64,000 nucleotides of DNA from Candidatus Macondimonas diazotrophica (lineage in GTDB: Bacteria > Pseudomonadota > Gammaproteobacteria > UBA5335). A program made the position numbers and the translations under genes. Shown piece after piece: positions 1 through 64,000 of the stretch. Within the stretch, counting starts at the first letter, position 1, and each line of letters starts with the position of its first letter. The stretch lies in the NCBI RefSeq assembly GCF_004684205.1, contig NZ_SRIO01000008.1, forward strand, positions 1 to 64,000, in the 5' to 3' direction. The notes under the pieces are model-generated. The model had not been told where the DNA came from, made no database searches, and worked only from the letters and a program-made list of their open reading frames with translations.

Positions 1-226
1 TCCGATCAAACTGGCGCGCCCGATGCCCCGAGATATCCAAGCCCTTCAGATCTGCGACTCGGACAGCTTCCGGGTGCGCCGCTGAACCCACCAGCGCGCC
101 GATCCCAGCAGAAGATACATTGGAAACGCTATCCGTTCGGCGATTCAAGAGGACGGCCTCTGCCAGCGGGCTACGACAAATGTTGCCGCTGCACACCATC
201 AGTACGCGAAACCTTCTGCTCGCCAT
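1..226 (-). CDS. Low-molecular-weight protein-tyrosine phosphatase (Wzb/Etp-like), partial
   Basis: The reading frame is open from an ATG at 226 to the left window edge, so the C-terminus is missing. The translated start contains VCSGNICRSPLAEA, the phosphatase P-loop C-x5-R-S with nucleophile Cys12 and Arg18. This is the N-terminal signature of LMW-PTPs. In the Wzb group these enzymes dephosphorylate the tyrosine kinase that controls exopolysaccharide assembly. The nearby sugar transferase and galE support that reading. The catalytic Asp of the C-terminal DP motif lies outside the window. An arsenate reductase of the same fold is possible, but the neighbours make it less likely. Confidence 0.85.
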   Translation of the reverse strand, partial: MASRRFRVLMVCSGNICRSPLAEAVLLNRRTDSVSNVSSAGIGALVGSAAHPEAVRVADLKGLDISGHRARQFDR

Positions 227-373
227 GGTGATCCCGAGAATCCTCTTGGCTAAAATTTGGCCGAATCAGCCCATGCCGACAAAAAAGCCGGGCAAAAAAA
301 ACCGTCCGGCCCCAGTCAGGGCCGGCACAACGAACACGCCGTTCGCCGAACTGTTGTCGTCGTTATGACTAAC

Positions 374-700
374 TTAGTGAACGGCGTTATAGGTTTTATA
401 GAAAAAGCGAGCCAAACCCATGGACGGCCCGCCCCGACGACTTCCTTCCGGGTATTGCCGCTCCACAACCCGACCCGTCACTCGGCGCGTCACTGTTTTG
501 GTATTGGCAACCGGATCGGCGATGATCTGCTTTTTCCCGGGAAACACGTACACGGTCTTGCCGGTTGCCGGGTTGAAGTCGATACCCCAGCCCTTCGTTC
601 CCGTACTCCCGACCTTGAACCCTGCCATCGCAGGACTTGCGAACATCGCCGCAGCGCCCAGCAACACGACACCGCTGATTACACTCTTGAACTTACGCAT
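374..700 (-). CDS. Small exported basic protein, unknown function
   Basis: This 108-residue product starts at an ATG with GGAGG about eight bases upstream; an in-frame start 45 bases earlier lacks such a site. Residues 1 to about 26 form a signal peptide (basic MRKFK, hydrophobic core, ASPAMA cleavage site). The mature part is short and rich in Lys and Arg, with a Gly/Ser/Arg-rich patch near the end and no motif I recognise. It lies 50 bases downstream of a beta-barrel-like protein gene on the same strand, so the two may be cotranscribed and act in the periplasm or at the surface. No function can be assigned. Confidence 0.7.
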   Translation of the reverse strand: MRKFKSVISGVVLLGAAAMFASPAMAGFKVGSTGTKGWGIDFNPATGKTVYVFPGKKQIIADPVANTKTVTRRVTGRVVERQYPEGSRRGGPSMGLARFFYKTYNAVH

Positions 701-750
701 GACCCACCTCCAAGTTTGAGGATTGCCAAAGTCCGGACTCGACAACCGGA

Positions 751-1512
751 TCAGGTGAAATTAAAGCCGAATCCAACCGAGACAGCCAGCTCTGTATCTG
801 CATCAAACCGTTCTGTCACATTCACAGCGCCAACGGTGACCGTCAGCGGCAGCCAAGAATACGGCGCAACAGATACGGCCGCATTGACGAAGCGTCCTGT
901 ATATTCACCGATCAACGCCACCTGGGGCGTCAGGTACAGCGCGCCGCTACCAAAAACGTTGACGCCCCCGTCATCCGGATCATTGAATACTTCCGTACCG
1001 GCCCCGATGGTCACGATACTGGCGAAGCGTCCGACCGGCACCATCTTCGAGTACGCTGCATAGTAGCTGGGATCATTGAAATCCTCCGCGCCACCCCAGA
1101 CGCCGAACCCGTTCACGCCGACGGAAACCGCAGAATATCCCGGCAGATTCCGATGCACCTTGAACGAGAAGCCACCGGAATCCCCGAACGAGTCCTCGCT
1201 GTTATCACCAGTCAACGATGAAAACCCGACACCGAACTCAGCCCCGAGATACCGGTCCGGATCGCCGAGACCCACTGCAACCCCCATCGATGCATCAAAT
1301 TCATCATCAGCAAGAGTCTGGCCAAATGCCCCGACCCCGACACTGCCCCAGCTACCACCAAACCCGACAGGTGTCTCGAGCGTGGGAGAGGCAAAGCTCT
1401 GTACTGCAATGATCGTGCTTGCCGCCTCGGGTGCTGACTGCGCCCATACCACAGAAGTCGCGCTCATCGCCAAGATGCCCGCTATTCCAAACCGATAGAT
1501 ATCCGCCGCCAT
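751..1512 (-). CDS. Outer-membrane beta-barrel-like protein, unknown function
   Basis: The 253-residue product opens with a signal peptide (hydrophobic segment ending SVVWAQ at about residue 25). The remainder consists of alternating Gly/aromatic/hydrophobic strands (for example VGVGAFGQ, LGAEFGVGF, AVSVGFGFNFT) and ends in a C-terminal Phe-x-Phe-Thr strand, as expected for a small outer-membrane barrel. There are no cysteines in the mature part and no catalytic motif. It sits between a tyrosine phosphatase and a polysaccharide sugar transferase, so a role at the cell surface is plausible but inferred. GGGGAT precedes the ATG at 1512. Confidence 0.65.
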   Translation of the reverse strand: MAADIYRFGIAGILAMSATSVVWAQSAPEAASTIIAVQSFASPTLETPVGFGGSWGSVGVGAFGQTLADDEFDASMGVAVGLGDPDRYLGAEFGVGFSSLTGDNSEDSFGDSGGFSFKVHRNLPGYSAVSVGVNGFGVWGGAEDFNDPSYYAAYSKMVPVGRFASIVTIGAGTEVFNDPDDGGVNVFGSGALYLTPQVALIGEYTGRFVNAAVSVAPYSWLPLTVTVGAVNVTERFDADTELAVSVGFGFNFT

Positions 1513-1930
1513 TATCCCCTACCCCATACAAGACAGTCGTTTAAGCGTTATTTATACCGTCCCACCCAATTACAGGACCGTGCAGATCCTTTCCCGCCAG
1601 ATTGGCATCGCCTGTTCTGCAATGCAACCTCCCGCGCGGCTTCGATCCATGTTCGCACGATACAAGAAGCTTGCTCAACACCAAAATGGTCACAAATTGC
1701 CCAAAAGGGGAAGAATGTGACGCTGCCGCGCACCCCCTCGAACGGTGCTTCCCGACTCGTCCCGACACTTGGCGACAGCCAGTCCCGCTTTACATGGCAG
1801 AGGATCTGTTCCATGATCCCGCACCAAATTGAAGCATGTCCTGCCCCGATTACTTACAGTTGTCGCGCCGCAGGGCTCACCGATGCGCATGTACGAACTA
1901 CGCAATCCGGAGAAATGCCAATCTGCGCTT

Positions 1931-1959
1931 AAGATGCGGCGACACCGCCGTCGCATCTT
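1931..1959. repeat. Inverted repeat in the 1513-2077 intergenic stretch
   Basis: AAGATGCGGCG and CGTCGCATCTT form an 11-base stem with one internal mismatch around a short loop. No T-run follows, so it is not a clear intrinsic terminator. It is the only structure I can see in the 565-base gap between the barrel protein and the sugar transferase; the short open frames in that gap look like chance. Confidence 0.4.
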
Positions 1960-2077
1960 CACACTGGCGCAATATCTGCACGCGATAATGCTCCTTGCAT
2001 AGGAAGAACCGACGACCTAGTCTCCTGTAACAGCCATCCGACGTCGATTCCACTTAACACGCCTGAGAGGTGACCGC

Positions 2078-2776
2078 ATGAATACCTCATCTTCCGATCT
2101 GGATATTCAGCTCGAACCCCTTCCTCGAGACCATCTCGATCAGCCACGAACCTTGGAATCAATGACGAGGCTCAGGACCGGCAAGCGCACACTGGATGTG
2201 ATCGGCGCCTCGCTCTTGTTGATTCTCCTGGCGCCACTGATGGCATTGATCGCCATTCTGGTGCGGCTTAGCGGCCCCCAGGTCATATTCGCCCATCAGC
2301 GGGTGGGCCATTGCGGCAAACTCTTCCCCTGCTACAAGTTTCGCACCATGGTGCCCAACGCTCAGGAGGTTCTTCAGCGCCTTCTCGCCGACCGGCCCGA
2401 TCTGCGGGCGGAATGGGAACGGGATTTCAAGCTCAAGGAAGACCCCCGCATTACCCGAATCGGCGGCTTCTTGCGGAAATACAGCTTGGATGAACTCCCG
2501 CAGTTCTGGAATGTCCTGCGCGGAGACATGAGCCTTGTCGGTCCGCGCCCGATCATTGCCGAAGAGTTGAGCCGCTACGGGCAGCATGCATCAGTCTACC
2601 TGGCTTCGCGCCCGGGTGTGACAGGGTTTTGGCAGGTGAGTGGTCGAAGCGACGTCGAATACGACGAGCGAGTCCGCATGGACCGGGAATACCACCACAA
2701 TCAAAGCCTGCTCACCGATATTGGCATTCTGTTCAAAACGGTCACTGTGGTGATTCAACGACGCGGCGCTTACTGA
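2078..2776 (+). CDS. Undecaprenyl-phosphate sugar phosphotransferase (WbaP/PF02397 type)
   Basis: The 232-residue protein belongs to the bacterial sugar transferase family that moves a hexose-1-phosphate onto undecaprenyl phosphate, the first membrane step of exopolysaccharide or O-unit assembly. One hydrophobic segment spans about residues 40-65 (VIGASLLLILLAPLMALIAI). The family signatures follow in order: KRTLDV, the YKFRTM block, the catalytic KEDPRITRIGGFLRK region, SLDELPQFWNVLRGDMSLVG and PRP. The length fits the short single-domain form. A strong GAGAGGTGA site precedes the ATG. It is followed by a terminator and galE, which can supply UDP-galactose. Confidence 0.9.
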   Translation: MNTSSSDLDIQLEPLPRDHLDQPRTLESMTRLRTGKRTLDVIGASLLLILLAPLMALIAILVRLSGPQVIFAHQRVGHCGKLFPCYKFRTMVPNAQEVLQRLLADRPDLRAEWERDFKLKEDPRITRIGGFLRKYSLDELPQFWNVLRGDMSLVGPRPIIAEELSRYGQHASVYLASRPGVTGFWQVSGRSDVEYDERVRMDREYHHNQSLLTDIGILFKTVTVVIQRRGAY

Positions 2777-2890
2777 ACCAAACGCTATGCTGATTTCGAC
2801 GCCAGAGCGAGGCCACGCGACTCTTACGCAGCGGCATTGAGCGCTTTACGCAGTCGGCCATAAAGCCGCATACACTGAGACTTGAGCTCG

Positions 2891-2914
2891 AGCCCTGTCC
2901 GAAGGGCTTTTTTG
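2891..2914 (+). terminator. Intrinsic terminator or attenuator before galE
   Basis: AGCCCT-GTCCGA-AGGGCT makes a six-base-pair stem followed directly by TTTTTTG. It lies 114 bases after the sugar transferase stop and only about 25 bases before the galE ATG. It either ends the upstream transcript or, if galE is driven from further upstream, acts as a leader attenuator. Confidence 0.8.
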
Positions 2915-2938
2915 TTTGTAGCCTGGGAACGAGAAAGC

Positions 2939-3946
2939 ATGACAACCAATCGAGGCCGAGTTCTGGTCGTGGGGGGCGCCGGCTACATCGGCTCGCATAT
3001 GGTCAAATGTCTGAGCAGCCAGGGCTACATACCCGTCACGCTTGACAACCTCAGCCATGGCCATGCCGATGCCGTCCGCTTCGGTGAGCTGGTCGTCGGC
3101 GACATGGGTGATCGAGCCCTGCTCGACCGCCTGCTGTCCAAGCAACACTTCAAAGCCGTGTTCCATTTCGCCTCCCTGATCCAGGTGGCCGAATCGGTTC
3201 GCGATCCCGCGGCTTACTATCACAATAATTTCATCCTCACCAAGCAGCTCCTTGATGCGCTGGTGGATCATGGAATCGATCGATTCATCTTTTCCTCCAC
3301 CGCCGCTGTGTACGGCATACCGACAACCGATCTGCTAACGGAAGACCATCCCTGCCACCCTATCAACCCCTACGGCCGAAGCAAGTGGATGATCGAGCAA
3401 CTCTTGCAGGACTATGAAGTAGCCTATGGCCTCAAATCCGCCTCATTGCGCTACTTCAACGCTGCCGGGGCCGACCCGGACGACCGTCTGGGCGAACGCC
3501 ATGACCCTGAAACCCATCTGATTCCGAGAGCGCTGCGGGCGGCCATGGGCACGGGGCCCGCGTTAACGATCAACGGGACGGATTATCCCACCGCGGATGG
3601 AAGCTGCATCCGCGACTATGTGCATGTCGGCGATCTGGCCGAGGCCCATGCCCTGGCACTCGCGCATCTCTTGAACGGCGGGCACAGCTGCCGACTCAAT
3701 CTTGGCACCGGCCATGGCTATTCGGTGCTGGAAATTCTCGATGCCATTGAACACGTCGCCGGTTCGCCTGTACCCCGTACGGTCGGGCCACGTCGACCCG
3801 GCGATCCTGCACGATTGGTCGCCGACCCCACCACCGCCAAACGACTGTTGAACTGGACCCCGAAACGCAGCGATCTCGCTGTGATCCTGGAAGATGCGTG
3901 GCGATGGGAGAACCTTCAACATCAAAGCCATGCCGAGCCGGGTTAG
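2939..3946 (+). CDS. galE: UDP-glucose 4-epimerase
   Basis: The 335-residue extended short-chain dehydrogenase interconverts UDP-glucose and UDP-galactose with bound NAD. GGAGYIG (residues 12-18) is the NAD-binding loop. Ser120/Thr121, Tyr145 and Lys149 (NPYGRSK) form the catalytic set. FNAAGA and IRDYVHVGDLA are GalE signatures. The ATG at 2939 is chosen because the NAD motif then falls at the usual distance; the open frame extends 19 codons further upstream but runs into the terminator hairpin. It likely feeds sugar nucleotide to the neighbouring polysaccharide pathway. The stop codon lies inside a strong hairpin. Confidence 0.93.
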   Translation: MTTNRGRVLVVGGAGYIGSHMVKCLSSQGYIPVTLDNLSHGHADAVRFGELVVGDMGDRALLDRLLSKQHFKAVFHFASLIQVAESVRDPAAYYHNNFILTKQLLDALVDHGIDRFIFSSTAAVYGIPTTDLLTEDHPCHPINPYGRSKWMIEQLLQDYEVAYGLKSASLRYFNAAGADPDDRLGERHDPETHLIPRALRAAMGTGPALTINGTDYPTADGSCIRDYVHVGDLAEAHALALAHLLNGGHSCRLNLGTGHGYSVLEILDAIEHVAGSPVPRTVGPRRPGDPARLVADPTTAKRLLNWTPKRSDLAVILEDAWRWENLQHQSHAEPG

Positions 3947-3972
3947 GCTCGCCAACCCGGCTCGGCCATTTT
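3932..3972 (+). terminator. Terminator after galE, overlapping its stop codon
   Basis: GCCGAGCCGGGTT pairs perfectly with AACCCGGCTCGGC across a nine-base loop (13 base pairs), followed by CATTTTCCCCC. The galE TAG is within the stem. The hairpin also separates galE from the convergent pmoB gene and probably protects both transcripts. Confidence 0.8.
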
Positions 3973-3979
3973 CCCCCGT

Positions 3980-5296
3980 TCAGCTCACCGATTCTCGAGG
4001 CCTATTTGCCGCATGCCCTTCGTGCCGGTTCACGGGCACGAATCCGGGCAGAAAATTGGGCGTCATACGCGCGCCTATTTCGCGGATATGGCGCTGTCCA
4101 TCAGTGCCATAGAAGAACAACAGCCCGGCGAAACGCAGATCCGGTTCAGCCACGATATCCGTCAGCCGCTGCTCCTCCCAAAGCGCGTCAGCCACGGTCA
4201 GATTGACGATTTGCGTTTGGCCTGGTCCGATCCATTCAACGTCGCTTCGCAACCCCGATGGCGCAACCGGATCGTAGCGGTCGGACTTTCGGTCCTGAAG
4301 CACCGCTGCGTCGACAAAACGTGCATAGCCGGTCACGAACTGGCCGATCCGCACCGGCTCGACCGACCGATTGGTCACTTGCAGCGTCAGATCCATCCGC
4401 CGAGCTGGCAGGTCGAAAAGTGCTCTTTCGACCTTGACGTCGACTTGCTGCTCAGACTCGGGCAGCGGGATCACCGGTGCCTCCACCTTCCCGGTCTGCA
4501 ACGGAATCGTGATCTCATAGCGGTTGAATGACCACATCATCATGCCCAGCGTCATCCCGAGAATCGCCATCACGAAGGCCGTGCTGACTACGATGTCCTT
4601 GATGCTGATGAGCCGTCGCTCGGCTTCATGTTCACCAAACCGCTGAACGGTCACATAGCGCCGCATGATCACGGGTAAGCGCCGGAACCAATAGCCGACC
4701 CACAGCAGTCCCACAACGACCCAAAGCAGGTGAATCGACCACATAGAGGCCAGGCCATACCGCTCGACATCGACGGTCTCGCCATCCATCAGGGTGACGG
4801 TATTCGTGAAATCGGCCTTATCCCCCGTAATCTGGACGAATCGCGCCGGCCCCGATATCGGACCCGCCTCCCAGATGTTGATCAGCGGGTGAACATGCCA
4901 CTCGCCTGGAACCCGGGCCTTGAGTCTGACTTCATACTCATAGAATTCACCACGCTTGAATGCCGTGGATTGATACTGCGGCATGCCGTTGACCGTGGCG
5001 TCCAAACGAATGAATACCGGACCCGGAACGCCGACATTCAGAAAGACCCATTCCTCGGGTTTAGCCACATAATCCGGCCAATGCCCCGATACCATGAACT
5101 TGCCACGGACCGTGACGATGTCGTTGACCTTGACTTGGGTGGGCTCGATCTGCGTATCGAACCAATGAATCGTCCGCATGCGGATTCCGGCCATCTGAGC
5201 GATCTCGCCGTGTCCGAATGCAACCGGCGGGACGAACGACCACATCAGTAGCATGAGGATGATCGGACGCAGGAAAATCTGACTGGTATGCTTCAT
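3980..5296 (-). CDS. pmoB: Copper membrane monooxygenase subunit B (PmoB/AmoB family)
   Basis: The 438-residue product is the beta subunit of a particulate methane/ammonia/hydrocarbon monooxygenase. After a signal peptide, the mature N-terminus is His28 in the HGE motif. With His133 and His135 (WHVHP) it supplies all three ligands of the CuB site. The conserved RMRTIHWFD block follows. Two membrane helices lie at about residues 186-204 and 234-256, flanked by periplasmic cupredoxin-like domains; PmoB is usually near 410-420 residues. It is the last gene of the CAB operon, 21 bases after pmoA, with AAGGAGG before the ATG. The substrate cannot be read from the sequence; a short-chain hydrocarbon is more likely than ammonia given the acyl-CoA synthetase next door. 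Confidence 0.93.
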   Translation of the reverse strand: MKHTSQIFLRPIILMLLMWSFVPPVAFGHGEIAQMAGIRMRTIHWFDTQIEPTQVKVNDIVTVRGKFMVSGHWPDYVAKPEEWVFLNVGVPGPVFIRLDATVNGMPQYQSTAFKRGEFYEYEVRLKARVPGEWHVHPLINIWEAGPISGPARFVQITGDKADFTNTVTLMDGETVDVERYGLASMWSIHLLWVVVGLLWVGYWFRRLPVIMRRYVTVQRFGEHEAERRLISIKDIVVSTAFVMAILGMTLGMMMWSFNRYEITIPLQTGKVEAPVIPLPESEQQVDVKVERALFDLPARRMDLTLQVTNRSVEPVRIGQFVTGYARFVDAAVLQDRKSDRYDPVAPSGLRSDVEWIGPGQTQIVNLTVADALWEEQRLTDIVAEPDLRFAGLLFFYGTDGQRHIREIGARMTPNFLPGFVPVNRHEGHAANRPRESVS

Positions 5297-5317
5297 GATT
5301 TGCCTCCTTTTCCCGCC

Positions 5318-6106
5318 TCAAACCAGCTTGCCGAGCCAGGATGGCCGGGCACCCTTGGAGCCGATCCATACGAACAGGTAATAGACCAGGATGGCAAAGA
5401 AGCCCGAAACGAAAGCACTCACCGGTGCAACATGGGTCCCAAAGGTGCGCAAGGTACCGGCTTCGATGATGCGCACGTATTCCGGCATCGCTGTCCGGAT
5501 ATACTGGAAGCCCATGTAATCGGCCAGCGTCATCACGTTATCGCCCAACTGCACGGGCATATGCATGGGCGCCACGACCGGCCAGTTCATGGCGGAGAAG
5601 AGCAAACCGAACAGAAACCCGCCAACCAGCCCAGTCACTGCAAAGCTTCGAGTGATGAGCAGGACCGCGTCCAGCACGACCGCCGCACCGATCCAGACCT
5701 CCGGCATGACCCAGTTCATGGGGAAAGCCGTAAAGACATGGAAATTGACATAGCGGCTGATGATCTGGGAAAGCCAGAAACCTAAAGCCAGGCCAGTTGC
5801 CGCAACCGGTAACTTGAAGTATCGCCAGAAGGCATAGGTCGCAACGGCGGGAAGGGCGAGGAGCAGGAGCGGCGTCAGAAGTGGCCACCAGCGCCGGTCA
5901 CGCCAATCCATCCAGTAGCTCCAATCTCCGACCGTCAATGCACAGAGAAAAACCGCTGCGCCACCGATCAGAACGGATATCAGCGGAAAGAAAAATAAAT
6001 CCGCATTGCGCCAGGCCTGTACCTGATCCTGAACGCTCAGGACCGCGCTCCCGCGTGGGGCACGGGAGGCGTCTGTCTGTTCGCCGGTATCGATTTGAAT
6101 CGCCAT
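5318..6106 (-). CDS. pmoA: Copper membrane monooxygenase subunit A (PmoA/AmoA family)
   Basis: The 262-residue membrane subunit carries family blocks such as GDWSYWMDWRDRRWW, FHVFTAFPMNWVMPEVW and PEYVRIIEAGTLRTFG. Several membrane helices are visible. It forms the alpha3beta3gamma3 monooxygenase with PmoB and PmoC in the inner membrane. The FPMNW segment differs from what I recall for classical methanotroph PmoA and nitrifier AmoA, which suggests a divergent hydrocarbon-type clade; that is a judgement from memory and needs a tree. AAGGAAGGA precedes the ATG. It lies 132 bases after pmoC, and that gap holds a strong hairpin. Confidence 0.93.
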   Translation of the reverse strand: MAIQIDTGEQTDASRAPRGSAVLSVQDQVQAWRNADLFFFPLISVLIGGAAVFLCALTVGDWSYWMDWRDRRWWPLLTPLLLLALPAVATYAFWRYFKLPVAATGLALGFWLSQIISRYVNFHVFTAFPMNWVMPEVWIGAAVVLDAVLLITRSFAVTGLVGGFLFGLLFSAMNWPVVAPMHMPVQLGDNVMTLADYMGFQYIRTAMPEYVRIIEAGTLRTFGTHVAPVSAFVSGFFAILVYYLFVWIGSKGARPSWLGKLV

Positions 6107-6189
6107 CTCATCCTTCCTTGATATGAGGCCAACAATCGGAGCACGGTCCTCATCTCGCCGTCACCAGATCCGTCCAACCAAGCAGACGG

Positions 6190-6223
6190 GGAGCGAATGG
6201 GCGCTCCTTCGACCATTCGCTCC
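6190..6223 (-). promoter_or_regulatory. Perfect 11-bp hairpin between pmoC and pmoA
   Basis: GGAGCGAATGG and CCATTCGCTCC are exact reverse complements separated by 12 bases. There is no T-run, so it looks like an mRNA stabiliser, processing site or partial attenuator rather than a full terminator. It lies in the 132-base pmoC-pmoA gap and may set the ratio of subunit C to subunits A and B. Confidence 0.65.
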
Positions 6224-6238
6224 GGCGAGGTCGCCCGC

Positions 6239-7036
6239 TCAGTCGGTTAGGCCCATTTCCTTTTCCACCTCCTCCAGGCTGTACACCCGACTCAACTCAT
6301 ACATGCGCTGGATGCATTGAATGACGAAGCCAATCAGAAACACCAGAAAGAATCCAGCCAGCACGAAAAACCAATGCACGGGCGCCCCGAACAGTTCCTC
6401 GGCATAGAAAAAGGTGTGCGCCCATTCATTGAAGGCCACCACCGGCCCCGCCATCATGAAGCCGATAATCGCCAACGACAGCGGCATCGAAACGCGGTTG
6501 GCGAAATACGGTAGCCGGGTATGAACCCAGATCCACGCCATCACCAATCCACCCAATCCCGCTGGAATACCCAGATAGAATAGGAAGATATGCGTTGGCG
6601 TGAAGTCGGTATCCCGAATCACCACCTGATGCCAGGCCGCATCCGCTTCGGTCAACAACCCCAAAGCGGAGATGAGAGCAATCGCCGCCACCACGAGAAT
6701 GCTGAACATCGCATAGAAGCGCCGCAGTTCATCGCGCGCCGGCAGATTGAGGATATCCCGATCACGGGTCATCCATAGCCAAAGCGCGCCGATGGCACCC
6801 AGCACCGGCAATCCGATGATTTGGACATAAAAGATCCGCATCCAGTAGGTCTGGAACTCATCGGAAAACGAATCGAGTCCGACGGACCAGGAAAAGGTAT
6901 GCTGATACCACTTCACTAGAGCAATCACCCCAATGGCTATCGCCGTCACGCCAAAGGCCAGCCTCCACGGTGGGCGGGGTGCTTCCGTCGCTGCCTCGGA
7001 TTTCTCCGGTACAGCGGTATTCATCACAGTACTCAT
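6239..7036 (-). CDS. pmoC: Copper membrane monooxygenase subunit C (PmoC/AmoC family), operon copy
   Basis: The 265-residue subunit has the PmoC metal site D-x3-H-x12-H at Asp132, His136 and His149 (DAAWHQVVIRDTDFTPTH), which are the ligands of the CuC/CuD site. Several hydrophobic segments fit the usual multi-helix fold, and FNEWAHTFFYAEELFGAP is a further family block. The ATG at 7036 is chosen for its GAGGAG site eight bases upstream; an in-frame start 39 bases earlier has none. It is the first gene of the operon, about 143 bases after the predicted transcription start. A second pmoC is at 62354-63172. Confidence 0.93.
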   Translation of the reverse strand: MSTVMNTAVPEKSEAATEAPRPPWRLAFGVTAIAIGVIALVKWYQHTFSWSVGLDSFSDEFQTYWMRIFYVQIIGLPVLGAIGALWLWMTRDRDILNLPARDELRRFYAMFSILVVAAIALISALGLLTEADAAWHQVVIRDTDFTPTHIFLFYLGIPAGLGGLVMAWIWVHTRLPYFANRVSMPLSLAIIGFMMAGPVVAFNEWAHTFFYAEELFGAPVHWFFVLAGFFLVFLIGFVIQCIQRMYELSRVYSLEEVEKEMGLTD

Positions 7037-7185
7037 GGGCCTGTCTCCTCTTGCTGTGAATGACCCTCTTTCCATGGGAAGAGGATTCGATCTATTTGTG
7101 CTTCCGGCTTGCGCCGGCGGATTCCGGTCCCAGGTGTTTGATTTCCAGCTCAGGGACCGATCCCGGGCAGTAGTCCGTGCTTTGA

Positions 7186-7214
7186 TATATACGCCTGATT
7201 GAACGTTCGTTCAA
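7186..7214 (-). promoter_or_regulatory. Sigma70-like promoter of the pmoCAB operon
   Basis: On the minus strand TTGAAC (7214-7209) is separated by exactly 17 bases from TATATA (7191-7186). This is a close match to a -35/-10 pair, with transcription expected to start near 7179. It lies in the gap between the acyl-CoA synthetase stop and pmoC. Confidence 0.7.
7199..7214. promoter_or_regulatory. Palindromic operator overlapping the pmoCAB -35 box
   Basis: TTGAACGTTCGTTCAA is a perfect 7+2+7 palindrome that covers the -35 hexamer and the start of the spacer. A symmetric GAACG/CGTTC site in this position resembles operators of TetR-family repressors, suggesting repression relieved by a substrate or acyl-CoA signal. 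No regulator gene lies next to the operon, so the partner must be elsewhere. Confidence 0.65.
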
Positions 7215-7256
7215 GATCTTTCCAAAAGAAATCCGCGCGCAAAAAATCAACGGCCA

Positions 7257-8807
7257 TCAAATCTTGCGTTCCCGACCTTCCCAATACGGATCGCGCAGAA
7301 AGCGCTTGTACAGCTTGCCGGTATCGAGGCGCGGCAATTCGACGGCAAAATCGATCGAACGGGGCAATTTGAACCGGGCTAGGCGCTCGGACGCGAAAGC
7401 CATCAGTTCTTCAGCCAGTTCGGGGCCTGGTGCAATGCCGTCCGCAGGCTGGATGACTGCCTTGATCTCTTCCCCCCACTCCTCGTTGGGAATCCCAAAC
7501 ACGGCGGCATCGGCCACTTTGGGGTGTTCCATCAACGCTTTTTCGATCTCCGCCGGGTAGATGTTGACGCCTCCCGAGATAATCAGATCTTTGGCGCGAT
7601 CGCACAGAAACAGCCATCCATCGTCATCGACATACCCGATGTCTCCCACGGTAAACAGGCCATCCCGATGGCTTTCCCGGGTCTTGGCCGGATCTTTGTA
7701 ATACTCGAACTCCCCAACCATCGATTTCATGTAGACATTCCCGGGCTCGCCTGCAGGCAAGGTATTTCCGGCGTCGTCGAAGATACGGATTTCCGTCCCA
7801 GGCCAAGGCCGGCCCACCGTGCCTGGTTTTTTCAGCCAGTCCTCGGAAGTCGCGATCGTCCCCCCGCCTTCGGTCGCGCCGTAATACTCATAGATCACCG
7901 GTCCCCACCATTCGATGAGCGCCTTTTTCGCCTCCACACCGATCGGCGCTGCACCATGGATGACGGCCCGCAGGCTGGACACGTCATATCGCTGTTTGAC
8001 CGTATCGGGCAGTGCCAGCAGCCGATGAAACATAGTGGGAACCATATGGGTTGAAGTGATCCGGTGCGCTTCGATCAGGCGCAATGTCTCCTCAGCATCC
8101 CACTTGTCCATCAAGACCAGGGTGTGCCCCATATGAAGAGAAGCCGAGCCGAAACCGCCCGGAGCGGCGTGATAGAGCGGGCCCGTAACTAGATGCACCC
8201 CGTCGCCCGCACTGAGCTGAAAAAGCGCGCCCAGCATTCCCGCCATGCTGGCCACGACGTCGGGATTGCCGGGCATCAGGGGGCGCCGAACGCCCTTTGG
8301 CCGGCCGGTGGTGCCAGAGGTATAGAGCATCAACGTGCCGGCTTGGCGCTCGGCCGGCGGGGTTACAGGCTGTTCGGCCAAAAAAGCGTCATAACTGCGA
8401 AATCCCGGGATGTTGCCCACGGCAAAGCAGCGCGAGCGGTCATAGTTCAACGCTTCCACTGCCCTGATGGCCGCTGCCGCATGGCGCTCATGGGCGATAA
8501 AGGCCTTGGCCTCGCAATTCTCAATGATGTAGGCGACTTCGGGTCCGGTCAGGTGATAGTTGATCGGCGTCAGGTAAAGACCCGCCTGATGCGTCGCCAA
8601 GAAGATCTCGATCCAGGCAGGATCGTTATGCATCAACATGGCGATCCCATCCCGATATTGCAGTCCCAGCGACCGCAGGCCGTTGGAAAGCCGATTGCCG
8701 CGTTCATCAAGTTCTCCAAAACGCATGGATTGCCCGGCCGCATCGATCAGCGCAATCCTCGTCGGGTCGTTCTTCGCCTGTGCCCAAAATCCAGTCTTGA
8801 CAGCCAT
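7257..8807 (-). CDS. Acyl-CoA synthetase, AMP-binding family
   Basis: The 516-residue adenylate-forming enzyme activates a carboxylic acid to its acyl-CoA with ATP. MLYTSGTTGRPKGV is the phosphate-binding A3 motif, YYGATEGGG the A5 motif, GDIGYVDDDGWLFLCDRAKD covers A7-A8, and the C-terminal catalytic lysine lies in LDTGKLYKR. The ATG at 8807 has GGGAGGA close upstream; the frame extends 19 codons further without a site. It is FadD-like, but the chain length is not evident. It precedes pmoCAB on the same strand, though an independent promoter sits in between. The pairing fits oxidation of an alkane to an acid followed by CoA activation. Confidence 0.88.
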   Translation of the reverse strand: MAVKTGFWAQAKNDPTRIALIDAAGQSMRFGELDERGNRLSNGLRSLGLQYRDGIAMLMHNDPAWIEIFLATHQAGLYLTPINYHLTGPEVAYIIENCEAKAFIAHERHAAAAIRAVEALNYDRSRCFAVGNIPGFRSYDAFLAEQPVTPPAERQAGTLMLYTSGTTGRPKGVRRPLMPGNPDVVASMAGMLGALFQLSAGDGVHLVTGPLYHAAPGGFGSASLHMGHTLVLMDKWDAEETLRLIEAHRITSTHMVPTMFHRLLALPDTVKQRYDVSSLRAVIHGAAPIGVEAKKALIEWWGPVIYEYYGATEGGGTIATSEDWLKKPGTVGRPWPGTEIRIFDDAGNTLPAGEPGNVYMKSMVGEFEYYKDPAKTRESHRDGLFTVGDIGYVDDDGWLFLCDRAKDLIISGGVNIYPAEIEKALMEHPKVADAAVFGIPNEEWGEEIKAVIQPADGIAPGPELAEELMAFASERLARFKLPRSIDFAVELPRLDTGKLYKRFLRDPYWEGRERKI

Positions 8808-8874
8808 GGCATCCTCCCAGGTTTGGCGTCCTTGAGCCGAGCGCCAACTCGGCATCATTGACATATAGTCCGAG

Positions 8875-8900
8875 GATCCCGCGCCTGCCAGGGCGGGATC
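8875..8900. repeat. Inverted repeat between the acyl-CoA synthetase and metK
   Basis: GATCCCGC and GCGGGATC are exact complements around a ten-base loop, in the divergent gap between the minus-strand synthetase and plus-strand metK. It could be an operator or a leader hairpin. I found no SAM riboswitch core in this gap. Confidence 0.45.
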
Positions 8901-9035
8901 ACCTCATCCCATGTGCCCCCCGAACGCGGCCAGTCTTGGCAGCCCTATGGCCATCCGTTACGCTTTGCCGGTCAGCCCAAGCGCGGTACCCAGTGGGTGC
9001 CTTCCTCCATCCCTATCACATATGGATGACCTCAT

Positions 9036-10196
9036 ATGGCTCAAACCCGCCTGTTCACCTCCGAATCCGTGTCCGAAGGGCATCCAGACAAAGTCTGTGA
9101 CCAGATTTCCGACGCGGTACTCGATGCCATCTTGGCGCAGGATCCGGCTGCTCGGGTTGCCTGCGAAACACTGGTCAAGAACAATCTGGTCATGCTGGCC
9201 GGCGAAATCACGACGAACACTCACGTCGAATTCGATCAAATCGCCCGGGAAGTTATTCGTGAAATCGGCTACACCGATGAAATGGGTTTCAGCCCAGACA
9301 GCTGCGCCGTGCTGACCGAGATCGGGCGGCAGTCACCAGACATCGCGCAAGGCGTCGATGAAGGCCGCGGGCTGGATCTGGATCAAGGCGCGGGCGATCA
9401 GGGCTTGATGTTTGGCTTTGCCACCAATGAAACAGACGTCCTGATGCCCCTACCCATCACCTTGGCCCATCGCCTGGTGCAACGCCAATCCGAAGTGCGC
9501 AAGAACGGAACCCTGTCCTGGCTTCGCCCAGACGCGAAATCCCAGGTGACGGTGCGGTACGATGCCGGTCAACCCATTGGGATCGATGCCGTGGTGCTCT
9601 CCACTCAGCATGCTCCTGGCATCGACCACAACATGCTGGTCGAAGCGGTGATGGAAGAAATCGTCAAACCCGTCCTGCCTGCGCACTGGCAGGACAAGAG
9701 CGTCAAGTACTTCGTCAACCCGACCGGAGCCTTCGAGATCGGTGGTCCGGTCGGCGACTGTGGACTGACCGGCCGCAAGATCATTGTCGACACCTATGGC
9801 GGCATGGCCCGACACGGTGGAGGCGCCTTTTCGGGCAAGGATCCGACCAAGGTCGACCGATCCGCGGCCTACGCCGCGCGCTATGTGGCCAAGAACATCG
9901 TAGCCGCGGGTCTGGCCCAGCGCTGCGAAGTCCAAGTGTCCTACGCCATCGGCGTGGCCGAACCCACTTCCATCAGCATCGACACGTTCGGCACCGGCAC
10001 GCTGCCTGAAGACAGGCTGGTTACCCTGGTCCGCGAGCACTTCGATCTGCGTCCACGGGGGCTGATCCAAATGCTGAACTTGTGCCAGCCCATCTTCCTG
10101 TCCACCGCAGCATATGGTCATTTCGGTCGCGAGGAACCCAATTTCACCTGGGAACGAACCGATAAGGCGGCCGCCTTGCGCGACATGGCCGGTTGA
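9036..10196 (+). CDS. metK: S-adenosylmethionine synthetase
   Basis: The 386-residue enzyme makes SAM from methionine and ATP. It has the N-terminal [19 protein letters not shown] block with the ATP/Mg His-Pro-Asp-Lys, the [12 protein letters not shown] hexapeptide region and the P-loop-like [20 protein letters not shown] block. The length matches the bacterial family. It opens the methyl-cycle run metK-ahcY-metF. The gap after it contains a hairpin and an SAH riboswitch, so ahcY has separate control. The ribosome-binding site is weak (GGATGA). Confidence 0.95.
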
Positions 10197-10232
10197 TCCG
10201 TCGTCGAAACGCCTTCAACGGTCGATCCACAA

Positions 10233-10266
10233 TGCCTGTCGCCGCGCTGCTGCGCAGCGACAGGCA
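10233..10266 (+). terminator. Hairpin after metK, possible terminator
   Basis: TGCCTGTCGC and GCGACAGGCA form a ten-base-pair perfect stem with a GC-rich, partly self-pairing loop, 37 bases after the metK stop. No T-run follows, so it may be a factor-dependent terminator or a 3-prime-end stabiliser. Confidence 0.5.
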
Positions 10267-10367
10267 CTCTGCCTTCTCGAAAACATTCAGCACCCGACGT
10301 TCAGCGCATCGCGCCGACCTCTCGGAACTATTCCACCGCCGACGATCGGCCGCTATACTCCGGATCA

Positions 10368-10437
10368 TTCCGAGGAGCGCTGCAAGGCTCGGCTGCAACG
10401 GCCCTGCCCCAGGCTCGGAAGCGGTTCAACGGCGCTC
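10368..10437 (+). promoter_or_regulatory. SAH riboswitch upstream of ahcY
   Basis: TTCCGAG (10368-10374) pairs with CTCGGAA (10414-10420) to make P1. The conserved GAGGAGCGCTGCAA core follows the 5-prime strand, and CCCAGG precedes the 3-prime strand. GAGCGC in the core then pairs with GGCGCTC at 10431-10437 to form the pseudoknot helix typical of this class. The order and core bases match the known S-adenosylhomocysteine riboswitch, which raises expression of SAH-recycling genes when SAH accumulates. It ends about 90 bases before the ahcY start. Confidence 0.9.
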
Positions 10438-10527
10438 TCCGACATCCAACCCGCTGGCGGGGTCTCATACGGATGACGGCGAGCACCTCGCCTTGCCCGT
10501 CTCGCCAGCCAATGCATGGAGACACCC

Positions 10528-11943
10528 ATGAGTCATTTGGCTGAAGCTTCTGAGCCCGATTACGCCGTTGCCGATCTCGGTCTGGCCGACTGGGGACGCA
10601 AAGAGATCCGCATTGCAGAAACCGAAATGCCTGGCCTGATGGCGATCCGCGAGGAGTATGCCGCCAGCCAGCCGCTGCGTGGCGCGCGCATTACCGGTTC
10701 ATTGCACATGACGATCCAGACTGCTGTTCTGATCGAAACGCTGCAAGCCCTGGGCGCGCAAGTACGCTGGGCCTCATGCAACATCTTCTCGACACAGGAT
10801 CACGCCGCAGCCGCCATCGCGGCGACCGGGACTCCGGTCTTCGCCTATAAGGGCGAAAGTCTGGAAGAATACTGGGCGTTCACCCATCGCATCTTCGAAT
10901 GGCCGGATGGCGGCCATTCCAACATGATCCTGGATGATGGTGGCGATGCCACCTTGTTGCTGCATCTGGGCAGCCGTGCCGAAACGGACCTTGCCGTGTT
11001 GAATCACCCGACAAGCGAGGAAGAGCGCGTTCTGTTCGCGGCGATCCGGGCTCGATTGGCCGCCGATCCGACTTGGTATTCCACGCGTTTGGCGCACATC
11101 CAGGGTGTAACCGAGGAAACCACGACCGGAGTCCACCGACTCTATCAAATGCACGAGCGTGGCGAGCTGAAATTTCCCGCCATCAATGTCAATGATTCGG
11201 TCACCAAATCCAAGTTCGACAACCTGTACGGCTGCCGTGAATCGCTGGTCGATGGTATCAAGCGCGCCACAGATGTCATGGTGGCGGGCAAGATCGCCGT
11301 GGTGTGCGGCTACGGGGATGTGGGCAAAGGCTCGGCGCAAGCCTTGCGCGCCCTGTCGGCCCAGGTCTGGATCACTGAAATCGACCCCATCTGCGCACTC
11401 CAGGCCGCCATGGAAGGTTATCGCGTCGTCACCATGAACGAAGTCGCTGATAAAGCGGACATCTTCGTGACAGCAACGGGCAACTATCATGTGATCACGC
11501 ATGATCACATGGCACGGATGAAGGATCAGGCCATCGTCTGCAACATCGGACACTTCGACAACGAAATCGATGTCGCCTCGCTGGAACAGTACCAGTGGGA
11601 AGAGATCAAGCCCCAAGTCGACCATGTGATCTTCCCGAATGGCAAACGCATCATCCTGCTGGCGCAAGGCCGTCTGGTCAATCTCGGCTGCGCCACCGGG
11701 CATCCGTCCTATGTCATGTCTTCAAGCTTTGCCAATCAAACCATCGCGCAGATCGAGCTGTTCACGCGTGGTCAGCATTACCCGGTCGGTGTCCACACTC
11801 TTCCGAAGCATCTGGACGAAAAAGTTGCCCGACTGCAGCTGAAGAAGCTCGATGCCAAGCTGACCGAGCTTACCGATCAGCAGGCTGCCTACATCGGTGT
11901 TCCGAAGGATGGCCCCTACAAGGCCGATCACTACCGCTACTGA
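10528..11943 (+). CDS. ahcY: Adenosylhomocysteinase
   Basis: The 471-residue enzyme splits S-adenosylhomocysteine to adenosine and homocysteine using bound NAD. Recognised blocks include [49 protein letters not shown], the NAD loop GYGDVGKG and the C-terminal KADHYRY. The length matches the bacterial long form. The ATG at 10528 is preceded by GGAGA at good spacing; an ATG four codons earlier is possible. An SAH riboswitch controls the leader, and metF follows 16 bases after the stop, so the homocysteine produced can be remethylated. Confidence 0.96.
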
Positions 11944-11959
11944 GCAAGGGGCGAACACC

Positions 11960-12829
11960 ATGGGCGGCAGCCAAGCGGATACGGCTCTTTCCACGCTGAG
12001 CTTCGAGTTTTTCCCTCCCAAGACGCCAGCCGGGATGAGCAAGTTGCTGGATACGGCAAGTCGCCTTGCAGACCTGAAGCCGGCTTATTTTTCGGTAACC
12101 TTCGGCGCAGGGGGATCCACTCGGGAACGAACGCTGGATACGGTGCTGACCTTGATGCAGGAAACAGGTATCGAGGTCGCACCCCATCTCTCGTGCATTG
12201 GAGCGACCACTGACGGATTGCGGGAGATCCTGCGTCGATATCAAGACGCCGGCATTCGCCGCCTGGTCGCCCTACGTGGCGACCTGCCTTCGGGCATGGG
12301 TGATCCCGGCGCTCTTCGCTATGCCCGGGATCTGGTTCGCTTCATTCGGAGCGAAACAGGCAATCACTTCCATATCGAAGTCGCCGCCTATCCGGAAATT
12401 CACCCCCAGGCCCAGAACGCACGGGATGATCTTGCTAACCTTTGCGACAAGGTGCGGGCGGGTGCCGATGGCGCCATCACGCAGTATTTCTACAACCTCG
12501 ATGCCTACACCCAGCTGATTGCGGAAGTCCGCGCATCAGAACTCGACGTGCCGGTCACACCAGGCATCATGCCCATCCTCAACCATGCCCAACTGGCGCG
12601 TTTTTCCGATTCCTGCGGCGCCGAGATTCCGCGCTGGATTCGCAAGCGCCTGGAAGGATTGGAATCCGATGAGCAAGCGCTCCGTGCCTTCGGTCACCAG
12701 GTCGTCACTGACCTTTGTCGCCGATTGTTGACGCATGGCGCGCCCGGACTTCATTTCTATACGCTCAATCAAGCCGAACCGACACTACACATCTGCCGGG
12801 AACTGCAGTCACTCACCATCGCCAATTGA
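11960..12829 (+). CDS. metF: 5,10-methylenetetrahydrofolate reductase
   Basis: The 289-residue TIM-barrel flavoprotein reduces methylene-THF to methyl-THF for methionine synthesis. SFEFFPPKT, VTFGAGGSTRERTLDTV, HLSCIGAT, ALRGDLP, YPEIHPQA and the PGIMPILN block are all present in family order. AAGGGGCG precedes the ATG at 11960; the same frame runs upstream inside ahcY but those starts would overlap it. It is cotranscribed with ahcY under the SAH riboswitch. Confidence 0.95.
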   Translation: MGGSQADTALSTLSFEFFPPKTPAGMSKLLDTASRLADLKPAYFSVTFGAGGSTRERTLDTVLTLMQETGIEVAPHLSCIGATTDGLREILRRYQDAGIRRLVALRGDLPSGMGDPGALRYARDLVRFIRSETGNHFHIEVAAYPEIHPQAQNARDDLANLCDKVRAGADGAITQYFYNLDAYTQLIAEVRASELDVPVTPGIMPILNHAQLARFSDSCGAEIPRWIRKRLEGLESDEQALRAFGHQVVTDLCRRLLTHGAPGLHFYTLNQAEPTLHICRELQSLTIAN

Positions 12830-12914
12830 CCCTCAACCTTTTCTTCGAAGCCGCCGATAGCCAGTCAGGGCCTCTGAACACGAGGCGTTCGAGTGATGCA
12901 ACAAGGCCGATGAC

Positions 12915-13898
12915 ATGACTGCTCTGGTATGGCTGGTTCCGGTATTCACGCTCGCGATTGGTTTGGCCATCGGGCGCCTGCTCGGGCGCGCTGGATCGGC
13001 ATCGACAAAACTAACCGACGCCATCGGACCGTCATCCGCTTCGGACACCCAAGCACGCTGGCTGGCGCTCTATGCACTGGCAAGCGGAAACCGTGATCGG
13101 GCGCGTTTTATCCTTGAGCAGCGCATTAACAGCAATAGCCGTCCTCATCCGGATGACTGGATCATGCTGCTCGACATTCTGCATACCAATGGCGATCGGG
13201 ACCCATTCGATGCACTGGCCAAGCGCTACGGCGAAAAATCAGGCGTCACCCCTCCGGAATTCAATGAATGGCGCCAGCTCCATCCCGAGTGCTCAGGTCT
13301 CAATCGGCGGCATGCCAAGCTGCTCGAGATTTTCTCCAGCCTCGGAAACCGCGATGAGCAGCGCAAGCTGATGACCGGCCTCGCTTGCGAATCCACCAAG
13401 CCGGGTCGACCGGGCTTCACGCTGGCTGAAGCCGAAGAACTGCTCAAACTGCGCATTCGACTCAATCCCAAGCCGGCAACTCAGCTTGCCCTGACGCAGC
13501 CGCATACCCTGTCGACAGCAGCTATCAAAGACGATGGCACAGGCACCGCAAAAAGCCCTGCCGTATCGGCAGTCAACACGGCCACCGGCAATATCATCCC
13601 GCCACGATCAACCCTCGGCCGGACAGGAACACACCCGACCCAAGTCCCATCGACCCCGTCTCAGACGGACGATCCGCGGTGCGCCCTCGAGCGACAGTTC
13701 CAACGAATTTCCGACAAGATTGCGGAAACCTGGCCAAACAGCGAATGCGCCCGTTACATTGATTCCCTGCTGGTGGATACACGCGGTGGACGGCAGGGCT
13801 TTCCCGCGGAGGTCATGTCGGAACTTTTCTTGCTCCACGCACTGATGGAAGCGCACAATCCCGCCCAACGGGATCCTTGGGATGTTTCCGCCCGCTAG
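12915..13898 (+). CDS. Membrane-anchored protein of unknown function
   Basis: The 327-residue product has one N-terminal membrane helix (about residues 4-24) followed by a helical region of about 160 residues with a tetratricopeptide-like feel (ALYALASGNRDRARFILEQR). A Ser/Thr/Pro-rich linker spans about 185-255, and a short conserved-looking C-terminal helix pair follows (CARYIDSLLVDTRGGRQGFP). I do not recognise a named family. The plan of anchor, helical repeats, linker and C-terminal domain resembles scaffold proteins such as FimV in outline only. The frame extends into the start of the phosphoesterase gene. Confidence 0.7.
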   Translation: MTALVWLVPVFTLAIGLAIGRLLGRAGSASTKLTDAIGPSSASDTQARWLALYALASGNRDRARFILEQRINSNSRPHPDDWIMLLDILHTNGDRDPFDALAKRYGEKSGVTPPEFNEWRQLHPECSGLNRRHAKLLEIFSSLGNRDEQRKLMTGLACESTKPGRPGFTLAEAEELLKLRIRLNPKPATQLALTQPHTLSTAAIKDDGTGTAKSPAVSAVNTATGNIIPPRSTLGRTGTHPTQVPSTPSQTDDPRCALERQFQRISDKIAETWPNSECARYIDSLLVDTRGGRQGFPAEVMSELFLLHALMEAHNPAQRDPWDVSAR

Positions 13899-13918
13899 AC
13901 CGTTCCGGAAGGTGCCGC

Positions 13919-14692
13919 TTGCTGCGCATTGTCCATTTGACCGACCCGCATCTTCCCGCCCACCCTGAGCAAAGCGTCTTTGAGCGCGACGCTGACCGAT
14001 CTCTCCAGAGCATCCTTGCCGCCACGCGGCGACCCCGGCCGGATCTACTGATCATGACCGGAGACCTGAGCGATACCGGGGATGTACGCGCTTACCGGCG
14101 ATTGCGCGAGTTGATTCGAATCGCGCCCTGTCCCGTCCTTGCACTACCCGGAAACCACGATGATCCCGAGCCGATGCGCCGTGAGCTCGGAAGCGCGTAT
14201 TGGGGCGTGGGTCGAATCATCGAAACAAGAGGGTGGCGCATCATTGGCTTGTCGAGCCACTGGCCCGGCCATCCGGGCGGGCGCTTGGGAATGCGCCAAC
14301 TCAAATGGCTGGCTCATCGCCTGCGCGAAACTCACGAAACACCCACGCTCATCGCCTTACACCACCCGCCCATTCCGACCGCAAGTCGTTGGCTCGATGC
14401 CATGAACCTGCAGGATGCTCCGTTGTTCCGCGCATTGCTGAAGGGCCACCCTCAAGTCAAAGTCGTGCTATTTGGCCACGGCCATCAGCCATTCGATAGC
14501 CGTCACGGCCCGTGCCGCTTCTTGGGAACGCCTTCGACACTGAGGCAGTTTCTTCCGCGTCAGGACCGACCCATCTGGACGGATCAACCCGGGGGATGGC
14601 GCCGGCTGTGGTTGTCCGCGAGCGGACAAATCCACACCACACTCTCAACCCTCGATCCAACTCGAGTGCACGGCAACTTCATACTTTCTTAA
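13919..14692 (+). CDS. Calcineurin-like metallophosphoesterase (CpdA/Icc type)
   Basis: The product carries the dimetal motifs in order: D-x-H in HLTDPHL, GDLSD, GNHDD, the HHPP histidine block and GHGH. CpdA-type enzymes hydrolyse cyclic AMP and related phosphodiesters; the true substrate here is unknown. I chose a TTG at 13919 because GGAAGG sits about eight bases upstream and the protein then begins close to the first strand (LLRIVHLTD). An ATG at 13877 would overlap the previous gene by 22 bases. The likely product is 257 residues, close to the family length. Confidence 0.85.
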   Translation: MLRIVHLTDPHLPAHPEQSVFERDADRSLQSILAATRRPRPDLLIMTGDLSDTGDVRAYRRLRELIRIAPCPVLALPGNHDDPEPMRRELGSAYWGVGRIIETRGWRIIGLSSHWPGHPGGRLGMRQLKWLAHRLRETHETPTLIALHHPPIPTASRWLDAMNLQDAPLFRALLKGHPQVKVVLFGHGHQPFDSRHGPCRFLGTPSTLRQFLPRQDRPIWTDQPGGWRRLWLSASGQIHTTLSTLDPTRVHGNFILS

Positions 14693-14693
14693 C

Positions 14694-14748
14694 AGTTTGC
14701 AAACTAAACTCTCGCTAATGCAGAATGAATCTGAAAATTCAGTTTAGT
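14694..14748. promoter_or_regulatory. Palindrome cluster upstream of the glycosyltransferase
   Basis: The 320-base gap 14693-15012 contains a perfect 12-base palindrome AGTTTGCAAACT (14694-14705). An inverted repeat ACTAAACT (14703-14710) with AGTTTAGT (14741-14748) overlaps it and encloses a CTGAA-AA-TTCAG element. The shared AGTTT/AAACT half-sites look like stacked binding sites for a dimeric regulator. I see no clear gene in the rest of the gap. Confidence 0.45.
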
Positions 14749-15012
14749 GGCAATCAACAACAAACCTGATCCTTGTTCATGAGGGAGATGTGGATGCGAC
14801 GCCGTTCATTCTGAAAGGAGGATCGGCGGACCCATCGCTTTGTATGGCCCTTTTCATCGCTGAATGCATCAGCAACGGCCTCACGGGAAAAAACCTGCAT
14901 CGACAAACCGAGCCCCCCATTCAAGACATCTGGTTTGGGACCGATACCGAAAAAGGGATCCCGCTCTTGCAGAGACGGAATCGGCCAAACCCCGGAACAG
15001 GAGCAGCCACCC

Positions 15013-16281
15013 ATGGGAAAAGTCGTCTTCTTCAACCTTCCCGGCGCCACTGGACATATCAATCCGGCGGTCGGAATCGTCTCCGAACTCGTCCGTAACG
15101 GCGAAGACGTAATCTTCTATTCCGACCCTGCATCTTCCGCCAAATTCAGCGCGCTTGGCGCCCAGGCGCGAGATTACCGGCGGTGGTCCAGCTACAACCA
15201 TGACCCGGAGATCGCGGCCGACCTGCCATCCATTGGCATCGAACTGTTCGAGATGACCGAGCAATGCCTGTTGGGATTGCTCGCCGAACTGCAGGAGATT
15301 CGTCCGGACTACATCATCTATGACAGCTGCGCCCCATGGGGACCGATCCTGGCCGATCGGCTCGGCATCCCGTCCATTAAATTCGTCACCCATGTGCTGT
15401 TGACCGGTCGCATGTCGCTCGATCCACGATTCTGGATGAATCGTGACATGCTCTCGATGATCCGTCGGAACTATCGGCTCGACAGCCGTATTCGCGGCAT
15501 GAAGCTGGCGATCGGTGCCCGACGGCGCCTGCGGGACATGTTGGTGAGCCTTGGCCTTCCCAGCCACGGCATGGTGCGTGACACCCTGCAGATTTTCCGG
15601 CGCCCGAAGGAGCTGACGATCTGTGTCACCTCCGCACGCTACCAGCCCTTTTCCGCCCAGATGCCCAACAATATCCATTTCGTCGGTGCGTCGATTCCAG
15701 ACAACCGGGACGATACGGCTTTTGACCGCCCGGGGCATTCGTCCGTGCCCATGATCTACATTTCTCTGGGCAGCGTGCACAACCAGAAGCTGGATTTCTA
15801 CCGGGACTGCATCACGGCATTTGCCGATACGCCCTATGAAGTCGTAATGTCGGTCGGAAAACAGACTCCCATCGAAGATCTCGGTCCGCTGCCCACGAAT
15901 ATTCACGTTCGATCTTGGGTCCCGCAGATCAAGGTGCTCCAGCAAGCCCGCCTGTTCATCAGCCATGGCGGCATGAACAGCATCAATGAAAGTCTTTATT
16001 TCAATGTTCCGCTGCTCATGGTGCCTCAACAGATCGAGCAAGCCTATAGTGCACGCCGCATCCAACAACTGGGCGCCGGCCTATGCCTGCGCCCGGATCG
16101 CGCTTCCCCACACCGTCTACAGATGATGAGCGAGCAGATCCTGACCAATCCGTCCTATGCGCAACAAGCTGCATCACTGGGCGACTCGGTAAGAGCAGGG
16201 GGACACCTCCGGGCTGTGCAACTCATCCTGAGTCATATTCAGACTACCGCCCAGTCGAGTGATCGTGAGCTCGCCGCTTGA
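15013..16281 (+). CDS. Glycosyltransferase, UGT/macrolide glycosyltransferase (GT1) type
   Basis: The 422-residue GT-B enzyme has the N-terminal acceptor-domain start FFNLPGATGHINPAVG with the catalytic-type His. A C-terminal nucleotide-sugar domain contains VRSWVPQIKVLQQARLFISH, GGMNSINESL and a PQQIEQ block, the UGT signature that binds UDP-sugar. Such enzymes glycosylate lipids, sterols, macrolides or other small hydrophobic acceptors in the cytoplasm. CAGGAG lies nine bases before the ATG. The next genes are a sulfotransferase and a TVP38-family membrane protein, so the product may be a sulfated glycolipid or glycoside; that is inference. Confidence 0.85.
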   Translation: MGKVVFFNLPGATGHINPAVGIVSELVRNGEDVIFYSDPASSAKFSALGAQARDYRRWSSYNHDPEIAADLPSIGIELFEMTEQCLLGLLAELQEIRPDYIIYDSCAPWGPILADRLGIPSIKFVTHVLLTGRMSLDPRFWMNRDMLSMIRRNYRLDSRIRGMKLAIGARRRLRDMLVSLGLPSHGMVRDTLQIFRRPKELTICVTSARYQPFSAQMPNNIHFVGASIPDNRDDTAFDRPGHSSVPMIYISLGSVHNQKLDFYRDCITAFADTPYEVVMSVGKQTPIEDLGPLPTNIHVRSWVPQIKVLQQARLFISHGGMNSINESLYFNVPLLMVPQQIEQAYSARRIQQLGAGLCLRPDRASPHRLQMMSEQILTNPSYAQQAASLGDSVRAGGHLRAVQLILSHIQTTAQSSDRELAA

Positions 16282-16370
16282 CCGGCGCTAAAAACGTCGA
16301 TATCTATGGCAGGATGGCTGACCATGGCCCCGCTGATCGGCCGTCCCGCCCCAACTTTTAATAAAAATCA

Positions 16371-16386
16371 ATTTTAACTATAAAAT
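16371..16386 (+). promoter_or_regulatory. AT-rich promoter region before the sulfotransferase
   Basis: About 40 bases of strongly AT-rich sequence interrupt GC-rich DNA here and contain ATTTTA-acta-TAAAAT, a 6+4+6 inverted repeat with a TATAAA box inside. No -35 box at good spacing is convincing. It likely marks a promoter or regulator site for the gene starting at 16414. Confidence 0.4.
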
Positions 16387-16413
16387 AAACTGTTTCTTTT
16401 GCGCGAGACCACC

Positions 16414-17436
16414 ATGAATCTGCCGATCGATCCGAATTTTCCCTTGCCCGGGGAGGATGCCCCTTATCGTTCCCACATCGATAACCTCGCGGCCCGCCCC
16501 GTGTTCATCATGGGACTGCATCGCTCTGGAACAACTTTTCTGTATGACTCGGTGGCCCGCTGCTTTCCCTTGGCCAATCTGAGTCTGTACCACCTGTTCT
16601 ACTACGACCGCCTGCTCAAGAACCATCTGGAAGGGGGCGAAGCGCAAGACCGAAAAACGCTGAACACCCTGTTCCGGCGGCTCGGCATTACCGACCGCAA
16701 GCTCGATGCGGTCTATGTGGATGATCGCATGGTGGAGGAATACGGCTGGATGCTGCGCAATCATAGCTACAGCATGAAAGTGACTCGCCGGAACCAGGCC
16801 GTTCTGGACGAAATGTGTCGCAAGCTGCAGTTCGTCACCCCAGGCGCTGAAGCCGTTCTCTTGAAAAATCCTTGGGATACGGGCAATGCGCGCAGCATCC
16901 TTCAGTGGTTTCCGAATGCCCGATTCATCTACATCACGCGCGACCCGATCTATATCCTGAACAGCCAGATCAACGCGGCGATTTCCCTGCTGAGCGGCAG
17001 CCAGCCCTTCCAGACCTTACTGGTCGATAACTTCAAGACTGTCTTTGGCAAAGGCGGACTTTACCTCGCCTATGGCCTTTGGAAACTGACCAGAGGCGTG
17101 AAGCGATTGACCGGCGACCGCCCATTCGAAGCTGTGATACGTCCCTTTGCCGCGCGGGCGGTCGAAACTCAGCTCCAAGCCTATTATCGCGATCTTGAGG
17201 AACTGCCGGCCGAATCCGTCTACGCTCTGGACTACCAGTCGTTCAATGAACGCCCGGAACATCATCTACGTGAGCTGTCGGCTTTCCTGGATCTGCCGTT
17301 CGTCACCGAACCCTCAGACATCAAACCACAACCCCGCAAAGGTCACCTCAAAGGCCATCTCGAGGATTACGAGCCACGTTTCATGAATCGCCTGAAGCGC
17401 CGCATCCCGCAGCTCGAAATGCAACGCCGAGCCTGA
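16414..17436 (+). CDS. Sulfotransferase, PAPS-dependent family
   Basis: The 340-residue product carries the PAPS phosphate-binding loop MGLHRSGTTFLYDS near residue 30 and the FIYITRDPIYILNS block that holds the 3-prime-phosphate-binding Arg and a downstream Ser. The family transfers sulfate from PAPS to hydroxyl groups of sugars, lipids or proteins. An ATG at 16414 was preferred to an in-frame TTG five codons earlier; no strong ribosome-binding site is present for either. It is flanked by a glycosyltransferase and a membrane protein on the same strand. Confidence 0.85.
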   Translation: MNLPIDPNFPLPGEDAPYRSHIDNLAARPVFIMGLHRSGTTFLYDSVARCFPLANLSLYHLFYYDRLLKNHLEGGEAQDRKTLNTLFRRLGITDRKLDAVYVDDRMVEEYGWMLRNHSYSMKVTRRNQAVLDEMCRKLQFVTPGAEAVLLKNPWDTGNARSILQWFPNARFIYITRDPIYILNSQINAAISLLSGSQPFQTLLVDNFKTVFGKGGLYLAYGLWKLTRGVKRLTGDRPFEAVIRPFAARAVETQLQAYYRDLEELPAESVYALDYQSFNERPEHHLRELSAFLDLPFVTEPSDIKPQPRKGHLKGHLEDYEPRFMNRLKRRIPQLEMQRRA

Positions 17437-17463
17437 CTGGTGAGGCGCCCGCATGACTCTCTT

Positions 17464-18171
17464 ATGTCACAGGAGCGGGCCCGAAAACACGCGTCCTGGC
17501 GTCGATATACGGTTGCACTTATCGCGCTTGCCGGGTTTGTCCTTATCGGGGTGACGCTGGACGACGCCGTTGGAACAGGCCAGATCCGTGATGCCTTGAC
17601 GTGGATTCGCAGCCGTCATACGGCCATTTCGCCGATCGGCCCGCTGGTTTTCTGGCTGTTTGGCACATTGACCATCGTCGCCAATATTCCCACTGTTGTC
17701 GTGATTGCCTGCGCTTCTGTGCTCTACGGCAGCCTTGGCGCCGCAGTGATGGGGATGACCTGCCTGCTCACAGCCTCGATCGTCATTTATGCGGTGAGTC
17801 AGGCTGTGGGGCGATCACTGATTGCGCCGCACCTGAACCGATTTCTTCCTTTACTGGAACGACATTTCCAGGCCAAGGGACTGCGAACCGTCACTTTGGT
17901 CCGGCTGACGTTCTTTGCCCTGCCGCCGACCAATTGGGCCTTGGCGGTCATGAACATCGGCCTGCGCGAATACCTGATTGGGACCTTCCTGGGCTCGATT
18001 CCGCATGTCTTGATGTGGGCCTGGATCGGCGCTGCGGCCCTTGACATGGTCACCGGGCAAAGCGCGTTTTCCTGGCGGGCGCCAGAGGTCTGGGGCCCAC
18101 TCACCGTCGGTGGAAGCGTGGCCATCCTGACTGTCCTCATCCAACGGCGTGCAGCTCGGCTGTCCACTTGA
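17464..18171 (+). CDS. TVP38/TMEM64 (DedA-superfamily) membrane protein
   Basis: The 235-residue product has several membrane helices and the VTT-domain features: a small-residue-rich stretch near IPTVVVIACASVLYG, then LVRLTFFALPPTNWALAVMN and a GTFLGSIPH motif. Members are linked to lipid transport or flipping in the inner membrane. The ATG at 17464 was chosen over a GTG at 17440; neither has a strong ribosome-binding site. It begins shortly after the sulfotransferase stop, so cotranscription is likely, and it might move the lipid-linked product of the preceding two enzymes. Confidence 0.8.
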   Translation: MSQERARKHASWRRYTVALIALAGFVLIGVTLDDAVGTGQIRDALTWIRSRHTAISPIGPLVFWLFGTLTIVANIPTVVVIACASVLYGSLGAAVMGMTCLLTASIVIYAVSQAVGRSLIAPHLNRFLPLLERHFQAKGLRTVTLVRLTFFALPPTNWALAVMNIGLREYLIGTFLGSIPHVLMWAWIGAAALDMVTGQSAFSWRAPEVWGPLTVGGSVAILTVLIQRRAARLST

Positions 18172-18226
18172 CCCTGCCGCCCAGGTGGAGGAGCCTGATC
18201 CCTTGGGCTAGCCCGAGAACATCGCT

Positions 18227-20326
18227 ATGACGCATACCGCCCCTGCCAACCGGCTGATCCACGAACACAGCCCCTATCTGCGCCAGCACGCCCACAATCC
18301 CGTCGATTGGTATCCATGGGGAGCGGAAAGCCTTGCGCTCGCCGTGCGTGACAACCGGCCGATCCTCCTGTCCATCGGGTATTCGGCCTGCCATTGGTGT
18401 CACGTGATGGAACAGGAATCATTCGAAGATCCGCAGACCGCCGCGCTGATGAATGCGCTCTTCGTCAACATCAAGGTGGACCGGGAAGAGCGGCCTGATC
18501 TGGATCGCGTCTATCAATTGGCGCATCAAATCCTGACGCAACGCAGTGGCGGCTGGCCGCTCACGGTCTTTCTTACCCCGCGCGACCACATGCCCTTTTT
18601 CGCCGGCACCTATTTTCCGCCCGAACCACGCCACGGACTCCCCGCGTTTCGGGAGTTGCTAACCCTTCTGGCGCGTTTCCATCGAGAGCGCGGCGAAGAG
18701 ATTCACCAACAAAACACCGACCTCGCCGACATTCTCCAGGCGCAAATCGCATCAACCCAAACGCACACGCTCGATGCGAGCTTGGTGTCCGCGGCTGAAG
18801 CATCGCTCCTGGACTGGATGGACCTGGAAGACGGCGGTTTCGGGCAAAGCGCCAAATTTCCCAATGCCCCGGCGCTGAGACTCCTGCTGCAGCGCACCCC
18901 GGCGTTAAACGGCCAGGAACGCGATGCAATCGCGCGGGCAGCTGTGCACCGGAGCCTCGATGCCATGGCCCTGCGGGGACTTTGGGATCATATCGGCGAA
19001 GGATTTTTCCGGTACACCATTGATGCGCATTGGCAGATTCCGCATTTCGAGAAGATGCTCTATGACAACGCGCAACTGCTGGCCCTGTACAGCGAAGCTG
19101 CAACCACATTTCAGGAGCCCCTCTATCGGGATCGAGCGCTCGGTATCGTCCGCTGGGCCATGCGCGAACTGTGCAATCCGGGCGGCGAATTCTACACCAG
19201 CCTGGATGCGGACAGTGGCGGGGAGGAAGGGGCTTATTATCTGTGGAACCGCCAAGACGTTGAAACCGCGCTACCTCAACGGTTGTGGGCGTGTTGCGCG
19301 CCAGCATGGGGACTGAATGCCGCTCCGAATTTCGAGAACCGGGCCTGGCACCTGCAACTCCAAGCGCCGATTGGCGTTCTGGCCCAGGAATTGGGGCTCC
19401 CGCCTGATCAGTTGATGGCCGACTTGTTAGAAGCCCGGAATATTCTTCGGCCGCTGCGCGACCAGCGTCTCTCCGTCCATCGTGATGAAAAAATCCTGAC
19501 CGGCTGGAACGGCCTCATGATCTCGGCGTTAGCCCTTACGGCACGCAAGCTCGGCGTACCAGAACTTGCCGAGACGGCGTTGAACAGTCTGCGTGCACTC
19601 CGCGCCGCTGTGTGGCGCGACGGCCGACTGCTCGCGGTTCACGCCGGCGGTGATGCATACCTTCCCGCGTATCTGGACGACTATGCGTTCCTGGCCGATG
19701 CAGCCTTGGGCGTGAGCGAAGCCTGCGGCTCTGCAGAGGCCCTGCATTGGGCCATCGAATGGGCTGAAGCCTTGATCTCCCATTTTCAGGATATTGAAAA
19801 TGGGGGATTTTTCTTCACAGCCCACGACCATGAAGCGCTCATCCACCGCCCCAAACCTTTTGCGGACGAAGCGACGCCGGCAGGCAATGCGGTTGCTGCC
19901 CGCACTCTCCAGCGCCTCGGATGGATTCTGGCCGAACCGCGCTATCTCGTGGCAGCAGAGTCCACGTTACAAGCAGGCGCCGAGAGCATGCGCCGGATAC
20001 CGCATGCCCACGCGAGTCTGGCACTGGCGTTGGAGGAGTTCCTCCATCCCCCCACACTCATCGTGCTGCGCGGCGCGACGTCCGTCACACAGGCGTGGCA
20101 ACAGCGAATCCAGGCCGTGAAGACCGCGGCGGTGATGATTTTCGCCGTTTCGGATCCGGCCGACGATTGGCCGGATGCCTTGGCCGCTAAGCCAGCGCAC
20201 GGGAAGATCTGCGCGTATCTGTGCCGGGGCACGCAGTGCGAAGAAGCTCCCTATCATGATCTCGCAGCCTTGTTGGAGCGTCTCACCGCTACGCCGCAGG
20301 ATCGGGCGACATCCGGTCGCGTCTGA
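18227..20326 (+). CDS. DUF255 thioredoxin-fold protein with six-hairpin domain (YyaL/SSP411 family)
   Basis: The 699-residue protein begins with [20 protein letters not shown] and a thioredoxin-like domain carrying [14 protein letters not shown] (C-x2-C). A long alpha/alpha-barrel region follows with [23 protein letters not shown] and [12 protein letters not shown], which are family hallmarks. The length is as expected. The cellular role of the family is not well defined; redox and sugar-epimerase-like activities have been suggested. It is convergent with the next gene, nine bases apart. Confidence 0.9.
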
Positions 20327-20335
20327 GCTGGTCGT

Positions 20336-21280
20336 TCAAATGCCGGATTGCGGCAGCCAATCCTGAAGAGAAACCGTCTGTACGCCATCTCCGCGGCTGT
20401 GTGCATAGAGTCGATCGAAGGGTTGCCGATGGCGATGATAGACGCCAAAACCGTGCACTCCGACGAACCAGCGAGACCATGGGCCGACGAAGCGATATTT
20501 CGGCTCCAGCGGCTCCTCATCGTAAGCGCTGAACGTCGCCAGCACCGCACCAGCGCCTGGATGGGCGGCTTCGGATAGCACGCCGACACGACGCGGCACA
20601 GGATCGCGAAGGTTCACGTAGTGGACATAGCGCGGCCCATCGGGCCACCGACTCGTCGCCCCACCGGCGGTTTCCACGCGGACGCGACGCAGAGCGCCTG
20701 CCAACTGCACCGCCGTCATGCGCTGCGCCATGATCCTGCGTGCCTGTTCCAACGCGTTGCGCAAATGAATCGCGCCCTGACTGTTTGCTTTGAGATGAAT
20801 TTCGCTGCCTGCCCCCAAGCGCATCACGATGCTCTGTGTCAAGGTCGCGACCGGTGGGCTCTCCACCCCCAGACGAGCATCGTGGATGGCATCCGGAACT
20901 CGCCCCCCCTGGGTCGCGTTATAAACGGCGACGACGGGAGCGCCGGTCTGCTGAGCCAAAAGATGCAACTCCGGCAGAGTCCAATCGACCTGGTGATTGG
21001 CGCCGTTGACATAGACCAATTGCCGGTTGCCGGAATCGAACGTGCGCGGATCAGTCACTGCAGGAATGTCATCCAAGCCAATACGGGCTGGATCGTAGAG
21101 ACACGCCTGCGCCCCCATCCATGCCCCGTCATAGGCGCTGTTCCATCGCCCGCCGGGTAACGCCGCCGGGTCAGTGCATAGCAATGCGCCGTGCCGGGCC
21201 GGACGATATTCGGTGGACAGGAGATAGAGCAGCCCATATCCAAGCAAAAGGAAAGCTGCCCATCCCAGGATGCGTATCAT
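20336..21280 (-). CDS. Membrane-anchored alpha/beta-hydrolase-like protein, unknown
   Basis: The 314-residue product has an N-terminal helix (about residues 4-22) and a region with hydrolase-like strands. QLVYVNGANHQVDW resembles an oxyanion-hole strand and IHLKANSQGAIHLRNAL could be a nucleophile elbow with Asn-Ser-Gln-Gly in place of the usual G-x-S-x-G. Histidines near the C-terminus (GVHGFGVYHRH) could complete a triad. No named family is recognised. It is the last gene of a long minus-strand run ending at the convergent DUF255 gene. Confidence 0.65.
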   Translation of the reverse strand: MIRILGWAAFLLLGYGLLYLLSTEYRPARHGALLCTDPAALPGGRWNSAYDGAWMGAQACLYDPARIGLDDIPAVTDPRTFDSGNRQLVYVNGANHQVDWTLPELHLLAQQTGAPVVAVYNATQGGRVPDAIHDARLGVESPPVATLTQSIVMRLGAGSEIHLKANSQGAIHLRNALEQARRIMAQRMTAVQLAGALRRVRVETAGGATSRWPDGPRYVHYVNLRDPVPRRVGVLSEAAHPGAGAVLATFSAYDEEPLEPKYRFVGPWSRWFVGVHGFGVYHRHRQPFDRLYAHSRGDGVQTVSLQDWLPQSGI

Positions 21281-21301
21281 GCAAGCGCCTGTATGCCCGA
21301 T

Positions 21302-22234
21302 TCAAAGCAGGTCCATCCCAAACGCGTCCCGGAATCTGGTCTCGAACTCCGCGAAATCAAATCGATGATTCTGCGTGCCCGGATGTGCGATCTTGATCGC
21401 ACCCATCAGTGAAGCAATCCGGCCGGTAAGCGCCCAGTCCAATCCCCGCTGCAAACCAAAGATCAAACCGGCCCGATAGGCGTCACCGCAGCCGGTCGGA
21501 TCACGCAATGCATCAGGGCGCGCTGGCGGAATGGCGATTTCCTTACCATCGGCATAGATCGACGATCCTTGAGCACCCCGGGTCACGATCACGGCATCCA
21601 CATGCCCGGCAAGCCGTTCCAGGGAATGCCCCGTGCGCTCCTCGAGCAGCGCCGCCTCGTACTCGTTGACCGCCACCCACGTCGCTTGGTCGATAAAGCC
21701 CATGAGGTCGCCGCCGTTGAACATCGGCAGTCCCTGGCCCGGGTCGAACAGGAAGGGAATACCGGCTTCAACAAATTGCCGTGCATGCGACAACATGCCT
21801 TCGCGCCCATTCGGGGCCACGACCCCCAGCGTAACGGACTCATCGGCACGAACCGGATTCTCATGCGCATGGTTCATGGCGCCCGGGTGGAAGGCCGTGA
21901 TCTGATTGTCATCGAGATCGGTGGTGATGTAGGCCTGCGCCGTATAGGTATCCGGGATCTCGAGGATATCGCGCTGGTCGATCCCACACCGTTCGAGCCA
22001 ACTGCGGTAGGACGCGAAATCCTTGCCCACCGTCCCCAAAGGCCTGCCCTGTCCACCCAGGAGGCACAGATTGTAAGCAATGTTCCCGGCACATCCACCG
22101 AACTCACGGCGCATCTCTGGAACCAGAAACGACACGTTGAGCATGTGCACCTTGTCGGGAAGAATGTGTTCCCGGAAGCGCTCGGGAAAGACCATGATGG
22201 TATCGAAGGCAAGTGAGCCGCTGATCAAGGCGTT
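21302..22234 (-). CDS. PfkB-family carbohydrate/adenosine kinase
   Basis: The 310-residue ribokinase-fold protein starts with ISGSLAFDTIM and has the substrate-lid glycine pair in REFGGCAGNIAYNL. The C-terminal anion-hole motif DPTGCGDAY includes the catalytic Asp. Closely similar proteobacterial proteins are annotated as adenosine kinase; if right, it salvages the adenosine released by AhcY. The ATG at 22234 has AGGA upstream; an earlier in-frame start would overlap gcvPB. It lies 26 bases after gcvPB on the same strand. Confidence 0.8.
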   Translation of the reverse strand, partial: NALISGSLAFDTIMVFPERFREHILPDKVHMLNVSFLVPEMRREFGGCAGNIAYNLCLLGGQGRPLGTVGKDFASYRSWLERCGIDQRDILEIPDTYTAQAYITTDLDDNQITAFHPGAMNHAHENPVRADESVTLGVVAPNGREGMLSHARQFVEAGIPFLFDPGQGLPMFNGGDLMGFIDQATWVAVNEYEAALLEERTGHSLERLAGHVDAVIVTRGAQGSSIYADGKEIAIPPARPDALRDPTGCGDAYRAGLIFGLQRGLDWALTGRIASLMGAIKIAHPGTQNHRFDFAEFETRFRDAFGMDLL

Positions 22235-22260
22235 CATGGGGGATCCTAACGTTCGTTGAT

Positions 22261-23778
22261 TCAAGCCGAAGGATTCTGGGTCGGCCGAGTCGGCACGTCC
22301 CAGCGCAAATCGAGTTCGCGAGCCGCCCGCACCTCGTCGAGGCGCCGCACCGGCAGGTGATGCGGCGCCTCGCGCAACCGTTCCGGCGCTGCATGCGCCT
22401 CGTCGAAGATCGCCGCCATGGCCTCAACGAATCGATCCAGATCCTGCTTGCTCTCCGTCTCCGTCGGCTCAATCAGCAAACACTCCGGCACCAGCTGCGG
22501 AAAATAAACCGTGGGCGCATGAAAGCCGTAGTCGAGCAGGCGCTTGGCGACATCCAGCGCCGTAATGCCCGTCTGGGCGGTCAAGGGTTTGAGACTGAGT
22601 GTGAACTCATGGCTAGCACGCCGTGCCGGATAGGCCGGTTGGTAGCCCACAGCGCCCAAGCGGGCAAGCAGGTAGTTGGCGCTCAAGGTCGCGTAGATGC
22701 CGACGCGCGACAATCCTTCCGCGCCCAGGAGCCGGGCATAGACATAGGCGCGAAGAAGCACGCCCGCGTTGCCCATGAACGTCGACAGTCGACCAATGGT
22801 CTGGGGACAATCGGTTCGTCCGGCCCAGCGATAGCCTTCCCCTTCCCTGCAGACGAAGGGAATCGGCAGGAAGGGCCTGAGGCGCTCACCCACGCCCACG
22901 GCGCCGGCGCCCGGCCCGCCGCCGCCATGCGGCGTGGCGAAGGTTTTGTGGAGATTGACATGAACCACATCGAATCCCATGTCCCCGGGCCGAACCTGTC
23001 CCAGAATGGCGTTGAGATTGGCTCCGTCGTAGTACAGCAGCCCGCCGGCTTCATGCACAAGTTCAGCAATCTCGACGATGCGCCGCTCGAACACCCCCAA
23101 GGTCGACGGATTGGTGAGCATGATCGCCGCCGTATGGGGCCCCACCGCTGACCTCAGCGCCTCCAGATCCACGTCGCCGGCCGAATCGGTCGGAATCTCA
23201 CGCACCGTGTAGCCGCACATCACCGCAGTCGCTGGATTGGTGCCGTGCGCGGCGTCGGGCACGAGCACCTCGGTCCGCGCCAGATCGCCTCGCGCACGGT
23301 GGTAGGCCCGAATCATTGCCATGCCGGCGAGTTCGCCCTGAGCGCCGGCCATGGGCGTCAGAGATACCGCCTGCATGCCGGTCACCGCCTGAAGCGTTTC
23401 CTGAAGTTCATACAGGCAGGCCATGAACCCCTGTCCTCGCGAAACCGGCGCGAGGGGGTGGCGACTCAGAAAACCGGGCAGCATCGCCAGGGTGTTGCAG
23501 GCCCGCGGATTGTACTTCATGGTGCAGGAACCCAGCGGATAGAACTGGGTGTCGATGGAAAAGTTGCGCTGAGACAGGCGGGTGTAGTGCCGGACCACCT
23601 GCAACTCGGAAACCTCGGGCAGCTGAGGTTGCTCGCTACGGCGCAGCGCAGGAGGCAAATCATCCCAGGACTCCGCGACCGTCGGCGTCTGTGCAAAGGC
23701 CCGCCGGCCCGCCGCCCCCTGCTCGAAAATCAGCGCCGGGCTGTCGGTTGCCCGTAATTGCATGCTTGAGTCCAACAC
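22261..23778 (-). CDS. gcvPB: Glycine dehydrogenase (decarboxylating) subunit 2
   Basis: The 505-residue product is the PLP-binding half of the split P-protein. It has QFYPLGSCTMKYNPR near residue 80, NLNAILGQVRPGDMGFD and the PLP lysine in VNLHKTFATPHGGGGPG. With subunit 1 it decarboxylates glycine and passes the aminomethyl group to GcvH. Start choice: a GTG at 23778 with GAGAG upstream lies three bases after the gcvPA stop, giving tight coupling; an ATG at 23763 is the alternative. Confidence 0.93.
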   Translation of the reverse strand: MLDSSMQLRATDSPALIFEQGAAGRRAFAQTPTVAESWDDLPPALRRSEQPQLPEVSELQVVRHYTRLSQRNFSIDTQFYPLGSCTMKYNPRACNTLAMLPGFLSRHPLAPVSRGQGFMACLYELQETLQAVTGMQAVSLTPMAGAQGELAGMAMIRAYHRARGDLARTEVLVPDAAHGTNPATAVMCGYTVREIPTDSAGDVDLEALRSAVGPHTAAIMLTNPSTLGVFERRIVEIAELVHEAGGLLYYDGANLNAILGQVRPGDMGFDVVHVNLHKTFATPHGGGGPGAGAVGVGERLRPFLPIPFVCREGEGYRWAGRTDCPQTIGRLSTFMGNAGVLLRAYVYARLLGAEGLSRVGIYATLSANYLLARLGAVGYQPAYPARRASHEFTLSLKPLTAQTGITALDVAKRLLDYGFHAPTVYFPQLVPECLLIEPTETESKQDLDRFVEAMAAIFDEAHAAPERLREAPHHLPVRRLDEVRAARELDLRWDVPTRPTQNPSA

Positions 23779-23781
23779 GGG

Positions 23782-25143
23782 TCAACTCTCCAGAATGTCG
23801 GCCAGCGCCGTGCCATAGCGGGCCAGGTCGGCTTGTGTACGCGTCTCGGTTGCACAGACCAGAAGCGCATTGCCCAATTCGGGATACGCCTCGGAAAGAT
23901 CGAAGCCGCCGAGAACACCGGCACTGGCCAGTGCCTCCAGCACAGGCGCCACAGGCTGTGGCAGTGTCAAGACGAACTCATGGAAAAAGTGACCCCCGAA
24001 CCGCAGCTCGACGCCGGGTATGGCGGCCAGCTGACTGGCCAATGCCGTTGCCCGCGCGTGGCTGGCCAGCGCGGCGCGGGCCAGGCCTTCAGAGCCCAAC
24101 AAGGCCATATGGATGGTCGAGGCCGTCACCATCAAACCCTGGTTGGTGCAGATGTTCGATGTGGCCTTGGCGCGGCGAATATGCTGCTCGCGCGGCTGCA
24201 GTGTAAGCGTGTAGCCGACCCGCCCGTCCCGATCGACCGTTCGACCGACGATCCGCCCCGGCATCTGACGGGCATGATTGGCACGACAACACAGGAATCC
24301 GTAGTAAGGTCCGCCCCCTGAAAGTGGAATGCCGAGCGGCTGACCGTCGCCACAGGCGATATCGACACCACTCGCGCCGGTGCCCCACTCGCCGGGCGGT
24401 TTGAGCACGGCCATCGCCAAGGGATTGACCAAGGCGATGACAAGCGCGCCACGCGCCCGCGCCGCGTCCGTCAACGCGTCAACATCTTCGAGTCGACCGA
24501 AGAAATTGGGCAGCGGGATCACCAGCGCCGCCGCATCGGGCAAAGCATCCAGGGTCGCTGCCGGAGTCAGGCCCGTTTCCGGATCATACGGCACTTCAAT
24601 GAGCTCGATGCCCTGGCCCTCGACAATGGTCCGCACCGTTTCGCGATAGAAGGGGTGCACCGACGCGGGCATCCAGATCCGTTGCGAATTGCCGCCTCGA
24701 TGTGCCCGAAGGGCCATCAGCACCGCCTCGGCCAGCGCTGACGCGCCGTCGTAAAGCGAGGCATTGGAGATATCCATGGCCATCAGCGCGGTCATCATGG
24801 ACTGGTATTCGTAAATCAGCTGCAAGGTGCCTTGACTGGCCTCGGCCTGATAGGGGGTATAGGCGCTGTAGAACTCGCCCCGCGTCGCAATTTCCCATAC
24901 GGCGGCGGGGATATGGTGCTCATAGGCCCCGGCGCCGAGGAAACACAGATCGGCGCCATCGCGCGCCGCCCGCTCGCGCATCAGCCGGCTGATGGCCATT
25001 TCCGAAGCCCCGGGTGGCACCCCCTCAACGCGGGCCCAGCGCAGGGACGCTGGAATCTCGTCGAACAGCGCAGAAACCTCGGGAACACCGATGGCCGCTA
25101 ACATCGCCTGGACATCCTCAGGCGTATGGGGAATGAATGGCAT
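23782..25143 (-). CDS. gcvPA: Glycine dehydrogenase (decarboxylating) subunit 1
   Basis: The 453-residue protein has the expected opening ([16 protein letters not shown]), [15 protein letters not shown] and [20 protein letters not shown], all typical of the N-terminal half of split P-proteins. It partners GcvPB. The split form occurs in many bacteria and archaea, while the enteric gammaproteobacteria use a single fused GcvP. It lies 15 bases after gcvH and just ahead of gcvPB. Confidence 0.94.
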
Positions 25144-25158
25144 GCCCGCGCGCCTCCG

Positions 25159-25551
25159 TCAGCCGCCCTGATCCAGAACGGCGCGATAGCCCTCGGCATC
25201 GAGCAAGGCATCCAGGCTCACCGAGTCGGCAGGGGTCACCCGAAACAACCAGCCGCTGCCATAGCAGTCCTGGTTGACCTGCTCGGGATGATCGACCAGT
25301 GCCGTGTTGATCGCTGCAATACGTCCGGCGATCGGCGCGTAGATATCGGACGCCGCTTTCACCGACTCGACCACGGCGCATACCTCCCCAGCGGCCACTT
25401 CACGGCCGACTTCGGGTAGCTCCACGAAGACCAGATCGCCCAAGGCATCCTGCGCATGGTCTGTGATGCCCACCTGAAAATCACCACCCTCCTCGGCCCG
25501 CAGCCATTCATGGGTGGACACATACTTGAGATCGGCCGGAATCTGGCTCAT
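25159..25551 (-). CDS. gcvH: Glycine cleavage system H protein
   Basis: The 130-residue lipoyl carrier contains [26 protein letters not shown] and the lipoylation site [12 protein letters not shown] with Lys65. The ATG at 25551 has AGGAG eight bases upstream. It shuttles the aminomethyl intermediate from GcvP to GcvT. It sits between gcvT and gcvPA on one transcript. Confidence 0.95.
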
Positions 25552-25581
25552 CACGGAAACTCCTGGGAACAATCGAAAATC

Positions 25582-26685
25582 TTACAGGGCGTCCAAATCG
25601 ATACTGGCTACCCCATGACGGACGAACGGTGGTTTGACCACACGCGCCTTCAACGCCTGCCCGCGCAGCAATACCTCACACTGATGCAGTCCCGACGCCT
25701 GAACAGGCACCCGCGCGAGCGCAATGGCGCGCTGCAAGGTCGGCGAAAAACCGCCGCTGGTGATCCGGCCTTCCGTGCCATCGGCAAAGCGCACGACTAG
25801 CCCGTTGCGCAACACACCCCGTCCCTGAAGCACCAACCCCACCTGCCGGCAGCGGGGTGTCGCGGCCTCCAGTGCGGCGCGGCCCATGAACGAGCGCTCG
25901 GGTGGCGCCATGGCAACAGTCCAGCCCAGACCGCATTCGTTCGGAGTATGCGCGTCGTCCAGATCCGTGCCGTACAGGCTCAGCCCGGCTTCCAGTCGCA
26001 GCGTATCGCGGGCGCCGAGGCCGCAGGGTTGCACACCTGCCGCCAACAGGGCATGCCACATACCTGGGGCGGCGCCAACCGAAAGCAGAATCTCGAAGCC
26101 GTCCTCGCCGGTATAGCCTGTCCGGGCGATAAATCCTTCTGGACGCTCGACGAACTGAAACGCCTTGAGCGCACGCACGGCGGTCAAAGTTTCGGCCGAC
26201 ACGACATGCCCCAGGGCGCGTTCAGCCATCGGTCCCTGCAATGCCAGCATCGCCAGGTCGGTGCGGTGGATCAGCTCGGTCGCGCCACCGATTTCCGTCC
26301 GACGGGCTTCAATCCAAGCCAGATCGCGTTCCCGAGTCGCGGCGTTGACCACCAATCGATAACGGTCCTCTCCCCGGAAGTACACGATCAGATCATCCAG
26401 AATTCCGCCCTCGGCATTGAGCATGCAACTATACAGCGCATGTCCGGGATGACTCAGCCGCGCCACGTCATTTGCCAGCAGCAGCCGCAAGAACGCCTTG
26501 GCATCCGGACCGGACAGATCGATCACCGTCATGTGGGAAACGTCAAAAACGCCGACTTCCGCACGCACGTGATGATGCTCCTGCAGCTGCGAGCCATAGT
26601 GCAACGGCATGTCCCATCCGGAGAACGGGACCAGCCGCGCGCTGGCGGCCACATGGCTGTCGTAGAGGGCAGTACGCTGGTTCAC
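25582..26685 (-). CDS. gcvT: Aminomethyltransferase (glycine cleavage T protein)
   Basis: The 367-residue protein transfers the one-carbon unit from GcvH to tetrahydrofolate, releasing ammonia. FSGWDMPLHYGSQLQEHHHVR, GVFDVSHM, RTGYTGEDGFEI, ARDTLRLEAGLSLYG and GRITSGGFSPTLQRAIA are family signatures in order. It is 77 bases downstream of ubiI on the same strand, without a visible glycine riboswitch in the gap, so the Gcv genes may be read from the ubi operon. Confidence 0.95.
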   Translation of the reverse strand: MNQRTALYDSHVAASARLVPFSGWDMPLHYGSQLQEHHHVRAEVGVFDVSHMTVIDLSGPDAKAFLRLLLANDVARLSHPGHALYSCMLNAEGGILDDLIVYFRGEDRYRLVVNAATRERDLAWIEARRTEIGGATELIHRTDLAMLALQGPMAERALGHVVSAETLTAVRALKAFQFVERPEGFIARTGYTGEDGFEILLSVGAAPGMWHALLAAGVQPCGLGARDTLRLEAGLSLYGTDLDDAHTPNECGLGWTVAMAPPERSFMGRAALEAATPRCRQVGLVLQGRGVLRNGLVVRFADGTEGRITSGGFSPTLQRAIALARVPVQASGLHQCEVLLRGQALKARVVKPPFVRHGVASIDLDAL

Positions 26686-26762
26686 ATGGGCTCCTCAAAT
26701 CACGGTGAAGAGACGTCGGGACCGTCCCCGGCCCCCGTTACCATGGCACCAGGGCAGCGGCC

Positions 26763-27977
26763 TCAGAAGGTCGCGCGAGTGTCCCCGGAGACGGGGGTCA
26801 GGCCCATGGCTTGGCGCATGATAACGCGCTTGACCCATCCCAGCCGATCCACGCCGCCCAGACCGATGTTCCGCAATCCGGTAAGAACCGGATTGACGTT
26901 CCCGAACAGATACTTGAATCCATCCATCGACGCCGCCGTCAGAAGGTTGTCCGCTCGGCGCAGCCGCTGATAGCGCGCCAGCACCCACGTCTCCCCAGCG
27001 TCCCGCCCCTGGGACCGTCCGGCGCGAATCGCCTCGGTCAGTGCAATCGCATCCTGATAACCCAGGTTGACGCCCTGTCCGGCCAGCGGATGAATCAGAT
27101 GAGCCGCGTCCCCCACCAGCGCCACTCGCTCGCCGACATAGCGCACCGCGTGAATCCACCGCAGCGGAAAGCTGATGCGCGGGCCACAGCGACGCACTTC
27201 GCCGAGGCAGCGCTCGCTGCTATCGGTCAAAGCCTGCAGAAAGAGCTCATCCGGCGCTTCCAGATAACTACGGGCAATGGGCGTCGTGCATGACCATACA
27301 ATCGCGCAACGGCCATCGGCGAGCGGGAGGAAAGCCAGCGGGCCATCCGGCAAGAAGCGCTGCCACGCCGTATATCGGTGCGGCCGCTCCGTCTCGATAA
27401 GCGTCATGATCGCGAGCTGATCGTAGCCATGACCAAAGGTCGGTATGCCGGCGAGCGCACGGATGCCTGAATCGGCGCCATCGGCGCCCACCACCAGAGC
27501 GGTCTCCAGCATTGCGCCATCCGCCAGCGTCAGGATCGCCCGGTCTTTGTGCCAGTTCAACCGCTCGGCTCGGCGCGGTGCGAGACATCGAACGTACGGA
27601 TGATCGTCCAGTGCGGACAGTGCCGCCTGTTGGACCAGCCGGTTTTCGGCGATGGTGCCGAGGTGCTCGGCTGGCACCATCGCCGCATCGAAGTCGATTG
27701 CCCCGCTCTGGTCCCAGACATGCATTTGCTGATAGGGACACAGACGGCCGGCCGGCATGCGGGGCCAGATGCCGAGCGAGCGCAGCCAGTGTTCGCTGGC
27801 CGGCGCAATGGCCGAAACCCGAGTATCCATTGGCGCATCCGCGAGCAGAGGCGGCGGCAGCGCAGCCTCGACAACGGCCACGGACAGTCCCTGTTCCCCG
27901 AGCGCGCAGGCGAGCGGCGTGCCCACCAGCCCGCCACCGACGATGACGACATCGTAGCGTTCAGTTGCGCCGCTCAT
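26763..27977 (-). CDS. ubiI: FAD-dependent ubiquinone hydroxylase, UbiI/VisC type
   Basis: The 404-residue UbiH/COQ6-family flavoprotein has the FAD Rossmann motif VIVGGGLVGTPLACAL, the DG block GADGADSGIRALAG and the GD motif LVGDAAHLIHPLAGQGVNLGYQD. MDTRVSAI and the YLFGNVNPVLTGLRNIGL tail are more like UbiI/UbiF than UbiH. It hydroxylates the aromatic ring in ubiquinone synthesis at the inner membrane. Its start overlaps the ubiH stop by four bases, as in the conserved pepP-ubiH-ubiI order. Confidence 0.88.
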   Translation of the reverse strand: MSGATERYDVVIVGGGLVGTPLACALGEQGLSVAVVEAALPPPLLADAPMDTRVSAIAPASEHWLRSLGIWPRMPAGRLCPYQQMHVWDQSGAIDFDAAMVPAEHLGTIAENRLVQQAALSALDDHPYVRCLAPRRAERLNWHKDRAILTLADGAMLETALVVGADGADSGIRALAGIPTFGHGYDQLAIMTLIETERPHRYTAWQRFLPDGPLAFLPLADGRCAIVWSCTTPIARSYLEAPDELFLQALTDSSERCLGEVRRCGPRISFPLRWIHAVRYVGERVALVGDAAHLIHPLAGQGVNLGYQDAIALTEAIRAGRSQGRDAGETWVLARYQRLRRADNLLTAASMDGFKYLFGNVNPVLTGLRNIGLGGVDRLGWVKRVIMRQAMGLTPVSGDTRATF

Positions 27978-29233
27978 GGACCGCCTCCGGTGATCCGGCT
28001 CGGACCGCTTCCCCGCGCCAGGGCCGGCATGCCCGAATCCAGCCCCATGGTGTGCAGAACGAATCCGGTTTTGAGGGCAGGCAACAGATCGAGCCCGAGC
28101 AAACCCAGACTACGGGCATGCTCGAATCCCGGAAAGCGCTGGGCGAACAATCGCGGCAGGGCATCGGAAAAGCCGATGATCTGATCCTGATAGCGCTCGA
28201 TGCGCTGCTCGAAGCCTTCCAGGATATCCCGGTCCCCGGGATCGGTGGCTTCGGCCAAAATTTCCGCCAGGATGGCCGCTTCACGCAGTGCCAGGTTGAA
28301 ACCCAGACCCGCGACGGGATGGATGGCATGCGCCGCGTTGCCCAGAAACACAGTCCGACCTTCCACCATGCGCCGCGACCGCACCAGTGCCAGCGGATAG
28401 GCCCGGCGGCGACCAACGCGTTCGAAGCGTCCCAGGCGACGCCCGAAGCGGGCCTCCAGTTCCTCCAGAAACTGTGCGTCCGGCAGCTCCAATGCCCACT
28501 GCTGGGCTAGGGACGAAACCGTCCATACCAATGCGCAGCGTGCCTCCGACAACGGCAGCAGGGCGATCGGACCATCCGGCGTAAACCGTTCGAATGCACG
28601 CCCCTGCGGCGCAATGCCCGGACTCACATTGGCGATGATCGCGCTCTGGCCGTAGTCACGCCGGGTCACCCCCACGCCGAGCAGGGTTCGCACCGGCGAT
28701 TCGGCGCCGTCGGCCGCGACCAGCAAGCGGCTATGAATCTCGAAGCGTTCCGTCTGATCTTCCAGCCGCACCCGCATGCGCCCACCGTCCTGATGGACTG
28801 CCACCACGCGCGAGGGGGCATAGACGTCCAGATCTTCCTGACGCCCCAAGCGATCCAGCAAGGCCGCGATCAAATGGTGGTTGGGCAAAACCTGTCCCAG
28901 TGCGTCCACACCGACCTCCCGTGCGTCGAACCGGCTGACCCCGAAACCGCCCTGCTGGGACACGTGGATATGTCGGATCGGACTGGCATGTCGCGCCAGT
29001 GCAGACCATACCCCCAGAGACTGCAGGATGCGCACCGATGCGAATGACAACGCCGTGGTGCGTTCGTCATAGCCCGGTTGTTCCATCTGGTCGAGTGGCT
29101 GGGCCTCGATCAGCGCGACGCGCAGTGACTGGGGCGCCAGCGCCAGCGCCAGCGCCGCGCCCACCAGGCCGGCGCCGACCAGGACCACATCGTATTCCGC
29201 CCGCGCGCCGCCGCGCAGCGCATGAACGCTCAT
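27974..29233 (-). CDS. ubiH: FAD-dependent ubiquinone hydroxylase, UbiH type
   Basis: The 419-residue flavoprotein contains VLVGAGLVGAALALAL, DERTTALSFASVRILQSLG, the DG block AADGAESPVRTLLG and the GD block LGNAAHAIHPVAGLGFNLALRE (the Asp is Asn here, as is common in UbiH). It catalyses a ring hydroxylation in ubiquinone biosynthesis. Its start overlaps the pepP stop by four bases, indicating translational coupling. Confidence 0.9.
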   Translation of the reverse strand: MSVHALRGGARAEYDVVLVGAGLVGAALALALAPQSLRVALIEAQPLDQMEQPGYDERTTALSFASVRILQSLGVWSALARHASPIRHIHVSQQGGFGVSRFDAREVGVDALGQVLPNHHLIAALLDRLGRQEDLDVYAPSRVVAVHQDGGRMRVRLEDQTERFEIHSRLLVAADGAESPVRTLLGVGVTRRDYGQSAIIANVSPGIAPQGRAFERFTPDGPIALLPLSEARCALVWTVSSLAQQWALELPDAQFLEELEARFGRRLGRFERVGRRRAYPLALVRSRRMVEGRTVFLGNAAHAIHPVAGLGFNLALREAAILAEILAEATDPGDRDILEGFEQRIERYQDQIIGFSDALPRLFAQRFPGFEHARSLGLLGLDLLPALKTGFVLHTMGLDSGMPALARGSGPSRITGGGP

Positions 29234-30528
29234 GACCGCATGACCGCCTCCACTTCGGCCACTTCCTTGACCGCCCCGGCAGTGAGCACCTCACAGCCCT
29301 CGCGGGTGACGACCACGTCGTCCTCAATGCGTACCCCGATATTCCAGAAGCGCGGGTCCAGATCCTCGGCCGGGCGCAAGTAGAGGCCAGGCTCAACCGT
29401 GAGCACCATCCCCGGCTCCAGCACGCGCCACTGGCCATCCACCTTGTAGTCGCCCACATCGTGTACATCCAGCCCCAGCCAATGGCCGGTGCGGTGCATG
29501 TAATAGCGCCGGTAACTCTGCGCCGCCAGCACCTCGTCAAGACTGCCCTGCAAAATGCCCAGAGCGAGCAACCCCTCGCTGAGCACCCGCACGGCGGCTT
29601 CGTGCGGGGCGTTCCAGTCGGCACCGGGACGCACCGCAGCGATCGCCGCCGCCTGCGCCGCGAGCACGCACGCGTAAATTTCACGCTGCGGGCCGCTGAA
29701 CCGGCCGCCCACCGGAAAGGTCCGGGTCACATCGGCGGCATAGCCATCGAGCTCCGCGCCGGCATCGACCAGCACCAGGTCGTTTTTTTTCAGCGGCGCG
29801 GCGTTGTCGATGTAATGCAGGATGCAGGCATTGGCACCGCCCCCCACGATGGGCGGATAGGCATGCACGGCGCCATGACGCATGAACTCATGGGTGTATT
29901 CCGCCGCCAGCGCGAATTCGCGCCACCCCGGCCGGCAGCGAGCCATTCCGCGCTGATGACCATCCACGGTAATCGCCGCTGCCCGGCGCATCACACCCAG
30001 CTCCGTGCGCCCCTTGAACAAGCGCATCTCGTGGAGATGGTGTTCCAGTGACAGGATTTCCCAAGGCGCCTGGAGACCGGAACGGGATTGTTCCTGCAAG
30101 CGCCGCACCCAGCCCACGACGCGTTGATCGAATGCCGCATCGCGCCCCAGGGTATAGTGGATGCAGGAGCGGCCCTCCATGAGCCCGGGCAGGATGTCGT
30201 CGATGTCGTCGATCGGGAAGGCATCATCGGCACCGAATCGCGCACACGCGCCCTCAGGCCCGGCGCGCAGCCCATCCCATTGTTCACGCTCGGGATTGCG
30301 CTCACGACAGAACAGCAGGTATTCCCCTTGTGGCCGGCCTGGCATCAGCACCGCTACGGCATCCGGCTCCGGAAAGCCGGTGAGATAGAGAAAATCGCTG
30401 TCCTGACGGAAGGGATAGTGCGTATCGCGGTTGCGCGTCCGCTCGCGCGCTGCCGGCAGGATGGCCATACCGCGCTCCCCAATGACCTGCATCAGGCGGC
30501 GTCGGCGCCGTGCGTATTCCGCCGTCAT
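29230..30528 (-). CDS. pepP: Xaa-Pro aminopeptidase P
   Basis: The 432-residue metallopeptidase has an N-terminal domain with HYPFRQDSDFLYLTGFPEPDAV and a pita-bread catalytic domain. Two manganese ions are bound by Asp residues in DAGAELDGYAADVTRTFPV, the His of HRTGHWLGLDVHDVG and Glu residues in EPGLYL and RIEDDVV. It removes N-terminal residues ahead of proline. Its ATG overlaps the ygfB stop by four bases. Confidence 0.95.
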   Translation of the reverse strand: MTAEYARRRRRLMQVIGERGMAILPAARERTRNRDTHYPFRQDSDFLYLTGFPEPDAVAVLMPGRPQGEYLLFCRERNPEREQWDGLRAGPEGACARFGADDAFPIDDIDDILPGLMEGRSCIHYTLGRDAAFDQRVVGWVRRLQEQSRSGLQAPWEILSLEHHLHEMRLFKGRTELGVMRRAAAITVDGHQRGMARCRPGWREFALAAEYTHEFMRHGAVHAYPPIVGGGANACILHYIDNAAPLKKNDLVLVDAGAELDGYAADVTRTFPVGGRFSGPQREIYACVLAAQAAAIAAVRPGADWNAPHEAAVRVLSEGLLALGILQGSLDEVLAAQSYRRYYMHRTGHWLGLDVHDVGDYKVDGQWRVLEPGMVLTVEPGLYLRPAEDLDPRFWNIGVRIEDDVVVTREGCEVLTAGAVKEVAEVEAVMRS

Positions 30529-31079
30529 GCCGGATCTCCGCCGCCCACGTCCCGGAGCCGCACCCGCTCGGCGTACATCAGCAATGCGCCCACCCGCACA
30601 TACTCGACCAGCTCGGCATAGGCCTGTTCATCCTCTTCATCCGTGAGTCCTGCGCCACGCAGCCGCGCAATTTCGGCAAAATCCGTGATCACCTCACGCA
30701 ATGGATCTGGCGCATCGGCCCAATCCATCCCGGCCTCGATGAGCCCGTAGAGAAAACCCTGCGTCCATTCTGACAGCCCGCCGACCCGTGCCTCGAGTGG
30801 CGCCGCATCGTCGGGCAACAGCAACGCAAAATCGAGCTCGATTCCGCTCAGGGCCGTCTGACTTTCAATAACCAGCCGCCGCAACAGGTCGACGACGTCC
30901 TGATCGATGCGCCCTTGACCATCGCAGGCCCATTGATCGACCAACGCCTCGATCCTGTCACGAGCTGCATCGCCGCACAACAGCCCACATATCTGGCCGT
31001 GACATTCGGATGGCGATGGCGCATCAAGACAGTCCACCTGCGCCATGGCAAGCATTTCAAAATCGACAGCTTGCGTCAT
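30525..31079 (-). CDS. ygfB: YgfB/UPF0149 family protein
   Basis: The 184-residue acidic protein has the family features ECHGQICGLLCG near residue 25, GLSEWTQGFLYGL and YAELVEYVRVGALLMYAE. It is the first gene of the ygfB-pepP-ubiH-ubiI run, facing zapB-like across a 118-base divergent promoter region. The molecular role is poorly defined in the family; links to antibiotic tolerance have been reported in Pseudomonas. Position and sequence make the assignment firm. Confidence 0.9.
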   Translation of the reverse strand: MTQAVDFEMLAMAQVDCLDAPSPSECHGQICGLLCGDAARDRIEALVDQWACDGQGRIDQDVVDLLRRLVIESQTALSGIELDFALLLPDDAAPLEARVGGLSEWTQGFLYGLIEAGMDWADAPDPLREVITDFAEIARLRGAGLTDEEDEQAYAELVEYVRVGALLMYAERVRLRDVGGGDPA

Positions 31080-31123
31080 TCTTTCTCTCCGTGATGCGTG
31101 CAGCGATGCCCCGAAAATCCGGT

Positions 31124-31152
31124 TTGCCCCGGTGACGGGAGCGCTCTATAGT
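31124..31152 (+). promoter_or_regulatory. Promoter of the zapB-like/zapA operon
   Basis: TTGCCC (31124-31129) and TATAGT (31147-31152) are separated by exactly 17 bases. Transcription would start near 31159, giving a leader of about 40 bases before the ATG at 31198. Confidence 0.65.
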
Positions 31153-31197
31153 CTACCCGTTCGATGCGTGTTGCTCTCCTGTGGGGAATTCTCCCTT

Positions 31198-31410
31198 ATG
31201 AACCAATCGGCTTTCGACCGCCTGGAATCCGAAGTGCTGGCATTGATCCAGCAGACCGAAACCTTGCGCCGCGAGCAGACGGCCCTGCAGGCGCGCCTGG
31301 AACAGCTGATGACCGAACGCGCCCATCTGATCCAGAAGAACGAGCTGGCCCGGAATCGCCTGGAAGGCATCGTCAGTCGACTCAAGGACATGGAAGAGGG
31401 TTCCGTATGA
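31198..31410 (+). CDS. ZapB-like coiled-coil protein (TIGR02449 type)
   Basis: The 70-residue protein is almost entirely a heptad-patterned coiled coil (FDRLESEVLALIQQTETLR through ARNRLEGIVSRLKDMEE). Small coiled-coil proteins directly before zapA are common in gammaproteobacteria and are thought to act in Z-ring organisation. The ATG at 31198 is chosen since translation further upstream would extend into the promoter. The stop overlaps the zapA ATG (ATGA). Confidence 0.85.
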   Translation: MNQSAFDRLESEVLALIQQTETLRREQTALQARLEQLMTERAHLIQKNELARNRLEGIVSRLKDMEEGSV

Positions 31411-31721
31411 ACAACAACCCGACTCCGGAACGCACCACGGTCACCATCCGTCTGCTCGATCGCAGCTACCAGGTTTCCTGCTCGGCCGAAGAACGTCCCT
31501 TGCTGCTGGCTTCGGCAGAACTGGTCAGCGGGAAGATGCAGCAGATTCGCCAGACCGGCAAAGTGGTGGGCATGGAACGCATGCTGGCTGTGGTCGCCCT
31601 CAACCTCGCGCAGGAGCTGCTGGTGCAACAGCAAGCCAGCGAGCAGACCTCCGCCCTGGACCAGCGCATCAACCAGCTCAGCGAAAAAATCCGTCAGACC
31701 CTCGATGATTCGCTGGTCTGA
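31407..31721 (+). CDS. zapA: Cell division protein ZapA
   Basis: The 104-residue protein has the ZapA globular start VTIRLLDRSYQVSCSAEERP, then a long helix (MERMLAVVALNLAQELL) and a coiled-coil tail. It cross-links FtsZ filaments at midcell. The ATG overlaps the stop of the preceding coiled-coil gene. The following 6S RNA and cyclo-ligase genes give the classical gammaproteobacterial order. Confidence 0.93.
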   Translation: MNNNPTPERTTVTIRLLDRSYQVSCSAEERPLLLASAELVSGKMQQIRQTGKVVGMERMLAVVALNLAQELLVQQQASEQTSALDQRINQLSEKIRQTLDDSLV

Positions 31722-31762
31722 ACGCTTGCATCCGACGCATTCAAACCCCAGACTAGAACCAC

Positions 31763-31951
31763 GACGCCTCCTGCGGTGTTCGAGGGCTGCCCAGGGTACC
31801 CTTGAGCCTAAATGCAAACCCAGGGCCGAACCGAATGGCGCCCTTGTGCATGTCCGCTTCATCGCGGAAAGCCTTCCAGCTCCATCGTTCTGCCCACTTG
31901 AACCGCTGGTTCAAGGTCACGGTCGGCCACGGCACAGGCGGGAGGCGTCTT
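31763..31951 (+). ncRNA. ssrS: 6S RNA
   Basis: The segment lies between zapA and the 5-formyl-THF cyclo-ligase gene, the conserved location of 6S RNA. GACGCCTCC (31763-31771) pairs with GGAGGCGTC (31941-31949) to close the molecule. Inside are CTGCGGTGTTCG on the 5-prime arm and CTTGAACC-GCT-GGTTCAAGG on the 3-prime arm, both recognisable in the E. coli molecule. The length of about 187 bases is right. 6S RNA binds sigma70 RNA polymerase and mimics an open promoter. Confidence 0.93.
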
Positions 31952-31988
31952 TCATTCATTTCCATTCCGCCCTATCCCGACTGCCGCA

Positions 31989-32618
31989 TTGAACACCGAC
32001 CAGCGCACGCACCCGCACCCGATTAAGAATCCGGTCTCCCGCGCCGGCCTGCGTCGACAGTTGCGTCAGAAGCGCCGTGCCTTGCCGCCGCGGCAGCGAC
32101 GCCAGTGGAGCCGGCGCATCCTGAAGCGACTGACAAGCCTGCCGATGTGGCGCACGGCGCGCTATGTCGCGCTTTATCAGGCTGCCGATGGCGAAGTCGA
32201 CACCAGCGCATTGATCCCGGTGGCCATCCGGCAAGGTAAAAAAGTCACCCTGCCCCGATTGCATCCCCACGCGCCATTCCGGATGGATTTCATCCCCTAT
32301 CGGCCCGGAACTGCGATCAAGCGTAACCGGTTCGGCATTGCCGAACCCGTCGGACGCGTCCTGCACCCGGCCACGCGTATCGACCTCGTCCTGATGCCAC
32401 TGGTCGGTTTCGATCACCGGGGGCATCGCCTCGGAATGGGCAGCGGCTATTATGACCGCCGTTTTGCGTTCACCCGCCGCCGAGCCGGTTTACCACCGCG
32501 ACTGTGCGGTCTGGCCTACAGCTTCCAGCAGGTGCCGACACTCGACAGCGCACCTTGGGACATTCCGCTCCGGAGCGTGATCACCGAACAGGGCTGGATC
32601 CGCTGTTTTTCGCCTTGA
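31989..32618 (+). CDS. ygfA: 5-formyltetrahydrofolate cyclo-ligase
   Basis: The 209-residue product converts 5-formyl-THF to methenyl-THF with ATP. LRRQLRQKRRALPPRQRR, the nucleotide-site block LVLMPLVGFDHRGHRLGMGSGYYDR and a C-terminal DIPL are typical. No ATG is available near the expected N-terminus; a TTG at 31989 is the best start, with a weak ribosome-binding site. It follows 6S RNA, from which it may be cotranscribed. Confidence 0.9.
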   Translation: MNTDQRTHPHPIKNPVSRAGLRRQLRQKRRALPPRQRRQWSRRILKRLTSLPMWRTARYVALYQAADGEVDTSALIPVAIRQGKKVTLPRLHPHAPFRMDFIPYRPGTAIKRNRFGIAEPVGRVLHPATRIDLVLMPLVGFDHRGHRLGMGSGYYDRRFAFTRRRAGLPPRLCGLAYSFQQVPTLDSAPWDIPLRSVITEQGWIRCFSP

Positions 32619-32628
32619 GGAACCAAAC

Positions 32629-33093
32629 ATGGCTGCCTACTGGCTGATGAAGACCGAACCAACTACTTTCGGAATCGATCACCTGCGCGAACGCGGTATC
32701 GAGCCCTGGGATGGCGTGCGCAACTATCAGGCTCGCAACATGATCCGCGATCAGATGCAACCCGGCGACGGCGCGCTGATCTACCACTCCAACTGCACGG
32801 TCCCGGCCATCGTCGGACTGGCCCGTATCCGCAGCGCCGCTTATCCCGATCCAACCGCCTTCGATCCCGACTCACGCTACTACGACCCGGCGAGCACCCC
32901 GGAGCGCCCACGCTGGTATGTGGTGGACGTGGCCTACGAACGCCACCTTCCCCGCCCACTCCCATTGGCGGAGCTGCGTACCTATCCCGAACTGGAGGGC
33001 ATGGCACTGCTCCGGCGCGGCAATCGACTCTCGATCACGCCGATCAGCCCCAACCATTGGGAATTTCTGCTCGAATTGGCCGGAGCGGTCTGA
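32629..33093 (+). CDS. EVE domain protein
   Basis: The 154-residue protein is one EVE domain from start to end: YWLMKTEPTTFGIDHL, then WDGVRNYQARN and GALIYHSN. EVE domains share the PUA-like fold and bind modified bases in nucleic acids. This housekeeping-type single-domain member is widespread in proteobacteria, and its target is unknown. TTGAGGAA precedes the ATG, ten bases after the cyclo-ligase stop. Confidence 0.9.
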   Translation: MAAYWLMKTEPTTFGIDHLRERGIEPWDGVRNYQARNMIRDQMQPGDGALIYHSNCTVPAIVGLARIRSAAYPDPTAFDPDSRYYDPASTPERPRWYVVDVAYERHLPRPLPLAELRTYPELEGMALLRRGNRLSITPISPNHWEFLLELAGAV

Positions 33094-33263
33094 CGAGTTT
33101 GCGTCAATCCGGACACCGAGGCGTACAATATGCGCCCCTATAGCGCAGTATTTGCTGCGAGAAAACTCAAGCCATTGAAAATACAAGCCACGCTTTCCGG
33201 CGTGATCGTTGCTTCTTCAATTTTCACCACCCATCGAACTGTCCACCAGCCTCGGAGGGATTC

Positions 33264-33896
33264 ATGATCATCCGCCTGCAATCGGCGAGCCTGAACCACT
33301 TTCTGTTGAAGCTCAGCGGAGAACTGCCTGTGCACATCGGCGAAAAACGGGAGACCGCGCGGCTGTTCGAGGAACACCGGGATGCCATCGGTTCGCTCAT
33401 GACCGAGATCATGCAGCCCCTGCACAAGCTGGGGAGCAGCCTGCGAGACGACGACGAAGTCCTGATCCAGGTCATGCGGGAACTGGTCATTCGCTATTCA
33501 TTCATCGAACTGCTCTACAGCCTCGACGAGAACGGCATCCAGCGCAGTGAAAACATCTCGGTCGACCGCACCCTCAGTGTCCACAAGGGTTCCAATCAGC
33601 GCGGCAAGGACCGCAGCACCCGTCCTTACTATCAGCAGGCCAAAGCGCGTTCGGATCTGGTCATCACCGAACCGTACGTTTCCATGGCAACCTGTGATTA
33701 CTGCATTTCGGCAGCGCGCCCCTGGCTGCGTGAAGATGGCGAGATTGGCGGCTACGCCGTCGTCGATGTTCGCTTCCAGGCGCTCCTCGAGTTCCTGCGC
33801 GCCCGCGCCATGCATCGCCGCAGAGGATTGCTCTGGGGATTGGGCCTCGCCGGATCCGCGCTTGGTGCCAGCCTGCTCTCGCTTTTCCTGCTCTGA
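33264..33896 (+). CDS. Cache/PDC-like sensor domain protein with C-terminal membrane anchor
   Basis: The 210-residue product has an N-terminal soluble region with RDKSTRP-type signature RGKDRSTRPYYQQAK, then VITEPYVSMATCDYC, as in periplasmic Cache/PDC ligand-binding domains. A single helix closes the protein (about residues 187-210), preceded by RARAMHRRRG. There is no N-terminal signal peptide and no output domain, so topology and role are unclear. It stands alone between the EVE gene and rpiA. Confidence 0.65.
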   Translation: MIIRLQSASLNHFLLKLSGELPVHIGEKRETARLFEEHRDAIGSLMTEIMQPLHKLGSSLRDDDEVLIQVMRELVIRYSFIELLYSLDENGIQRSENISVDRTLSVHKGSNQRGKDRSTRPYYQQAKARSDLVITEPYVSMATCDYCISAARPWLREDGEIGGYAVVDVRFQALLEFLRARAMHRRRGLLWGLGLAGSALGASLLSLFLL

Positions 33897-33965
33897 GTGC
33901 GCTTTCGCCGGCGAGGCCGGACACGCTAGGATAGTGGCCCGACCATCTTGTGGGCCCACTTCGTC

Positions 33966-34619
33966 ATGAATAGCAATGCGTACAAGCGCGAGGTCGCCGT
34001 CGCGGCGGCTGCAGAAGTACCGGAAGGCATCACGCTGGGTGTCGGCAGTGGCAGCACCGTCGATGCCTTCATCGACGCACTGGCCGAGCGCCGGATCCGT
34101 TTGACCGCCACAGTCGCCGCATCGGAAACCAGCGCGCGACGATTGCGTGAACATGGTTTCGAAGTGATCGACTTGAATCAGGCCGATGAAATTCCGCTCT
34201 ATGTGGACGGCGCCGATGAAATCGACCCCAAGCTTCACCTGACCAAAGGTGGTGGCGCTGCGCTGACACGGGAAAAAATCATTGCCAGCGCCAGCCGACG
34301 ATTCCTGTGCATCGCCGATGACAGCAAGCTGGTCGACCGCCTGGGCCATTTCCCGCTGCCCATCGAGGTCATTCCCATGGCCCGCAGCGTCGTCGCCCGT
34401 CAACTGGTCAAGCGCGGCGGACGCCCGGCTTGGCGGGAAAATGTGGTGACGGACAACGGCAATCTCATCCTGGATGTGAGCGGTCTAAAAATCGCCGATC
34501 CGATCGCCTGGGAAAAAGACCTCAACAACATCCCCGGCATCGTCACCGTGGGGCTGTTCGCGCTGCGCCGGGCGGATCATGTCCTTCTGGCCGGCCCCAA
34601 GGGATTGCGTCGGCTTTGA
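33966..34619 (+). CDS. rpiA: Ribose-5-phosphate isomerase A
   Basis: The 217-residue enzyme interconverts ribose-5-phosphate and ribulose-5-phosphate. [15 protein letters not shown], the catalytic DGADEID and [13 protein letters not shown] blocks are present, and the length is typical. The ATG at 33966 is preferred to an in-frame TTG six codons earlier. It forms the left core-gene border of the accessory block that follows. Confidence 0.94.
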
Positions 34620-34648
34620 AAAAATCGCCGCAGCACTGAGCCTGCGGC
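34619..34648 (-). terminator. Terminator of the DUF1302-side operon
   Basis: On the minus strand GCCGCAG and CTGCGGC form a seven-base-pair stem followed by GATTTTTTC, a good intrinsic terminator for the long minus-strand cluster. The T-run overlaps the rpiA stop codon from the other side. Confidence 0.8.
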
Positions 34649-34678
34649 GCTCACAGTCAGACGAGGGCCGGTTTACAC

Positions 34679-36484
34679 CTAGAAGTGGTAGCTCAGCCGG
34701 CTCAGAAAGACACTGCTGTCGCCGGTGGTTCCGAGCACATGTGTCTTGTTCTCTGGTGGACCGAATATCTTCTTGGTGTTGTTCTGGAAGAACAGATCCG
34801 CCTCAAAGGCCAGACGCCAATGGTCGCCGAAGACGAACGTAACCGCCGGGATCAGAAAGGCATCCGCCCCGTTGAGATTCACCCCGCCCGCCAAGGAGGG
34901 AAGAATCGTGTCGTAGCGGTAGTTGAGCAGCAACGAAGCGGTCAGGAATACGGTATGCTCATCCCGCCCCTGCCCATAAGACAGCACCTCGACAATGTCA
35001 TCATCTTCGTCGTAGTCGACGATCCATTGGTCGATCAGCTGAATCGTCGCCAGCGAGCCTCGATCGGTCCCCAACCAGCGCATCAGGTCAAAGGTCTTGT
35101 CGGCGCCGATCATATAGGTAACGGTATCTTTTTCGATTACACCGGCCAGACCGGGCACATCGATGGTCCCCCAACCAAGCGGAATAGCGCCGGCAACCGG
35201 CAGTTGCGGCATGTAGGTGGGAATCGTGATCGGCACTTCGGTGCCATAGTTCCATGGGCGATTCGGCTGGTAGAGAAATTCCCCTCGCAGGACCGCATCC
35301 GCAAACATCCAATAGTAGTTAAAGGTCCCGCCGTAATTGGACTGCCGAGCGTAGATCAACTCCCCTCCCAGACCATCACCTTCAGGAACTTCCTTGTAGG
35401 GTTGGCAGGCCGGATTGATATCGACGGCGAACGGTACCGTGGTTCCCTGAACGGTGCTGCCAGCATCCAACGTTCTACGACAATTTGCGATCGGGTCCTG
35501 GATCAACCCGCGATAGAACAGCAGTGAATAACCCACGTCACCGAACGTGCCGCTCCACCGAAACCCATACTCATCGTCATCCACATCTCCCGCTGCGCCG
35601 TGGTAGTTATAGGGCGCGATGTTTTCCGTAATGTTCACACCCCAGTTGGGCTGACCTGCGTAACGGCCGCCCGCCAGGTCCAATTCGTTGCCGTAGTTTT
35701 CGGAACCATCGATCCCCCCCGGTTTGTAAATGAGTTGCAGATTGCCCGCGAGCTCCGGGACCTCGACGATCAGGTTAGCCAGAGTAGACGGCTTGCGCAG
35801 TTCCTCGTTCTCCAGTTCGAAGAATGATCGCCAGCGCTGATCGTAGCCATGCACGATATCGGTGATGCGGAAAAAATCTGTTTCCCCCCAGACGACCTGC
35901 TGGCGCCCTAGACGAAGAAATAGGCGGTTCACACCGGTGAAATCGGCATACGCCTCACGCAGAACCAATCCCTCGTCGTAGTAGTCATCGAGGAACTCCC
36001 CCCCCAGATCAGTCTGGATCAATCCGGGCGCGCAGTTGCGCGACGGCAAGGCCCCCTCGCCCTGACAGACCGGCCCCAATGCCGACAGCACAGGAACCGG
36101 CGCACTGGTCGGGGTAGCCTTCACGATGGTCTTTTTCGAAGCCCGCTCGAGTTTCTTCAGATACGGCGTCTTGGTCTCAGTGGCGTATCGCGTACTCACG
36201 AAGGCCCGCACGTTGTCGCCATCGAGCTGAAAGTTCAACAATCCCTGATAGCGATTCATGGACAGCTGGCCCTGCCCGCCGATCTCCTCGCCTTCCACAT
36301 TCTGCGGAACCTTCTTATCCTCGAGGTTGATCGCCGCATGATTTCGTACATACCCACTGACCTCGGCATCCATGCCGAACACTTCGAATGCGGCCACCTC
36401 CTGCGGGCTGTAGGAACCGAAAGCAAAAAGGGCGAGGCCGAGTGGCATGCCGAACATGCCGCGGGTCTGTGTCACTCTGGTCAT
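34679..36484 (-). CDS. DUF1302 family outer-membrane protein
   Basis: The 601-residue exported protein has a signal peptide followed by a long beta-rich sequence with DUF1302 blocks: LREAYADFTGVNRLFLRLG, RQQVVWGETDFFRITDI and a barrel-type C-terminal strand ending LSRLSYHF. Members probably form outer-membrane channels and often occur with DUF1329 proteins in bacteria that handle steroids, terpenes or hydrocarbons. The ATG at 36484 has AGGTGG at good spacing. It is the last gene of the oxygenase/transport cluster and is followed by a terminator. Confidence 0.88.
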   Translation of the reverse strand: MTRVTQTRGMFGMPLGLALFAFGSYSPQEVAAFEVFGMDAEVSGYVRNHAAINLEDKKVPQNVEGEEIGGQGQLSMNRYQGLLNFQLDGDNVRAFVSTRYATETKTPYLKKLERASKKTIVKATPTSAPVPVLSALGPVCQGEGALPSRNCAPGLIQTDLGGEFLDDYYDEGLVLREAYADFTGVNRLFLRLGRQQVVWGETDFFRITDIVHGYDQRWRSFFELENEELRKPSTLANLIVEVPELAGNLQLIYKPGGIDGSENYGNELDLAGGRYAGQPNWGVNITENIAPYNYHGAAGDVDDDEYGFRWSGTFGDVGYSLLFYRGLIQDPIANCRRTLDAGSTVQGTTVPFAVDINPACQPYKEVPEGDGLGGELIYARQSNYGGTFNYYWMFADAVLRGEFLYQPNRPWNYGTEVPITIPTYMPQLPVAGAIPLGWGTIDVPGLAGVIEKDTVTYMIGADKTFDLMRWLGTDRGSLATIQLIDQWIVDYDEDDDIVEVLSYGQGRDEHTVFLTASLLLNYRYDTILPSLAGGVNLNGADAFLIPAVTFVFGDHWRLAFEADLFFQNNTKKIFGPPENKTHVLGTTGDSSVFLSRLSYHF

Positions 36485-36561
36485 GATTACCACCTATCGT
36501 AACTTCAGATATTTTTGTAACCATAAATGGCGCAGTGTGAGCTTCGATATGATCCGTGCGC

Positions 36562-37122
36562 TCACGGCGGTGGCGGCGGTCCCTCGGGGAATCGAATGAC
36601 CGGCGTATCCACCGGGGCACCCGGCGGCACGTAGGCCGGCGTTGGGTCGCCTGCCGGTCCCAGCGCCTTCACGAACCGATACATGGCGCGCGCATCGGAT
36701 TCGGTGAGGGCGTTGAGCACGAACCATCCCATGGGGGGTCGAGTCACCACGTTCCGGGCATACATCACCCAACCGTCCTCGGTCAGCCCGGAAAAAAACA
36801 ACCGGAGATTGACGGGATAGGTTGTCCCCCAGCCGCCCTGCCAGCCAACGGCGCTACCCGTCAGCCAAGCTGATTCCGGCAGGTCGCCGCCAGCCTCGAC
36901 GTAGCCCGGTGTATGGCATTCGTTGCATCCCCCGACCACGACGAGGTAGCGCCCCCGATCGATTGCTTCGTCAGGCATCCCGCGACCCGGGTTACCTTCG
37001 GCTGCAATGCCCAGCGCTCCCCACATCGCCAACAGGCCGATCGCGGCGCCCACCGAAAGCCAGGGACGCCGCCGCAATGGCTGAGCGCTGCGCGCAAACG
37101 AGAATCCCGCCACCGAGCTCAA
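36562..37122 (-). CDS. Monohaem c-type cytochrome
   Basis: The 186-residue product has a membrane-spanning signal segment (about residues 20-40) and a haem site GGCNECHTPG (C-x2-CH). A probable distal Met lies in RPPMGW, and the C-terminus is Pro-rich. It would act as a periplasmic electron carrier. The TTG at 37122 overlaps the stop of the upstream RidA gene; a GTG at 37113 is the alternative. Its presence beside oxygenases suggests an electron-transfer or alcohol-dehydrogenase partner role, which is not shown. Confidence 0.8.
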   Translation of the reverse strand: MSSVAGFSFARSAQPLRRRPWLSVGAAIGLLAMWGALGIAAEGNPGRGMPDEAIDRGRYLVVVGGCNECHTPGYVEAGGDLPESAWLTGSAVGWQGGWGTTYPVNLRLFFSGLTEDGWVMYARNVVTRPPMGWFVLNALTESDARAMYRFVKALGPAGDPTPAYVPPGAPVDTPVIRFPEGPPPPP

Positions 37123-37532
37123 CCCCCGACGATCGCCAAGGCCTGTACCTCGAGCATCATTCCCGGCACGGCCAGCTTGGTGACGCCGATTGCGGTTGAC
37201 GTCGTTCGGCAGCCCGGCAGAATCTCTCGAAAGTATTGGAAGGCGGTCATGACCCTGCCGGAAAACTCCTCGGCGGTCGGCACGTCGACGAGATAGGCAA
37301 TGATCTGCACGATGTCGGCGTCGGTTCCGCCGGCCTCGGCCAGCACATTTTTCATGTTCTCAAAGGTGGCACGGCATTGCTCCTCGTAAGTCGGCAGCGG
37401 CTCGAACCGATCATTCATACCCGCCTGCCCCGATAGGAAAACCAGATTGTCGGCCTTGATGGCTTCGACGATCCCAAGCTGATCGTAGAGGGGGGCGCTG
37501 TGGGGCATCGTGATGCGAGTCATCTCACTCAT
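37119..37532 (-). CDS. RidA/YjgF family protein (copy 1)
   Basis: The 137-residue protein has the trimeric RidA fold blocks ADNLVFLSGQAGMN, EEQCRATFENMKNVLAEAGG and LVDVPTAEEFSGRVMTAFQYF, then RTTSTAIGVTKLAVPGMMLEVQALA. The Arg that binds keto acids in RidA has an equivalent in GCRTTST. AGGAG precedes the ATG at 37532. RidA proteins deaminate reactive imines; dedicated copies in catabolic operons often act on pathway intermediates. Confidence 0.88.
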   Translation of the reverse strand: MSEMTRITMPHSAPLYDQLGIVEAIKADNLVFLSGQAGMNDRFEPLPTYEEQCRATFENMKNVLAEAGGTDADIVQIIAYLVDVPTAEEFSGRVMTAFQYFREILPGCRTTSTAIGVTKLAVPGMMLEVQALAIVGG

Positions 37533-37567
37533 TGCGTCATTCTCCTGATGGATGGTCTGGTGTGTGA

Positions 37568-37924
37568 TCAGCCGGGAATCGGCGTTTTGCATTCCGTCAT
37601 CTGCGGACGCCACCATTCAAGCCCGAGGGGAACGTCCGGCTGCTCGTAGATTTCCACGGCAGCTGCGATATCCATGAAACTGCTGGCGAGAAAGAACAGC
37701 GGCAGCAACGATGCCGGAAGCTGTCCCGGAGCGAACTGATTGAGGTGTCCGGTCACCTCATCCATGCGGGGCAGCATGGCATCGTAGAAAGCCTTGAGCT
37801 CCTCTTGGGAACTGGCCATGCGCTGCTGGTAGCGGTCACGGAAGGTCGGCTTGGCCCACTTCTCCAAGTAGGCCTCCAGATCCCCGAAACCCTCAGGAAG
37901 ATCGGTTTTGGCGATGTCGGTCAT
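37568..37924 (-). CDS. Small Rieske-oxygenase-associated protein (copy 1), unknown
   Basis: The 118-residue acidic, probably helical protein has no motif I recognise. It is clearly paralogous to the 115-residue product at 42355-42702: both share LP-x-GF-x-x-LEA, the WAKP segment, RYQ, FAP and an EIYEQPDV/ELYKQPDV stretch near the C-terminus. Each copy directly follows a Rieske oxygenase alpha-subunit gene, here with one base between. It could be a divergent small subunit, assembly factor or chaperone of that oxygenase. GGAGC precedes the ATG at 37924. Confidence 0.75.
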   Translation of the reverse strand: MTDIAKTDLPEGFGDLEAYLEKWAKPTFRDRYQQRMASSQEELKAFYDAMLPRMDEVTGHLNQFAPGQLPASLLPLFFLASSFMDIAAAVEIYEQPDVPLGLEWWRPQMTECKTPIPG

Positions 37925-37925
37925 C

Positions 37926-39155
37926 TCAAGCTCCGTTGGCAAGAAGGTCACGAATGACGTAGTGGGAATGACGCACCACGACCTCCATGTCGCTCAACAC
38001 CATCGAATCGAACGCGCCCGAGCGGAGATTCGACTGGGCCCGTTCCACGGTACTCAGATCTTCCAACGCCACATCGAAGATCATGGCCTTGGTGTGCTCG
38101 AAGCCGATGTAGCCGGCGATACTGGTCGGTTCGAAGGCGTAGACTGTCGCCTCGACGATGGAGGTCTCGGCCGTGACCGGCCAATAACACTGCGTCACCG
38201 ACCACCCATTGGCGGTGTAGAACGAGCAATTGGGGAACAGCAGGTGAATATCGAACGCCCAATCATCACGGCGGTCGGGATTCACGCCTGGGGGGAAATC
38301 GCTCCATCGGGCGCCATGGGCTTGATCGTAGCGATCGCCCTGGATAGGCGCGTAGGTCGCCATCTGCTGGTATTTGAGCTCCAGAGCTGCGGCCGCAGTG
38401 GCTGTCTGACCGGGATTACCGAACATCGAAAGCGACTTGTGCTTGTCGTACAGACGGACCGAATTCAGGTGCCCCCACGGGTTTTCCTTGCTGGTAAAGG
38501 CATCACCCGCCGACTGGCCATGCAGCTGGACCACGTGATAACCCTCCAGAAAGGCATCCATGACCATCTTCCAGTTGGCATTCACTTCGGTGCGGATCTT
38601 CAGCATGGTGGCCATCTGTGGCAGCGGGTAGCCGTCGAACGCGCCGTGCAACTCGCCCAACCATGCCGCCAGGGGCTCCACCGGTTCCGGTGAGAAATTG
38701 ACGAACAGCATGCCCATCCAGCGGTCGACCGGAACGGTTTTCAAGCTGCGCTGATCGCGATCGAGGTTGAAGAATGCAGCCTCATCGGGAACATGTTTCA
38801 GCGCTCCATCCAAGCCGAACGACCAACCGTGGAACGAACACACGAAGCGGTTCTTGTGCCCGCATTCGGTGATTTCCACGCGGTTGGCCCGGTGTGGGCA
38901 GACGTTGTGGAAAGCCTTGATGGATCCATCCTGCTGACGGGCGATGATCAGCGACGCCTTGAGTGGTGGAAAGTATTTCACGACGTAATCGCCAGCCGTC
39001 GGGATGTCGCTTTCGCGAGCGGCAAACAACCAGTTACGGCGAAACACCTTGTCGACTTCCAGCTTGAAGAACTCCTCGTCGTAGTAGGGAAAATAGGGGA
39101 CCGGCTCGGTGTCCAGATTCCCGTAGTTGTGCGTGAAATCAGGGATTGCTGCCAT
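37926..39155 (-). CDS. Rieske aromatic-ring-hydroxylating oxygenase alpha subunit (copy 1)
   Basis: The 409-residue protein has the Rieske [2Fe-2S] ligands Cys86, His88, Cys106 and His109 (VCPHR and VCSFHGW). The mononuclear iron ligands are His207 and His212 in EGYHVVQLH, with an Asp probably supplied by ALEDLSTVE near residue 366. No beta subunit is encoded nearby, so it is likely an alpha-only oxygenase. It needs an electron donor, perhaps the ferredoxin domain fused to the permease at 45937. Its spacing of ligands is identical to that of copy 2. GGAGG precedes the ATG. Confidence 0.92.
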   Translation of the reverse strand: MAAIPDFTHNYGNLDTEPVPYFPYYDEEFFKLEVDKVFRRNWLFAARESDIPTAGDYVVKYFPPLKASLIIARQQDGSIKAFHNVCPHRANRVEITECGHKNRFVCSFHGWSFGLDGALKHVPDEAAFFNLDRDQRSLKTVPVDRWMGMLFVNFSPEPVEPLAAWLGELHGAFDGYPLPQMATMLKIRTEVNANWKMVMDAFLEGYHVVQLHGQSAGDAFTSKENPWGHLNSVRLYDKHKSLSMFGNPGQTATAAAALELKYQQMATYAPIQGDRYDQAHGARWSDFPPGVNPDRRDDWAFDIHLLFPNCSFYTANGWSVTQCYWPVTAETSIVEATVYAFEPTSIAGYIGFEHTKAMIFDVALEDLSTVERAQSNLRSGAFDSMVLSDMEVVVRHSHYVIRDLLANGA

Positions 39156-39203
39156 TACTGTTCCTCCATATTGGGGATGATTCGAGGTGTCATATCCGAG
39201 CCA

Positions 39204-39629
39204 TCAACCGCCCAACGCGCGGCCGATGCACTGGATTTCCAGCAAGAGCCTGGGAATACCGAACATCTGCGCGCCGACTAACGCGCCGGTGGCCGGTGAG
39301 CCGGGGAAGTTCGACTTCCAGCTACCGAAAATCACATCGGATGCCTCGGTGAGTGGAGCCTCCAACAGCCCGGTGTTCACATACACCGTCAACTGGCAGA
39401 CTGCGGACGAATCGCCACCGACAGCCGCATAGGCCGCCTTCAATTGGCTAAACGCACGATCGGCCTGCATTGCCAGCCCGTCCAGGGCGACCAACTGGAC
39501 ATCGATACCGGCTTGGGCGGACACGAATACCCAACGACCGCGCCGACGCGCGTCGACACAGCCCAATGGCTCGAACAGTGGACGCGTATGATCGAACCAG
39601 AAGACCTGGTCCTGGGCTGCGGCCGTCAT
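39204..39629 (-). CDS. RidA/YjgF family protein (copy 2)
   Basis: The 141-residue protein shows RidA-type blocks (GRWVFVSAQAGID, MQADRAFSQLKAAYAAVGGD, VYVNTGLLEAPL and a final PRLLLEIQCIGRA). It is divergent from copy 1 and lacks an obvious catalytic Arg in the usual place. Its ATG overlaps the stop of the StyA-like gene by four bases, so the two are translationally coupled. Confidence 0.8.
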   Translation of the reverse strand: MTAAAQDQVFWFDHTRPLFEPLGCVDARRRGRWVFVSAQAGIDVQLVALDGLAMQADRAFSQLKAAYAAVGGDSSAVCQLTVYVNTGLLEAPLTEASDVIFGSWKSNFPGSPATGALVGAQMFGIPRLLLEIQCIGRALGG

Positions 39630-40918
39630 ACTGCCGCCCCCATGGCGGGTGCCGGTGTGGCGTGATCGGCGATGAACCGCTTCGCCGCCTGCTCATCTTC
39701 GATATACGGCCACGCGCTCGGGGGATACCCGAACCAGCCGACGAACGCCTGGGCAATTGCCGGATCGCGGGTAGCGGCCATCTGAATGCTCATCAGCGCC
39801 TTGTTTGGCGCGTCCTGGAGCAACGTACAGAACCGGAACGCGAATTGACCGTACTGGTCCCAATGCTCATCCCAGACCGACTGCATCCAGTCCGGATCGT
39901 AGGCGGCATCGCCTCGCTCCAGAATGTGACGGACATAGCGATCGGTCATGCGGACCGCATTGTTGCCGCTCTGACCGGCATAGGGATCCTGGATCATGGC
40001 TGCATCGCCCATCCCCCAGACCCATGCGCCATTGTCCAGTTGCTTCACCGGACAGCGCACCATGGGCTCGGTTGGACCATACAACCACGCACCTTCATCG
40101 GGAATGACGGCATCCTCATACAGGAACGCATTGTCCGGAATGAGCTTTTCCGTGGCCTCGCGGGCAAACTCCAAATAGGCGGCCGCGGTCTTCCGATCTC
40201 GACCCGCATCGAACGGCCCGCCGGGAACCGTGCTCTGGAAAGCGAAGCCCCGACAGACACCGGCTGCGGTATAGAACGGCCAGGAAAACACATCGCCGAC
40301 GCCCGGAAGAATGTCGAAACGCAGCGGCGAGAAGGGCACGTCATCCCAAGGCTGGTGGCTCGCAACCCTGGGTCCCACCAGAAATATTGCCGCTGAGGGC
40401 AAAGGGGGAAGGTGGTGCGTACTGCGTTCCTCGTCCTTGTCGAAGATCTGGCTGAGCGGTCCCCGGCCGGTCACCACCAGCGTCAGATCGCTTGCCGCAG
40501 CGATCTCTTCTAGATCCGTCACGGCGATATCTCGAACGACGAGCTTTCCACCACGTCGCTCCCACTCATCCATCCAGGTGGAAAACTTCAGACGATAGTC
40601 GACACCCAGGGCGTAGAGCCCGTCGGGGAATCTTCCGGTCAGGCGGAACAAGTCCTTGCCGGATCCACCGGGATCCTTGATGTGCATATCGAAGCCTTCG
40701 GCCCGTGCATCGACATCCTCCCAGAAATTGATACCCAGGCTCGATTCGCGCTCGAGCACCCAGCGAAAGGGCGCCGCCATGCTGAGCATGCGTCCATTGC
40801 GCAGCTGCTCGGCTGTGCGATTGGTGTAGACGGTGACCTCATAATCCCCGGCCTGCTGAAGCGAAAAGGCTGCATGGAAACCCGCCAATCCGCCGCCGAT
40901 GATGGCGATCTTGCGCAT
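39626..40918 (-). CDS. StyA-like FAD-dependent monooxygenase (copy 1)
   Basis: The 430-residue flavoprotein starts MRKIAIIGGGLAGFHAAF with the G-x-G-x-x-G FAD loop at residues 8-13. The middle region matches the styrene monooxygenase substrate-binding layout (SLGINFWEDVDARAEGFDMH), and GMGDAAMIQDPYAGQSGNNA is the second FAD motif. StyA enzymes epoxidise or hydroxylate using FADH2 delivered by a separate flavin reductase, and such a reductase is encoded at 45422. The ATG at 40918 has GGGAGA upstream; the frame runs on for 110 codons without a credible start. Confidence 0.88.
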   Translation of the reverse strand: MRKIAIIGGGLAGFHAAFSLQQAGDYEVTVYTNRTAEQLRNGRMLSMAAPFRWVLERESSLGINFWEDVDARAEGFDMHIKDPGGSGKDLFRLTGRFPDGLYALGVDYRLKFSTWMDEWERRGGKLVVRDIAVTDLEEIAAASDLTLVVTGRGPLSQIFDKDEERSTHHLPPLPSAAIFLVGPRVASHQPWDDVPFSPLRFDILPGVGDVFSWPFYTAAGVCRGFAFQSTVPGGPFDAGRDRKTAAAYLEFAREATEKLIPDNAFLYEDAVIPDEGAWLYGPTEPMVRCPVKQLDNGAWVWGMGDAAMIQDPYAGQSGNNAVRMTDRYVRHILERGDAAYDPDWMQSVWDEHWDQYGQFAFRFCTLLQDAPNKALMSIQMAATRDPAIAQAFVGWFGYPPSAWPYIEDEQAAKRFIADHATPAPAMGAAV

Positions 40919-40952
40919 GATGATTCTCCCTGGTTGGTGAGAGCCAGCCGCA

Positions 40953-42257
40953 CTACTGCAGTAGCCGGCTAAGGGCACCTGGCGTGTAGTCAGCTGGTGA
41001 AGCCGGATAATCAGCGGTGTAATGGCCGCGAGATGAAGGCGCGACCGTGGCGTGGTTGCGCTGAAGGTCGATGACACGCACCGGACTGGGTGCATAGACC
41101 AGGCGATTGGTGGTGTTGGTGCGGTAGGTATAGAGACCCTGATCCATGGTTCGCCACAACTGCCCGCGGCGGTCATACGCCTCGAACACGTAGGGCAGCG
41201 ACATGTAGGCGTTCTCCGCCTCGAAGTAGTAGGTTTTCTTGCTCGCAAGGTGGTCGTCGGGCATGGTCATCTCGACGACCCACACCTGACGCGGCTCGTA
41301 GGTGTCGTCAAAGTCCCAATACGGCGCAGTAGAGAGTTTCACGCCATAGTGCTTGTCCGGATCCTTGGCGGACTCGTCCATTCCCGGATTGGTGCTGTGG
41401 GCAACTGCCAAGATCCAGCGCTTGCCAATGACCTTGATATCCTTGTACCAGCGTGGGTCGGCATTCAGGCCGGTCTGCTCGTCACCCAGAAGATCCGTGC
41501 CGCCCAGGGGATCTTTCCAGGCTCCACCGGACAACCGGCGAACCCGGCGCACCGCCTTGATGTAGCCGTAGCTGTCCGGCAACGCGCCGTCATCCTTCAT
41601 CATCGAGAGGATGCCCACGCCCTTGGCATCGGTCGGATAGGTAATGATCATCATCGATGCCTGACGCAGATCGTCGCTGAGCTCATGCGGCTCGGAGAGC
41701 CGGCCCTTCAGAAGCATCTTGGAAACCGTTGCATGAAGTTCTTTCTGCAGCCCACTCTTGGCGTCGATGCTGAGCAGCACCATGGGATCGAACTTGCCGA
41801 CATCGCCCATCCAGGGCGTATACATGAAGTTGTAAACCAGCTTCACGCCAGCCAAGGGATCTTCTTCACGAATGTCCGGGAACGGCACGCCCGTCACGAA
41901 GCCTTCGACGTCCAAGGTCTGTGGATCGATGGTCACCGAACCGGAATGTTTCTCGGTCGCCGCCTTGAGCGCTGGATCGATCTCGATCGGCTTGGCGTGC
42001 GCCAGCTTCATGGTGATCCCGTAGTCACGGATCAGCTGCTGCTGGACCGGCGTCAGAAGGTCTTTCAAAGGCTTGCCCTCGAAGGTGTCGGTGAGCAACG
42101 AATCAAGATTGGCTGCCGACAGCACCGTCCCTTCGGCGATCTCGGCCTCTGCCACCGGCGATACGCCCAACATGATCAGCGCCGCCAGCCCAGCCGGGGC
42201 GAGACACCTTTTGTTAACAAACGTAACTAGTTTTAATAAAGTAACACTAATGGACAT
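40953..42257 (-). CDS. DUF1329 family exported protein
   Basis: The 434-residue protein has a signal peptide ending near PVAEAEIAEG and a body with DUF1329 features: RRVRRLSGGAWKDPLGGTDLL, ILAVAHSTNPGM and the RQVWVVEMTM region. The fold is predicted to be LolA/LolB-like, which would suit periplasmic binding of lipid-like molecules; this is from family knowledge, not seen directly. The ATG at 42257 follows AGGGGAT. It partners the DUF1302 protein of the same cluster. Confidence 0.87.
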   Translation of the reverse strand: MSISVTLLKLVTFVNKRCLAPAGLAALIMLGVSPVAEAEIAEGTVLSAANLDSLLTDTFEGKPLKDLLTPVQQQLIRDYGITMKLAHAKPIEIDPALKAATEKHSGSVTIDPQTLDVEGFVTGVPFPDIREEDPLAGVKLVYNFMYTPWMGDVGKFDPMVLLSIDAKSGLQKELHATVSKMLLKGRLSEPHELSDDLRQASMMIITYPTDAKGVGILSMMKDDGALPDSYGYIKAVRRVRRLSGGAWKDPLGGTDLLGDEQTGLNADPRWYKDIKVIGKRWILAVAHSTNPGMDESAKDPDKHYGVKLSTAPYWDFDDTYEPRQVWVVEMTMPDDHLASKKTYYFEAENAYMSLPYVFEAYDRRGQLWRTMDQGLYTYRTNTTNRLVYAPSPVRVIDLQRNHATVAPSSRGHYTADYPASPADYTPGALSRLLQ

Positions 42258-42354
42258 GACGATCCCCTGTGTGAGAGATGCGATAGCGTCTGCACCGGGA
42301 TGGGTCTGCCGTCGCAAACCTGATCCGGTCGATACCTACTGCGATACGGCCGGG

Positions 42355-42702
42355 TTAGCCGCCGATGCCGATCCGGTCGATAAGCGCCACCCGATGGGCC
42401 TCAAAGCCCAGCCAGACATCGGGCTGCTTGTAGAGCTCGACGGCCGGTGACACGTTCATGGCCGCATAGGTCAGGTAAAGCAGTCGTCGGCTGGCATCCG
42501 GGAGATCATCGGTTGGCGCAAAACCGTCAAAGTGCGCCGCACAGCGATCCATTGCCGATATCATCGCTTGATAGAAGGTCTGTATCTCATCCATGGTACT
42601 GGTGATGCGCACCTGGTAGCGTGCCGCGAATGAGGGCTTGGCCCATCGCTCGGCAAACGCCTCCAGTTCCTCGAACCCTGCAGGCAACAGTTTCTTGTTC
42701 AC
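42355..42702 (-). CDS. Small Rieske-oxygenase-associated protein (copy 2), unknown
   Basis: The 115-residue protein is a paralogue of the product at 37568-37924 and shares LPAGFEELEAF, WAKPSF and VELYKQPDVWLGF with it. A GTG at 42702 is the start, with GGAGG six bases upstream; the frame is open for 62 further codons inside the oxygenase gene, which I regard as chance. It lies 14 bases after the second Rieske alpha gene. Function unknown. Confidence 0.75.
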   Translation of the reverse strand: MNKKLLPAGFEELEAFAERWAKPSFAARYQVRITSTMDEIQTFYQAMISAMDRCAAHFDGFAPTDDLPDASRRLLYLTYAAMNVSPAVELYKQPDVWLGFEAHRVALIDRIGIGG

Positions 42703-42716
42703 GAGTGGCCTCCGCC

Positions 42717-43916
42717 TTACCGATTGATGATCTGATCGACGATGTGGTGTCCATGCCGGACCAGCACTTCCTGATCGCTGAGATACATCTCGTTGACCGC
42801 GCCGGACTTGAGCATCCCTTGTGTACGCTCCACCGTGCTGAGATCTTCCAAGGCCACGTCGAACAGCTGCGTCTTGGCATGTTCCCAACCGATCAACCCC
42901 TTGGTGTCCGTCGGCTCAAACATGTACATGTGCGACTCGTAGATGCTCTTGTCCGGCGCGATCGGCCAGTACATCTGGCGAAGGAACCAGCCATTCGAGG
43001 TGTAGAAGGAGAAATTGGGGAAGACCAGCGTGGAATCGAAGGCCCAGTCGCTCCGGCCGTCGGGATTGACGCCAGGTACTTTTTCCAGGGCCTGCGCGGA
43101 ATGCGCCGGCGTATAGGACGGGCCAAACACGAACTTCAGCGCCAGCGCCTGAGCCGGCGTCGGAATCTGCTCGGGATTCCCATAGATCGACATGCTGCGA
43201 TGCGGTCCGAGCAGACGAACCGAATTCAGATGTCCGTTGGGGTTGGCGTCACTGTTGAACGCATTGGGTGCCGAACGTGCATGCAGCTCCAACACATGAT
43301 AGGCCTCCATGTAGGCATCCATGAGCAGCTTCCAGTTCGCATTCACTTCGGCGCGCAGGGTCAGAACGCATTTCATCCCCTCGTGCGGAAACCCGTCGAA
43401 CATGTGCTCCAGCGACCCAAGATGCTCGCGCAGGGATTGCGCCGGCTTCGGATCCACATTGATGAACACGAATCCTTGCCATGTATCCAGCGCAACTTCT
43501 CGCAGACACATTTTCGCCTTGTCCAGGCCATGAAATGAACCTTCGTCCGGCACGTGTCGCAACTGGCCATCATTGTCATAGGCCCATCCATGAAAACCAC
43601 AGACGAACCGACTGACGTTGCCCTGCGGATGAACGGCAACCTTGTTGCCGCGATGCAGACACATATTGTGGAAGGCGCGCAGCTGGTTCTGTCGATTGCG
43701 CGTGATAATGATCGACGTATCGCAGATCGGCAGGTCCTGCACGAAGTAATCGCCGGGATTCGGCGCCTGATCCTCGCGCCCGACGCATAGCCAGCTCTTC
43801 TTGAAGATCATCTCTTTCTCGCGCTGAAAGACCGATTCACTGTGATAGTTCTCCAGCGGAACCAGTCCTGTTCCCAGCGCTGCTGTGGCGGGATCAAACG
43901 GTGTTGCTACGGCCAT
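42717..43916 (-). CDS. Rieske aromatic-ring-hydroxylating oxygenase alpha subunit (copy 2)
   Basis: The 399-residue protein has Rieske ligands Cys86, His88, Cys106 and His109 (MCLHRG and VCGFHGW). Mononuclear-iron ligands His207 and His212 lie in EAYHVLELH, and ALEDLSTVERTQ is the probable Asp segment. Ligand positions are identical to copy 1, which points to duplication. The ATG at 43916 has AGGAG seven bases upstream; upstream in-frame codons lie inside the StyA-like gene. No beta-subunit gene is present. Confidence 0.92.
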   Translation of the reverse strand: MAVATPFDPATAALGTGLVPLENYHSESVFQREKEMIFKKSWLCVGREDQAPNPGDYFVQDLPICDTSIIITRNRQNQLRAFHNMCLHRGNKVAVHPQGNVSRFVCGFHGWAYDNDGQLRHVPDEGSFHGLDKAKMCLREVALDTWQGFVFINVDPKPAQSLREHLGSLEHMFDGFPHEGMKCVLTLRAEVNANWKLLMDAYMEAYHVLELHARSAPNAFNSDANPNGHLNSVRLLGPHRSMSIYGNPEQIPTPAQALALKFVFGPSYTPAHSAQALEKVPGVNPDGRSDWAFDSTLVFPNFSFYTSNGWFLRQMYWPIAPDKSIYESHMYMFEPTDTKGLIGWEHAKTQLFDVALEDLSTVERTQGMLKSGAVNEMYLSDQEVLVRHGHHIVDQIINR

Positions 43917-43938
43917 TGGCTTGCTCCTGAGATTTGTT

Positions 43939-45234
43939 CTAGACGGCTTGACGAATTTCGGCTGCAGCGGAACTGGTCTGTCGCGCGCTTTCGACAAAAC
44001 GCTTGGCATCCTCCACTGATCGCAGCCACGGAACCATGGTCTTGGGATCGGTAAAGGCTGTGGCGAAGGCATCTGCAACGCGCTGGTCAACACCTGCGGC
44101 CTGCAGAATCACCATCAGCGGCGGCCCTGGGTCTTTCAGCAAGCGGTTGGTGAACTCGATGGGGTATTGACCGTAGTCGTTCCAGTAGTCCTCGAACGTC
44201 TGCTCCATCCAGCCAGCACCAGCAGTCTGCGCCCCGAGATCAACGAGCTCTTCGGCAACCCGATGGACCATCCGAATGCCATTGTTCGCTCCCTGACCTG
44301 CCAATGGATCGGTCAACATCACCACATCGCCCAATCCCATGACGGGATGGCCGGAACGCGTATACCCAACGGGCTTGCGGATGGTCGGCGTCAACGCCCC
44401 TGCGACCCAACCGCCTGGCTCGCACAGAGTCGCCTGGGAAAACTCGGGCACGTCACCCGGCAGAAACTTGCGCATCAGATCAAGACCGACCTGCAGCAGC
44501 TCATCCCCGGACTGCGCACCCGTGAACTGATCAAACGGGGAACCCGGAATCGCCTCGAATGCCATACCGCGACAAGGCACGCCAGGCTTACCGAACATCG
44601 GAATCGAGAACACATCGCCGACTCCGAAGATGGTGTGCAGGCGCAGATGGGGGAAACCCACATCGGGCCAGGCGTGCTGGCCGGTAATGCTCTCCCCCTC
44701 CAACATCAGCACCCCCATATGACGCGCTGGCCGGTCGAACTCGCTGCGCACATCATCGCGTTCGAACAGCTTGCTCATAACACCCTTGCCGACCGCCACG
44801 AAGGTGACGTCGTATTCCTGGGCGATGGCGTCCAGCCGGACCTCATCGATATTCTCGATCCGCAGATCCCCACCCCGTGCGACAAACTCTTGCATCCACC
44901 GTGGAATACGGATTCGGTAGTCCACACCCTGGGCAGTCACCCCATCGCGAAATGCGGCTGTGATCGACGCGACAGTCTCGCCAGTCGGCAAATGCGCCTC
45001 CAGGTGGATTCCCATGCCGCGAGGCGTCACGTCATCCCAGAAATTCAGCCCGAGTTCTTGCTCCTTTTGCTGGACGTAGGAAAAGAATGCCGCCGTATTG
45101 GATAGCTTTCCTTCACCGTAAGCCTCGGGCGTCCGGTCAGAGAACAGAGTGATCTTGCCGACTCCAGCCCTGAGCAGAGCGAATCCCAAATGCAGACCGA
45201 CCGGGCCGGCGCCGATGATGGCGATTGACTTCAT
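43939..45234 (-). CDS. StyA-like FAD-dependent monooxygenase (copy 2)
   Basis: The 431-residue flavoprotein has IIGAGPVGLHLGFALL for FAD, LGLNFWDDVTPRGMGIHLEA in the StyA-type substrate domain and GLGDVVMLTDPLAGQGANNG as the second FAD motif. It is a paralogue of the product at 39626-40918. GGAGG lies nine bases before the ATG. It opens the second StyA-Rieske-small-protein module and has an AT-rich upstream gap of 187 bases, so a promoter is likely there. Confidence 0.88.
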   Translation of the reverse strand: MKSIAIIGAGPVGLHLGFALLRAGVGKITLFSDRTPEAYGEGKLSNTAAFFSYVQQKEQELGLNFWDDVTPRGMGIHLEAHLPTGETVASITAAFRDGVTAQGVDYRIRIPRWMQEFVARGGDLRIENIDEVRLDAIAQEYDVTFVAVGKGVMSKLFERDDVRSEFDRPARHMGVLMLEGESITGQHAWPDVGFPHLRLHTIFGVGDVFSIPMFGKPGVPCRGMAFEAIPGSPFDQFTGAQSGDELLQVGLDLMRKFLPGDVPEFSQATLCEPGGWVAGALTPTIRKPVGYTRSGHPVMGLGDVVMLTDPLAGQGANNGIRMVHRVAEELVDLGAQTAGAGWMEQTFEDYWNDYGQYPIEFTNRLLKDPGPPLMVILQAAGVDQRVADAFATAFTDPKTMVPWLRSVEDAKRFVESARQTSSAAAEIRQAV

Positions 45235-45421
45235 CGTGATGATCCTCCGAAGGTGGAAGTTTGGATCATTAAAAATGCTTAGATAAAAAAGTAACTAACT
45301 ACCCTAAAAGCAAACTCGATGCCAAAGAAAAAATCAACTACTTAAAGCGGGAAATGGCTTTAGATGACCCAGAATGCTCTGAATTTCTGCCCCGTTCGCG
45401 AGCACCATGCACGACAATCGA

Positions 45422-45940
45422 TCATGCACACTGGTGCCCCAGATAGGTGTCCGAGTAGATCGCACCTCGATAGAACAGCAATGGCGAACGCTGCTGCTGC
45501 CATGAGTAGCCGACAACCTTGCCGATCACGATCGCATGGTCGCCACACGGGACAGCCTCCATCCGCTCGCATTCAAAAGCGGCCACCGCACCGTGAATAA
45601 GCGGGACCCCGGTTTCGCCCGCCTCCACCGGAATGCCGCGGAATTTGTCTTCGCGAGGCGTCGCGAACTGGTGGCATACCGCTTCCTGATCGTGAGCGAG
45701 AATGCTGACGCCGAAGTACCGAGCATCAACGAAATTCGCATGGTTGGGCGATTGGTTGCGAATACACCAGGACAGTGCCGGGGGGCTCATCGAGACCGAC
45801 GAGATGGAATTCACGGTGATTCCGATCATTCGGCCTTCCGGTGTACAGGCGCTCACAATGGCAATGCCCGTCGCGAAACAGCCGAATGCATTTCGCATGT
45901 CCCGTGGATCAATCTCCAATGTCAGCGGGGTCTGGCTCAT
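45422..45940 (-). CDS. Flavin reductase (StyB/HpaC-like)
   Basis: The 172-residue flavin-reductase-domain protein has RNAFGCFATGIAIVSA, GITVNSISSVSMSPPALSWCI, HANFVDARYFGVSILAHDQE and the C-terminal HAIVIGKVVGY block with the conserved His. It supplies reduced flavin from NAD(P)H to two-component monooxygenases such as the StyA-like proteins downstream. Its ATG overlaps the stop of the permease-ferredoxin gene by four bases, so the three redox parts are coupled. Confidence 0.9.
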   Translation of the reverse strand: MSQTPLTLEIDPRDMRNAFGCFATGIAIVSACTPEGRMIGITVNSISSVSMSPPALSWCIRNQSPNHANFVDARYFGVSILAHDQEAVCHQFATPREDKFRGIPVEAGETGVPLIHGAVAAFECERMEAVPCGDHAIVIGKVVGYSWQQQRSPLLFYRGAIYSDTYLGHQCA

Positions 45941-48759
45941 GATGCAGCTCGCATGGGGGCCGACGCAGGCGCGCCAGCAGGTTGAGGGGAAAGGGAGATG
46001 AAGAGCGCATCACCCTGCTGAATCACGTCATAGCGCCGGAGTGGAAGTTTGACCGGCGGCGCGACAGGCAGCCCTGTCCGGACATCGAACCGGCCGCCAT
46101 GCCAAGGGCACTCCACGTGTCCGGTTGCGGGATCGTAGTCTCCTTCCGAAAGCGACGCTGTACCGTGGGTGCACAGGTCGTCGACGACGTGGAAGCCCTC
46201 TTCTGTGCGGAACACGGCGACGCGATGCCCGTCGCTCAGATCGATGGGTTTACCCGCGGCGATCGGCACTGCTTCCACGGCACACAAGGGCTGAAGGGCG
46301 GGCCGTCCCAAACGGGACGACAAGCGAGACCGAACCGCCTCCCACAACGGACGCAATGTCCCCGCTCCCGGGGTGCGCCGGCGCGAGCAGTCGGCACATG
46401 CGTTTCGGGCCAGCGGTTCCGCTGCGCCGGCAAAGATGAAGTCAGGCTGAAATACCAATGCCAGCGCGGGGATGACCGTGAGGGCAGCCGTTGCGGCAAC
46501 CGCCATCCACAGTGCAATGAGCACACCCATCTCCGCCTGGAAACGCAATGCCGACAACTGCCACAACGACACGCTGACGATAATGGTGCTGCCCGTAATC
46601 ACCACACCCTTGCCGGCGGTCTGCAGTGCCTCACGAACGGCCGCAGCAATATCCGCGTTCCGCCGATGGGCTTCCCGGATGCGATCGACGATATAGAACC
46701 CGAAATCCACACCCATCCCGATTCCGAGCGTAATGACGGGCAATGTGTTGATCGTCAGTCCGATATTTTGCGAGGCCATGTAGGCGAAGGTCACCGCATT
46801 GGACAACACGACGCCCGGCAGAAAGAACAAACCGGCCTGCCAGGACAAGCCATAGCTGAGCCAGCAGCATGCGAACAGCAACGCCATTGCAAACGCGATC
46901 GTCTCAACCAGATGCGCTGCAATCGTCTCGTTCACCGCCGCCAGAACAGCCGGGAATCCACCCCCGAAGCGAACGGTGGCGGGCAGGTCCGGCGGCAGCT
47001 GTGCGATGGCTTCGTCGACACGCGCCTGCACGGCTCGCAAGGTCGGCCCGCGGTGGTCCCTGAGCTGCAGGTGGATGGCCCCGTCTGCATAGTCCTGGGT
47101 GCGGTACTGAACGAGATCGCCTGGATCCGCCGATTGTTCGAGCATGGCGATCAGCTGACCTGTCGCCTCCCGATCCTCCGGCAGTTCACGATATCGGGGA
47201 TTGCCTTCCCGCAGCGTCATGTTCAGCGGCGCAATCAGATCGGGCAAGGCCAGCGTACCCACGATCTCCGGCTGACGTGCAAGCTCGGACTGGATCCAGC
47301 CGACAGCCTGCAGCACCTTTGGGTCCTTCATCGCATCGGGCGCCTGCCCATCGACCACCAGAAACATCCGCTCCGCTCCGGGAAAGCGCTCATCAATCGC
47401 GGCGACTGCCTCATTGAATGTGGAGTCCGGCCACAACAGCGGCGTCCCCGGAAAGGCATCCCCGATCTGAAGTTCGGTGCTGCGCCAGATCGCCGCGCTG
47501 ACGAGGATTAGCGCCACTGTCAATACCGAGGAGGCACCGAACCGTCCCGTCAGTCGTTGTCCGAGCCAACCCAGAACGAAGTCCAGAGGCCGATGCCAAC
47601 TGCGGTAGTGGTAACTGGGCACCTGAACATCGGCCAGCACCAGCGGAATCAACGCAATGACGGTGATCGCAAGACTGGACAGCCAGATCACCCCAATCAG
47701 GGCGGCACCCTGCAGAATCGGAATGGGTGTGGTCAGCATGATGGCGACGGAACCCACATCTGTCGCCAGGCCTAGCGCGCTCGGGCGAAACAGCTTGACC
47801 AGGGTCTGACGCGCCGCGGTCATGGAATCCAGCTGCTCACGCTCCTCTGCATAGAGCCGACAGAACTGGACCGAATGAGAAACCGACCGGGCCGCCATCA
47901 GAAACGCCAGCACCATCATGAGCGGATCGAGCCGCAATCCCGCCAGTGAAACCGCACCCAGCGCGAAGGTTGCCGACAATCCGGCCGCCAACAGCGGCAA
48001 CACGGTGCCCAGCCACGAGCCCATCGCCCCCCAGAGCAAAGCCACCAACAGCAGGAGGATTGCACCTGCCAGCAGCATGGTCTGCGGGATATAGGTCAGG
48101 GCCAGCGCCTGCAACACCGGCTCACCTACCACATAGGTTTCAATCGCCGGATTGTCGATCGCCCCGATCGCTTCATTCACTGCTTCGTGAATCTCGGCAT
48201 AACTGGTATCACCACGGGCGATGGCGTCGTCAATGAAGCCCACCACGATCAACGCCGCCGTAAGATCCCGCGAAACGAAATTCCCGAGCACGATGTCGTT
48301 GGCCAGCACCCGGTCGCGCAGCTGCGCAACCTCGGTCACACTGGCCGGCGTGCCTGGCCACATCAGCGGCTCGATATCGACTGCGTCACTCGAGGCCGAA
48401 ATATGCCGCAGCTTGCGCGACGCCAGGGACACCACCTGGTAGGGATCAACGGCCGGTACACTCTCGAGACGCCGAGTCAGCGCCGCCAACTCCCGCAACA
48501 CATCGGCGTCGAACAGATCCCCCTCACGCACTCGGAACATGACAACCAGTGAATTGGTCGATCCGAATGTCTGGGCGAATTGCTGATGAACGGAAATCGT
48601 CGAATGATCGAGTGGATAGAGCTGCTCCGGGCCACTGCTAACTTGCAGGCGATTCCACGCAACCACCCCCATCACCATCGCCAGCGTCACGATGCCGAGG
48701 CGAAACACCCGACGCCAGCCAAACAATCCATCCAACACCAGTCGGGCAAGACTGCTCAT
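45937..48759 (-). CDS. RND/MMPL permease fused to a C-terminal Rieske [2Fe-2S] ferredoxin
   Basis: The 940-residue protein reads without a break. Residues 1 to about 780 are an RND/MMPL-type exporter with paired helix bundles and periplasmic loops (LRLDPLMMVLAFLMAARSVSHSVQF and LPVITLGIGMGVDFGFYIVDRI are characteristic). A basic linker of about 40 residues follows. From about residue 825 there is a complete ferredoxin with Cys863, His865, Cys884 and His887 (CTHG and CPWHGG). The ferredoxin would be tethered to the inner membrane, presumably on the cytoplasmic side since it follows the last helix. I know of no common fusion of this kind. GAGGGA precedes the ATG. Confidence 0.88.
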   Translation of the reverse strand: MSSLARLVLDGLFGWRRVFRLGIVTLAMVMGVVAWNRLQVSSGPEQLYPLDHSTISVHQQFAQTFGSTNSLVVMFRVREGDLFDADVLRELAALTRRLESVPAVDPYQVVSLASRKLRHISASSDAVDIEPLMWPGTPASVTEVAQLRDRVLANDIVLGNFVSRDLTAALIVVGFIDDAIARGDTSYAEIHEAVNEAIGAIDNPAIETYVVGEPVLQALALTYIPQTMLLAGAILLLLVALLWGAMGSWLGTVLPLLAAGLSATFALGAVSLAGLRLDPLMMVLAFLMAARSVSHSVQFCRLYAEEREQLDSMTAARQTLVKLFRPSALGLATDVGSVAIMLTTPIPILQGAALIGVIWLSSLAITVIALIPLVLADVQVPSYHYRSWHRPLDFVLGWLGQRLTGRFGASSVLTVALILVSAAIWRSTELQIGDAFPGTPLLWPDSTFNEAVAAIDERFPGAERMFLVVDGQAPDAMKDPKVLQAVGWIQSELARQPEIVGTLALPDLIAPLNMTLREGNPRYRELPEDREATGQLIAMLEQSADPGDLVQYRTQDYADGAIHLQLRDHRGPTLRAVQARVDEAIAQLPPDLPATVRFGGGFPAVLAAVNETIAAHLVETIAFAMALLFACCWLSYGLSWQAGLFFLPGVVLSNAVTFAYMASQNIGLTINTLPVITLGIGMGVDFGFYIVDRIREAHRRNADIAAAVREALQTAGKGVVITGSTIIVSVSLWQLSALRFQAEMGVLIALWMAVAATAALTVIPALALVFQPDFIFAGAAEPLARNACADCSRRRTPGAGTLRPLWEAVRSRLSSRLGRPALQPLCAVEAVPIAAGKPIDLSDGHRVAVFRTEEGFHVVDDLCTHGTASLSEGDYDPATGHVECPWHGGRFDVRTGLPVAPPVKLPLRRYDVIQQGDALFISLSPQPAGAPASAPMRAAS

Positions 48760-48772
48760 ATCGCGTCCCTCG

Positions 48773-49843
48773 TTATCGAATCACTGGGGACCGTGCAGCC
48801 ATCTGCTGCCGATCGAATCGAAGCTGCCTTTCACCAGCCGGGGTGTCGGACGACGCTCTTGCCCGCATCGGAAGCGACAACTTCAACGGATGACTCGCAG
48901 TCAATGCCACCAGGTCGCGGCCGCGGAGATCCACATCCAGAACGACATCGGCAGGCGCCAACCGCCCATCCAGCGTTCGCAGGAACGGGTGCGTCCGGTG
49001 ATCCAGCGTGAACAGCTGCCCCAAGGCGCCACCGAGAATTGCCTCCCCTGACTCATCCATGGCCGCGGCGTACAGGGCGGGTGTTGCCGAGTCCACCGGA
49101 ATCCGGGTCCAGTGCTCGCCGCTGTCCTCGGTAGTCAACACGACACCATTCAGCCCGGCGATCACGCCATACGGACCGCGAAAATCCACCGCCATCAATG
49201 ACTCGCTTACCGGCGCAGTGACGGATCGCCACGTGTATCCATCGGGTGAATAGGAGAGTCGGCCGAACTCTCCCACCAACCAGATCCCGTTCTCGGAGAA
49301 GCCGACGTCGTTCCATGCCATGTCTTCCCGCGCAACGACTTGCGTAAAGGATCGGCCTTCGTCACGGCTGACCAATGCAGCGCCCATGACGCCGACGGCC
49401 CACAGTGCCCCGTCCGGGGCTTGGCGAATGCGGACCAGTTTGTTCTCGATATCGGACGAGGGAACGCCGGGCACTGCCTGCCAGGTTTGCCCGGAGTCTT
49501 CTGAACGCAGGATATCGCCGCCGTTGCCGACCGCGACCACGGTGCCATTGCCAAGTGCGACAGCATCCTGAAGATGCTGATGCGTTCCCGTCCATCCGGA
49601 CCGCCAATGCTCACCACCATCATCGCTTATTCGCACTTGCCCATAGGATCCGACAAGCCAGATCTGATCGCTGTTCTCCGGCGAAACGGCAAGACCGTAA
49701 TAACGGTATCGCCCCGCGAATGGCTCATCCACTGGGGGCGTGATGCTGGGCTTGAAGTCCGCGTAGATTCCGGTCAGCAGCAACGCCGACAGAACCGTCA
49801 AACCCACAACGACCCTTGATACGCGGCGTCTCATCATGCTCAT
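48773..49843 (-). CDS. YCF48/photosystem-II-assembly-like beta-propeller protein
   Basis: The 356-residue exported or anchored protein has an N-terminal hydrophobic segment (about residues 10-27). It is followed by repeated BNR/sortilin-like blades with the S-x-D-x-G-x-x-W pattern (SDDGGEHWRS, SEDSGQTWQA, SPDGYTWRS, TEDSGEHWTR). Such proteins recur beside RND, DUF1302 and DUF1329 genes. It begins the minus-strand cluster, 13 bases ahead of the permease gene. Function in this setting is unknown. Confidence 0.85.
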   Translation of the reverse strand: MSMMRRRVSRVVVGLTVLSALLLTGIYADFKPSITPPVDEPFAGRYRYYGLAVSPENSDQIWLVGSYGQVRISDDGGEHWRSGWTGTHQHLQDAVALGNGTVVAVGNGGDILRSEDSGQTWQAVPGVPSSDIENKLVRIRQAPDGALWAVGVMGAALVSRDEGRSFTQVVAREDMAWNDVGFSENGIWLVGEFGRLSYSPDGYTWRSVTAPVSESLMAVDFRGPYGVIAGLNGVVLTTEDSGEHWTRIPVDSATPALYAAAMDESGEAILGGALGQLFTLDHRTHPFLRTLDGRLAPADVVLDVDLRGRDLVALTASHPLKLSLPMRARASSDTPAGERQLRFDRQQMAARSPVIR

Positions 49844-50339
49844 CTGGTCACCCCGACTTACTATTTAGTTACTATAAGTTCGTTGATATACCTCCTATCG
49901 CAAAACGCGTTCCAAATCGTCACTCGCGATACACTCAAAGTTGAATCAGCCACTTAGAAAAAACTCGCGCGTATGCTCTCGCGACACTCGCACAAATGCG
50001 GAGCGTTGCGCTCCAAAGCGGCGCAGTGTTTCGACCACCCTATGGCGCATAAACGCGTTCAACCGGAGGACACACCCGCCGTCGTCGGCACCCTTGAGAT
50101 CGGGACCACCCCCGGACAAACAAAATGTCGGGGTCACGTTTTTCGTGCAAATCACACGGGTCCTGGAACTGCAAATAGGACAGCAGGTTAGCTCTTCTTT
50201 TGGGGCCGACTTTCAGACCCGTGGCTTCGTTGGCGAAGACCCCCCTCAGCGCGTTGGGAGCGGAAGCCGCATCGCACAGTGTCGTGCTGGATTGCGCAGA
50301 AACGGAAGGCCTGCCGCAGGATCACCGCTCAAGAGACTT
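49844..50339. other. Intergenic stretch with no recognised gene
   Basis: About 500 bases hold only short open frames without family resemblance, including one of 69 codons on the minus strand (49946-50155). The left 80 bases are AT-rich and include TTAGTTACT, probably promoter DNA of the YCF48-like gene. The remainder may be debris like the adjoining pump pseudogene. Confidence 0.5.
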
Positions 50340-51048
50340 GGGGGCATCCGAGATGAAGAACGCACGGCTTGGGGTTGCGCCGGTTCGCAGTTCGCGACCC
50401 TCCAGCACTTCCGCCACATCGCTCATTCGAACCGGTAGTCCATCGCGTGTTGCTGCGACAATTTTCCGCAGTCGTGCGATGTCAGCCACTTGTCCGGGAT
50501 GCAGATCAGGTACTGCTCGCCATGACGTTCCATATTGCCGCGCCGCCGTTGGCGTTGTTCCGTGCAACAGCGTTGAGTCCGTCGTTCATCGTCGCTTTGT
50601 GGGCCAGCAACTTGACCGGATCGGGCGTGATATGGAACTGACGCACGTAGCCGCCGATGGTGTTGACCTCGGTGACACCTTTCAGATTGCGCAGCTGTGA
50701 ACGCACCGACCAGCTCTGCAAGGTACGCAGTCCAATCGGCGTCCATATTTCCTCGTAGCCCGTTTCCGGTTCCAAGCTGCACATAACGATCTCGCCCAGG
50801 CCGGTTGCCACCGGCCTGCGAGCGGCTGCGCTGCAGGTTGCGATCGCTCCCCCAGAACACCGCCCCAGCGGCAACGTGGCCATGGATTCGACAATGTGGA
50901 TGCCCGACTTGTCCAGCACCAGCAACTCGATCTGTTCGCGTTTTCCAGAACGTATCGGCATACGATGCAAGCACGACGTTATCGATGCATAGGCGTTATA
51001 GAGCTGCGACGCGGTCCAGCGGACGACCGGGCTGCAGTCGTCGTCAAA
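50340..51048 (-). pseudogene. Decayed CzcA/CusA-type heavy-metal RND pump fragment
   Basis: Homology to the HME-RND pump runs across three frames on the minus strand. One frame gives PVATGLGEI, then WSVRSQLRNLKGVTEVNTIG, GYVRQFHITPDPVKLLA and NNANGG. A second gives ERHGEQYLICIPDKW. A third gives KIVAATRDGLPVRMSDVAEV and ELRTGA. The order matches the intact pump, so at least two frameshifts separate the pieces, and both ends are missing. An intact member has about 1,000 residues; only about 230 remain. It would have exported copper, silver, cobalt or zinc. Confidence 0.85.
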
Positions 51049-51075
51049 CAAAAAAGAGCGGCCTGTTGGCCGCTC
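51049..51075 (-). terminator. Intrinsic terminator after the NmrA-family gene
   Basis: On the minus strand GAGCGGCC-AACA-GGCCGCTC makes an eight-base-pair stem followed by TTTTTTG. It ends transcription of the oxidoreductase gene 48 bases after its stop. Confidence 0.88.
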
Positions 51076-51122
51076 CTTGACGCTTGCTCAGTCAATGCTG
51101 TAAGAACCAGCGCGTCGGACCG

Positions 51123-51980
51123 TCAGCTAAAAGCCACCTTGTGATCCGTCAGGAATACCTCGATATTGCGAGCCGGCGCCCCCGCAATCGCCGATACGGT
51201 GTCGGCGACATCGCCCAGATAACCCGGCGGCGCAAGCGCGTACAGCTCGACCATGGCATCCGCCAACGGCTCCGGCATGCCCGCATCCAGCATTGCCGCC
51301 TTGGCATCATCGTTTGAGACAGCAACATATCGAATCGGTTTACCCAAACAAGTCGTCATGGCCTGAGCGATCTGCTCCGCTGTCACGGCGGTCGGCCCGG
51401 TCACCGGATACGCCTTGCCTTCATGGCCCGCCCCGGTCAGTGCCGTGACGGCAACCGCAGCGATATCCCGTGCATCGACCCAGGAAATCGGGCTGTTCTC
51501 GCCCAGCGGCAAATAAAACGCACCGTGATCCTTGATGGTGGGTGCCGACATGAAGAAGTTCTGCATGAAGAATGTCGGCTGCACGAAGGTCCAATCCATT
51601 CCGCTCTGCTTGAGCCGTTCCTGGTTCTCGCCATGCCAGCGCCCGAATTGCACCGGCGCATCCGGTGCGGCCCCGATGCCAGTCGACATGACCACATGCT
51701 TCACGCCGGCCTGGGCAGCGGCGTCGATCAAGGTATTGCGCATCGCCACCTGATCCAAGGCCAGTGCCGTAACCAGAAACACCTTGTTTACGCCTTCCAG
51801 TGCCACTGGCAGTGACGCCGGATCTCGCAGGTCGCCCTCGACGACCTCAACATCTTCGCCAAACATCGAGGTTGCCTTGGCCTTGTCCCGGACCAACACC
51901 CGGGTGGCGACGCCCTTCGCTCGCAACAGGCGAACAACCTCGTTTCCGATGTTGCCCGTGGCTCCAACTACCAAAATCAT
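51123..51980 (-). CDS. NmrA-family NAD(P)-binding protein (quinone oxidoreductase QorB-like)
   Basis: The 285-residue Rossmann protein starts MILVVGATGNIGNEVVRLL with the G-x-x-G-x-x-G loop of atypical short-chain dehydrogenases. VLVRDKAKA, FVQPTFFMQNFF and WVDARDIAAVAV are NmrA/QorB-type blocks. The adjacent HxlR regulator and an inverted repeat in its promoter suggest inducible expression under quinone or electrophile stress, as for QorR-controlled quinone reductases. AAGGTGAGG precedes the ATG and partly overlaps the operator. Confidence 0.87.
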   Translation of the reverse strand: MILVVGATGNIGNEVVRLLRAKGVATRVLVRDKAKATSMFGEDVEVVEGDLRDPASLPVALEGVNKVFLVTALALDQVAMRNTLIDAAAQAGVKHVVMSTGIGAAPDAPVQFGRWHGENQERLKQSGMDWTFVQPTFFMQNFFMSAPTIKDHGAFYLPLGENSPISWVDARDIAAVAVTALTGAGHEGKAYPVTGPTAVTAEQIAQAMTTCLGKPIRYVAVSNDDAKAAMLDAGMPEPLADAMVELYALAPPGYLGDVADTVSAIAGAPARNIEVFLTDHKVAFS

Positions 51981-51989
51981 CTGCGCACC

Positions 51990-52016
51990 TCACCTTGTAT
52001 ATGGGACACAAGGTGA
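51990..52016. promoter_or_regulatory. HxlR-type operator in the NmrA-gene promoter
   Basis: TCACCTTGT and ACAAGGTGA are exact complements with a nine-base spacer. On the minus strand they bracket a promoter with TTGCTA, 18 bases and TATACA. A dimeric HxlR regulator binding here would block RNA polymerase; the gene for one is immediately upstream. Confidence 0.7.
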
Positions 52017-52081
52017 TCTTAGCAACGCTTGTTACTTTTGTATACCTAATAAAAAAATTGATTCGCTCAAGGCCGGACCGC

Positions 52082-52522
52082 TCAGATTCCCTGCAGTCTG
52101 GGCAGGGTGGACCGCACCTCATCTGCCCCGGAAGCCGGCGCGCGACGCGCTGCTTGGTCTTCCGCAAACCACTTATTCGCAAGAGATTCCAGAGGAGTCA
52201 TGACCTGTGCGAGTTCACGCCCCCGCGCAGTCAGCTCGTAACATACATGAGGCGGGATACCCAGGTGCTGCTCACGGCGCACCAGGCCGGCCGCCTCCAG
52301 CCGCCGGAGACGAACGGTCAGCATCCGGGCAGAAATACCGTGCACATCCTTCATGAGCTCCGAGAACCGGATCGAGTCATGCTGCAGCAACACCCATACG
52401 ATATAGGCCGTCCATGGTCCCATGATCAGCGATACCAGTGCGTCGACGGGGCATCCCGACTCGGCGCTGGGCATTGGGGTATGGGGACTGTTCGATGCAT
52501 TCTTCTTGCGATTCCCGGCCAT
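52082..52522 (-). CDS. HxlR-family transcriptional regulator
   Basis: The 146-residue winged-helix protein has the HxlR layout: conserved Cys24 in SGCPVDAL, ISARMLTVRLRRLEAAGLVRR for the recognition helix and wing, then CYELTARGREL. In QorR, YodB and HypR the N-terminal Cys senses quinones or disulfide stress. The ATG at 52522 has AGAGGAGA at good spacing. It lies upstream of and in the same direction as the NmrA-family gene, which it probably controls. Confidence 0.9.
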   Translation of the reverse strand: MAGNRKKNASNSPHTPMPSAESGCPVDALVSLIMGPWTAYIVWVLLQHDSIRFSELMKDVHGISARMLTVRLRRLEAAGLVRREQHLGIPPHVCYELTARGRELAQVMTPLESLANKWFAEDQAARRAPASGADEVRSTLPRLQGI

Positions 52523-52694
52523 GACCGTCTCCTCTGATTTCTTCACTTGAAAGCAACCGCTTACTTCTTTCCGTTACGAAAGTTTAGCACTAGTCATGTT
52601 TCGGTTCATATCTATCTCAAAACAACACGCGCTCGGTTCCGTAGACTCGTGATCGACGATCCAAGTGCACCCGCCGCGTCTGGGCAAGCCACGC

Positions 52695-53726
52695 TCAAGT
52701 CGGCTCGATCTGGCGAATCTGCCGCCGAACCGACCAGAACGCGCCGACCCCGCCAAGCACCATACCGATGAGAATCAGCAGGCCGACCTGGGCAATGCCC
52801 AGCCCGTGCAGTCGCGCGTCGCTCTGGTAAAGCATTGCCAGCCGGCTGACCGGGCCGCTCATGATCCAGACACTCATCTGCACGATGATCCAGGCGACCA
52901 GCGCCCCGGACAGGCCATAGCCAATGCCGGCATAGAGAAATGGCCGCTGGATGAAGCGGTCGGTTCCCCCAACCAGTTTGGTGATCTCGATCTCACTGCG
53001 CCGATTCTGTACTTCCATACGGATGGTATTGCCGACGACCATGATCACCGCAAGTCCGAACAGAAAGCCCATGAGGCGTGCCAGCCGCTCGACCAGAATC
53101 CCGACGGCCTGCAAGCGTTCCAACCATTCCCGGTCGAGCTGAACGCGATCCACCTCGGCAACGCGTTGCACCGCATCCACCAGCGGTTGCAGATCCTGGC
53201 CGGCTTCGAGTTGAGGCCAAAGAATGACCACCGCGGGCAGCGGATTCTCCTCGAGGGCCTGGATTGCGGCTTCGAATCCCGGCAAGCCGCGCAATTGAGC
53301 CAATCCCTCGTCGGGCGCAATCAGTTCCGCGCGCTGCACATCGCCGCGACCCGACCACTCCTGCAGCCGGGTCTCGACTTGCATGAGAGGCGTCCGAAGC
53401 TTGAAAAACACCGACACCTGCGTATCGGCGCGCCAGTCCGGGATCAGCTTCTGCACGTTATCGGCCAGCACGTACAACCCGGTCGGCAACGCCAGCGTCA
53501 GACCGATGACCAGCGCCGTCAGCAGACTCACGTGGCGCAGCCGGATCAGTCGCGCCGCCGTTTCTCTGGCGGTCCGCAGATGGATGGTCCAATAGGCCTG
53601 CAGGCGTGCTGCAATCGGAGGGCGTGCCCGTCGCGACGACATCGGTACGGCCGACTGCCGTACCGAACCGGCCTGCCGGCGGCGCAGACGGCGGTTAACC
53701 GGTTGTTTGGAGCGCTTCATCCACAT
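52695..53726 (-). CDS. ftsX: Cell division protein FtsX
   Basis: The 343-residue membrane protein has a cytoplasmic basic N-terminus, a first helix near residues 68-88 and a periplasmic domain with VSVFFKLRTP. Three C-terminal helices follow with the MVVGNTIRMEVQNRRSEIEITKLVG region typical of FtsX. With FtsE it signals to cell-wall hydrolases at the septum. Its start overlaps ftsE by 32 bases. In many gammaproteobacteria rpoH follows; here no rpoH is present. Confidence 0.93.
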   Translation of the reverse strand: MWMKRSKQPVNRRLRRRQAGSVRQSAVPMSSRRARPPIAARLQAYWTIHLRTARETAARLIRLRHVSLLTALVIGLTLALPTGLYVLADNVQKLIPDWRADTQVSVFFKLRTPLMQVETRLQEWSGRGDVQRAELIAPDEGLAQLRGLPGFEAAIQALEENPLPAVVILWPQLEAGQDLQPLVDAVQRVAEVDRVQLDREWLERLQAVGILVERLARLMGFLFGLAVIMVVGNTIRMEVQNRRSEIEITKLVGGTDRFIQRPFLYAGIGYGLSGALVAWIIVQMSVWIMSGPVSRLAMLYQSDARLHGLGIAQVGLLILIGMVLGGVGAFWSVRRQIRQIEPT

Positions 53727-54420
53727 GACTCAGCTCGCCGTCCTCGAGCGCCAGAATGGGCTTGTCAAAGCTACGAATCAGAGCCAGATCATGCGAGGCG
53801 ATCAGAACCGTCGTCCCCGCAGCATTGAGGCGCCGAAACAACTCCATGATATCCCGTGACAAATCCGGATCCAGGTTGCCAGTCGGCTCATCGGCAAGCA
53901 AGAGCTCGGGCTTGCCGACGATCGCCCGGGCGATGCCCACGCGTTGCTGCTCGCCACCGGAAAGCGTCGGTGGAAACGCCTGCTCGCGGTGACGTAGACT
54001 GACTTGGTCAAGGGCCGCCCGCACCCGGCGGTCCATTTCCTCGCCCGGGGGACGTCCAGACACCACCAGCGGCAATGCCACATTCTCAAACACCGTGCAT
54101 TCAGGCAGAAGCCGATGATCCTGAAAAATCAACCCGACACGACGGCGATGGTAGGGAATCTGGCGCCGCGTCAACTGCGCCAGCTGCGCACCGCACACCG
54201 ACACCTGTCCCCGACTGGGCCGCTCGAGAAGCGCGATGAGCCGCAACAACGTGCTTTTTCCCGCGCCGGAGCGACCGGTCAAGAAGGCCATCTGCCCCCG
54301 CGGCAGGACAAAAGTCACATCCTTGAGCGCATCCCCGCCCCGCTCGTAGCGTTTGGTGACCGCATTGAACCGCACGATGGGCTCGACCGGCAGCGATTCA
54401 GACTCGCGCGAGGCCGACAT
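53695..54420 (-). CDS. ftsE: Cell division ATP-binding protein FtsE
   Basis: The 241-residue ABC ATPase has Walker A GRSGAGKSTLL, the signature LSGGEQQRVGIARAI, Walker B ELLLADEPTGNLDPD and the switch His in IASHD. About 15 residues precede the usual start. The ATG directly follows the ftsY stop without a gap, and ftsX overlaps its 3-prime end. Confidence 0.95.
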   Translation of the reverse strand: MSASRESESLPVEPIVRFNAVTKRYERGGDALKDVTFVLPRGQMAFLTGRSGAGKSTLLRLIALLERPSRGQVSVCGAQLAQLTRRQIPYHRRRVGLIFQDHRLLPECTVFENVALPLVVSGRPPGEEMDRRVRAALDQVSLRHREQAFPPTLSGGEQQRVGIARAIVGKPELLLADEPTGNLDPDLSRDIMELFRRLNAAGTTVLIASHDLALIRSFDKPILALEDGELSHVDEALQTTG

Positions 54421-55803
54421 TCAATCCTGCCCATCTGATCCGTTGCGCCCGAGCAGGGCGTCGACGAAGTCACCGGCCGCAAACGGCTGCAGATCCTCGA
54501 TCCCTTCGCCGATCCCGATAAAGCGGATCGGCAGACCGAGTTTCTCGGCAATGGCAAACAGCATGCCGCCCTTGGCTGTCCCGTCGAGCTTGGTGATCGC
54601 CACGCCGGTAACGCCGACGGCCTGATGAAACTGCTGCGCCTGGTTGAGTGCGTTCTGCCCGGTCCCGCCGTCGACCACCAGGAGGACTTCGTGCGGCGCA
54701 TCGGGATCGAGCTTGGCCAGCACGCGCTTGATCTTGGCCAGCTCCTGCATGAGATTGGACTGGGTATGCAGCCGCCCGGCCGTATCGGCGATCACCACAT
54801 CGACCCCCCGCGCCTGCCCGGCAGCCACCGCATCGTAGATCACCGAAGCACTGTCGGCTCCGGTGTGCTGCGCCACCACGGGCACATCGTTGCGCGCGCC
54901 CCAGGTTTGCAGTTGTTCGACGGCGGCAGCGCGGAAGGTGTCACCCGCTGCCAGCATCACGCTGTGCCCGGTGGACTTGAATCGATGCGCCAATTTGCCG
55001 ATGGTGGTGGTCTTGCCCGCACCATTGATGCCGACCACCAGAATCACGAACGGCTTGGTCGCTGTCGTGACGTCCAGTGGCTGGGCACTGGGGGCCAGCA
55101 GCGCGGTCATGTCGTCGGCCAGCGCCGCCATGACGGCCTCTGGCGTCACCGGCTCCTTGCGCCCGAGCCGTTCGGTCAATCCGTCCAGAATCCGGCGTGT
55201 CGCATCAAGCCCGACATCCGCCATCAGCAGCCGCGTTTCCAGTTCTTCGAGCAGCGCGTCGTCCAGGCGCTTGCCGCCCAGAAACAGGGCACCCAGACCA
55301 TCCGCCAGCCCGGCGCGGGTCTTGCTCAGGCCTGCGCGAACCCGGCCGAGCCAACTCACCCGGGGAGCCGGCTGCTCGACGGGTACCTCAACCACCGTCG
55401 GTGCGGGTGGCGCGGGTGGCGCTGGAGCGGGTTCAGGCGCTTGCTCGACCGGGGCTTGTGCCGGCTTTGGTCTGGCGGGTTCCACCGGCGCAACCGGCGC
55501 AACCACTTCGGAGGGCGCAACCGTTGCGGCCTCCGGAGCCGACTCGGCCTTCGGCTCAGGCGCAGGAGGTTCCGGCGAAACGGCCGGCTCAGACGGCTCG
55601 GTCTCCCGCTCCAAAGCTGCGGGCTGGGACGCTCTGCGCCGGACCGTACGGCGCCGCCGCAGCACGAGCGCTGCAACCAGGCTCAACAAGGCCAGCACAA
55701 CCGCACCCAGGCCCAACAAGACGCCCTGTTCATCACGCAGCCACGGCATCCATACGAGAATCTGGGCCAGCCACTCCCGCACCTGGATCATCATCTGTTC
55801 CAC
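54421..55803 (-). CDS. ftsY: Signal recognition particle receptor FtsY
   Basis: The 460-residue SRP receptor has the G1 loop GINGAGKTTTIGKL, AAGDTFRAAAVEQL, DTAGRLHTQSNLM and TKLDGTAKGG, and it ends with the usual GVGEGIEDLQPF-type segment. Between a hydrophobic N-terminal helix (about residues 25-50) and the NG domain lies a long Pro/Ala/Glu-rich linker. I chose a GTG at 55803 with AGGAGG five bases upstream; ATG codons follow at three and four codons. It targets membrane proteins, which matters for the many inner-membrane proteins here. Confidence 0.93.
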   Translation of the reverse strand: MEQMMIQVREWLAQILVWMPWLRDEQGVLLGLGAVVLALLSLVAALVLRRRRTVRRRASQPAALERETEPSEPAVSPEPPAPEPKAESAPEAATVAPSEVVAPVAPVEPARPKPAQAPVEQAPEPAPAPPAPPAPTVVEVPVEQPAPRVSWLGRVRAGLSKTRAGLADGLGALFLGGKRLDDALLEELETRLLMADVGLDATRRILDGLTERLGRKEPVTPEAVMAALADDMTALLAPSAQPLDVTTATKPFVILVVGINGAGKTTTIGKLAHRFKSTGHSVMLAAGDTFRAAAVEQLQTWGARNDVPVVAQHTGADSASVIYDAVAAGQARGVDVVIADTAGRLHTQSNLMQELAKIKRVLAKLDPDAPHEVLLVVDGGTGQNALNQAQQFHQAVGVTGVAITKLDGTAKGGMLFAIAEKLGLPIRFIGIGEGIEDLQPFAAGDFVDALLGRNGSDGQD

Positions 55804-55978
55804 ACGTTCCTCCTGCCACCATCTCGGCAACGCTGGGGGTCACCGGCTCTGGGCGGCTATGCTACCACCCGGCCCAGGGCCTCGATAGGAAGCCCCGATC
55901 GGCTTCGGTAGACTGATCGGCCGCGCCCAATTGCTTTGCCCGGGCTCGAGGTCATGACACACGGAGGAGACCCCGCTC

Positions 55979-57262
55979 ATGAAACGCGAAACGCTGGCGA
56001 TCCATGCCGGTTACACCCCAGAACCCACGACCCACGCGGTCGCGGTTCCGGTGTATCAGACCACGTCCTACGCCTTCGACGACACCCAGCACGGGGCCGA
56101 TCTGTTCGACCTCAAGGTGCCCGGCAACATCTATACCCGCATCATGAATCCGACCAATGCGGTGCTCGAAGCGCGGGTCGCGGCCCTCGAAGGTGGTGTT
56201 GGCGCGCTGGCCGTCGCTTCGGGCATGGCCGCCATCACCTACGCCATTCAGACGCTGGCCACCAGCGGCGACAACATCGTCAGCACGGCCAAGCTCTATG
56301 GCGGCACCTATAACCTCTTTGCCCATACCTTGCCGCAACTTGGCATCGAAGCGCGACTGCGCGGCAATGAAGATTGGGACGGTATCACCAAGGCCATCGA
56401 CGGCCGCACGCGCGCGCTGTTCTGCGAGTCGATCGGCAACCCCTCCGGCGACATCGCCGATGTGGCACGCCTGGCCGAGATTGCCAACGCCCATGGCATC
56501 CCGCTGATCGTCGACAACACCGTTGCCACACCCTGCCTGTTGCGTCCCTTCGAGCATGGCGCGGACATCGTCGTCCACTCGCTGACCAAGTACATGGGCG
56601 GCCACGGCACCACCATGGGTGGCCTTGTGGTCGATTCGGGACGCTTCCCCTGGGCCGATCATGCGGACCGCTTCCCCATGATGGTGCGGCCGGATCCGTC
56701 CTATCACGGAGTGGTCTACACCGAGGCCTTCGGCCCGGCGGCTTTCATCGGTCGCTGCCGCGTCGTCCCGCTCCGCAACATGGGCGCCGCGCTGTCGCCG
56801 TTCAATGCCTTCATGCTGCTGCAAGGCATCGAAACCCTGCCCCTGCGCATGGAACGCCATTGCACCAACGCACTGGCGGTTGCCGAGTTTCTGAAGCGTC
56901 ACGCCCAGGTGAGCTGGGTCAAGTATGCCGGGCTCCCGGACAGCCCGCAGCAGGAGCGTGCCCAGCGCTACCTAGGCGGACAGGCTTCGGGCATTCTGAG
57001 CTTCGGCATCCGCGGCGGCGCTGCAGCCGGTGCGCGCTTCATCGATGCGCTGCAGCTCATCGTGCGGCTGGTCAACATCGGGGACGCCAAATCCCTGGCC
57101 TGCCACCCGGCCACGACGACCCACCGTCAGCTCGGTCCCGGCGAACTCGAAGCAGCCGGTGTGACCGCCGACATGGTGCGGCTGTCGATCGGCATCGAAC
57201 ACATCGATGACATCCTCGCCGACATCGACCAGGCATTGGCGCATGCCGCCGAGGACGCTTAA
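55979..57262 (+). CDS. metY: O-acetylhomoserine sulfhydrylase
   Basis: The 427-residue PLP enzyme makes homocysteine from O-acetylhomoserine and sulfide. [54 protein letters not shown] and the PLP lysine in [10 protein letters not shown] are classic, and the length is that of MetY rather than the shorter MetB/MetC. GGAGGAGA precedes the ATG. It feeds homocysteine to the same methionine pool as ahcY and metF. Confidence 0.93.
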
Positions 57263-57264
57263 GG

Positions 57265-60457
<3,193 letters not shown>

Positions 60458-60461
<4 letters not shown>

Positions 60462-61720
60462 GGAACGCCGTTCACGCCAAAGCCAACCGCCAGCCCCAGC
60501 AGTAATCCGGCACCCAGCACACCGGCGACACGCCGCCCGATCGCTCGACCGCCGACCCCCAATGCAAGGCCGGTCTTGACCAGATTGTTGGCACTGGCCG
60601 CGAGCAGAATTCCCCACACCACCTGCCCGACGGGCAAGCCGCCCTGGCCCATCCGGGCCAATGACAGGGTAATGGCATCCACATCCGACAACCCGGACAC
60701 AATCGCCAGCACGTACAACCCCCGCGCGCCCCACTGCGCACCGATCCATTCAGCCGCCAGAAGGATCAACAACAGCACTGCCCCGAAACGCAGCGCCATG
60801 CCCAATTGAAACGGATTGCTGAGAACCAGTGCGGGGTTGTCGATGGCTTGCCGCTGGCCCCACCAGAACAGCGCGGCGCCCCCGTAGGTGACGCCGGCCA
60901 TAACCGCCAGCGGCATCCACAATGCCTCCAGGAGCGGAGGATGAAGCACACTGGCCACCAGCAGGATCCGGGGGAACATCGTCCCGCAAGCGACCAGAAT
61001 GCCACTCGCCAGCGTTGGACTCCAGGCCGGTTCGCTGCGCGCCACCCGTGCCAGGCTCAACGTGACGGCGGTCGAGGAACTCAGTCCGCCGAACAGCCCG
61101 GTGAACAGGATGCCCCGATCCGGTCCCAGCAGCTTGATCGCGAAATAACCGCCAAAGGAAATACTGGCGATCAGCACCACCATCATCCAGAGTCGATAAG
61201 GATTCAGGACTGCCCAGGGGCCATAACCGTGGTCTGGCAGCACCGGCAACAGGACCACCGAAATCAGGAGCAGGTTCAGGGTCGCACGCAGCTCACTGGC
61301 CTGCAGTTTCTCGACGCCAGCGTGCAGAATCGGCTTGAGATTGAGCAGCAGCGTCGTGATGACCGCACCGGCCGCCGCCAGCGCAAGCTCCCCAAGCCCC
61401 GCCAGCCCGCCCAGGCCAAGCGTGACCAAGGCTGCGATGGTGGTGGTCGCGCTGGCTGCATGATCCTGCCGAAAACGCAGCAGATAGGCGCCGCCCATCA
61501 CCAGCGTCACCGCCAGAATCACCGCTGCGGGGATGACGCTGCCGAGTTCTCGCCCCAGAAGACTCGCCACACCTCCCAGCAGCCCCAGCAAGCCGAAAGT
61601 GCGCAGGCCGGCGATTCGCTCCCCTTCGGGTAGGGTGCGGCTTTGCCACCCGCGCTCCAGGCCGATCAGCAAGCCCACGGCGAGCGCAAGCGCCAAGTGT
61701 CCGAATGTCTGTCCCTGCAA
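60458..61720 (-). CDS. MgtC/DUF4010 membrane protein
   Basis: The 420-residue polytopic protein begins with an MgtC-like domain (LAVGLLIGLERGWQSR, GLRTFGLLGLLGG) and continues into a DUF4010 domain (GGLSSSTAVTLSLAR and SGLSDVDAITLSLARMGQGG). The function of this pairing is unknown; MgtC proteins influence ion balance and virulence in other species. It is convergent with ggt, overlapping by four bases. Confidence 0.88.
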
Positions 61721-61800
61721 GGCCGATCCTCGTGCCGATCATCATGGAAACGAATACGCCCTGTTATAAGGGCATGCCCGCTCGTGAGCAATCAGCTGGC

Positions 61801-62181
61801 TCAACCCCAAACGATACGGGGACCTGCTGGCCCCCGTCTGCAAACCGTTCCGGATCGCGATCGATGATCACGGCATGGAGACGGCGCCGTCCCGGTGAAA
61901 CTGAATCTCCGCGACTTATCCCGGCCGCCTACGAAATCGAATCCGGCGCCGGACAATTCATTTTCGTCGCTCAGCAAGCGATAGCGGGCCGTGGCAGGAC
62001 CGACCGAAAAGGCCTCTCCGGTTGAATCCATCGAAAAATGGAGCCCCTTGCTCTTGTCCTTGCCGATATCCAGGGTCAGCGCCTGGCCGCTGATTTGCGT
62101 CAGGTCCGGATCAGCGATGGGATGCATCTCCGCCTAAGCAAGCAGCGGGAAACAGCCGGCGAACACGAAGAAGCAGCTCAC
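61801..62181 (-). pseudogene. Broken gene for a small exported protein (DUF6160-like start)
   Basis: Reading from a GTG at 62181, fifteen codons give a short signal-peptide-like segment (VSCFFVFAGCFPLLA). An in-frame TAG follows, then AEMHPIADPDLTQISGQA, a start typical of mature DUF6160-like/FilF-type pilus-related proteins. The rest (to KSRRFSFTG) reads as a short beta-rich protein and then degrades into an Arg-rich tail. The stop exactly at the expected cleavage site suggests a disabled gene. Alternatively it is a chance similarity. The remaining 61721-62353 gap holds only the terminator at 62296. Confidence 0.45.
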
Positions 62182-62295
62182 TTGAATTAGGTCGGAGATA
62201 GACCGCCCCCGATTCTCGTTCTTGGCGTGGCGACGCAAGGCGCACAGGCATGCCTTATCGGACAGCTATCGGCGTCGCCCATGCGGCCTTCACAC

Positions 62296-62320
62296 AAAAA
62301 AGCGCCGGATGAACCAGCGC
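62296..62320 (-). terminator. Terminator of the second pmoC
   Basis: On the minus strand AGCGCTGG-TTCAT-CCGGCGCT folds into an eight-pair stem with one T-G wobble, followed by TTTTTTG. It lies 34 bases after the pmoC2 stop, so this gene is a monocistronic unit. Confidence 0.82.
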
Positions 62321-62353
62321 TTGGGCCGAACGGCAAGGTGGGTGATGGAATGA

Positions 62354-63172
62354 TCAGGTTGTGGCGCTTTTCGCCTCGATCGTGGTCAGCTCGCGGATAC
62401 GCTGTAGGATCTGGACCATGAAACCGCCGATCCCGAACAGCCCCCAGCCCAGCACCACGAAGCCCCAGTGAATCGGTGCCGCGAACAGTTCTTCTGCGTA
62501 GAAGAAGGTGTGACCCCACTCATTCAACCCGAGGTTGGGCATGATCATGACGGGCGCAGCGACCACCAAGGCGAGGGGAATCGATACCCGGTTGCGGAAA
62601 TACGGCATACGGGTATGGAGCAGGATAAAACCCAGAATCGCACCGACCGCACCCAGAGGAATCGCGAAATAGAACAGTCCGATATGGGTGGGAGTGAAAT
62701 CCGTATCGCGGACCGTCACCTGATGCCAGGCAGCATCGGCTTCCACGTAAACGCCCAAGATCGCGACCAGAATCACGCTGCCAACGGCCATGAACGCGAG
62801 AATGGCATAGTAGATCGACAGTTCACGCTGGGGCGACATCACCGGATTGGCGGGCCGGGTGAACCACAGCAAAGGCACGCCCACCAGACCGATCAGGGTA
62901 ATGATGATGCCTTGGGCATAGAGCAGAGTCATCCAGTAAGTCTGGAAATCCTGTTCGAAGTAATCCAGGCCGACCGAGAATGAAAACGCTTGCTGATACC
63001 AGCGATAGACACCAAACAGCAACGCGGCCAGGCCAACGCCGATCACCGCAGCCATCCACGGCATATGCGGCGGTTGGGATTCGTCCTGAAGCAGCCCCAC
63101 CGCGCTGAGCAAGCGCTGCATGAGCGTCTGCGGCGCAGCCGGCAGTGTTTGGGGTTTGGTCACGGCATTCAT
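62354..63172 (-). CDS. pmoC: Copper membrane monooxygenase subunit C, unlinked second copy
   Basis: The 272-residue protein has the full metal site Asp146, His150 and His163 (DAAWHQVTVRDTDFTPTH) and the LNEWGHTFFYAEELFAAP block. It is clearly similar to the operon PmoC, but its N-terminus and many membrane segments differ. The ATG at 63172 has AGGAG six bases upstream. It lies 55 kb from pmoCAB, alone, with its own terminator. Extra pmoC/amoC copies in methanotrophs and nitrifiers are used under other growth or stress conditions, and the same may apply here. Confidence 0.92.
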   Translation of the reverse strand: MNAVTKPQTLPAAPQTLMQRLLSAVGLLQDESQPPHMPWMAAVIGVGLAALLFGVYRWYQQAFSFSVGLDYFEQDFQTYWMTLLYAQGIIITLIGLVGVPLLWFTRPANPVMSPQRELSIYYAILAFMAVGSVILVAILGVYVEADAAWHQVTVRDTDFTPTHIGLFYFAIPLGAVGAILGFILLHTRMPYFRNRVSIPLALVVAAPVMIMPNLGLNEWGHTFFYAEELFAAPIHWGFVVLGWGLFGIGGFMVQILQRIRELTTIEAKSATT

Positions 63173-63294
63173 GGCAGGCTCCTGTCGATCCGGAGAAATC
63201 ACGGTATACAGGCCCAATCATCTGCATTGGTGGATCGCCACGCCATGATCTGGGTCAACCAACCCGACACACCCATCCGGTCAACGACCGAGAC

Positions 63295-64000
63295 CTATCC
63301 CTCCGACAGTCGCCACACTCTGACCGACGTACCCGGTTCGAAGACGGCCTGATCAGCGGCCAACTCGATCAGGCAGTCGGCCTCGGCGAGCCCCGCCAAC
63401 ATCGCCGAACCCTGGGCAGCCAGCGGCGCCACACCCCAGCCTTGTGGGCCGTAGCGTTCCCAGCGGCCGCGCAGGAAACTGGTTCGCCCGGGTCGGTGAC
63501 GCGCCTGCGCGCACAGCGGTGCAGACAGCACAACGGGCTCGCGCACCGACAGGCCCGACAGTCGCTGCAGGACGGGCTCCACGAAAAGCCGATAAGTCAC
63601 ATAGGCCGATACCGGATTGCCGGGCAGCCCCATGAACCAGCAGCCCCCGACCCGACCGAAGGCCAGCGGCCGACCCGGCTTGATGGCCACACGCCAGAAA
63701 TCGAGCTGTCCGTGTTCGGCCAGCACGGGACGCACCCAATCGGCCTCCCCAACCGATACCCCACCGCTGACCACCAGCAGATCCAGCGCCGCGGCATCCG
63801 CCAGCCGCTCACTGAGCTGCGCGGGATCATCCGGCACCGCGCCCAGATCCTGCAGCGAGACACTGGCTTGCCGCAAGAGTGCTGCGAGCATGGGCCGGTT
63901 GCTGTCGTACAGGTCGCCGGGCGCAAGGGCTGCGCCCGGCGGGCGCAACTCCGACCCCGTGGAGAGGAGGCCCACCCGCACCGGACGAACCACCGACACC
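63295..64000 (-). CDS. moeA: Molybdopterin molybdenumtransferase MoeA, C-terminal part
   Basis: The frame is open to the right window edge, so about the first 40 percent of the protein is missing. The visible part has the MoCF-binding fold: VGLLSTGSEL, GDLYDSNRPMLAALL, VVSGGVSVGEADWV, KPGRPLAFG and the GLPGNPVSAYVTY signature, then the C-terminal domain IV. MoeA inserts molybdate into the pterin cofactor. A molybdoenzyme must therefore be encoded elsewhere. Confidence 0.93.
   Translation of the reverse strand, partial: VSVVRPVRVGLLSTGSELRPPGAALAPGDLYDSNRPMLAALLRQASVSLQDLGAVPDDPAQLSERLADAAALDLLVVSGGVSVGEADWVRPVLAEHGQLDFWRVAIKPGRPLAFGRVGGCWFMGLPGNPVSAYVTYRLFVEPVLQRLSGLSVREPVVLSAPLCAQARHRPGRTSFLRGRWERYGPQGWGVAPLAAQGSAMLAGLAEADCLIELAADQAVFEPGTSVRVWRLSEG

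Follow-up and report, generated by a model that had tools for sequence, protein, structure and literature searches.

Two questions are raised by the pmoCAB operon of Candidatus Macondimonas diazotrophica: which substrate its copper membrane monooxygenase (CuMMO) oxidizes, and why the genome carries six PmoC genes alongside two PmoA and two PmoB genes. The window that we analysed is a stretch of 64,000 nucleotides (contig NZ_SRIO01000008.1), in which the operon is intact on the minus strand at 3980–7036, in the order C–A–B (Table 1). Its three subunits score well above the Pfam cut-offs for PF04896, PF02461 and PF04744 and match pMMO subunits in the PDB. Nine of nine CuB, CuC and CuD ligands are kept, at positions that we take to correspond to those of the Methylococcus capsulatus pMMO; in PmoC these are D145, H149 and H162 (CuC) and N216, H220 and H234 (CuD), numbered from 7075, to which the open reading frame extends beyond an ATG at 7036 with a good ribosome-binding site. 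With the A, B and C subunits and the copper ligands all found, the operon is, on sequence evidence, that of a CuMMO, as the original prediction had held. Its flanks are also as first described, with polysaccharide, acyl-CoA synthetase and methyl-cycle genes: a sugar transferase, GalE, the AMP-binding synthetase, and metK, ahcY and metF, the last three named by eye from open reading frames.

Table 1 Features of the window
Feature	Position	Strand	Evidence
pmoC (operon)	6239..7036	-	PF04896, 212.6 bits; CuC D, H, H and CuD N, H, H all present
pmoA, hydrocarbon-type, with FPMNW segment	5318..6106	-	PF02461, 245 bits; trees
pmoB	3980..5296	-	PF04744, 390 bits; CuB ligands H29, H134, H136
Acyl-CoA synthetase (AMP-binding)	7257..8864	-	Syntenic with pmoCAB in G001, G002 and G003
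Perfect palindrome TTGAACGNNCGTTCAA, likely operator	7199..7214	.	In the 220-bp gap ahead of the operon pmoC
Stand-alone pmoC	62354..63172	-	Same window; copper ligands intact (six of six); neither A nor B adjoining; no palindrome upstream

Five of the six PmoC genes stand alone. The second pmoC in the window, the extra PmoC genes elsewhere and an AB pair without C were not part of the original prediction. This second AB pair (AB1) lies on a 315-kb contig (C1) and is followed by a D-like gene (A–B–D order); no PF04896 match was found anywhere on that contig. We ruled out an assembly gap as the reason for the missing C, because the pair sits inside the contig and recurs without C in the family genomes G001–G004 and in UBA3067. 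A pxm operon was dropped as a candidate for AB1, as no C follows B, and a Pxm (pxmABC) identity was ruled out for the window operon by its C–A–B order. The D-like proteins and a cupredoxin-like protein of contig C1 matched no Pfam family at 1e-5. Relatives carry up to ten PmoC genes against two PmoA genes.

All six PmoC proteins of the genome keep all six ligands, as do 89 of the 91 rows overall; the ligand count and the PmoC tree used 91 of 140 matches, 47 loci and fragments shorter than 180 amino acids having been dropped. In this tree, the bootstrap of which is not fully settled, several stand-alone C proteins group with the operon-linked C of NORP74, NORP120 and G018 (89/97), and the tie of AB1 to one particular group of stand-alone C is a single branch (89/97). 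Values of dN/dS were 0.04–0.14 in eight PmoC pairs and 0.01–0.06 in six PmoA or PmoB pairs, and were low in the four stand-alone C genes tested; the genes tested are thus under constraint. The stand-alone loci have varied neighbourhoods and few neighbour genes in common. No partner gene common to them was found, and few neighbour clusters recur (acyl-CoA dehydrogenases, at four loci each, with synteny within the genus).

Ahead of the operon lies a perfect palindrome. When up to one mismatch is allowed, six family genomes together contain 15 sites, and all of them lie upstream of four kinds of gene: 11 precede pmoC, two an AlkB-type alkane hydroxylase gene, one an aldehyde dehydrogenase gene and one an acyl-CoA ligase gene, the last two both in G004. 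As the palindrome was first spotted by eye in upstream stretches, the sites of the window, of C10 and of C6 do not count as independent evidence, whereas the AlkB-type, dehydrogenase and ligase sites and the sites of relatives do. The AlkB identity of one of these genes is backed by a PDB match at E = 1.2e-39. AB1 carries a site that matches at 12 of 14 positions in four out of five family genomes. In the genome studied here, two stand-alone C genes have the palindrome upstream; at the other three, including the copy in the window, no site reaches 12 matches, and none does upstream of PmoC in the C-rich genomes outside the family. A search for sigma-54 promoters upstream of CuMMO genes gave at best 7–8 of 11 fixed positions and no pattern. 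Because the palindrome is common to pmoCAB and AlkB-type genes, the alkane reading gains support.

The explanation that best accounts for the whole, and that we consider moderately probable, is a hydrocarbon-oxidizing, modular CuMMO with exchangeable C and a shared regulator. We infer that the enzyme of the window operon would convert alkanes to alcohols by hydroxylation, opening a pathway that would continue through aldehyde and acyl-CoA to β-oxidation. Of the two AB cores in the genome, that of the window would bring its own C, and the AB1 core, with its D-like gene, would be supplied with C in trans by the stand-alone genes. As the CuC and CuD sites lie in PmoC, exchange of C could alter substrate range or working conditions with no need for a new operon. 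A regulator that binds TTGAACGNNCGTTCAA would jointly govern the window operon, AB1, the AlkB-type hydroxylases and two stand-alone C genes. The combinatorial claim in full, in which C-less AB and CAB cores choose among stand-alone C proteins that tune substrate or conditions, under an operator common to AlkB-type genes, is more tentative, and we place it a little short of even. It counts against the overall explanation that an AlkB of the same putative regulon could deal with alkanes alone. The lack of sites at three stand-alone C genes and at PmoC outside the family, the single 89/97 branch behind the tie of AB1, and a B subunit that scores above the NCBIfam AmoB cut-off also speak against it. 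The surplus of C is itself already known from the amoC genes of ammonia oxidizers, and the case here is a variant of it.

Perhaps the extra C proteins assemble with AB as isoforms for stress or particular conditions, all serving one reaction with the substrate unchanged, which is a credible but doubtful alternative and has been discussed for AmoC in ammonia oxidizers. In some AOB, stand-alone amoC genes have been linked to the stress response, and numerous amoC genes occur in several AOA, according to the accessible sections of one study (PMC10030591), and the presence of the palindrome at only part of the C genes would be expected if the others answer other signals. However, the PmoC paralogues are 44–80% identical and their orthologues are retained across genera, whereas in G349, a hao-positive genome, the copies of amoC score nearly equally and are less divergent.

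It is also conceivable, although unlikely, that a general fatty-acid regulator binds the palindrome, which would then reveal little about the substrate of the CuMMO itself; that substrate could be an alkene or another small hydrophobic molecule. The sites at the aldehyde dehydrogenase and acyl-CoA ligase genes of G004 fit this idea, as does the growth on ethylene of Haliea strains with related enzymes, described in the available text of PMC4036023, but the perfect and one-mismatch sites of the present genome are confined to three monooxygenase genes, two of them pmoC and the third AlkB-type. Still less probable is a loss of function with AB, which would make the stand-alone C proteins independent membrane copper proteins or remnants. 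Their varied neighbourhoods would suit such a role, but they keep all CuC and CuD ligands, the four tested have low dN/dS, two have the palindrome in common with both AB operons, and several group with operon-linked C.

The original prediction of a hydrocarbon monooxygenase, of neither the methane nor the ammonia type, had named a PmoA tree as the way to refute it. In our tree of 52 rows, with methanotrophs and two hao-positive genomes among them, the window PmoA falls inside a 32-row hydrocarbon-type clade (100/99) that holds neither, with a 19-row subclade at 99/95; its companions are Solimonas, Polaromonas and uncultured metagenome-assembled genomes, group X and Haliea sequences being absent from the trees. 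We also built a 60-row tree, with 32 loci left out, mostly near-identical Methylococcales. In both trees the window PmoA lies outside the methanotroph clade, apart from the actinobacterial L061 and L062 sequences, which form their own branch, and not near the A–B–C copy of Methylomagnum, which we take to be pxm by its gene order. By its PmoA clade, the enzyme is a member of the hydrocarbon-type CuMMOs of Gammaproteobacteria, and the tree and regulatory evidence together make an alkane its likely substrate. The hydrocarbon reading is thus supported by the tree, by the palindrome common to AlkB-type genes, and by the lack of fae and hao in 11 C-rich genomes.

A methane monooxygenase of a methanotroph is very improbable. 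The CuMMO fold and ligands would allow it, as would a PQQ-type alcohol dehydrogenase (methanol/ethanol family) encoded on contig C1, which qualifies the original remark that no methanol dehydrogenase was in view. This dehydrogenase, however, has a fused cytochrome c domain, a build typical of quinohaemoprotein alcohol dehydrogenases rather than of MxaF or XoxF. Also against it are the PmoA position, the operator common to AlkB-type genes and the distribution of Fae, found in none of the 11 C-rich genomes of the clade and in three of three methanotroph-type controls. An ammonia monooxygenase is scarcely credible: the B subunit passes the NCBIfam AmoB_BACT cut-off (451 versus 336 bits), but neither A nor C reaches its Amo cut-off, the PmoA position is again contrary, and the lack of hydroxylamine oxidoreductase first noted for the DNA in view extends to the genome, with no hao-type PF13447 match in this genome or ten relatives and matches in both nitrifier-type controls (G172 and G349).

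Other gammaproteobacterial hydrocarbon-type operons (Solimonas, Polycyclovorans, Sinimarinibacterium, Polaromonas and Hydrogenophaga) have the same CAB order and PmoA clade (100/99), with PmoA 46–51% identical to that of the window. Their genomes have equal numbers of C and A, and in the members checked, unlike in the window, no palindrome match of 12 or more precedes pmoC. The actinobacterial Hmo of Mycolicibacterium chubuense NBB4 and Rhodococcus sp. WAY2 also combines CAB order with a nearby AMP-binding gene, but its PmoA is 36–39% identical, on a long separate branch, and an NDMA-dependent methanol dehydrogenase gene lies beside the operon. Cycloclasticus, a marine gammaproteobacterium likewise with several divergent CuMMO copies per genome, has a pHMO reported for short alkanes in the accessible part of PMC12510462; its PmoA is on the other side of the tree, and its C and A mostly travel together. 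Multiple amoC genes in Nitrososphaeraceae and stand-alone amoC genes in AOB are known, and there too C outnumbers A and B and is scattered in the genome, as far as the available sections of PMC10030591 describe. Those enzymes oxidize ammonia, whereas here the enzyme is bacterial and of the hydrocarbon type, one AB pair has no C linked to it, and a genome may carry as many as ten C. AlkB alkane 1-monooxygenase regulons serve the same pathway step, and the AlkB-type genes here have the palindrome too, but AlkB is a di-iron enzyme unrelated to CuMMO, and the inverted repeats of the Rhodococcus TetR-type repressor AlkU, as given in the accessible text of PMC6921075, differ from it in sequence.

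The location of the CuMMO active site is disputed, and recent work points to PmoC (PMC10030591, in the sections available). Genomes that kept AB while C multiplied with its ligands intact are natural material for this question. If one AB works with several C, product differences would map directly to PmoC, a natural test of the active site; pmoA surveys would then undercount the functional variety of CuMMOs, and the absence of C would not by itself mean that an AB operon is defective. For the study of how alkane CuMMOs are regulated, the palindrome provides a starting point at the sequence level.

The FPMNW segment of PmoA (residues 128–132) had been called atypical. It is indeed a minority form: a simple motif search recovered the segment in 77 of 92 PmoA sequences, 40 of them with FPVNF, 9 with FPMNF and 5 with FPMNW. 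As all five belong to window-type copies of the same family, FPMNW is, on this distribution, a minor clade marker that carries little weight for substrate.

The window carries an intact pmoC–pmoA–pmoB operon for a copper membrane monooxygenase (CuMMO) with all nine ligands of the CuB site in PmoB and the CuC and CuD sites in PmoC, which bears out the original prediction of an operon with every known copper ligand. Its intergenic gaps are 132 bp between C and A and 21 bp between A and B, and 220 bp upstream of the pmoC start is the end of an acyl-CoA synthetase gene on the same strand, which holds the same position in three genomes of the genus. The FPMNW segment of PmoA, earlier described as atypical, does occur only in window-type copies (5 of the 77 PmoA, out of 92, in which motif search located the segment). 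The window PmoB passes the NCBIfam AmoB_BACT equivalog (451 bits versus a cut-off of 336), but because PmoA and PmoC score under the Amo cut-offs the AmoB name is not trustworthy. Automatic annotation would thus call this PmoB an ammonia monooxygenase, although hao was not found in the genome. The note had no hydroxylamine oxidoreductase in view; searches of 11 ‘C-rich’ genomes, the host and ten relatives with an excess of PmoC genes, gave no match for hao (PF13447; positive in the comparison genomes G172 and G349) or fae (TIGR03126; positive in three methanotroph-type genomes). On contig C1, the host genome encodes a PQQ alcohol dehydrogenase that includes a cytochrome c domain.

We scanned named genomes for PmoA relatives and kept the best 80 loci. 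Among these, the nearest are from uncultured gammaproteobacterial MAGs (Gammapro13, 92%; Gammapro7, 89%; KhS_metabat.21, 80%), followed at 48–55% by second copies of the same group and by NORP74, UBA3067, NORP120 and DC_out226, and then by Comamonadaceae and Nevskiaceae (46–51%). A 60-row tree places the window protein in a 40-row clade (support, 100/99) that excludes the copies of methanotrophs, actinobacteria and Cycloclasticus as well as the A-B-C-ordered plasmid copies. With PmoA from five further genomes added, including the two hao-positive ones, a 32-row clade holding the window protein is still separate (100/99), placed in neither methanotroph nor nitrifier clades; nested in it, these MAG lineages form a group of 19 rows (99/95).

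The host genome encodes two PmoA (PF02461), two PmoB (PF04744) and six PmoC (PF04896). Besides the operon copy and a stand-alone copy in the window, pmoC occurs three times on contig C6 and once on contig C10. Contig C1 carries the second PmoA/PmoB pair, AB1; downstream of it come a D-like gene, a multicopper oxidase gene and a cupredoxin-like gene. No PmoC lies beside AB1 or was found anywhere on this 315-kb contig (PF04896), a departure from the CuMMO description as quoted from Khadka et al. The C-less AB locus recurs in four family relatives (G001–G004) and UBA3067; three other loci without C (L074, L125 and L142) are interrupted by contig ends and uninformative. Within the family, G002 has six PmoC (one a 27-bit fragment) and G004 six; the less complete G001, G003 and G005 have three, five (two fragments) and four (one cut). 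PmoC outnumbers PmoA by 9 to 1 in G018, 10 to 2 in NORP74, 6 to 2 in UBA3067, 9 to 3 in NORP120 and 5 (one with a stop) to 2 (one a fragment) in DC_out226. Among 32 named genomes, four belong to the C-rich group; C equals A in number in 23 of the other 28, and in the remaining five C exceeds A by one to three, some of the C being weak matches. An even draw of the class yielded PmoC in 11 of 369 genomes, with the host genome, G001, G004 and G018 of the C-rich kind. Five amoC genes that score almost alike occur in one hao-positive genome.

The extra PmoC genes look functional, judging from their conservation. The D-H-H-N-H-H ligand set is kept in 89 of 91 PmoC rows, the others being one N-to-D change and one cut at a contig end. 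The six host PmoC are 44–80% identical to one another, and a single clade (67 rows; 100/99) unites the PmoC of these C-rich genomes and one PmoC of a further MAG (locus L082). Several stand-alone pmoC have cross-genus orthologues, and the C10 group is present in all six family genomes. Ratios of dN/dS are 0.04–0.14 for eight PmoC pairs and 0.01–0.06 for six PmoA and PmoB pairs, rough values because dS is about 1 or more in all pairs. Close orthologues served as partners for four of the five stand-alone pmoC (three on C6, one on C10, one in the window); the fifth (C6, L043 11778) had a partner of 69% identity, the source of the 0.14. The N-to-D row (L082 4668, NORP220 MAG) affects the Asn of the CuD site and is the sole changed copper ligand among the 91 PmoC.

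A palindrome, TTGAACGNNCGTTCAA, is present in CuMMO upstream stretches and is perfect upstream of the window operon. Allowing up to two mismatches, the host genome has 13 sites, versus 7 for the reversed pattern. Those with at most one mismatch precede the window operon, the C10 pmoC and one AlkB-type gene; those with two are at AB1, one C6 pmoC, a second AlkB-type gene and seven other places, mostly intragenic. Four of the 13 sites lie within the seven 400-bp CuMMO upstream stretches (0.013 expected), or 3 of 12 without the window operon (0.010 expected). At up to one mismatch, G001–G005 have 12 sites and none for the reversed pattern, and all 15 sites in these and the host genome are upstream of genes: pmoC (11), AlkB-type (2), aldehyde dehydrogenase (1) and AMP-binding acyl-CoA ligase (1). 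The AB1 site matches at 12 of 14 positions, 307–355 bp upstream, in the host and G001–G003, and is weaker in G004. None was found upstream of AB1 in UBA3067, and no site of at least 12 was found upstream of PmoC in C-rich genomes outside the family, nor upstream of the window stand-alone pmoC or two of the three pmoC on C6. Of two order-level relatives that lack PmoA, one has no site and the other a single intragenic site. AlkB identity derives from a PDB match (E = 1.2e-39) for one of three genes and from Pfam FA_desaturase for two, which have no NCBIfam match; the third AlkB-type gene and the G004 dehydrogenase and ligase were identified by reading the sequence only. The palindrome is probably an operator common to CuMMO and AlkB-type genes. 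Rhodococcus alkB is under a TetR-type repressor, and its inverted repeats, in excerpts of PMC6921075, differ in sequence from TTGAACGNNCGTTCAA.

The window-type CuMMO would most likely hydroxylate alkanes, because the predicted regulon unites alkane hydroxylases with aldehyde and fatty-acid activation genes; the separate PmoA clade and the palindrome common to AlkB-type genes support the earlier reading as a hydrocarbon monooxygenase. For AB1, the simplest reading is that it would receive its C subunit in trans from other pmoC genes, because it is retained without a linked C alongside several conserved pmoC, two with the palindrome. Going one step further, different C subunits might confer different activities. 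Nearly as likely, the extra C would be condition-specific isoforms that leave activity unchanged, an explanation considered for AmoC of archaea and bacteria in excerpts of PMC10030591, which also describe ammonia oxidisers in which C is multicopy and A and B are few. Several pHMO copies per genome are reported for Cycloclasticus (excerpts of PMC12510462). Excerpts of work on gaseous-alkane oxidisers (PMC9213486, PMC11409719, PMC9999580 and PMC4036023) contain nothing on extra C genes, and in open-access papers we found no account of hydrocarbon-type CuMMOs that combine C-less AB operons with an enlarged set of C genes.

Further features of the window and host genome are given in the table. The cupredoxin-like protein of the AB1 locus is rich in histidine and methionine, and upstream of AB1 is a PQQ-propeller protein far under the PQQ dehydrogenase cut-off. 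The back-to-back pmoC pair on contig C6 adjoins a long-chain acyl-CoA synthetase gene and two acyl-CoA dehydrogenase genes.

Coordinates of CuMMO, AlkB-type and RNA features in the window and at other host-genome loci (L, locus handle)
Feature	Location	Positions	Strand	Remarks
pmoC-pmoA-pmoB operon, intact	window	7036-3980	minus	profile matches and ligand check
PmoB	window	3980-5296		
Palindrome, perfect	window	7199-7214		
Stand-alone pmoC	window	62354-63172		
SAH riboswitch (RF01057)	window	10366-10444	+	58.6 bits; before ahcY-like ORF, methyl-cycle cluster
6S RNA gene (RF00013)	window	31765-31948	+	84.1 bits
AB1 locus	contig C1, L008	3566-12321		
Two stand-alone pmoC, back to back	contig C6, L043	9872-12587		small methyltransferase-like ORF between
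AlkB-type gene	contig C2, L226	5313-6566		upstream palindrome
AlkB-type gene	contig C21, L230	2354-3613		upstream palindrome; aldehyde dehydrogenase gene adjoins

Follow-up and report, generated by a model that had tools for sequence, protein, structure and literature searches.

Rieske oxygenases are classed by their alpha and beta subunits and by their redox partners. CntA, an alpha-only enzyme with a bridging glutamate (E205), uses a separate reductase, CntB, and the published account mentions no small partner for it in the part drawn on here (PMC7948474). Other described systems pair ring-hydroxylating oxygenases with flavoprotein monooxygenases. In the 1684–1690 gene cluster of Acinetobacter piscicola p38, genes 1687 and 1688 together are reported to degrade indole and skatole, and 1684, 1687 and 1690 rise on skatole (PMC11434297). 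In the ska cluster of Rhodococcus, a group E monooxygenase (SkaA/SkaMO) is described as accompanied by a multicomponent ring-hydroxylating oxygenase as well as a flavin reductase (PMC13101512). A third point of reference is a transport system, AmeABCD, which is made up of DUF1302, DUF1329, COG4447 and RND proteins and is reported as an exporter of monoterpenes in Castellaniella (PMC6394551).

We analysed, purely computationally, a window of 64,000 nucleotides from Candidatus Macondimonas diazotrophica (GCF_004684205.1, contig NZ_SRIO01000008.1, positions 1–64,000), which contains a 16-gene island of ~18 kb (about 34679–52546), with every gene on the minus strand (Table 1). The island extends past the segment singled out by a sequence-only reading (37568–45234), taking in the flavin reductase, transport genes and regulator. 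A genome from the same family and another genus (G371, contig L162) carries the island genes in the same order at a different genomic place, with the regulator counterpart at 4824–5285 and the DUF1302 gene starting at the end of the contig. Values of dN/dS between the two genomes are 0.06–0.27 for 15 island genes. Rfam gave no matches.

Table 1. Genes of the oxygenase–transport island, with coordinates in the window.
Feature	Position	Strand	Evidence
HxlR-family regulator, first island gene	52082..52546	-	Pfam HxlR 3.9e-20; 64% identical in second genome
NmrA-like short-chain dehydrogenase	51123..51980	-	Pfam NmrA 6.5e-38; 75% identical, same place in second genome
AmeC-like periplasmic YCF48/BNR-type protein	48773..49834	-	Pfam PSII_BNR 6.4e-17; syntenic in second genome
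AmeD-like RND/MMPL transporter with C-terminal Rieske ferredoxin domain	45937..48759	-	Pfam MMPL 9.4e-29, Rieske 2.4e-12
Flavin reductase, sole one in island	45422..45940	-	Pfam Flavin_Reduct 8.3e-40
StyA1, group E flavoprotein monooxygenase	43939..45234	-	Pfam Smoa_sbd 4.8e-19; trees
Rieske1, alpha-only Rieske oxygenase	42717..43916	-	Pfam Ring_hydroxyl_A 1.3e-24, Rieske 5.9e-16; ligands
small1, helical Rieske-partner protein, 115 aa, probable GTG start	42355..42702	-	44% to small2; family adjacency
AmeB-like periplasmic DUF1329/LolA-like protein	40953..42257	-	Pfam DUF1329 1.8e-45
StyA2, group E flavoprotein monooxygenase	39626..40918	-	Pfam Smoa_sbd 4.5e-15; trees
RidA1, divergent Rid-family protein	39204..39629	-	Pfam Ribonuc_L-PSP 5.9e-7
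Rieske2, alpha-only Rieske oxygenase	37926..39155	-	Pfam Ring_hydroxyl_A 4.2e-29; sister of Rieske1
small2, helical Rieske-partner protein, 118 aa	37568..37924	-	AlphaFold2 model, four helices
RidA2, Rid-family protein, Arg at usual RidA position	37119..37532	-	Pfam Ribonuc_L-PSP 1.3e-16; alignment
Small one-haem cytochrome c-like protein (CNECH)	36562..37122	-	CxxCH motif here and in second genome; no Pfam match
AmeA-like outer-membrane DUF1302 protein	34679..36484	-	Pfam DUF1302 3.2e-16

The sequence-only reading held the pairing of a StyA-like monooxygenase with a Rieske oxygenase to be unusual, but the same core occurs on an Acinetobacter plasmid (L124), in Ideonella and in a Zoogloeaceae metagenome-assembled genome. 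The plasmid cluster runs Rieske, small gene, NTF2-like gene, StyA, flavin reductase, SDR and ferredoxin, and its spacing (n, n+3, n+4, n+6) corresponds to p38 genes 1684, 1687, 1688 and 1690 (PMC11434297). Like this cluster, the island has a StyA of the same clade, a flavin reductase, an alpha Rieske protein with a small partner and a Rieske ferredoxin. Unlike it, the island has the module in duplicate, carries RidA and AmeABCD-type genes, has its ferredoxin fused to a pump, lacks the NTF2-like gene and the amidase, differs in active-site residues and has Rieske copies of another subclade. The NmrA-type dehydrogenase lies within the island, and an FmdA/AmdA amidase is encoded on another contig of the genome. 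The ortho-cleavage enzyme associated with ska-type clusters, an intradiol catechol dioxygenase, has no match in the Macondimonas genome (PF00775), so the island is no plain copy of the published catechol route. Because active-site residues and cluster content differ, the substrate of the skatole clusters need not be that of the island.

Two sets of StyA-like, Rieske and small-protein genes in the same order and on the same strand (45234–42355 and 40918–37568) had been read from the sequence as a duplicated module, and this description holds. The copies share 35% identity over 417 aa for StyA (E 1e-93), 48% over 405 aa for Rieske (E 2e-140) and 44% over 107 aa for the small protein (E 3e-31); the DUF1329 gene separates the sets and a second RidA gene lies downstream of set 2. 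Rieske1 and Rieske2 are sisters (SH-aLRT 97), outside the Rieske clade of ska-type clusters. StyA1 and StyA2 fall in one 7-row clade with L124, L056 and L065 (support 97/97; 93 in a larger tree). They are probably sisters (91/92 in the first tree, 88 in the larger), with a long-branch warning on the grouping; when either copy is removed from the tree, its counterpart remains in the clade at a slightly shifted position. Chance resemblance and membership of distant families are ruled out by the copy identities and by the Rieske and StyA trees. With Rieske copies that are sisters (97) and StyA copies that probably are (88–92), the trees indicate that the two sets are the product of an old module duplication. 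Probably each set has its own substrate, or the two work one after the other.

The StyA copies also belong to a clade of 11 rows (SH-aLRT 100) in which all eight StyA genes linked to a small–Rieske pair are found; 0 of the 33 rows outside it are so linked. This count includes three linked genes that came from Rieske or small-protein searches, covers only about 1.5 kb on each side of genome loci and draws on 13 of the 54 plasmid records with StyA. Both copies score under the curated cut-off of the styrene monooxygenase (SMO) equivalog NF045732 (177 and 150 bits; cut-off, 550), lie outside the SMO clade and are separated from the iif-type indole monooxygenase (IMO) clade with support of 100, which rules out true styrene monooxygenases and iif-type indole monooxygenases. 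They instead group with skatole-monooxygenase-like group E enzymes, a clade represented by L124 as a stand-in for p38 on the basis of gene order, in a tree built without SkaA. In the active-site stretch that reads N-TVAHH in SMO and S-SQCMF in IMO, the two copies have N-TAAFF and S-MAAPF, matching neither; they also differ from the Acinetobacter enzyme, which has S-TTMFF.

Both Rieske copies have Rieske and Ring_hydroxyl_A domains, the CxH/CxxH motifs and 2-His-1-Asp ligands of an alpha subunit. Their ligand positions are identical, as had been noted earlier: C86/H88/C106/H109 for the cluster and H207/H212 for the iron, conserved without exception in the 18 aligned relatives, with the third iron ligand read as D358 in Rieske1 and D366 in Rieske2. 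The bridging glutamate, E204, is likewise invariant in 18 of 18 and resembles E205 of the alpha-only CntA (PMC7948474). An alpha3beta3-type beta subunit was sought among the island genes, none of which matches SnoaL or Ring_hydroxyl_B in Pfam.

What accompanies these subunits is the small protein, a partnership that the sequence-only reading had not claimed. Neither copy has a Pfam or NCBIfam match, and a classical beta subunit is ruled out by the lack of SnoaL matches in the island copies and 17 family members. In the best 80 of 590 public loci, ranked by likeness to small-linked Rieskes because the search alignments (A1 and A2) were built from small-linked pairs, 95 of 96 small genes have a Rieske gene on the same strand no more than 300 bp away; conversely, a small gene adjoins 92 of the 102 high-scoring Rieske genes. 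At least two of the remaining ten (L098 and L110) are near contig ends. Twenty Rieske matches below 330 bits were counted separately; four adjoin a small gene (two in L102, and L044 and L049), and we take these to belong to the same family, as fragments or as genes truncated at a contig end. Among the first 20 loci (L003–L022, representing 20 of the 33 small-gene places in that set), 16 have a Rieske match above 60 bits within 300 bp and three have one gene between; the small gene of L013 is a degenerate frame. Rieske2 and small2 are separated by 1 bp. Although the small-protein tree is poorly resolved, distances in the small and Rieske families correlate in a mirror-tree comparison at r = 0.84 (112 pairs kept after removal of repeated sequences), above the mean of 0.76 and maximum of 0.81 from 1,000 within-genome swaps. 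AlphaFold2 models small2 as four helices (pLDDT 90.5, pTM 0.80). Conserved positions in the small protein include F13, W23, R31, R35, F46, Y47 and E91. A PDB sequence search with the family returned nothing significant (best E 0.29), and neither Foldseek (no match at E ≤ 0.001; best E 4.1) nor VIA-align (all 45 chains at Z below 5) found a relative of the model, which is not proof of a new fold. By sequence and model, the small protein is a conserved predicted four-helix partner of one Rieske clade.

It is unlikely, in our judgement, that this protein keeps its place next to the Rieske gene only as a chaperone for folding or cluster loading, or as a regulator, rather than as a subunit. That the confident helical model has no significant counterpart in the PDB, and that ten high-scoring Rieske genes in the best 80 of 590 loci lack an adjacent copy, would suit such a role; nearly every Rieske gene nevertheless has its own copy, even in the genomes of one family (f151) with 8–12 small genes each, and the coevolution is pair-specific, which together favour a specific physical partner over a general chaperone. 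Annotated as hypothetical, the protein may be a missing component in assays of such alpha-only enzymes.

The sequence-only reading took RidA to be inserted into the second set. RidA1 does lie between StyA2 and Rieske2, but an insertion is not required, since L033, the next Rieske relative, has the same arrangement. An arginine at what we take to be the usual RidA active-site position is present in RidA2 of both genomes and in RidA1 of L162, and absent from RidA1 of the window.

We tentatively favour, at somewhat under even chances, a pathway tied to the membrane in which a hydrophobic compound, probably an N-heteroaromatic of the indole type, is oxidised in two steps. The sole flavin reductase is presumed to supply FADH2 to both StyA copies for epoxidation or hydroxylation of the substrate; an imine arising from it may be hydrolysed by RidA2. 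The Rieske oxygenase would then oxidise the product further with electrons from the pump-fused ferredoxin, with the small protein serving its alpha subunit specifically, whether as a further subunit, a stabiliser or a docking factor; passage of the hydrophobic substrate, or of the product, through the envelope would fall to the Ame-type proteins. All these reactions we infer from sequence and models. Weighing against this pathway are the absent intradiol dioxygenase, the missing amidase and NTF2-like genes, the active-site residues, the separate Rieske clade, the arginine lacking from RidA1 and the demonstration of AmeABCD on monoterpenes. Successive oxidation of a hydrophobic substrate, as proposed earlier, fits the AmeABCD-type genes; the terpene, steroid or polycyclic substrate proposed with it does not sit as well, as the nearest characterised chemistry is N-heteroaromatic, the matching p38 cluster being tied to indole and skatole breakdown (PMC11434297).

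A nitrogen-free hydrophobic hydrocarbon (terpene, polycyclic aromatic or sterol type), with StyA copies as epoxidases and Rieske copies as mono- or dioxygenases, is possible although we consider it doubtful. AmeABCD exports monoterpenes in Castellaniella (PMC6394551), the active-site residues of the StyA copies resemble those of neither IMO nor SMO, and the family with multiplied small genes looks like Immundisolibacteraceae, because the Rieske protein of an Immundisolibacter metagenome-assembled genome clusters with copies from G262 and G150; the site of origin of I. cernigliae is contaminated with PAHs, and the species has 21 RHO variants (PMC9535955). However, indole and skatole are the substrates of the nearest StyA clusters for which activity has been published (PMC11434297), and Pfam recognises no gene of terpene or sterol catabolism in the island, which does encode two Rid proteins. 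Improbable, finally, is the decoration of a self-made lipid or alkaloid followed by Ame-type export, which would suit the description of RND, DUF1302 and DUF1329 proteins as an exporter (PMC6394551) and the lack of a ring-cleavage gene in the island (Pfam) and of an intradiol dioxygenase in the genome, but the island has no core biosynthetic gene and the annotated relatives examined sit among catabolic genes, such as catA and catC beside L124.

As in Castellaniella defragrans (PMC6394551), the AmeABCD-type set is complete (DUF1302, DUF1329, YCF48/BNR-type and RND proteins); in the island, by contrast, these genes are interleaved with oxygenases and the RND protein, in which Pfam finds MMPL and ACR_tran domains, carries a ferredoxin domain at about residues 815–919 (46003–46317; Pfam Rieske at residues 823–902). 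This fusion, also beyond the earlier claims, is not an assembly error, as G371 conserves it (74% identity over residues 6–939, no stop). Among 398 genomes, no single match other than the window's own spans both halves of the junction; a 956-aa frame with a ferredoxin-like match in G549 (L190) has no RND similarity. A bolder and rather unlikely extension is a transporter-tethered assembly, in which the cytosolic pump ferredoxin would dock the Rieske oxygenases and their previously unrecognised four-helix subunits, a type spread over several bacterial phyla, coupling transport to oxidation; alpha and beta would then be joined by a new, generally occurring third class of Rieske subunit. If so, tethering would put the oxygenases at the point of exit of a hydrophobic substrate from the membrane. 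The fusion would also allow a direct test of whether the export and the oxidation of hydrophobic compounds are linked. The separate ferredoxins of related clusters match the ferredoxin-bearing RND protein.

The sequence-only reading had proposed a duplicated module of a StyA-like monooxygenase, a Rieske oxygenase and a small protein, and both sets proved real, on the same strand (table); the interpretation given with it is supported in part. Between copies, identity is 35% for StyA, 48% for Rieske and 44% for the small protein. Pfam assigns the styrene-monooxygenase substrate domain to StyA1 and StyA2, and Rieske and Ring_hydroxyl_A domains to Rieske1 and Rieske2; it has no match for small1 or small2. 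The Rieske ligand positions read from the sequence were correct in both copies and are the same in all 18 relatives aligned, as is a bridging Glu at 204, which the copies share with the alpha-only Rieske oxygenase CntA, described as relying on such a residue (PMC7948474).

Coordinates of features in the window
Feature	Position	Strand
Set 1: StyA1, Rieske1, small1	45234-42355	-
Set 2: StyA2, RidA1, Rieske2, small2	40918-37568	-
RidA1	39204-39629	
Interval between NmrA and YCF48-like genes	49835-51122	
Copper membrane monooxygenase cluster (Monooxygenase_B, AMO, AmoC)	3980-7075	-
Second AmoC/PmoC-like gene	62354-63217	-
UDP-glycosyltransferase-like and sulfotransferase genes	14935-17436	+

The most general result here is the partnership of the small protein with the Rieske oxygenase. 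From a single scan that covered 84,980 public genomes we kept the best 80 of 590 Rieske loci, ranked by likeness to small-linked Rieskes. These best 80 hold 96 small genes, 95 of them at most 300 bp from a same-strand Rieske gene and the 96th one gene away. Within the same 80 loci, a small gene adjoins 92 of 102 Rieske matches of at least 330 bits and 4 of 20 below 330 bits; we read these four as fragments of the same family. Judged by titles and tree labels, hosts in the best 80 loci and the tree include Pseudomonadota, Actinomycetota, Binatia, Myxococcota and Nitrospinota. Three genomes of one family (G150, G262 and G357) carry 8, 8 and 12 small copies; most of those checked adjoin a Rieske gene. 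Distances among the small proteins track those among their Rieske partners (r 0.84; 112 pairs, repeated-sequence pairs dropped), and swapping partners within genomes lowered the correlation in 1000 of 1000 trials. An AlphaFold2 model of small2 has four helices (pLDDT 90.5) and no significant PDB match; 17 small members gave only weak Pfam matches, none convincing (best E 0.045). The protein, labelled hypothetical in plasmid records, merits its own name and a test.

Both StyA copies fall outside the styrene and iif-type indole monooxygenases in the tree, which rejects those assignments. Because, in the alignment, they differ at the residues that separate these two groups, their substrate is a guess. 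All eight StyA rows linked to a small-Rieske pair fall within one 11-row clade (support 100), against 0 of 33 rows beyond it, in a sample in which three of the eight came from Rieske or small searches, genome loci extend only about 1.5 kb each side, and 13 of 54 plasmid records with StyA were fetched. One member of this clade is the StyA encoded on an Acinetobacter plasmid from pig faeces, in a cluster of amidase, Rieske, small, NTF2-like, StyA, flavin reductase, SDR, ferredoxin and reductase genes that has catechol genes close by; Ideonella benzenivorans and a Zoogloeaceae MAG have similar clusters. In the Acinetobacter plasmid cluster the spacing is that of A. piscicola p38, in which gene 1684 encodes a Rieske alpha subunit, 1687 StyA, 1688 a flavin reductase and 1690 a ferredoxin; 1687 with 1688 is described as degrading indole and skatole, and skatole as raising 1684, 1687 and 1690 (PMC11434297). 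A 2026 paper terms this StyA a potential skatole monooxygenase (PMC13101512). The combination of StyA and Rieske, which had been thought unusual, has known precedents; its duplicated and pump-linked form is a new variation.

A tree built from 75 Rieske proteins places Rieske1 and Rieske2, each with its counterpart in G371 (a genome of the same family, other genus), as sisters (SH-aLRT 97). Next to them (support 88) stands a G357 locus (G357:C89) with StyA, luciferase-like monooxygenase, RidA, Rieske and small genes in one row; there, two flavin oxygenases accompany one Rieske unit. StyA1 and StyA2 are also sisters, with support of 91/92 in one tree and 88 in another under a long-branch warning from the program, and either kept alone is still placed in the same clade. 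The simplest reading is an old duplication of the module; a less simple alternative would be that the two StyA genes were gained separately from one clade.

From the pump gene to AmeA, gaps between genes are -4 to 97 bp, except for 187 bp before StyA1. The island further encodes a flavin reductase, DUF1302, DUF1329, YCF48-like and RND proteins, a second RidA, a one-haem cytochrome-like protein, an NmrA-type dehydrogenase and an HxlR regulator. The DUF1302, DUF1329, YCF48-like (COG4447) and RND part types are those of AmeABCD, described as a monoterpene-tolerance exporter of Castellaniella (PMC6394551). Among the eight closest genomes covered in the order, G371 alone has the island, in identical order on a 20-kb contig whose end truncates AmeA. 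Protein identities range from 52% (YCF48) to 90% (Rieske1), and dN/dS for the 15 island genes measured from 0.06 to 0.27, rough values because dS is high. RpiA flanks the island in the window and lies on another contig in G371 (56% identical), and upstream neighbours differ, which implies a past move or transfer of the island. Between its NmrA and YCF48-like genes the window has roughly 1.3 kb to which no gene is assigned; in G371 the corresponding gap measures about 260 bp. At the position where RidA2 and G371 RidA1 both carry an Arg, the RidA1 of the window lacks it.

The RND protein (940 amino acids) has a Pfam Rieske domain match at residues 823-902, and the fusion is whole in G371 (944 amino acids), where the ferredoxin part, with its CTH and CPWH, is strongly conserved and the linker is not. 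As is general for RND proteins, the C-terminus would lie on the cytosol side. In related clusters ferredoxin is a separate gene, annotated as a ferredoxin subunit in the Acinetobacter plasmid cluster and recognized by similarity in others. When 398 Pseudomonadota genomes were queried with the junction, the window's own protein was the sole single match spanning both halves.

Gene content, kinship and conservation of the island are established. In the most likely route, each reaction of which is inferred, flavin reductase would feed StyA for a first oxygenation, a Rid protein might hydrolyse an imine, and the Rieske enzyme would oxygenate with electrons from the pump-fused ferredoxin and the small protein as partner, with Ame-type transport moving a hydrophobic compound. 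Some findings argue against a pathway of the skatole-degrading type: the island has no NTF2-like or amidase gene, its Rieske copies lie outside the Rieske subclade of those clusters, and a PF00775 search of the window's genome found no intradiol dioxygenase. A second Ame-type locus in this genome (G000:C14:26000-40000) has a flavin reductase and RidA beside different, presumed flavin oxygenases, which suggests that in this organism Ame transport is repeatedly paired with flavin oxygenation and Rid proteins. The locus encodes flavin reductase, acyl-CoA-dehydrogenase-like, luciferase-like, RidA and SnoaL-like proteins and DHBP synthase.

Elsewhere in the window, the copper membrane monooxygenase cluster and a lone second AmoC/PmoC-like gene point to possible oxidation of methane, ammonia or short hydrocarbons by this organism. 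A UDP-glycosyltransferase-like gene adjoins a sulfotransferase gene.

Follow-up and report, generated by a model that had tools for sequence, protein, structure and literature searches.

How a single gene could come to encode both an exporter of the inner membrane and an electron carrier, and what such a protein might be for, is the question raised by one locus in the 64,000 nucleotides of Candidatus Macondimonas diazotrophica analysed here (contig NZ_SRIO01000008.1, hereafter the window). The original prediction was that one open frame of 940 codons joins an RND permease to a Rieske ferredoxin. The gene belongs to a run of genes on the same strand, listed here in their order along it, with the two parts of the fusion given separately:

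48773..49843, minus strand: Ycf48-like periplasmic protein (AmeC-like), 13 nt upstream of the fusion
45937..48759, minus strand: AmeD-type RND permease-Rieske ferredoxin fusion, 940 aa, by open reading frame and domain searches (RND 1-776, linker of 46 residues 777-822, Rieske 823-925, tail 926-940)
46432..48759, minus strand: RND/HAE3 part of the fusion, 12 TM helices and two periplasmic domains
45985..46293, minus strand: Rieske [2Fe-2S] ferredoxin part of the fusion, residues 823-925, ligands C863/H865/C884/H887
45422..45940, minus strand: flavin reductase (StyB/HpaC class), its start overlapping the fusion stop by 4 nt
43939..45234, minus strand: StyA-like FAD monooxygenase 1 (StyA1), best PDB match in the 7z97 flavoprotein group
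42717..43916, minus strand: Rieske oxygenase alpha subunit 1 (open frame to 44093, conserved part from near 43916)
42355..42702, minus strand: small conserved protein sm1, no family match
40953..42317, minus strand: DUF1329 protein (AmeB-like)
39626..40918, minus strand: StyA-like FAD monooxygenase 2 (StyA2)
39204..39629, minus strand: RidA-like protein 1
37926..39155, minus strand: Rieske oxygenase alpha subunit 2, 48% identical to alpha subunit 1
37616..37915, minus strand: small protein sm2, paralogue of sm1
37119..37616, minus strand: RidA-like protein 2
36562..37122, minus strand: conserved 186-aa protein, no family match
34679..36493, minus strand: DUF1302 outer-membrane protein (AmeA-like)

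The fusion is read without interruption from 48759 to 45937 on the minus strand (the prediction had named no strand), with GAGGGA before the ATG start; the plus-strand reading of the same interval is broken by stops. Pfam recognised MMPL in two stretches (E 9.4e-29), ACR_tran and, at residues 823-902, Rieske (E 2.4e-12), so that the single frame and its two parts are borne out by the open reading frame and the domain matches alike. Among the NCBIfam models, the best match of the permease part was the HAE3 model TIGR00921, which scored 120 bits against a curated cut-off of 352. Comparison of the C-terminal part with ferredoxin profiles, a check proposed together with the prediction, gave dioxygenase ferredoxins of the HcaC/AndAb type, likewise under the cut-off, in addition to the Pfam match. 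In the PDB the carbazole dioxygenase ferredoxins (CarAc) came first for this part (3gce, E 1.6e-15; 1vck), then the biphenyl and naphthalene dioxygenase ferredoxins, and the best solved relatives of the permease part were MmpL3, MmpL4 and MmpL5. The C-terminal part contains both the Rieske domain and its CxH and CxxH ligands; the four residues that had been named are all there, and the second fusion described below has the same four. The Rieske protein thus forms the C-terminal end of a membrane protein of 940 aa and is not a free small soluble protein. No single Pfam model, NCBIfam model or PDB chain spans the two parts and no RND-Rieske fusion was found in the literature searched, in keeping with the suspicion that the architecture has no established family. 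Known families are combined here in a new way, and the combination is real, rare and conserved in two genera; it looks like an uncommon fusion within a familiar type of solvent-export operon.

The second fusion comes from another genus of the same family (genome G005; MAG contig JAASSS010000020.1, isolate KhS_metabat.21, locus L002/L044). It is an uninterrupted homologue of 944 aa, 74% identical end to end to that of the window, and the length differences are whole codons only. The order of the operon is also the same for 14 of the 14 genes checked, namely Ycf48, fusion, flavin reductase, StyA1, Rieske oxygenase 1, small protein and DUF1329, followed by StyA2, RidA1, Rieske oxygenase 2, small protein, RidA2, the 186-aa protein and DUF1302 (truncated in G005 where the contig stops), and the enzymes are 63-90% identical. 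The overlap predicted between the flavin reductase gene and the fusion stop (ATGA) is retained in both genomes. Two Rieske oxygenases had been placed just downstream; they do lie downstream, at distances of ~2 kb and ~7 kb that hardly deserve the adverb. Between the two fusions, Nei-Gojobori estimates were dN 0.174 and dS 1.30 for the RND part and dN 0.173 and dS 1.54 for the Rieske part. Such low dN at high dS indicates that the two domains have been constrained within one frame, and both halves are under purifying selection. Both ends are constrained, and the linker (46 codons, 37% identity, pN/pS 0.69) has stayed open over a near-saturated synonymous divergence.

The count of genomes carrying the same fusion, also proposed at the outset, gave two in roughly 1,200 genomes searched, in overlapping sets that covered the order, class, phylum, a second class, and the orders and families of unfused relatives. 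Both are draft genomes of two related genera, and within the window's own family the fusion appears in 2/6 genomes. A pattern scan of the contigs of about 85,000 species returned one match, the already known G005, using two peptide patterns that reach close relatives only. Since no more than two candidates were scored in each genome of the large searches, and the scan is confined to close relatives, the number of fusions is a lower bound. The plasmid search gave no match covering 80% of the fusion query. Four other loci, two with long open frames (L056, L096) and two with Rieske matches in long frames (L087, L088), turned out on inspection not to be RND-Rieske fusions.

A way to approach the role of the permease is to look at its partners. 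Genes for DUF1302 (AmeA), DUF1329 (AmeB) and Ycf48-like (AmeC) proteins are encoded on the same strand in one gene run, ameA and ameB being separated from ameCD by oxygenase genes. The permease itself has 12 TM segments with periplasmic loops after TM1 and TM7 and is of the HAE3/MMPL type. In a tree of 31 permeases, which lacks the Castellaniella AmeD itself and has a long branch to the fused pair, the pair falls within a 22-member ame-type clade (100/100) that includes the permease of Aromatoleum EbN1, whose plasmid 2 has an ordinary Ycf48-MMPL-DUF1302-DUF1329 cassette adjoining beta-oxidation-type genes. Together with the permeases of f151, a separate family of the class, the pair belongs to a 12-member subclade (92/93). 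By these sequence criteria, the permease of the fusion is assigned to the AmeD lineage of HAE3 RND transporters; its description as an RND/MMPL permease was correct as to the RND type, and it can be given the more precise class of an AmeD-type HAE3 permease with AmeA, AmeB and AmeC in the operon. Residues D334, D685 and Y689, the putative proton relay, are invariant across 28 relatives, as would be expected for a proton-driven pump. The Ame system is known from Castellaniella defragrans, where AmeA is a DUF1302 protein of the outer membrane, AmeB a DUF1329 protein, AmeC a periplasmic protein of COG4447 (Ycf48-type) and AmeD the HAE3 permease (PMC6394551). Deletion of ame there lowered monoterpene tolerance and raised Nile Red accumulation, which was interpreted as export, and export of hydrophobic compounds by Ame is known from this one organism only (PMC6394551). 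By analogy, the pump of the window would also work in the direction of export.

As to where the ferredoxin would be found in the cell, hydropathy gave the 12 TM segments plus one peak (residue 165) inside the first periplasmic loop. In the RND superfamily both large loops are periplasmic, which with 12 TM segments would put the C-terminus of the fusion in the cytoplasm, on the side of the oxygenases; we infer that the Rieske domain sits on the cytoplasmic side of the pump. The AlphaFold model (mean pLDDT 86.5, pTM 0.77) has a confident permease and a folded Rieske domain (about 80-90), with residues 780-800 disordered and a low-confidence helix at 803-816, so the linker is predicted to be flexible. 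The underlying alignment had 27 sequences, two of which were read through a TGA solely for depth in the ferredoxin part. Foldseek matched the RND fold to MmpL4/5/3 and HpnN. An electron carrier tethered to the membrane, as had been proposed, is supported, but the linker is too poorly conserved to imply a fixed docking.

Profile searches of the operon genes revealed no free ferredoxin gene elsewhere in the operon. The fused ferredoxin most likely donates electrons, held at the membrane, to the operon's Rieske oxygenases. There is no ferredoxin reductase gene in the operon and no PF14759 reductase was found in the genome; a BenC-like reductase is encoded on another contig of the same genome. The genome also has other Rieske ferredoxin-like genes which could serve these oxygenases. 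Three such frames lie within 4 kb on one contig of the genome (G000:C14, 60.5-64.4 kb; L069, L071, L074). The same contig carries, at about 28-36 kb (L053), a second ame-type cassette with DUF1329, DUF1302, RND and Ycf48, the RND of which (36% identical) has no Rieske domain, and two RidA-like genes and a flavin reductase are found nearby.

In StyA/StyB systems the flavin reductase supplies the StyA monooxygenase, and by analogy the operon's flavin reductase would be expected to serve its two StyA-like proteins, to which the group of 7z97, which we take to be an indole monooxygenase, is the closest. The small proteins sm1 and sm2 are each encoded directly 3' of a Rieske oxygenase alpha gene, an arrangement conserved in G005; neither has a family match, and they are possibly an accessory subunit. 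The two RidA-like proteins (37119-37616 and 39204-39629), encoded within the oxygenase operon, could perhaps remove reactive imines.

Our preferred reading, which we regard as probable though well short of certain, is that the fusion is the inner-membrane pump of an AmeABCD-type system that carries the Rieske ferredoxin of the operon's oxygenases on its cytoplasmic C-terminus by way of a flexible linker. The operon would oxidise a hydrophobic, probably aromatic, compound by means of the two flavin monooxygenases and two Rieske oxygenases, and AmeA, B, C and D would export the toxic substrate or its products. The fusion would then hold the electron carrier, and perhaps docked oxygenases too, at the membrane where lipophilic substrates or products concentrate.

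In family f151 an unfused ameD is followed within ~70 bp by a Rieske ferredoxin gene in 7/7 genomes; this free ferredoxin has about 104 aa or slightly more, and in several genomes Rieske oxygenase beta and alpha genes come next, in others a DsbA/NahD-type isomerase. In G157 the ameD and ferredoxin genes even share a reading frame, interrupted by a single TGA. In the ferredoxin tree the fused and adjacent ferredoxins cluster (86/89), along with two free ferredoxins from other genomes. The sequences thus make it most likely that the fusion arose from neighbouring genes, a ferredoxin just downstream of ameD losing its separation. The deep branches leave it unproven that the fused pair descends from the f151 arrangement, given that the immediate sister of the fused pair in the permease tree is weak (81/77) and that no ferredoxin adjoins those nearest permeases. 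At L061, L064 and L084, too, Rieske ferredoxin genes adjoin one for a DsbA-like NahD-type isomerase, whether or not ameD is present.

Such neighbouring genes would also fit a neutral or expression-driven fusion, in which the two parts work independently, joining fixes their co-expression and stoichiometry, and the ferredoxin serves the oxygenases with no special benefit from its membrane location. The poorly conserved linker, disordered in the model, and the tight operon with its 4-nt overlap with the next gene agree with this explanation, which we consider rather unlikely, but the joined form has been kept across two genera at saturated synonymous divergence; the objection is a weak one, as a neutral fusion could be equally stable. 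Quite improbable is that a free ferredoxin is also made, through an internal start or proteolysis of the linker, part of the pool being soluble. Several TTG codons occur in the linker of the window (one at residue 802, for example, with GGAG before it) and G005 has an ATG just ahead of the Rieske part, but this ATG has no clear ribosome-binding site, the window linker has no ATG at all, and the candidate starts are at non-matching positions in the two genomes. It is very improbable that the Rieske domain is a redox sensor gating the pump instead of an oxygenase electron carrier: its covalent link to the pump's cytoplasmic end and the missing reductase would suit a sensor, but the domain is nearest to dioxygenase ferredoxins and the operon has two Rieske oxygenases with no separate ferredoxin. 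Finally, the worry that a frameshift or assembly error had joined two genes, or that homologues always encode the parts separately, can be all but dismissed: the separate genes with a stop between in another family would suit it, but the second genome, independent and from a different genus, has the same unbroken frame, with purifying selection on both sides.

Returning to the preferred reading, the pump with the oxygenases' ferredoxin on its cytoplasmic end, one may ask whether oxidation is physically coupled to transport, as the original prediction suggested. We put this forward as a hypothesis. In its fullest form, which we think unlikely, the protein would be an oxidation-and-export machine, the ferredoxin drawing the Rieske oxygenases to the pump's opening on the cytoplasmic side, where the product would be handed to export or incoming substrate oxidised on arrival, tying electron supply to transport. 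The experiments with AmeABCD indicate export, so the known relative does not lead one to expect substrate to be oxidised as it enters; if the pump is an exporter, coupling would more naturally take the form of oxidation followed or accompanied by export rather than uptake.

As to the setting, KhS stands for the sediment of Khark Island, rich in polyaromatic hydrocarbons, and the MAG KhS_21, placed in UBA5335, has alkB/alkM and xylM (PMC8166890); from the names, it appears to be the same MAG as KhS_metabat.21. The window's uncultivated bacterium is probably a pollutant degrader. In such bacteria the RND pumps of DUF1302/DUF1329/Ycf48/MMPL cassettes are repeatedly found next to catabolic genes, and little is known of their substrates or even their direction. 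The attachment of an oxygenase's own electron carrier ties such a pump to a specific oxidation step and offers a handle on the oxygenase partner, and, as another family has a ferredoxin gene beside ameD, Ame pumps and Rieske oxygenases may be functionally associated more widely.

Among known systems, the closest is the AmeABCD of Castellaniella, with the same combination of an HAE3 permease and DUF1302, DUF1329 and Ycf48-like partners in a catabolic island for hydrophobic compounds. However, its AmeD has 787 aa, no reported Rieske domain and monoterpenes as substrate (PMC6394551), and in the window the ame genes are interleaved with oxygenase genes. The hopanoid transporter HpnN shares the HAE3-family fold but has neither outer-membrane or periplasmic partner proteins nor a fused domain. 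On the other side of the fusion, CarAc, the biphenyl and naphthalene dioxygenase ferredoxins, HcaC and AndAb have the same domain, the CxH...CxxH motif and Rieske oxygenase neighbours, but known oxygenase Rieske ferredoxins are soluble, free-standing proteins of about 105-120 aa, whereas here the ferredoxin forms the C-terminal end of a transporter with 12 TM helices. An RND/MMPL transporter that holds a cytoplasmic carrier protein or biosynthetic enzyme does have precedents, as MmpL5 engages the cytosolic carrier AcpM (PMC12346298) and MmpL7 engages PpsE (PMC1238737). In these cases, unlike that of the fusion, the association is non-covalent, the partner is an acyl carrier or a synthase and not an electron carrier, and the process served is the export of mycobacterial lipids or siderophores.
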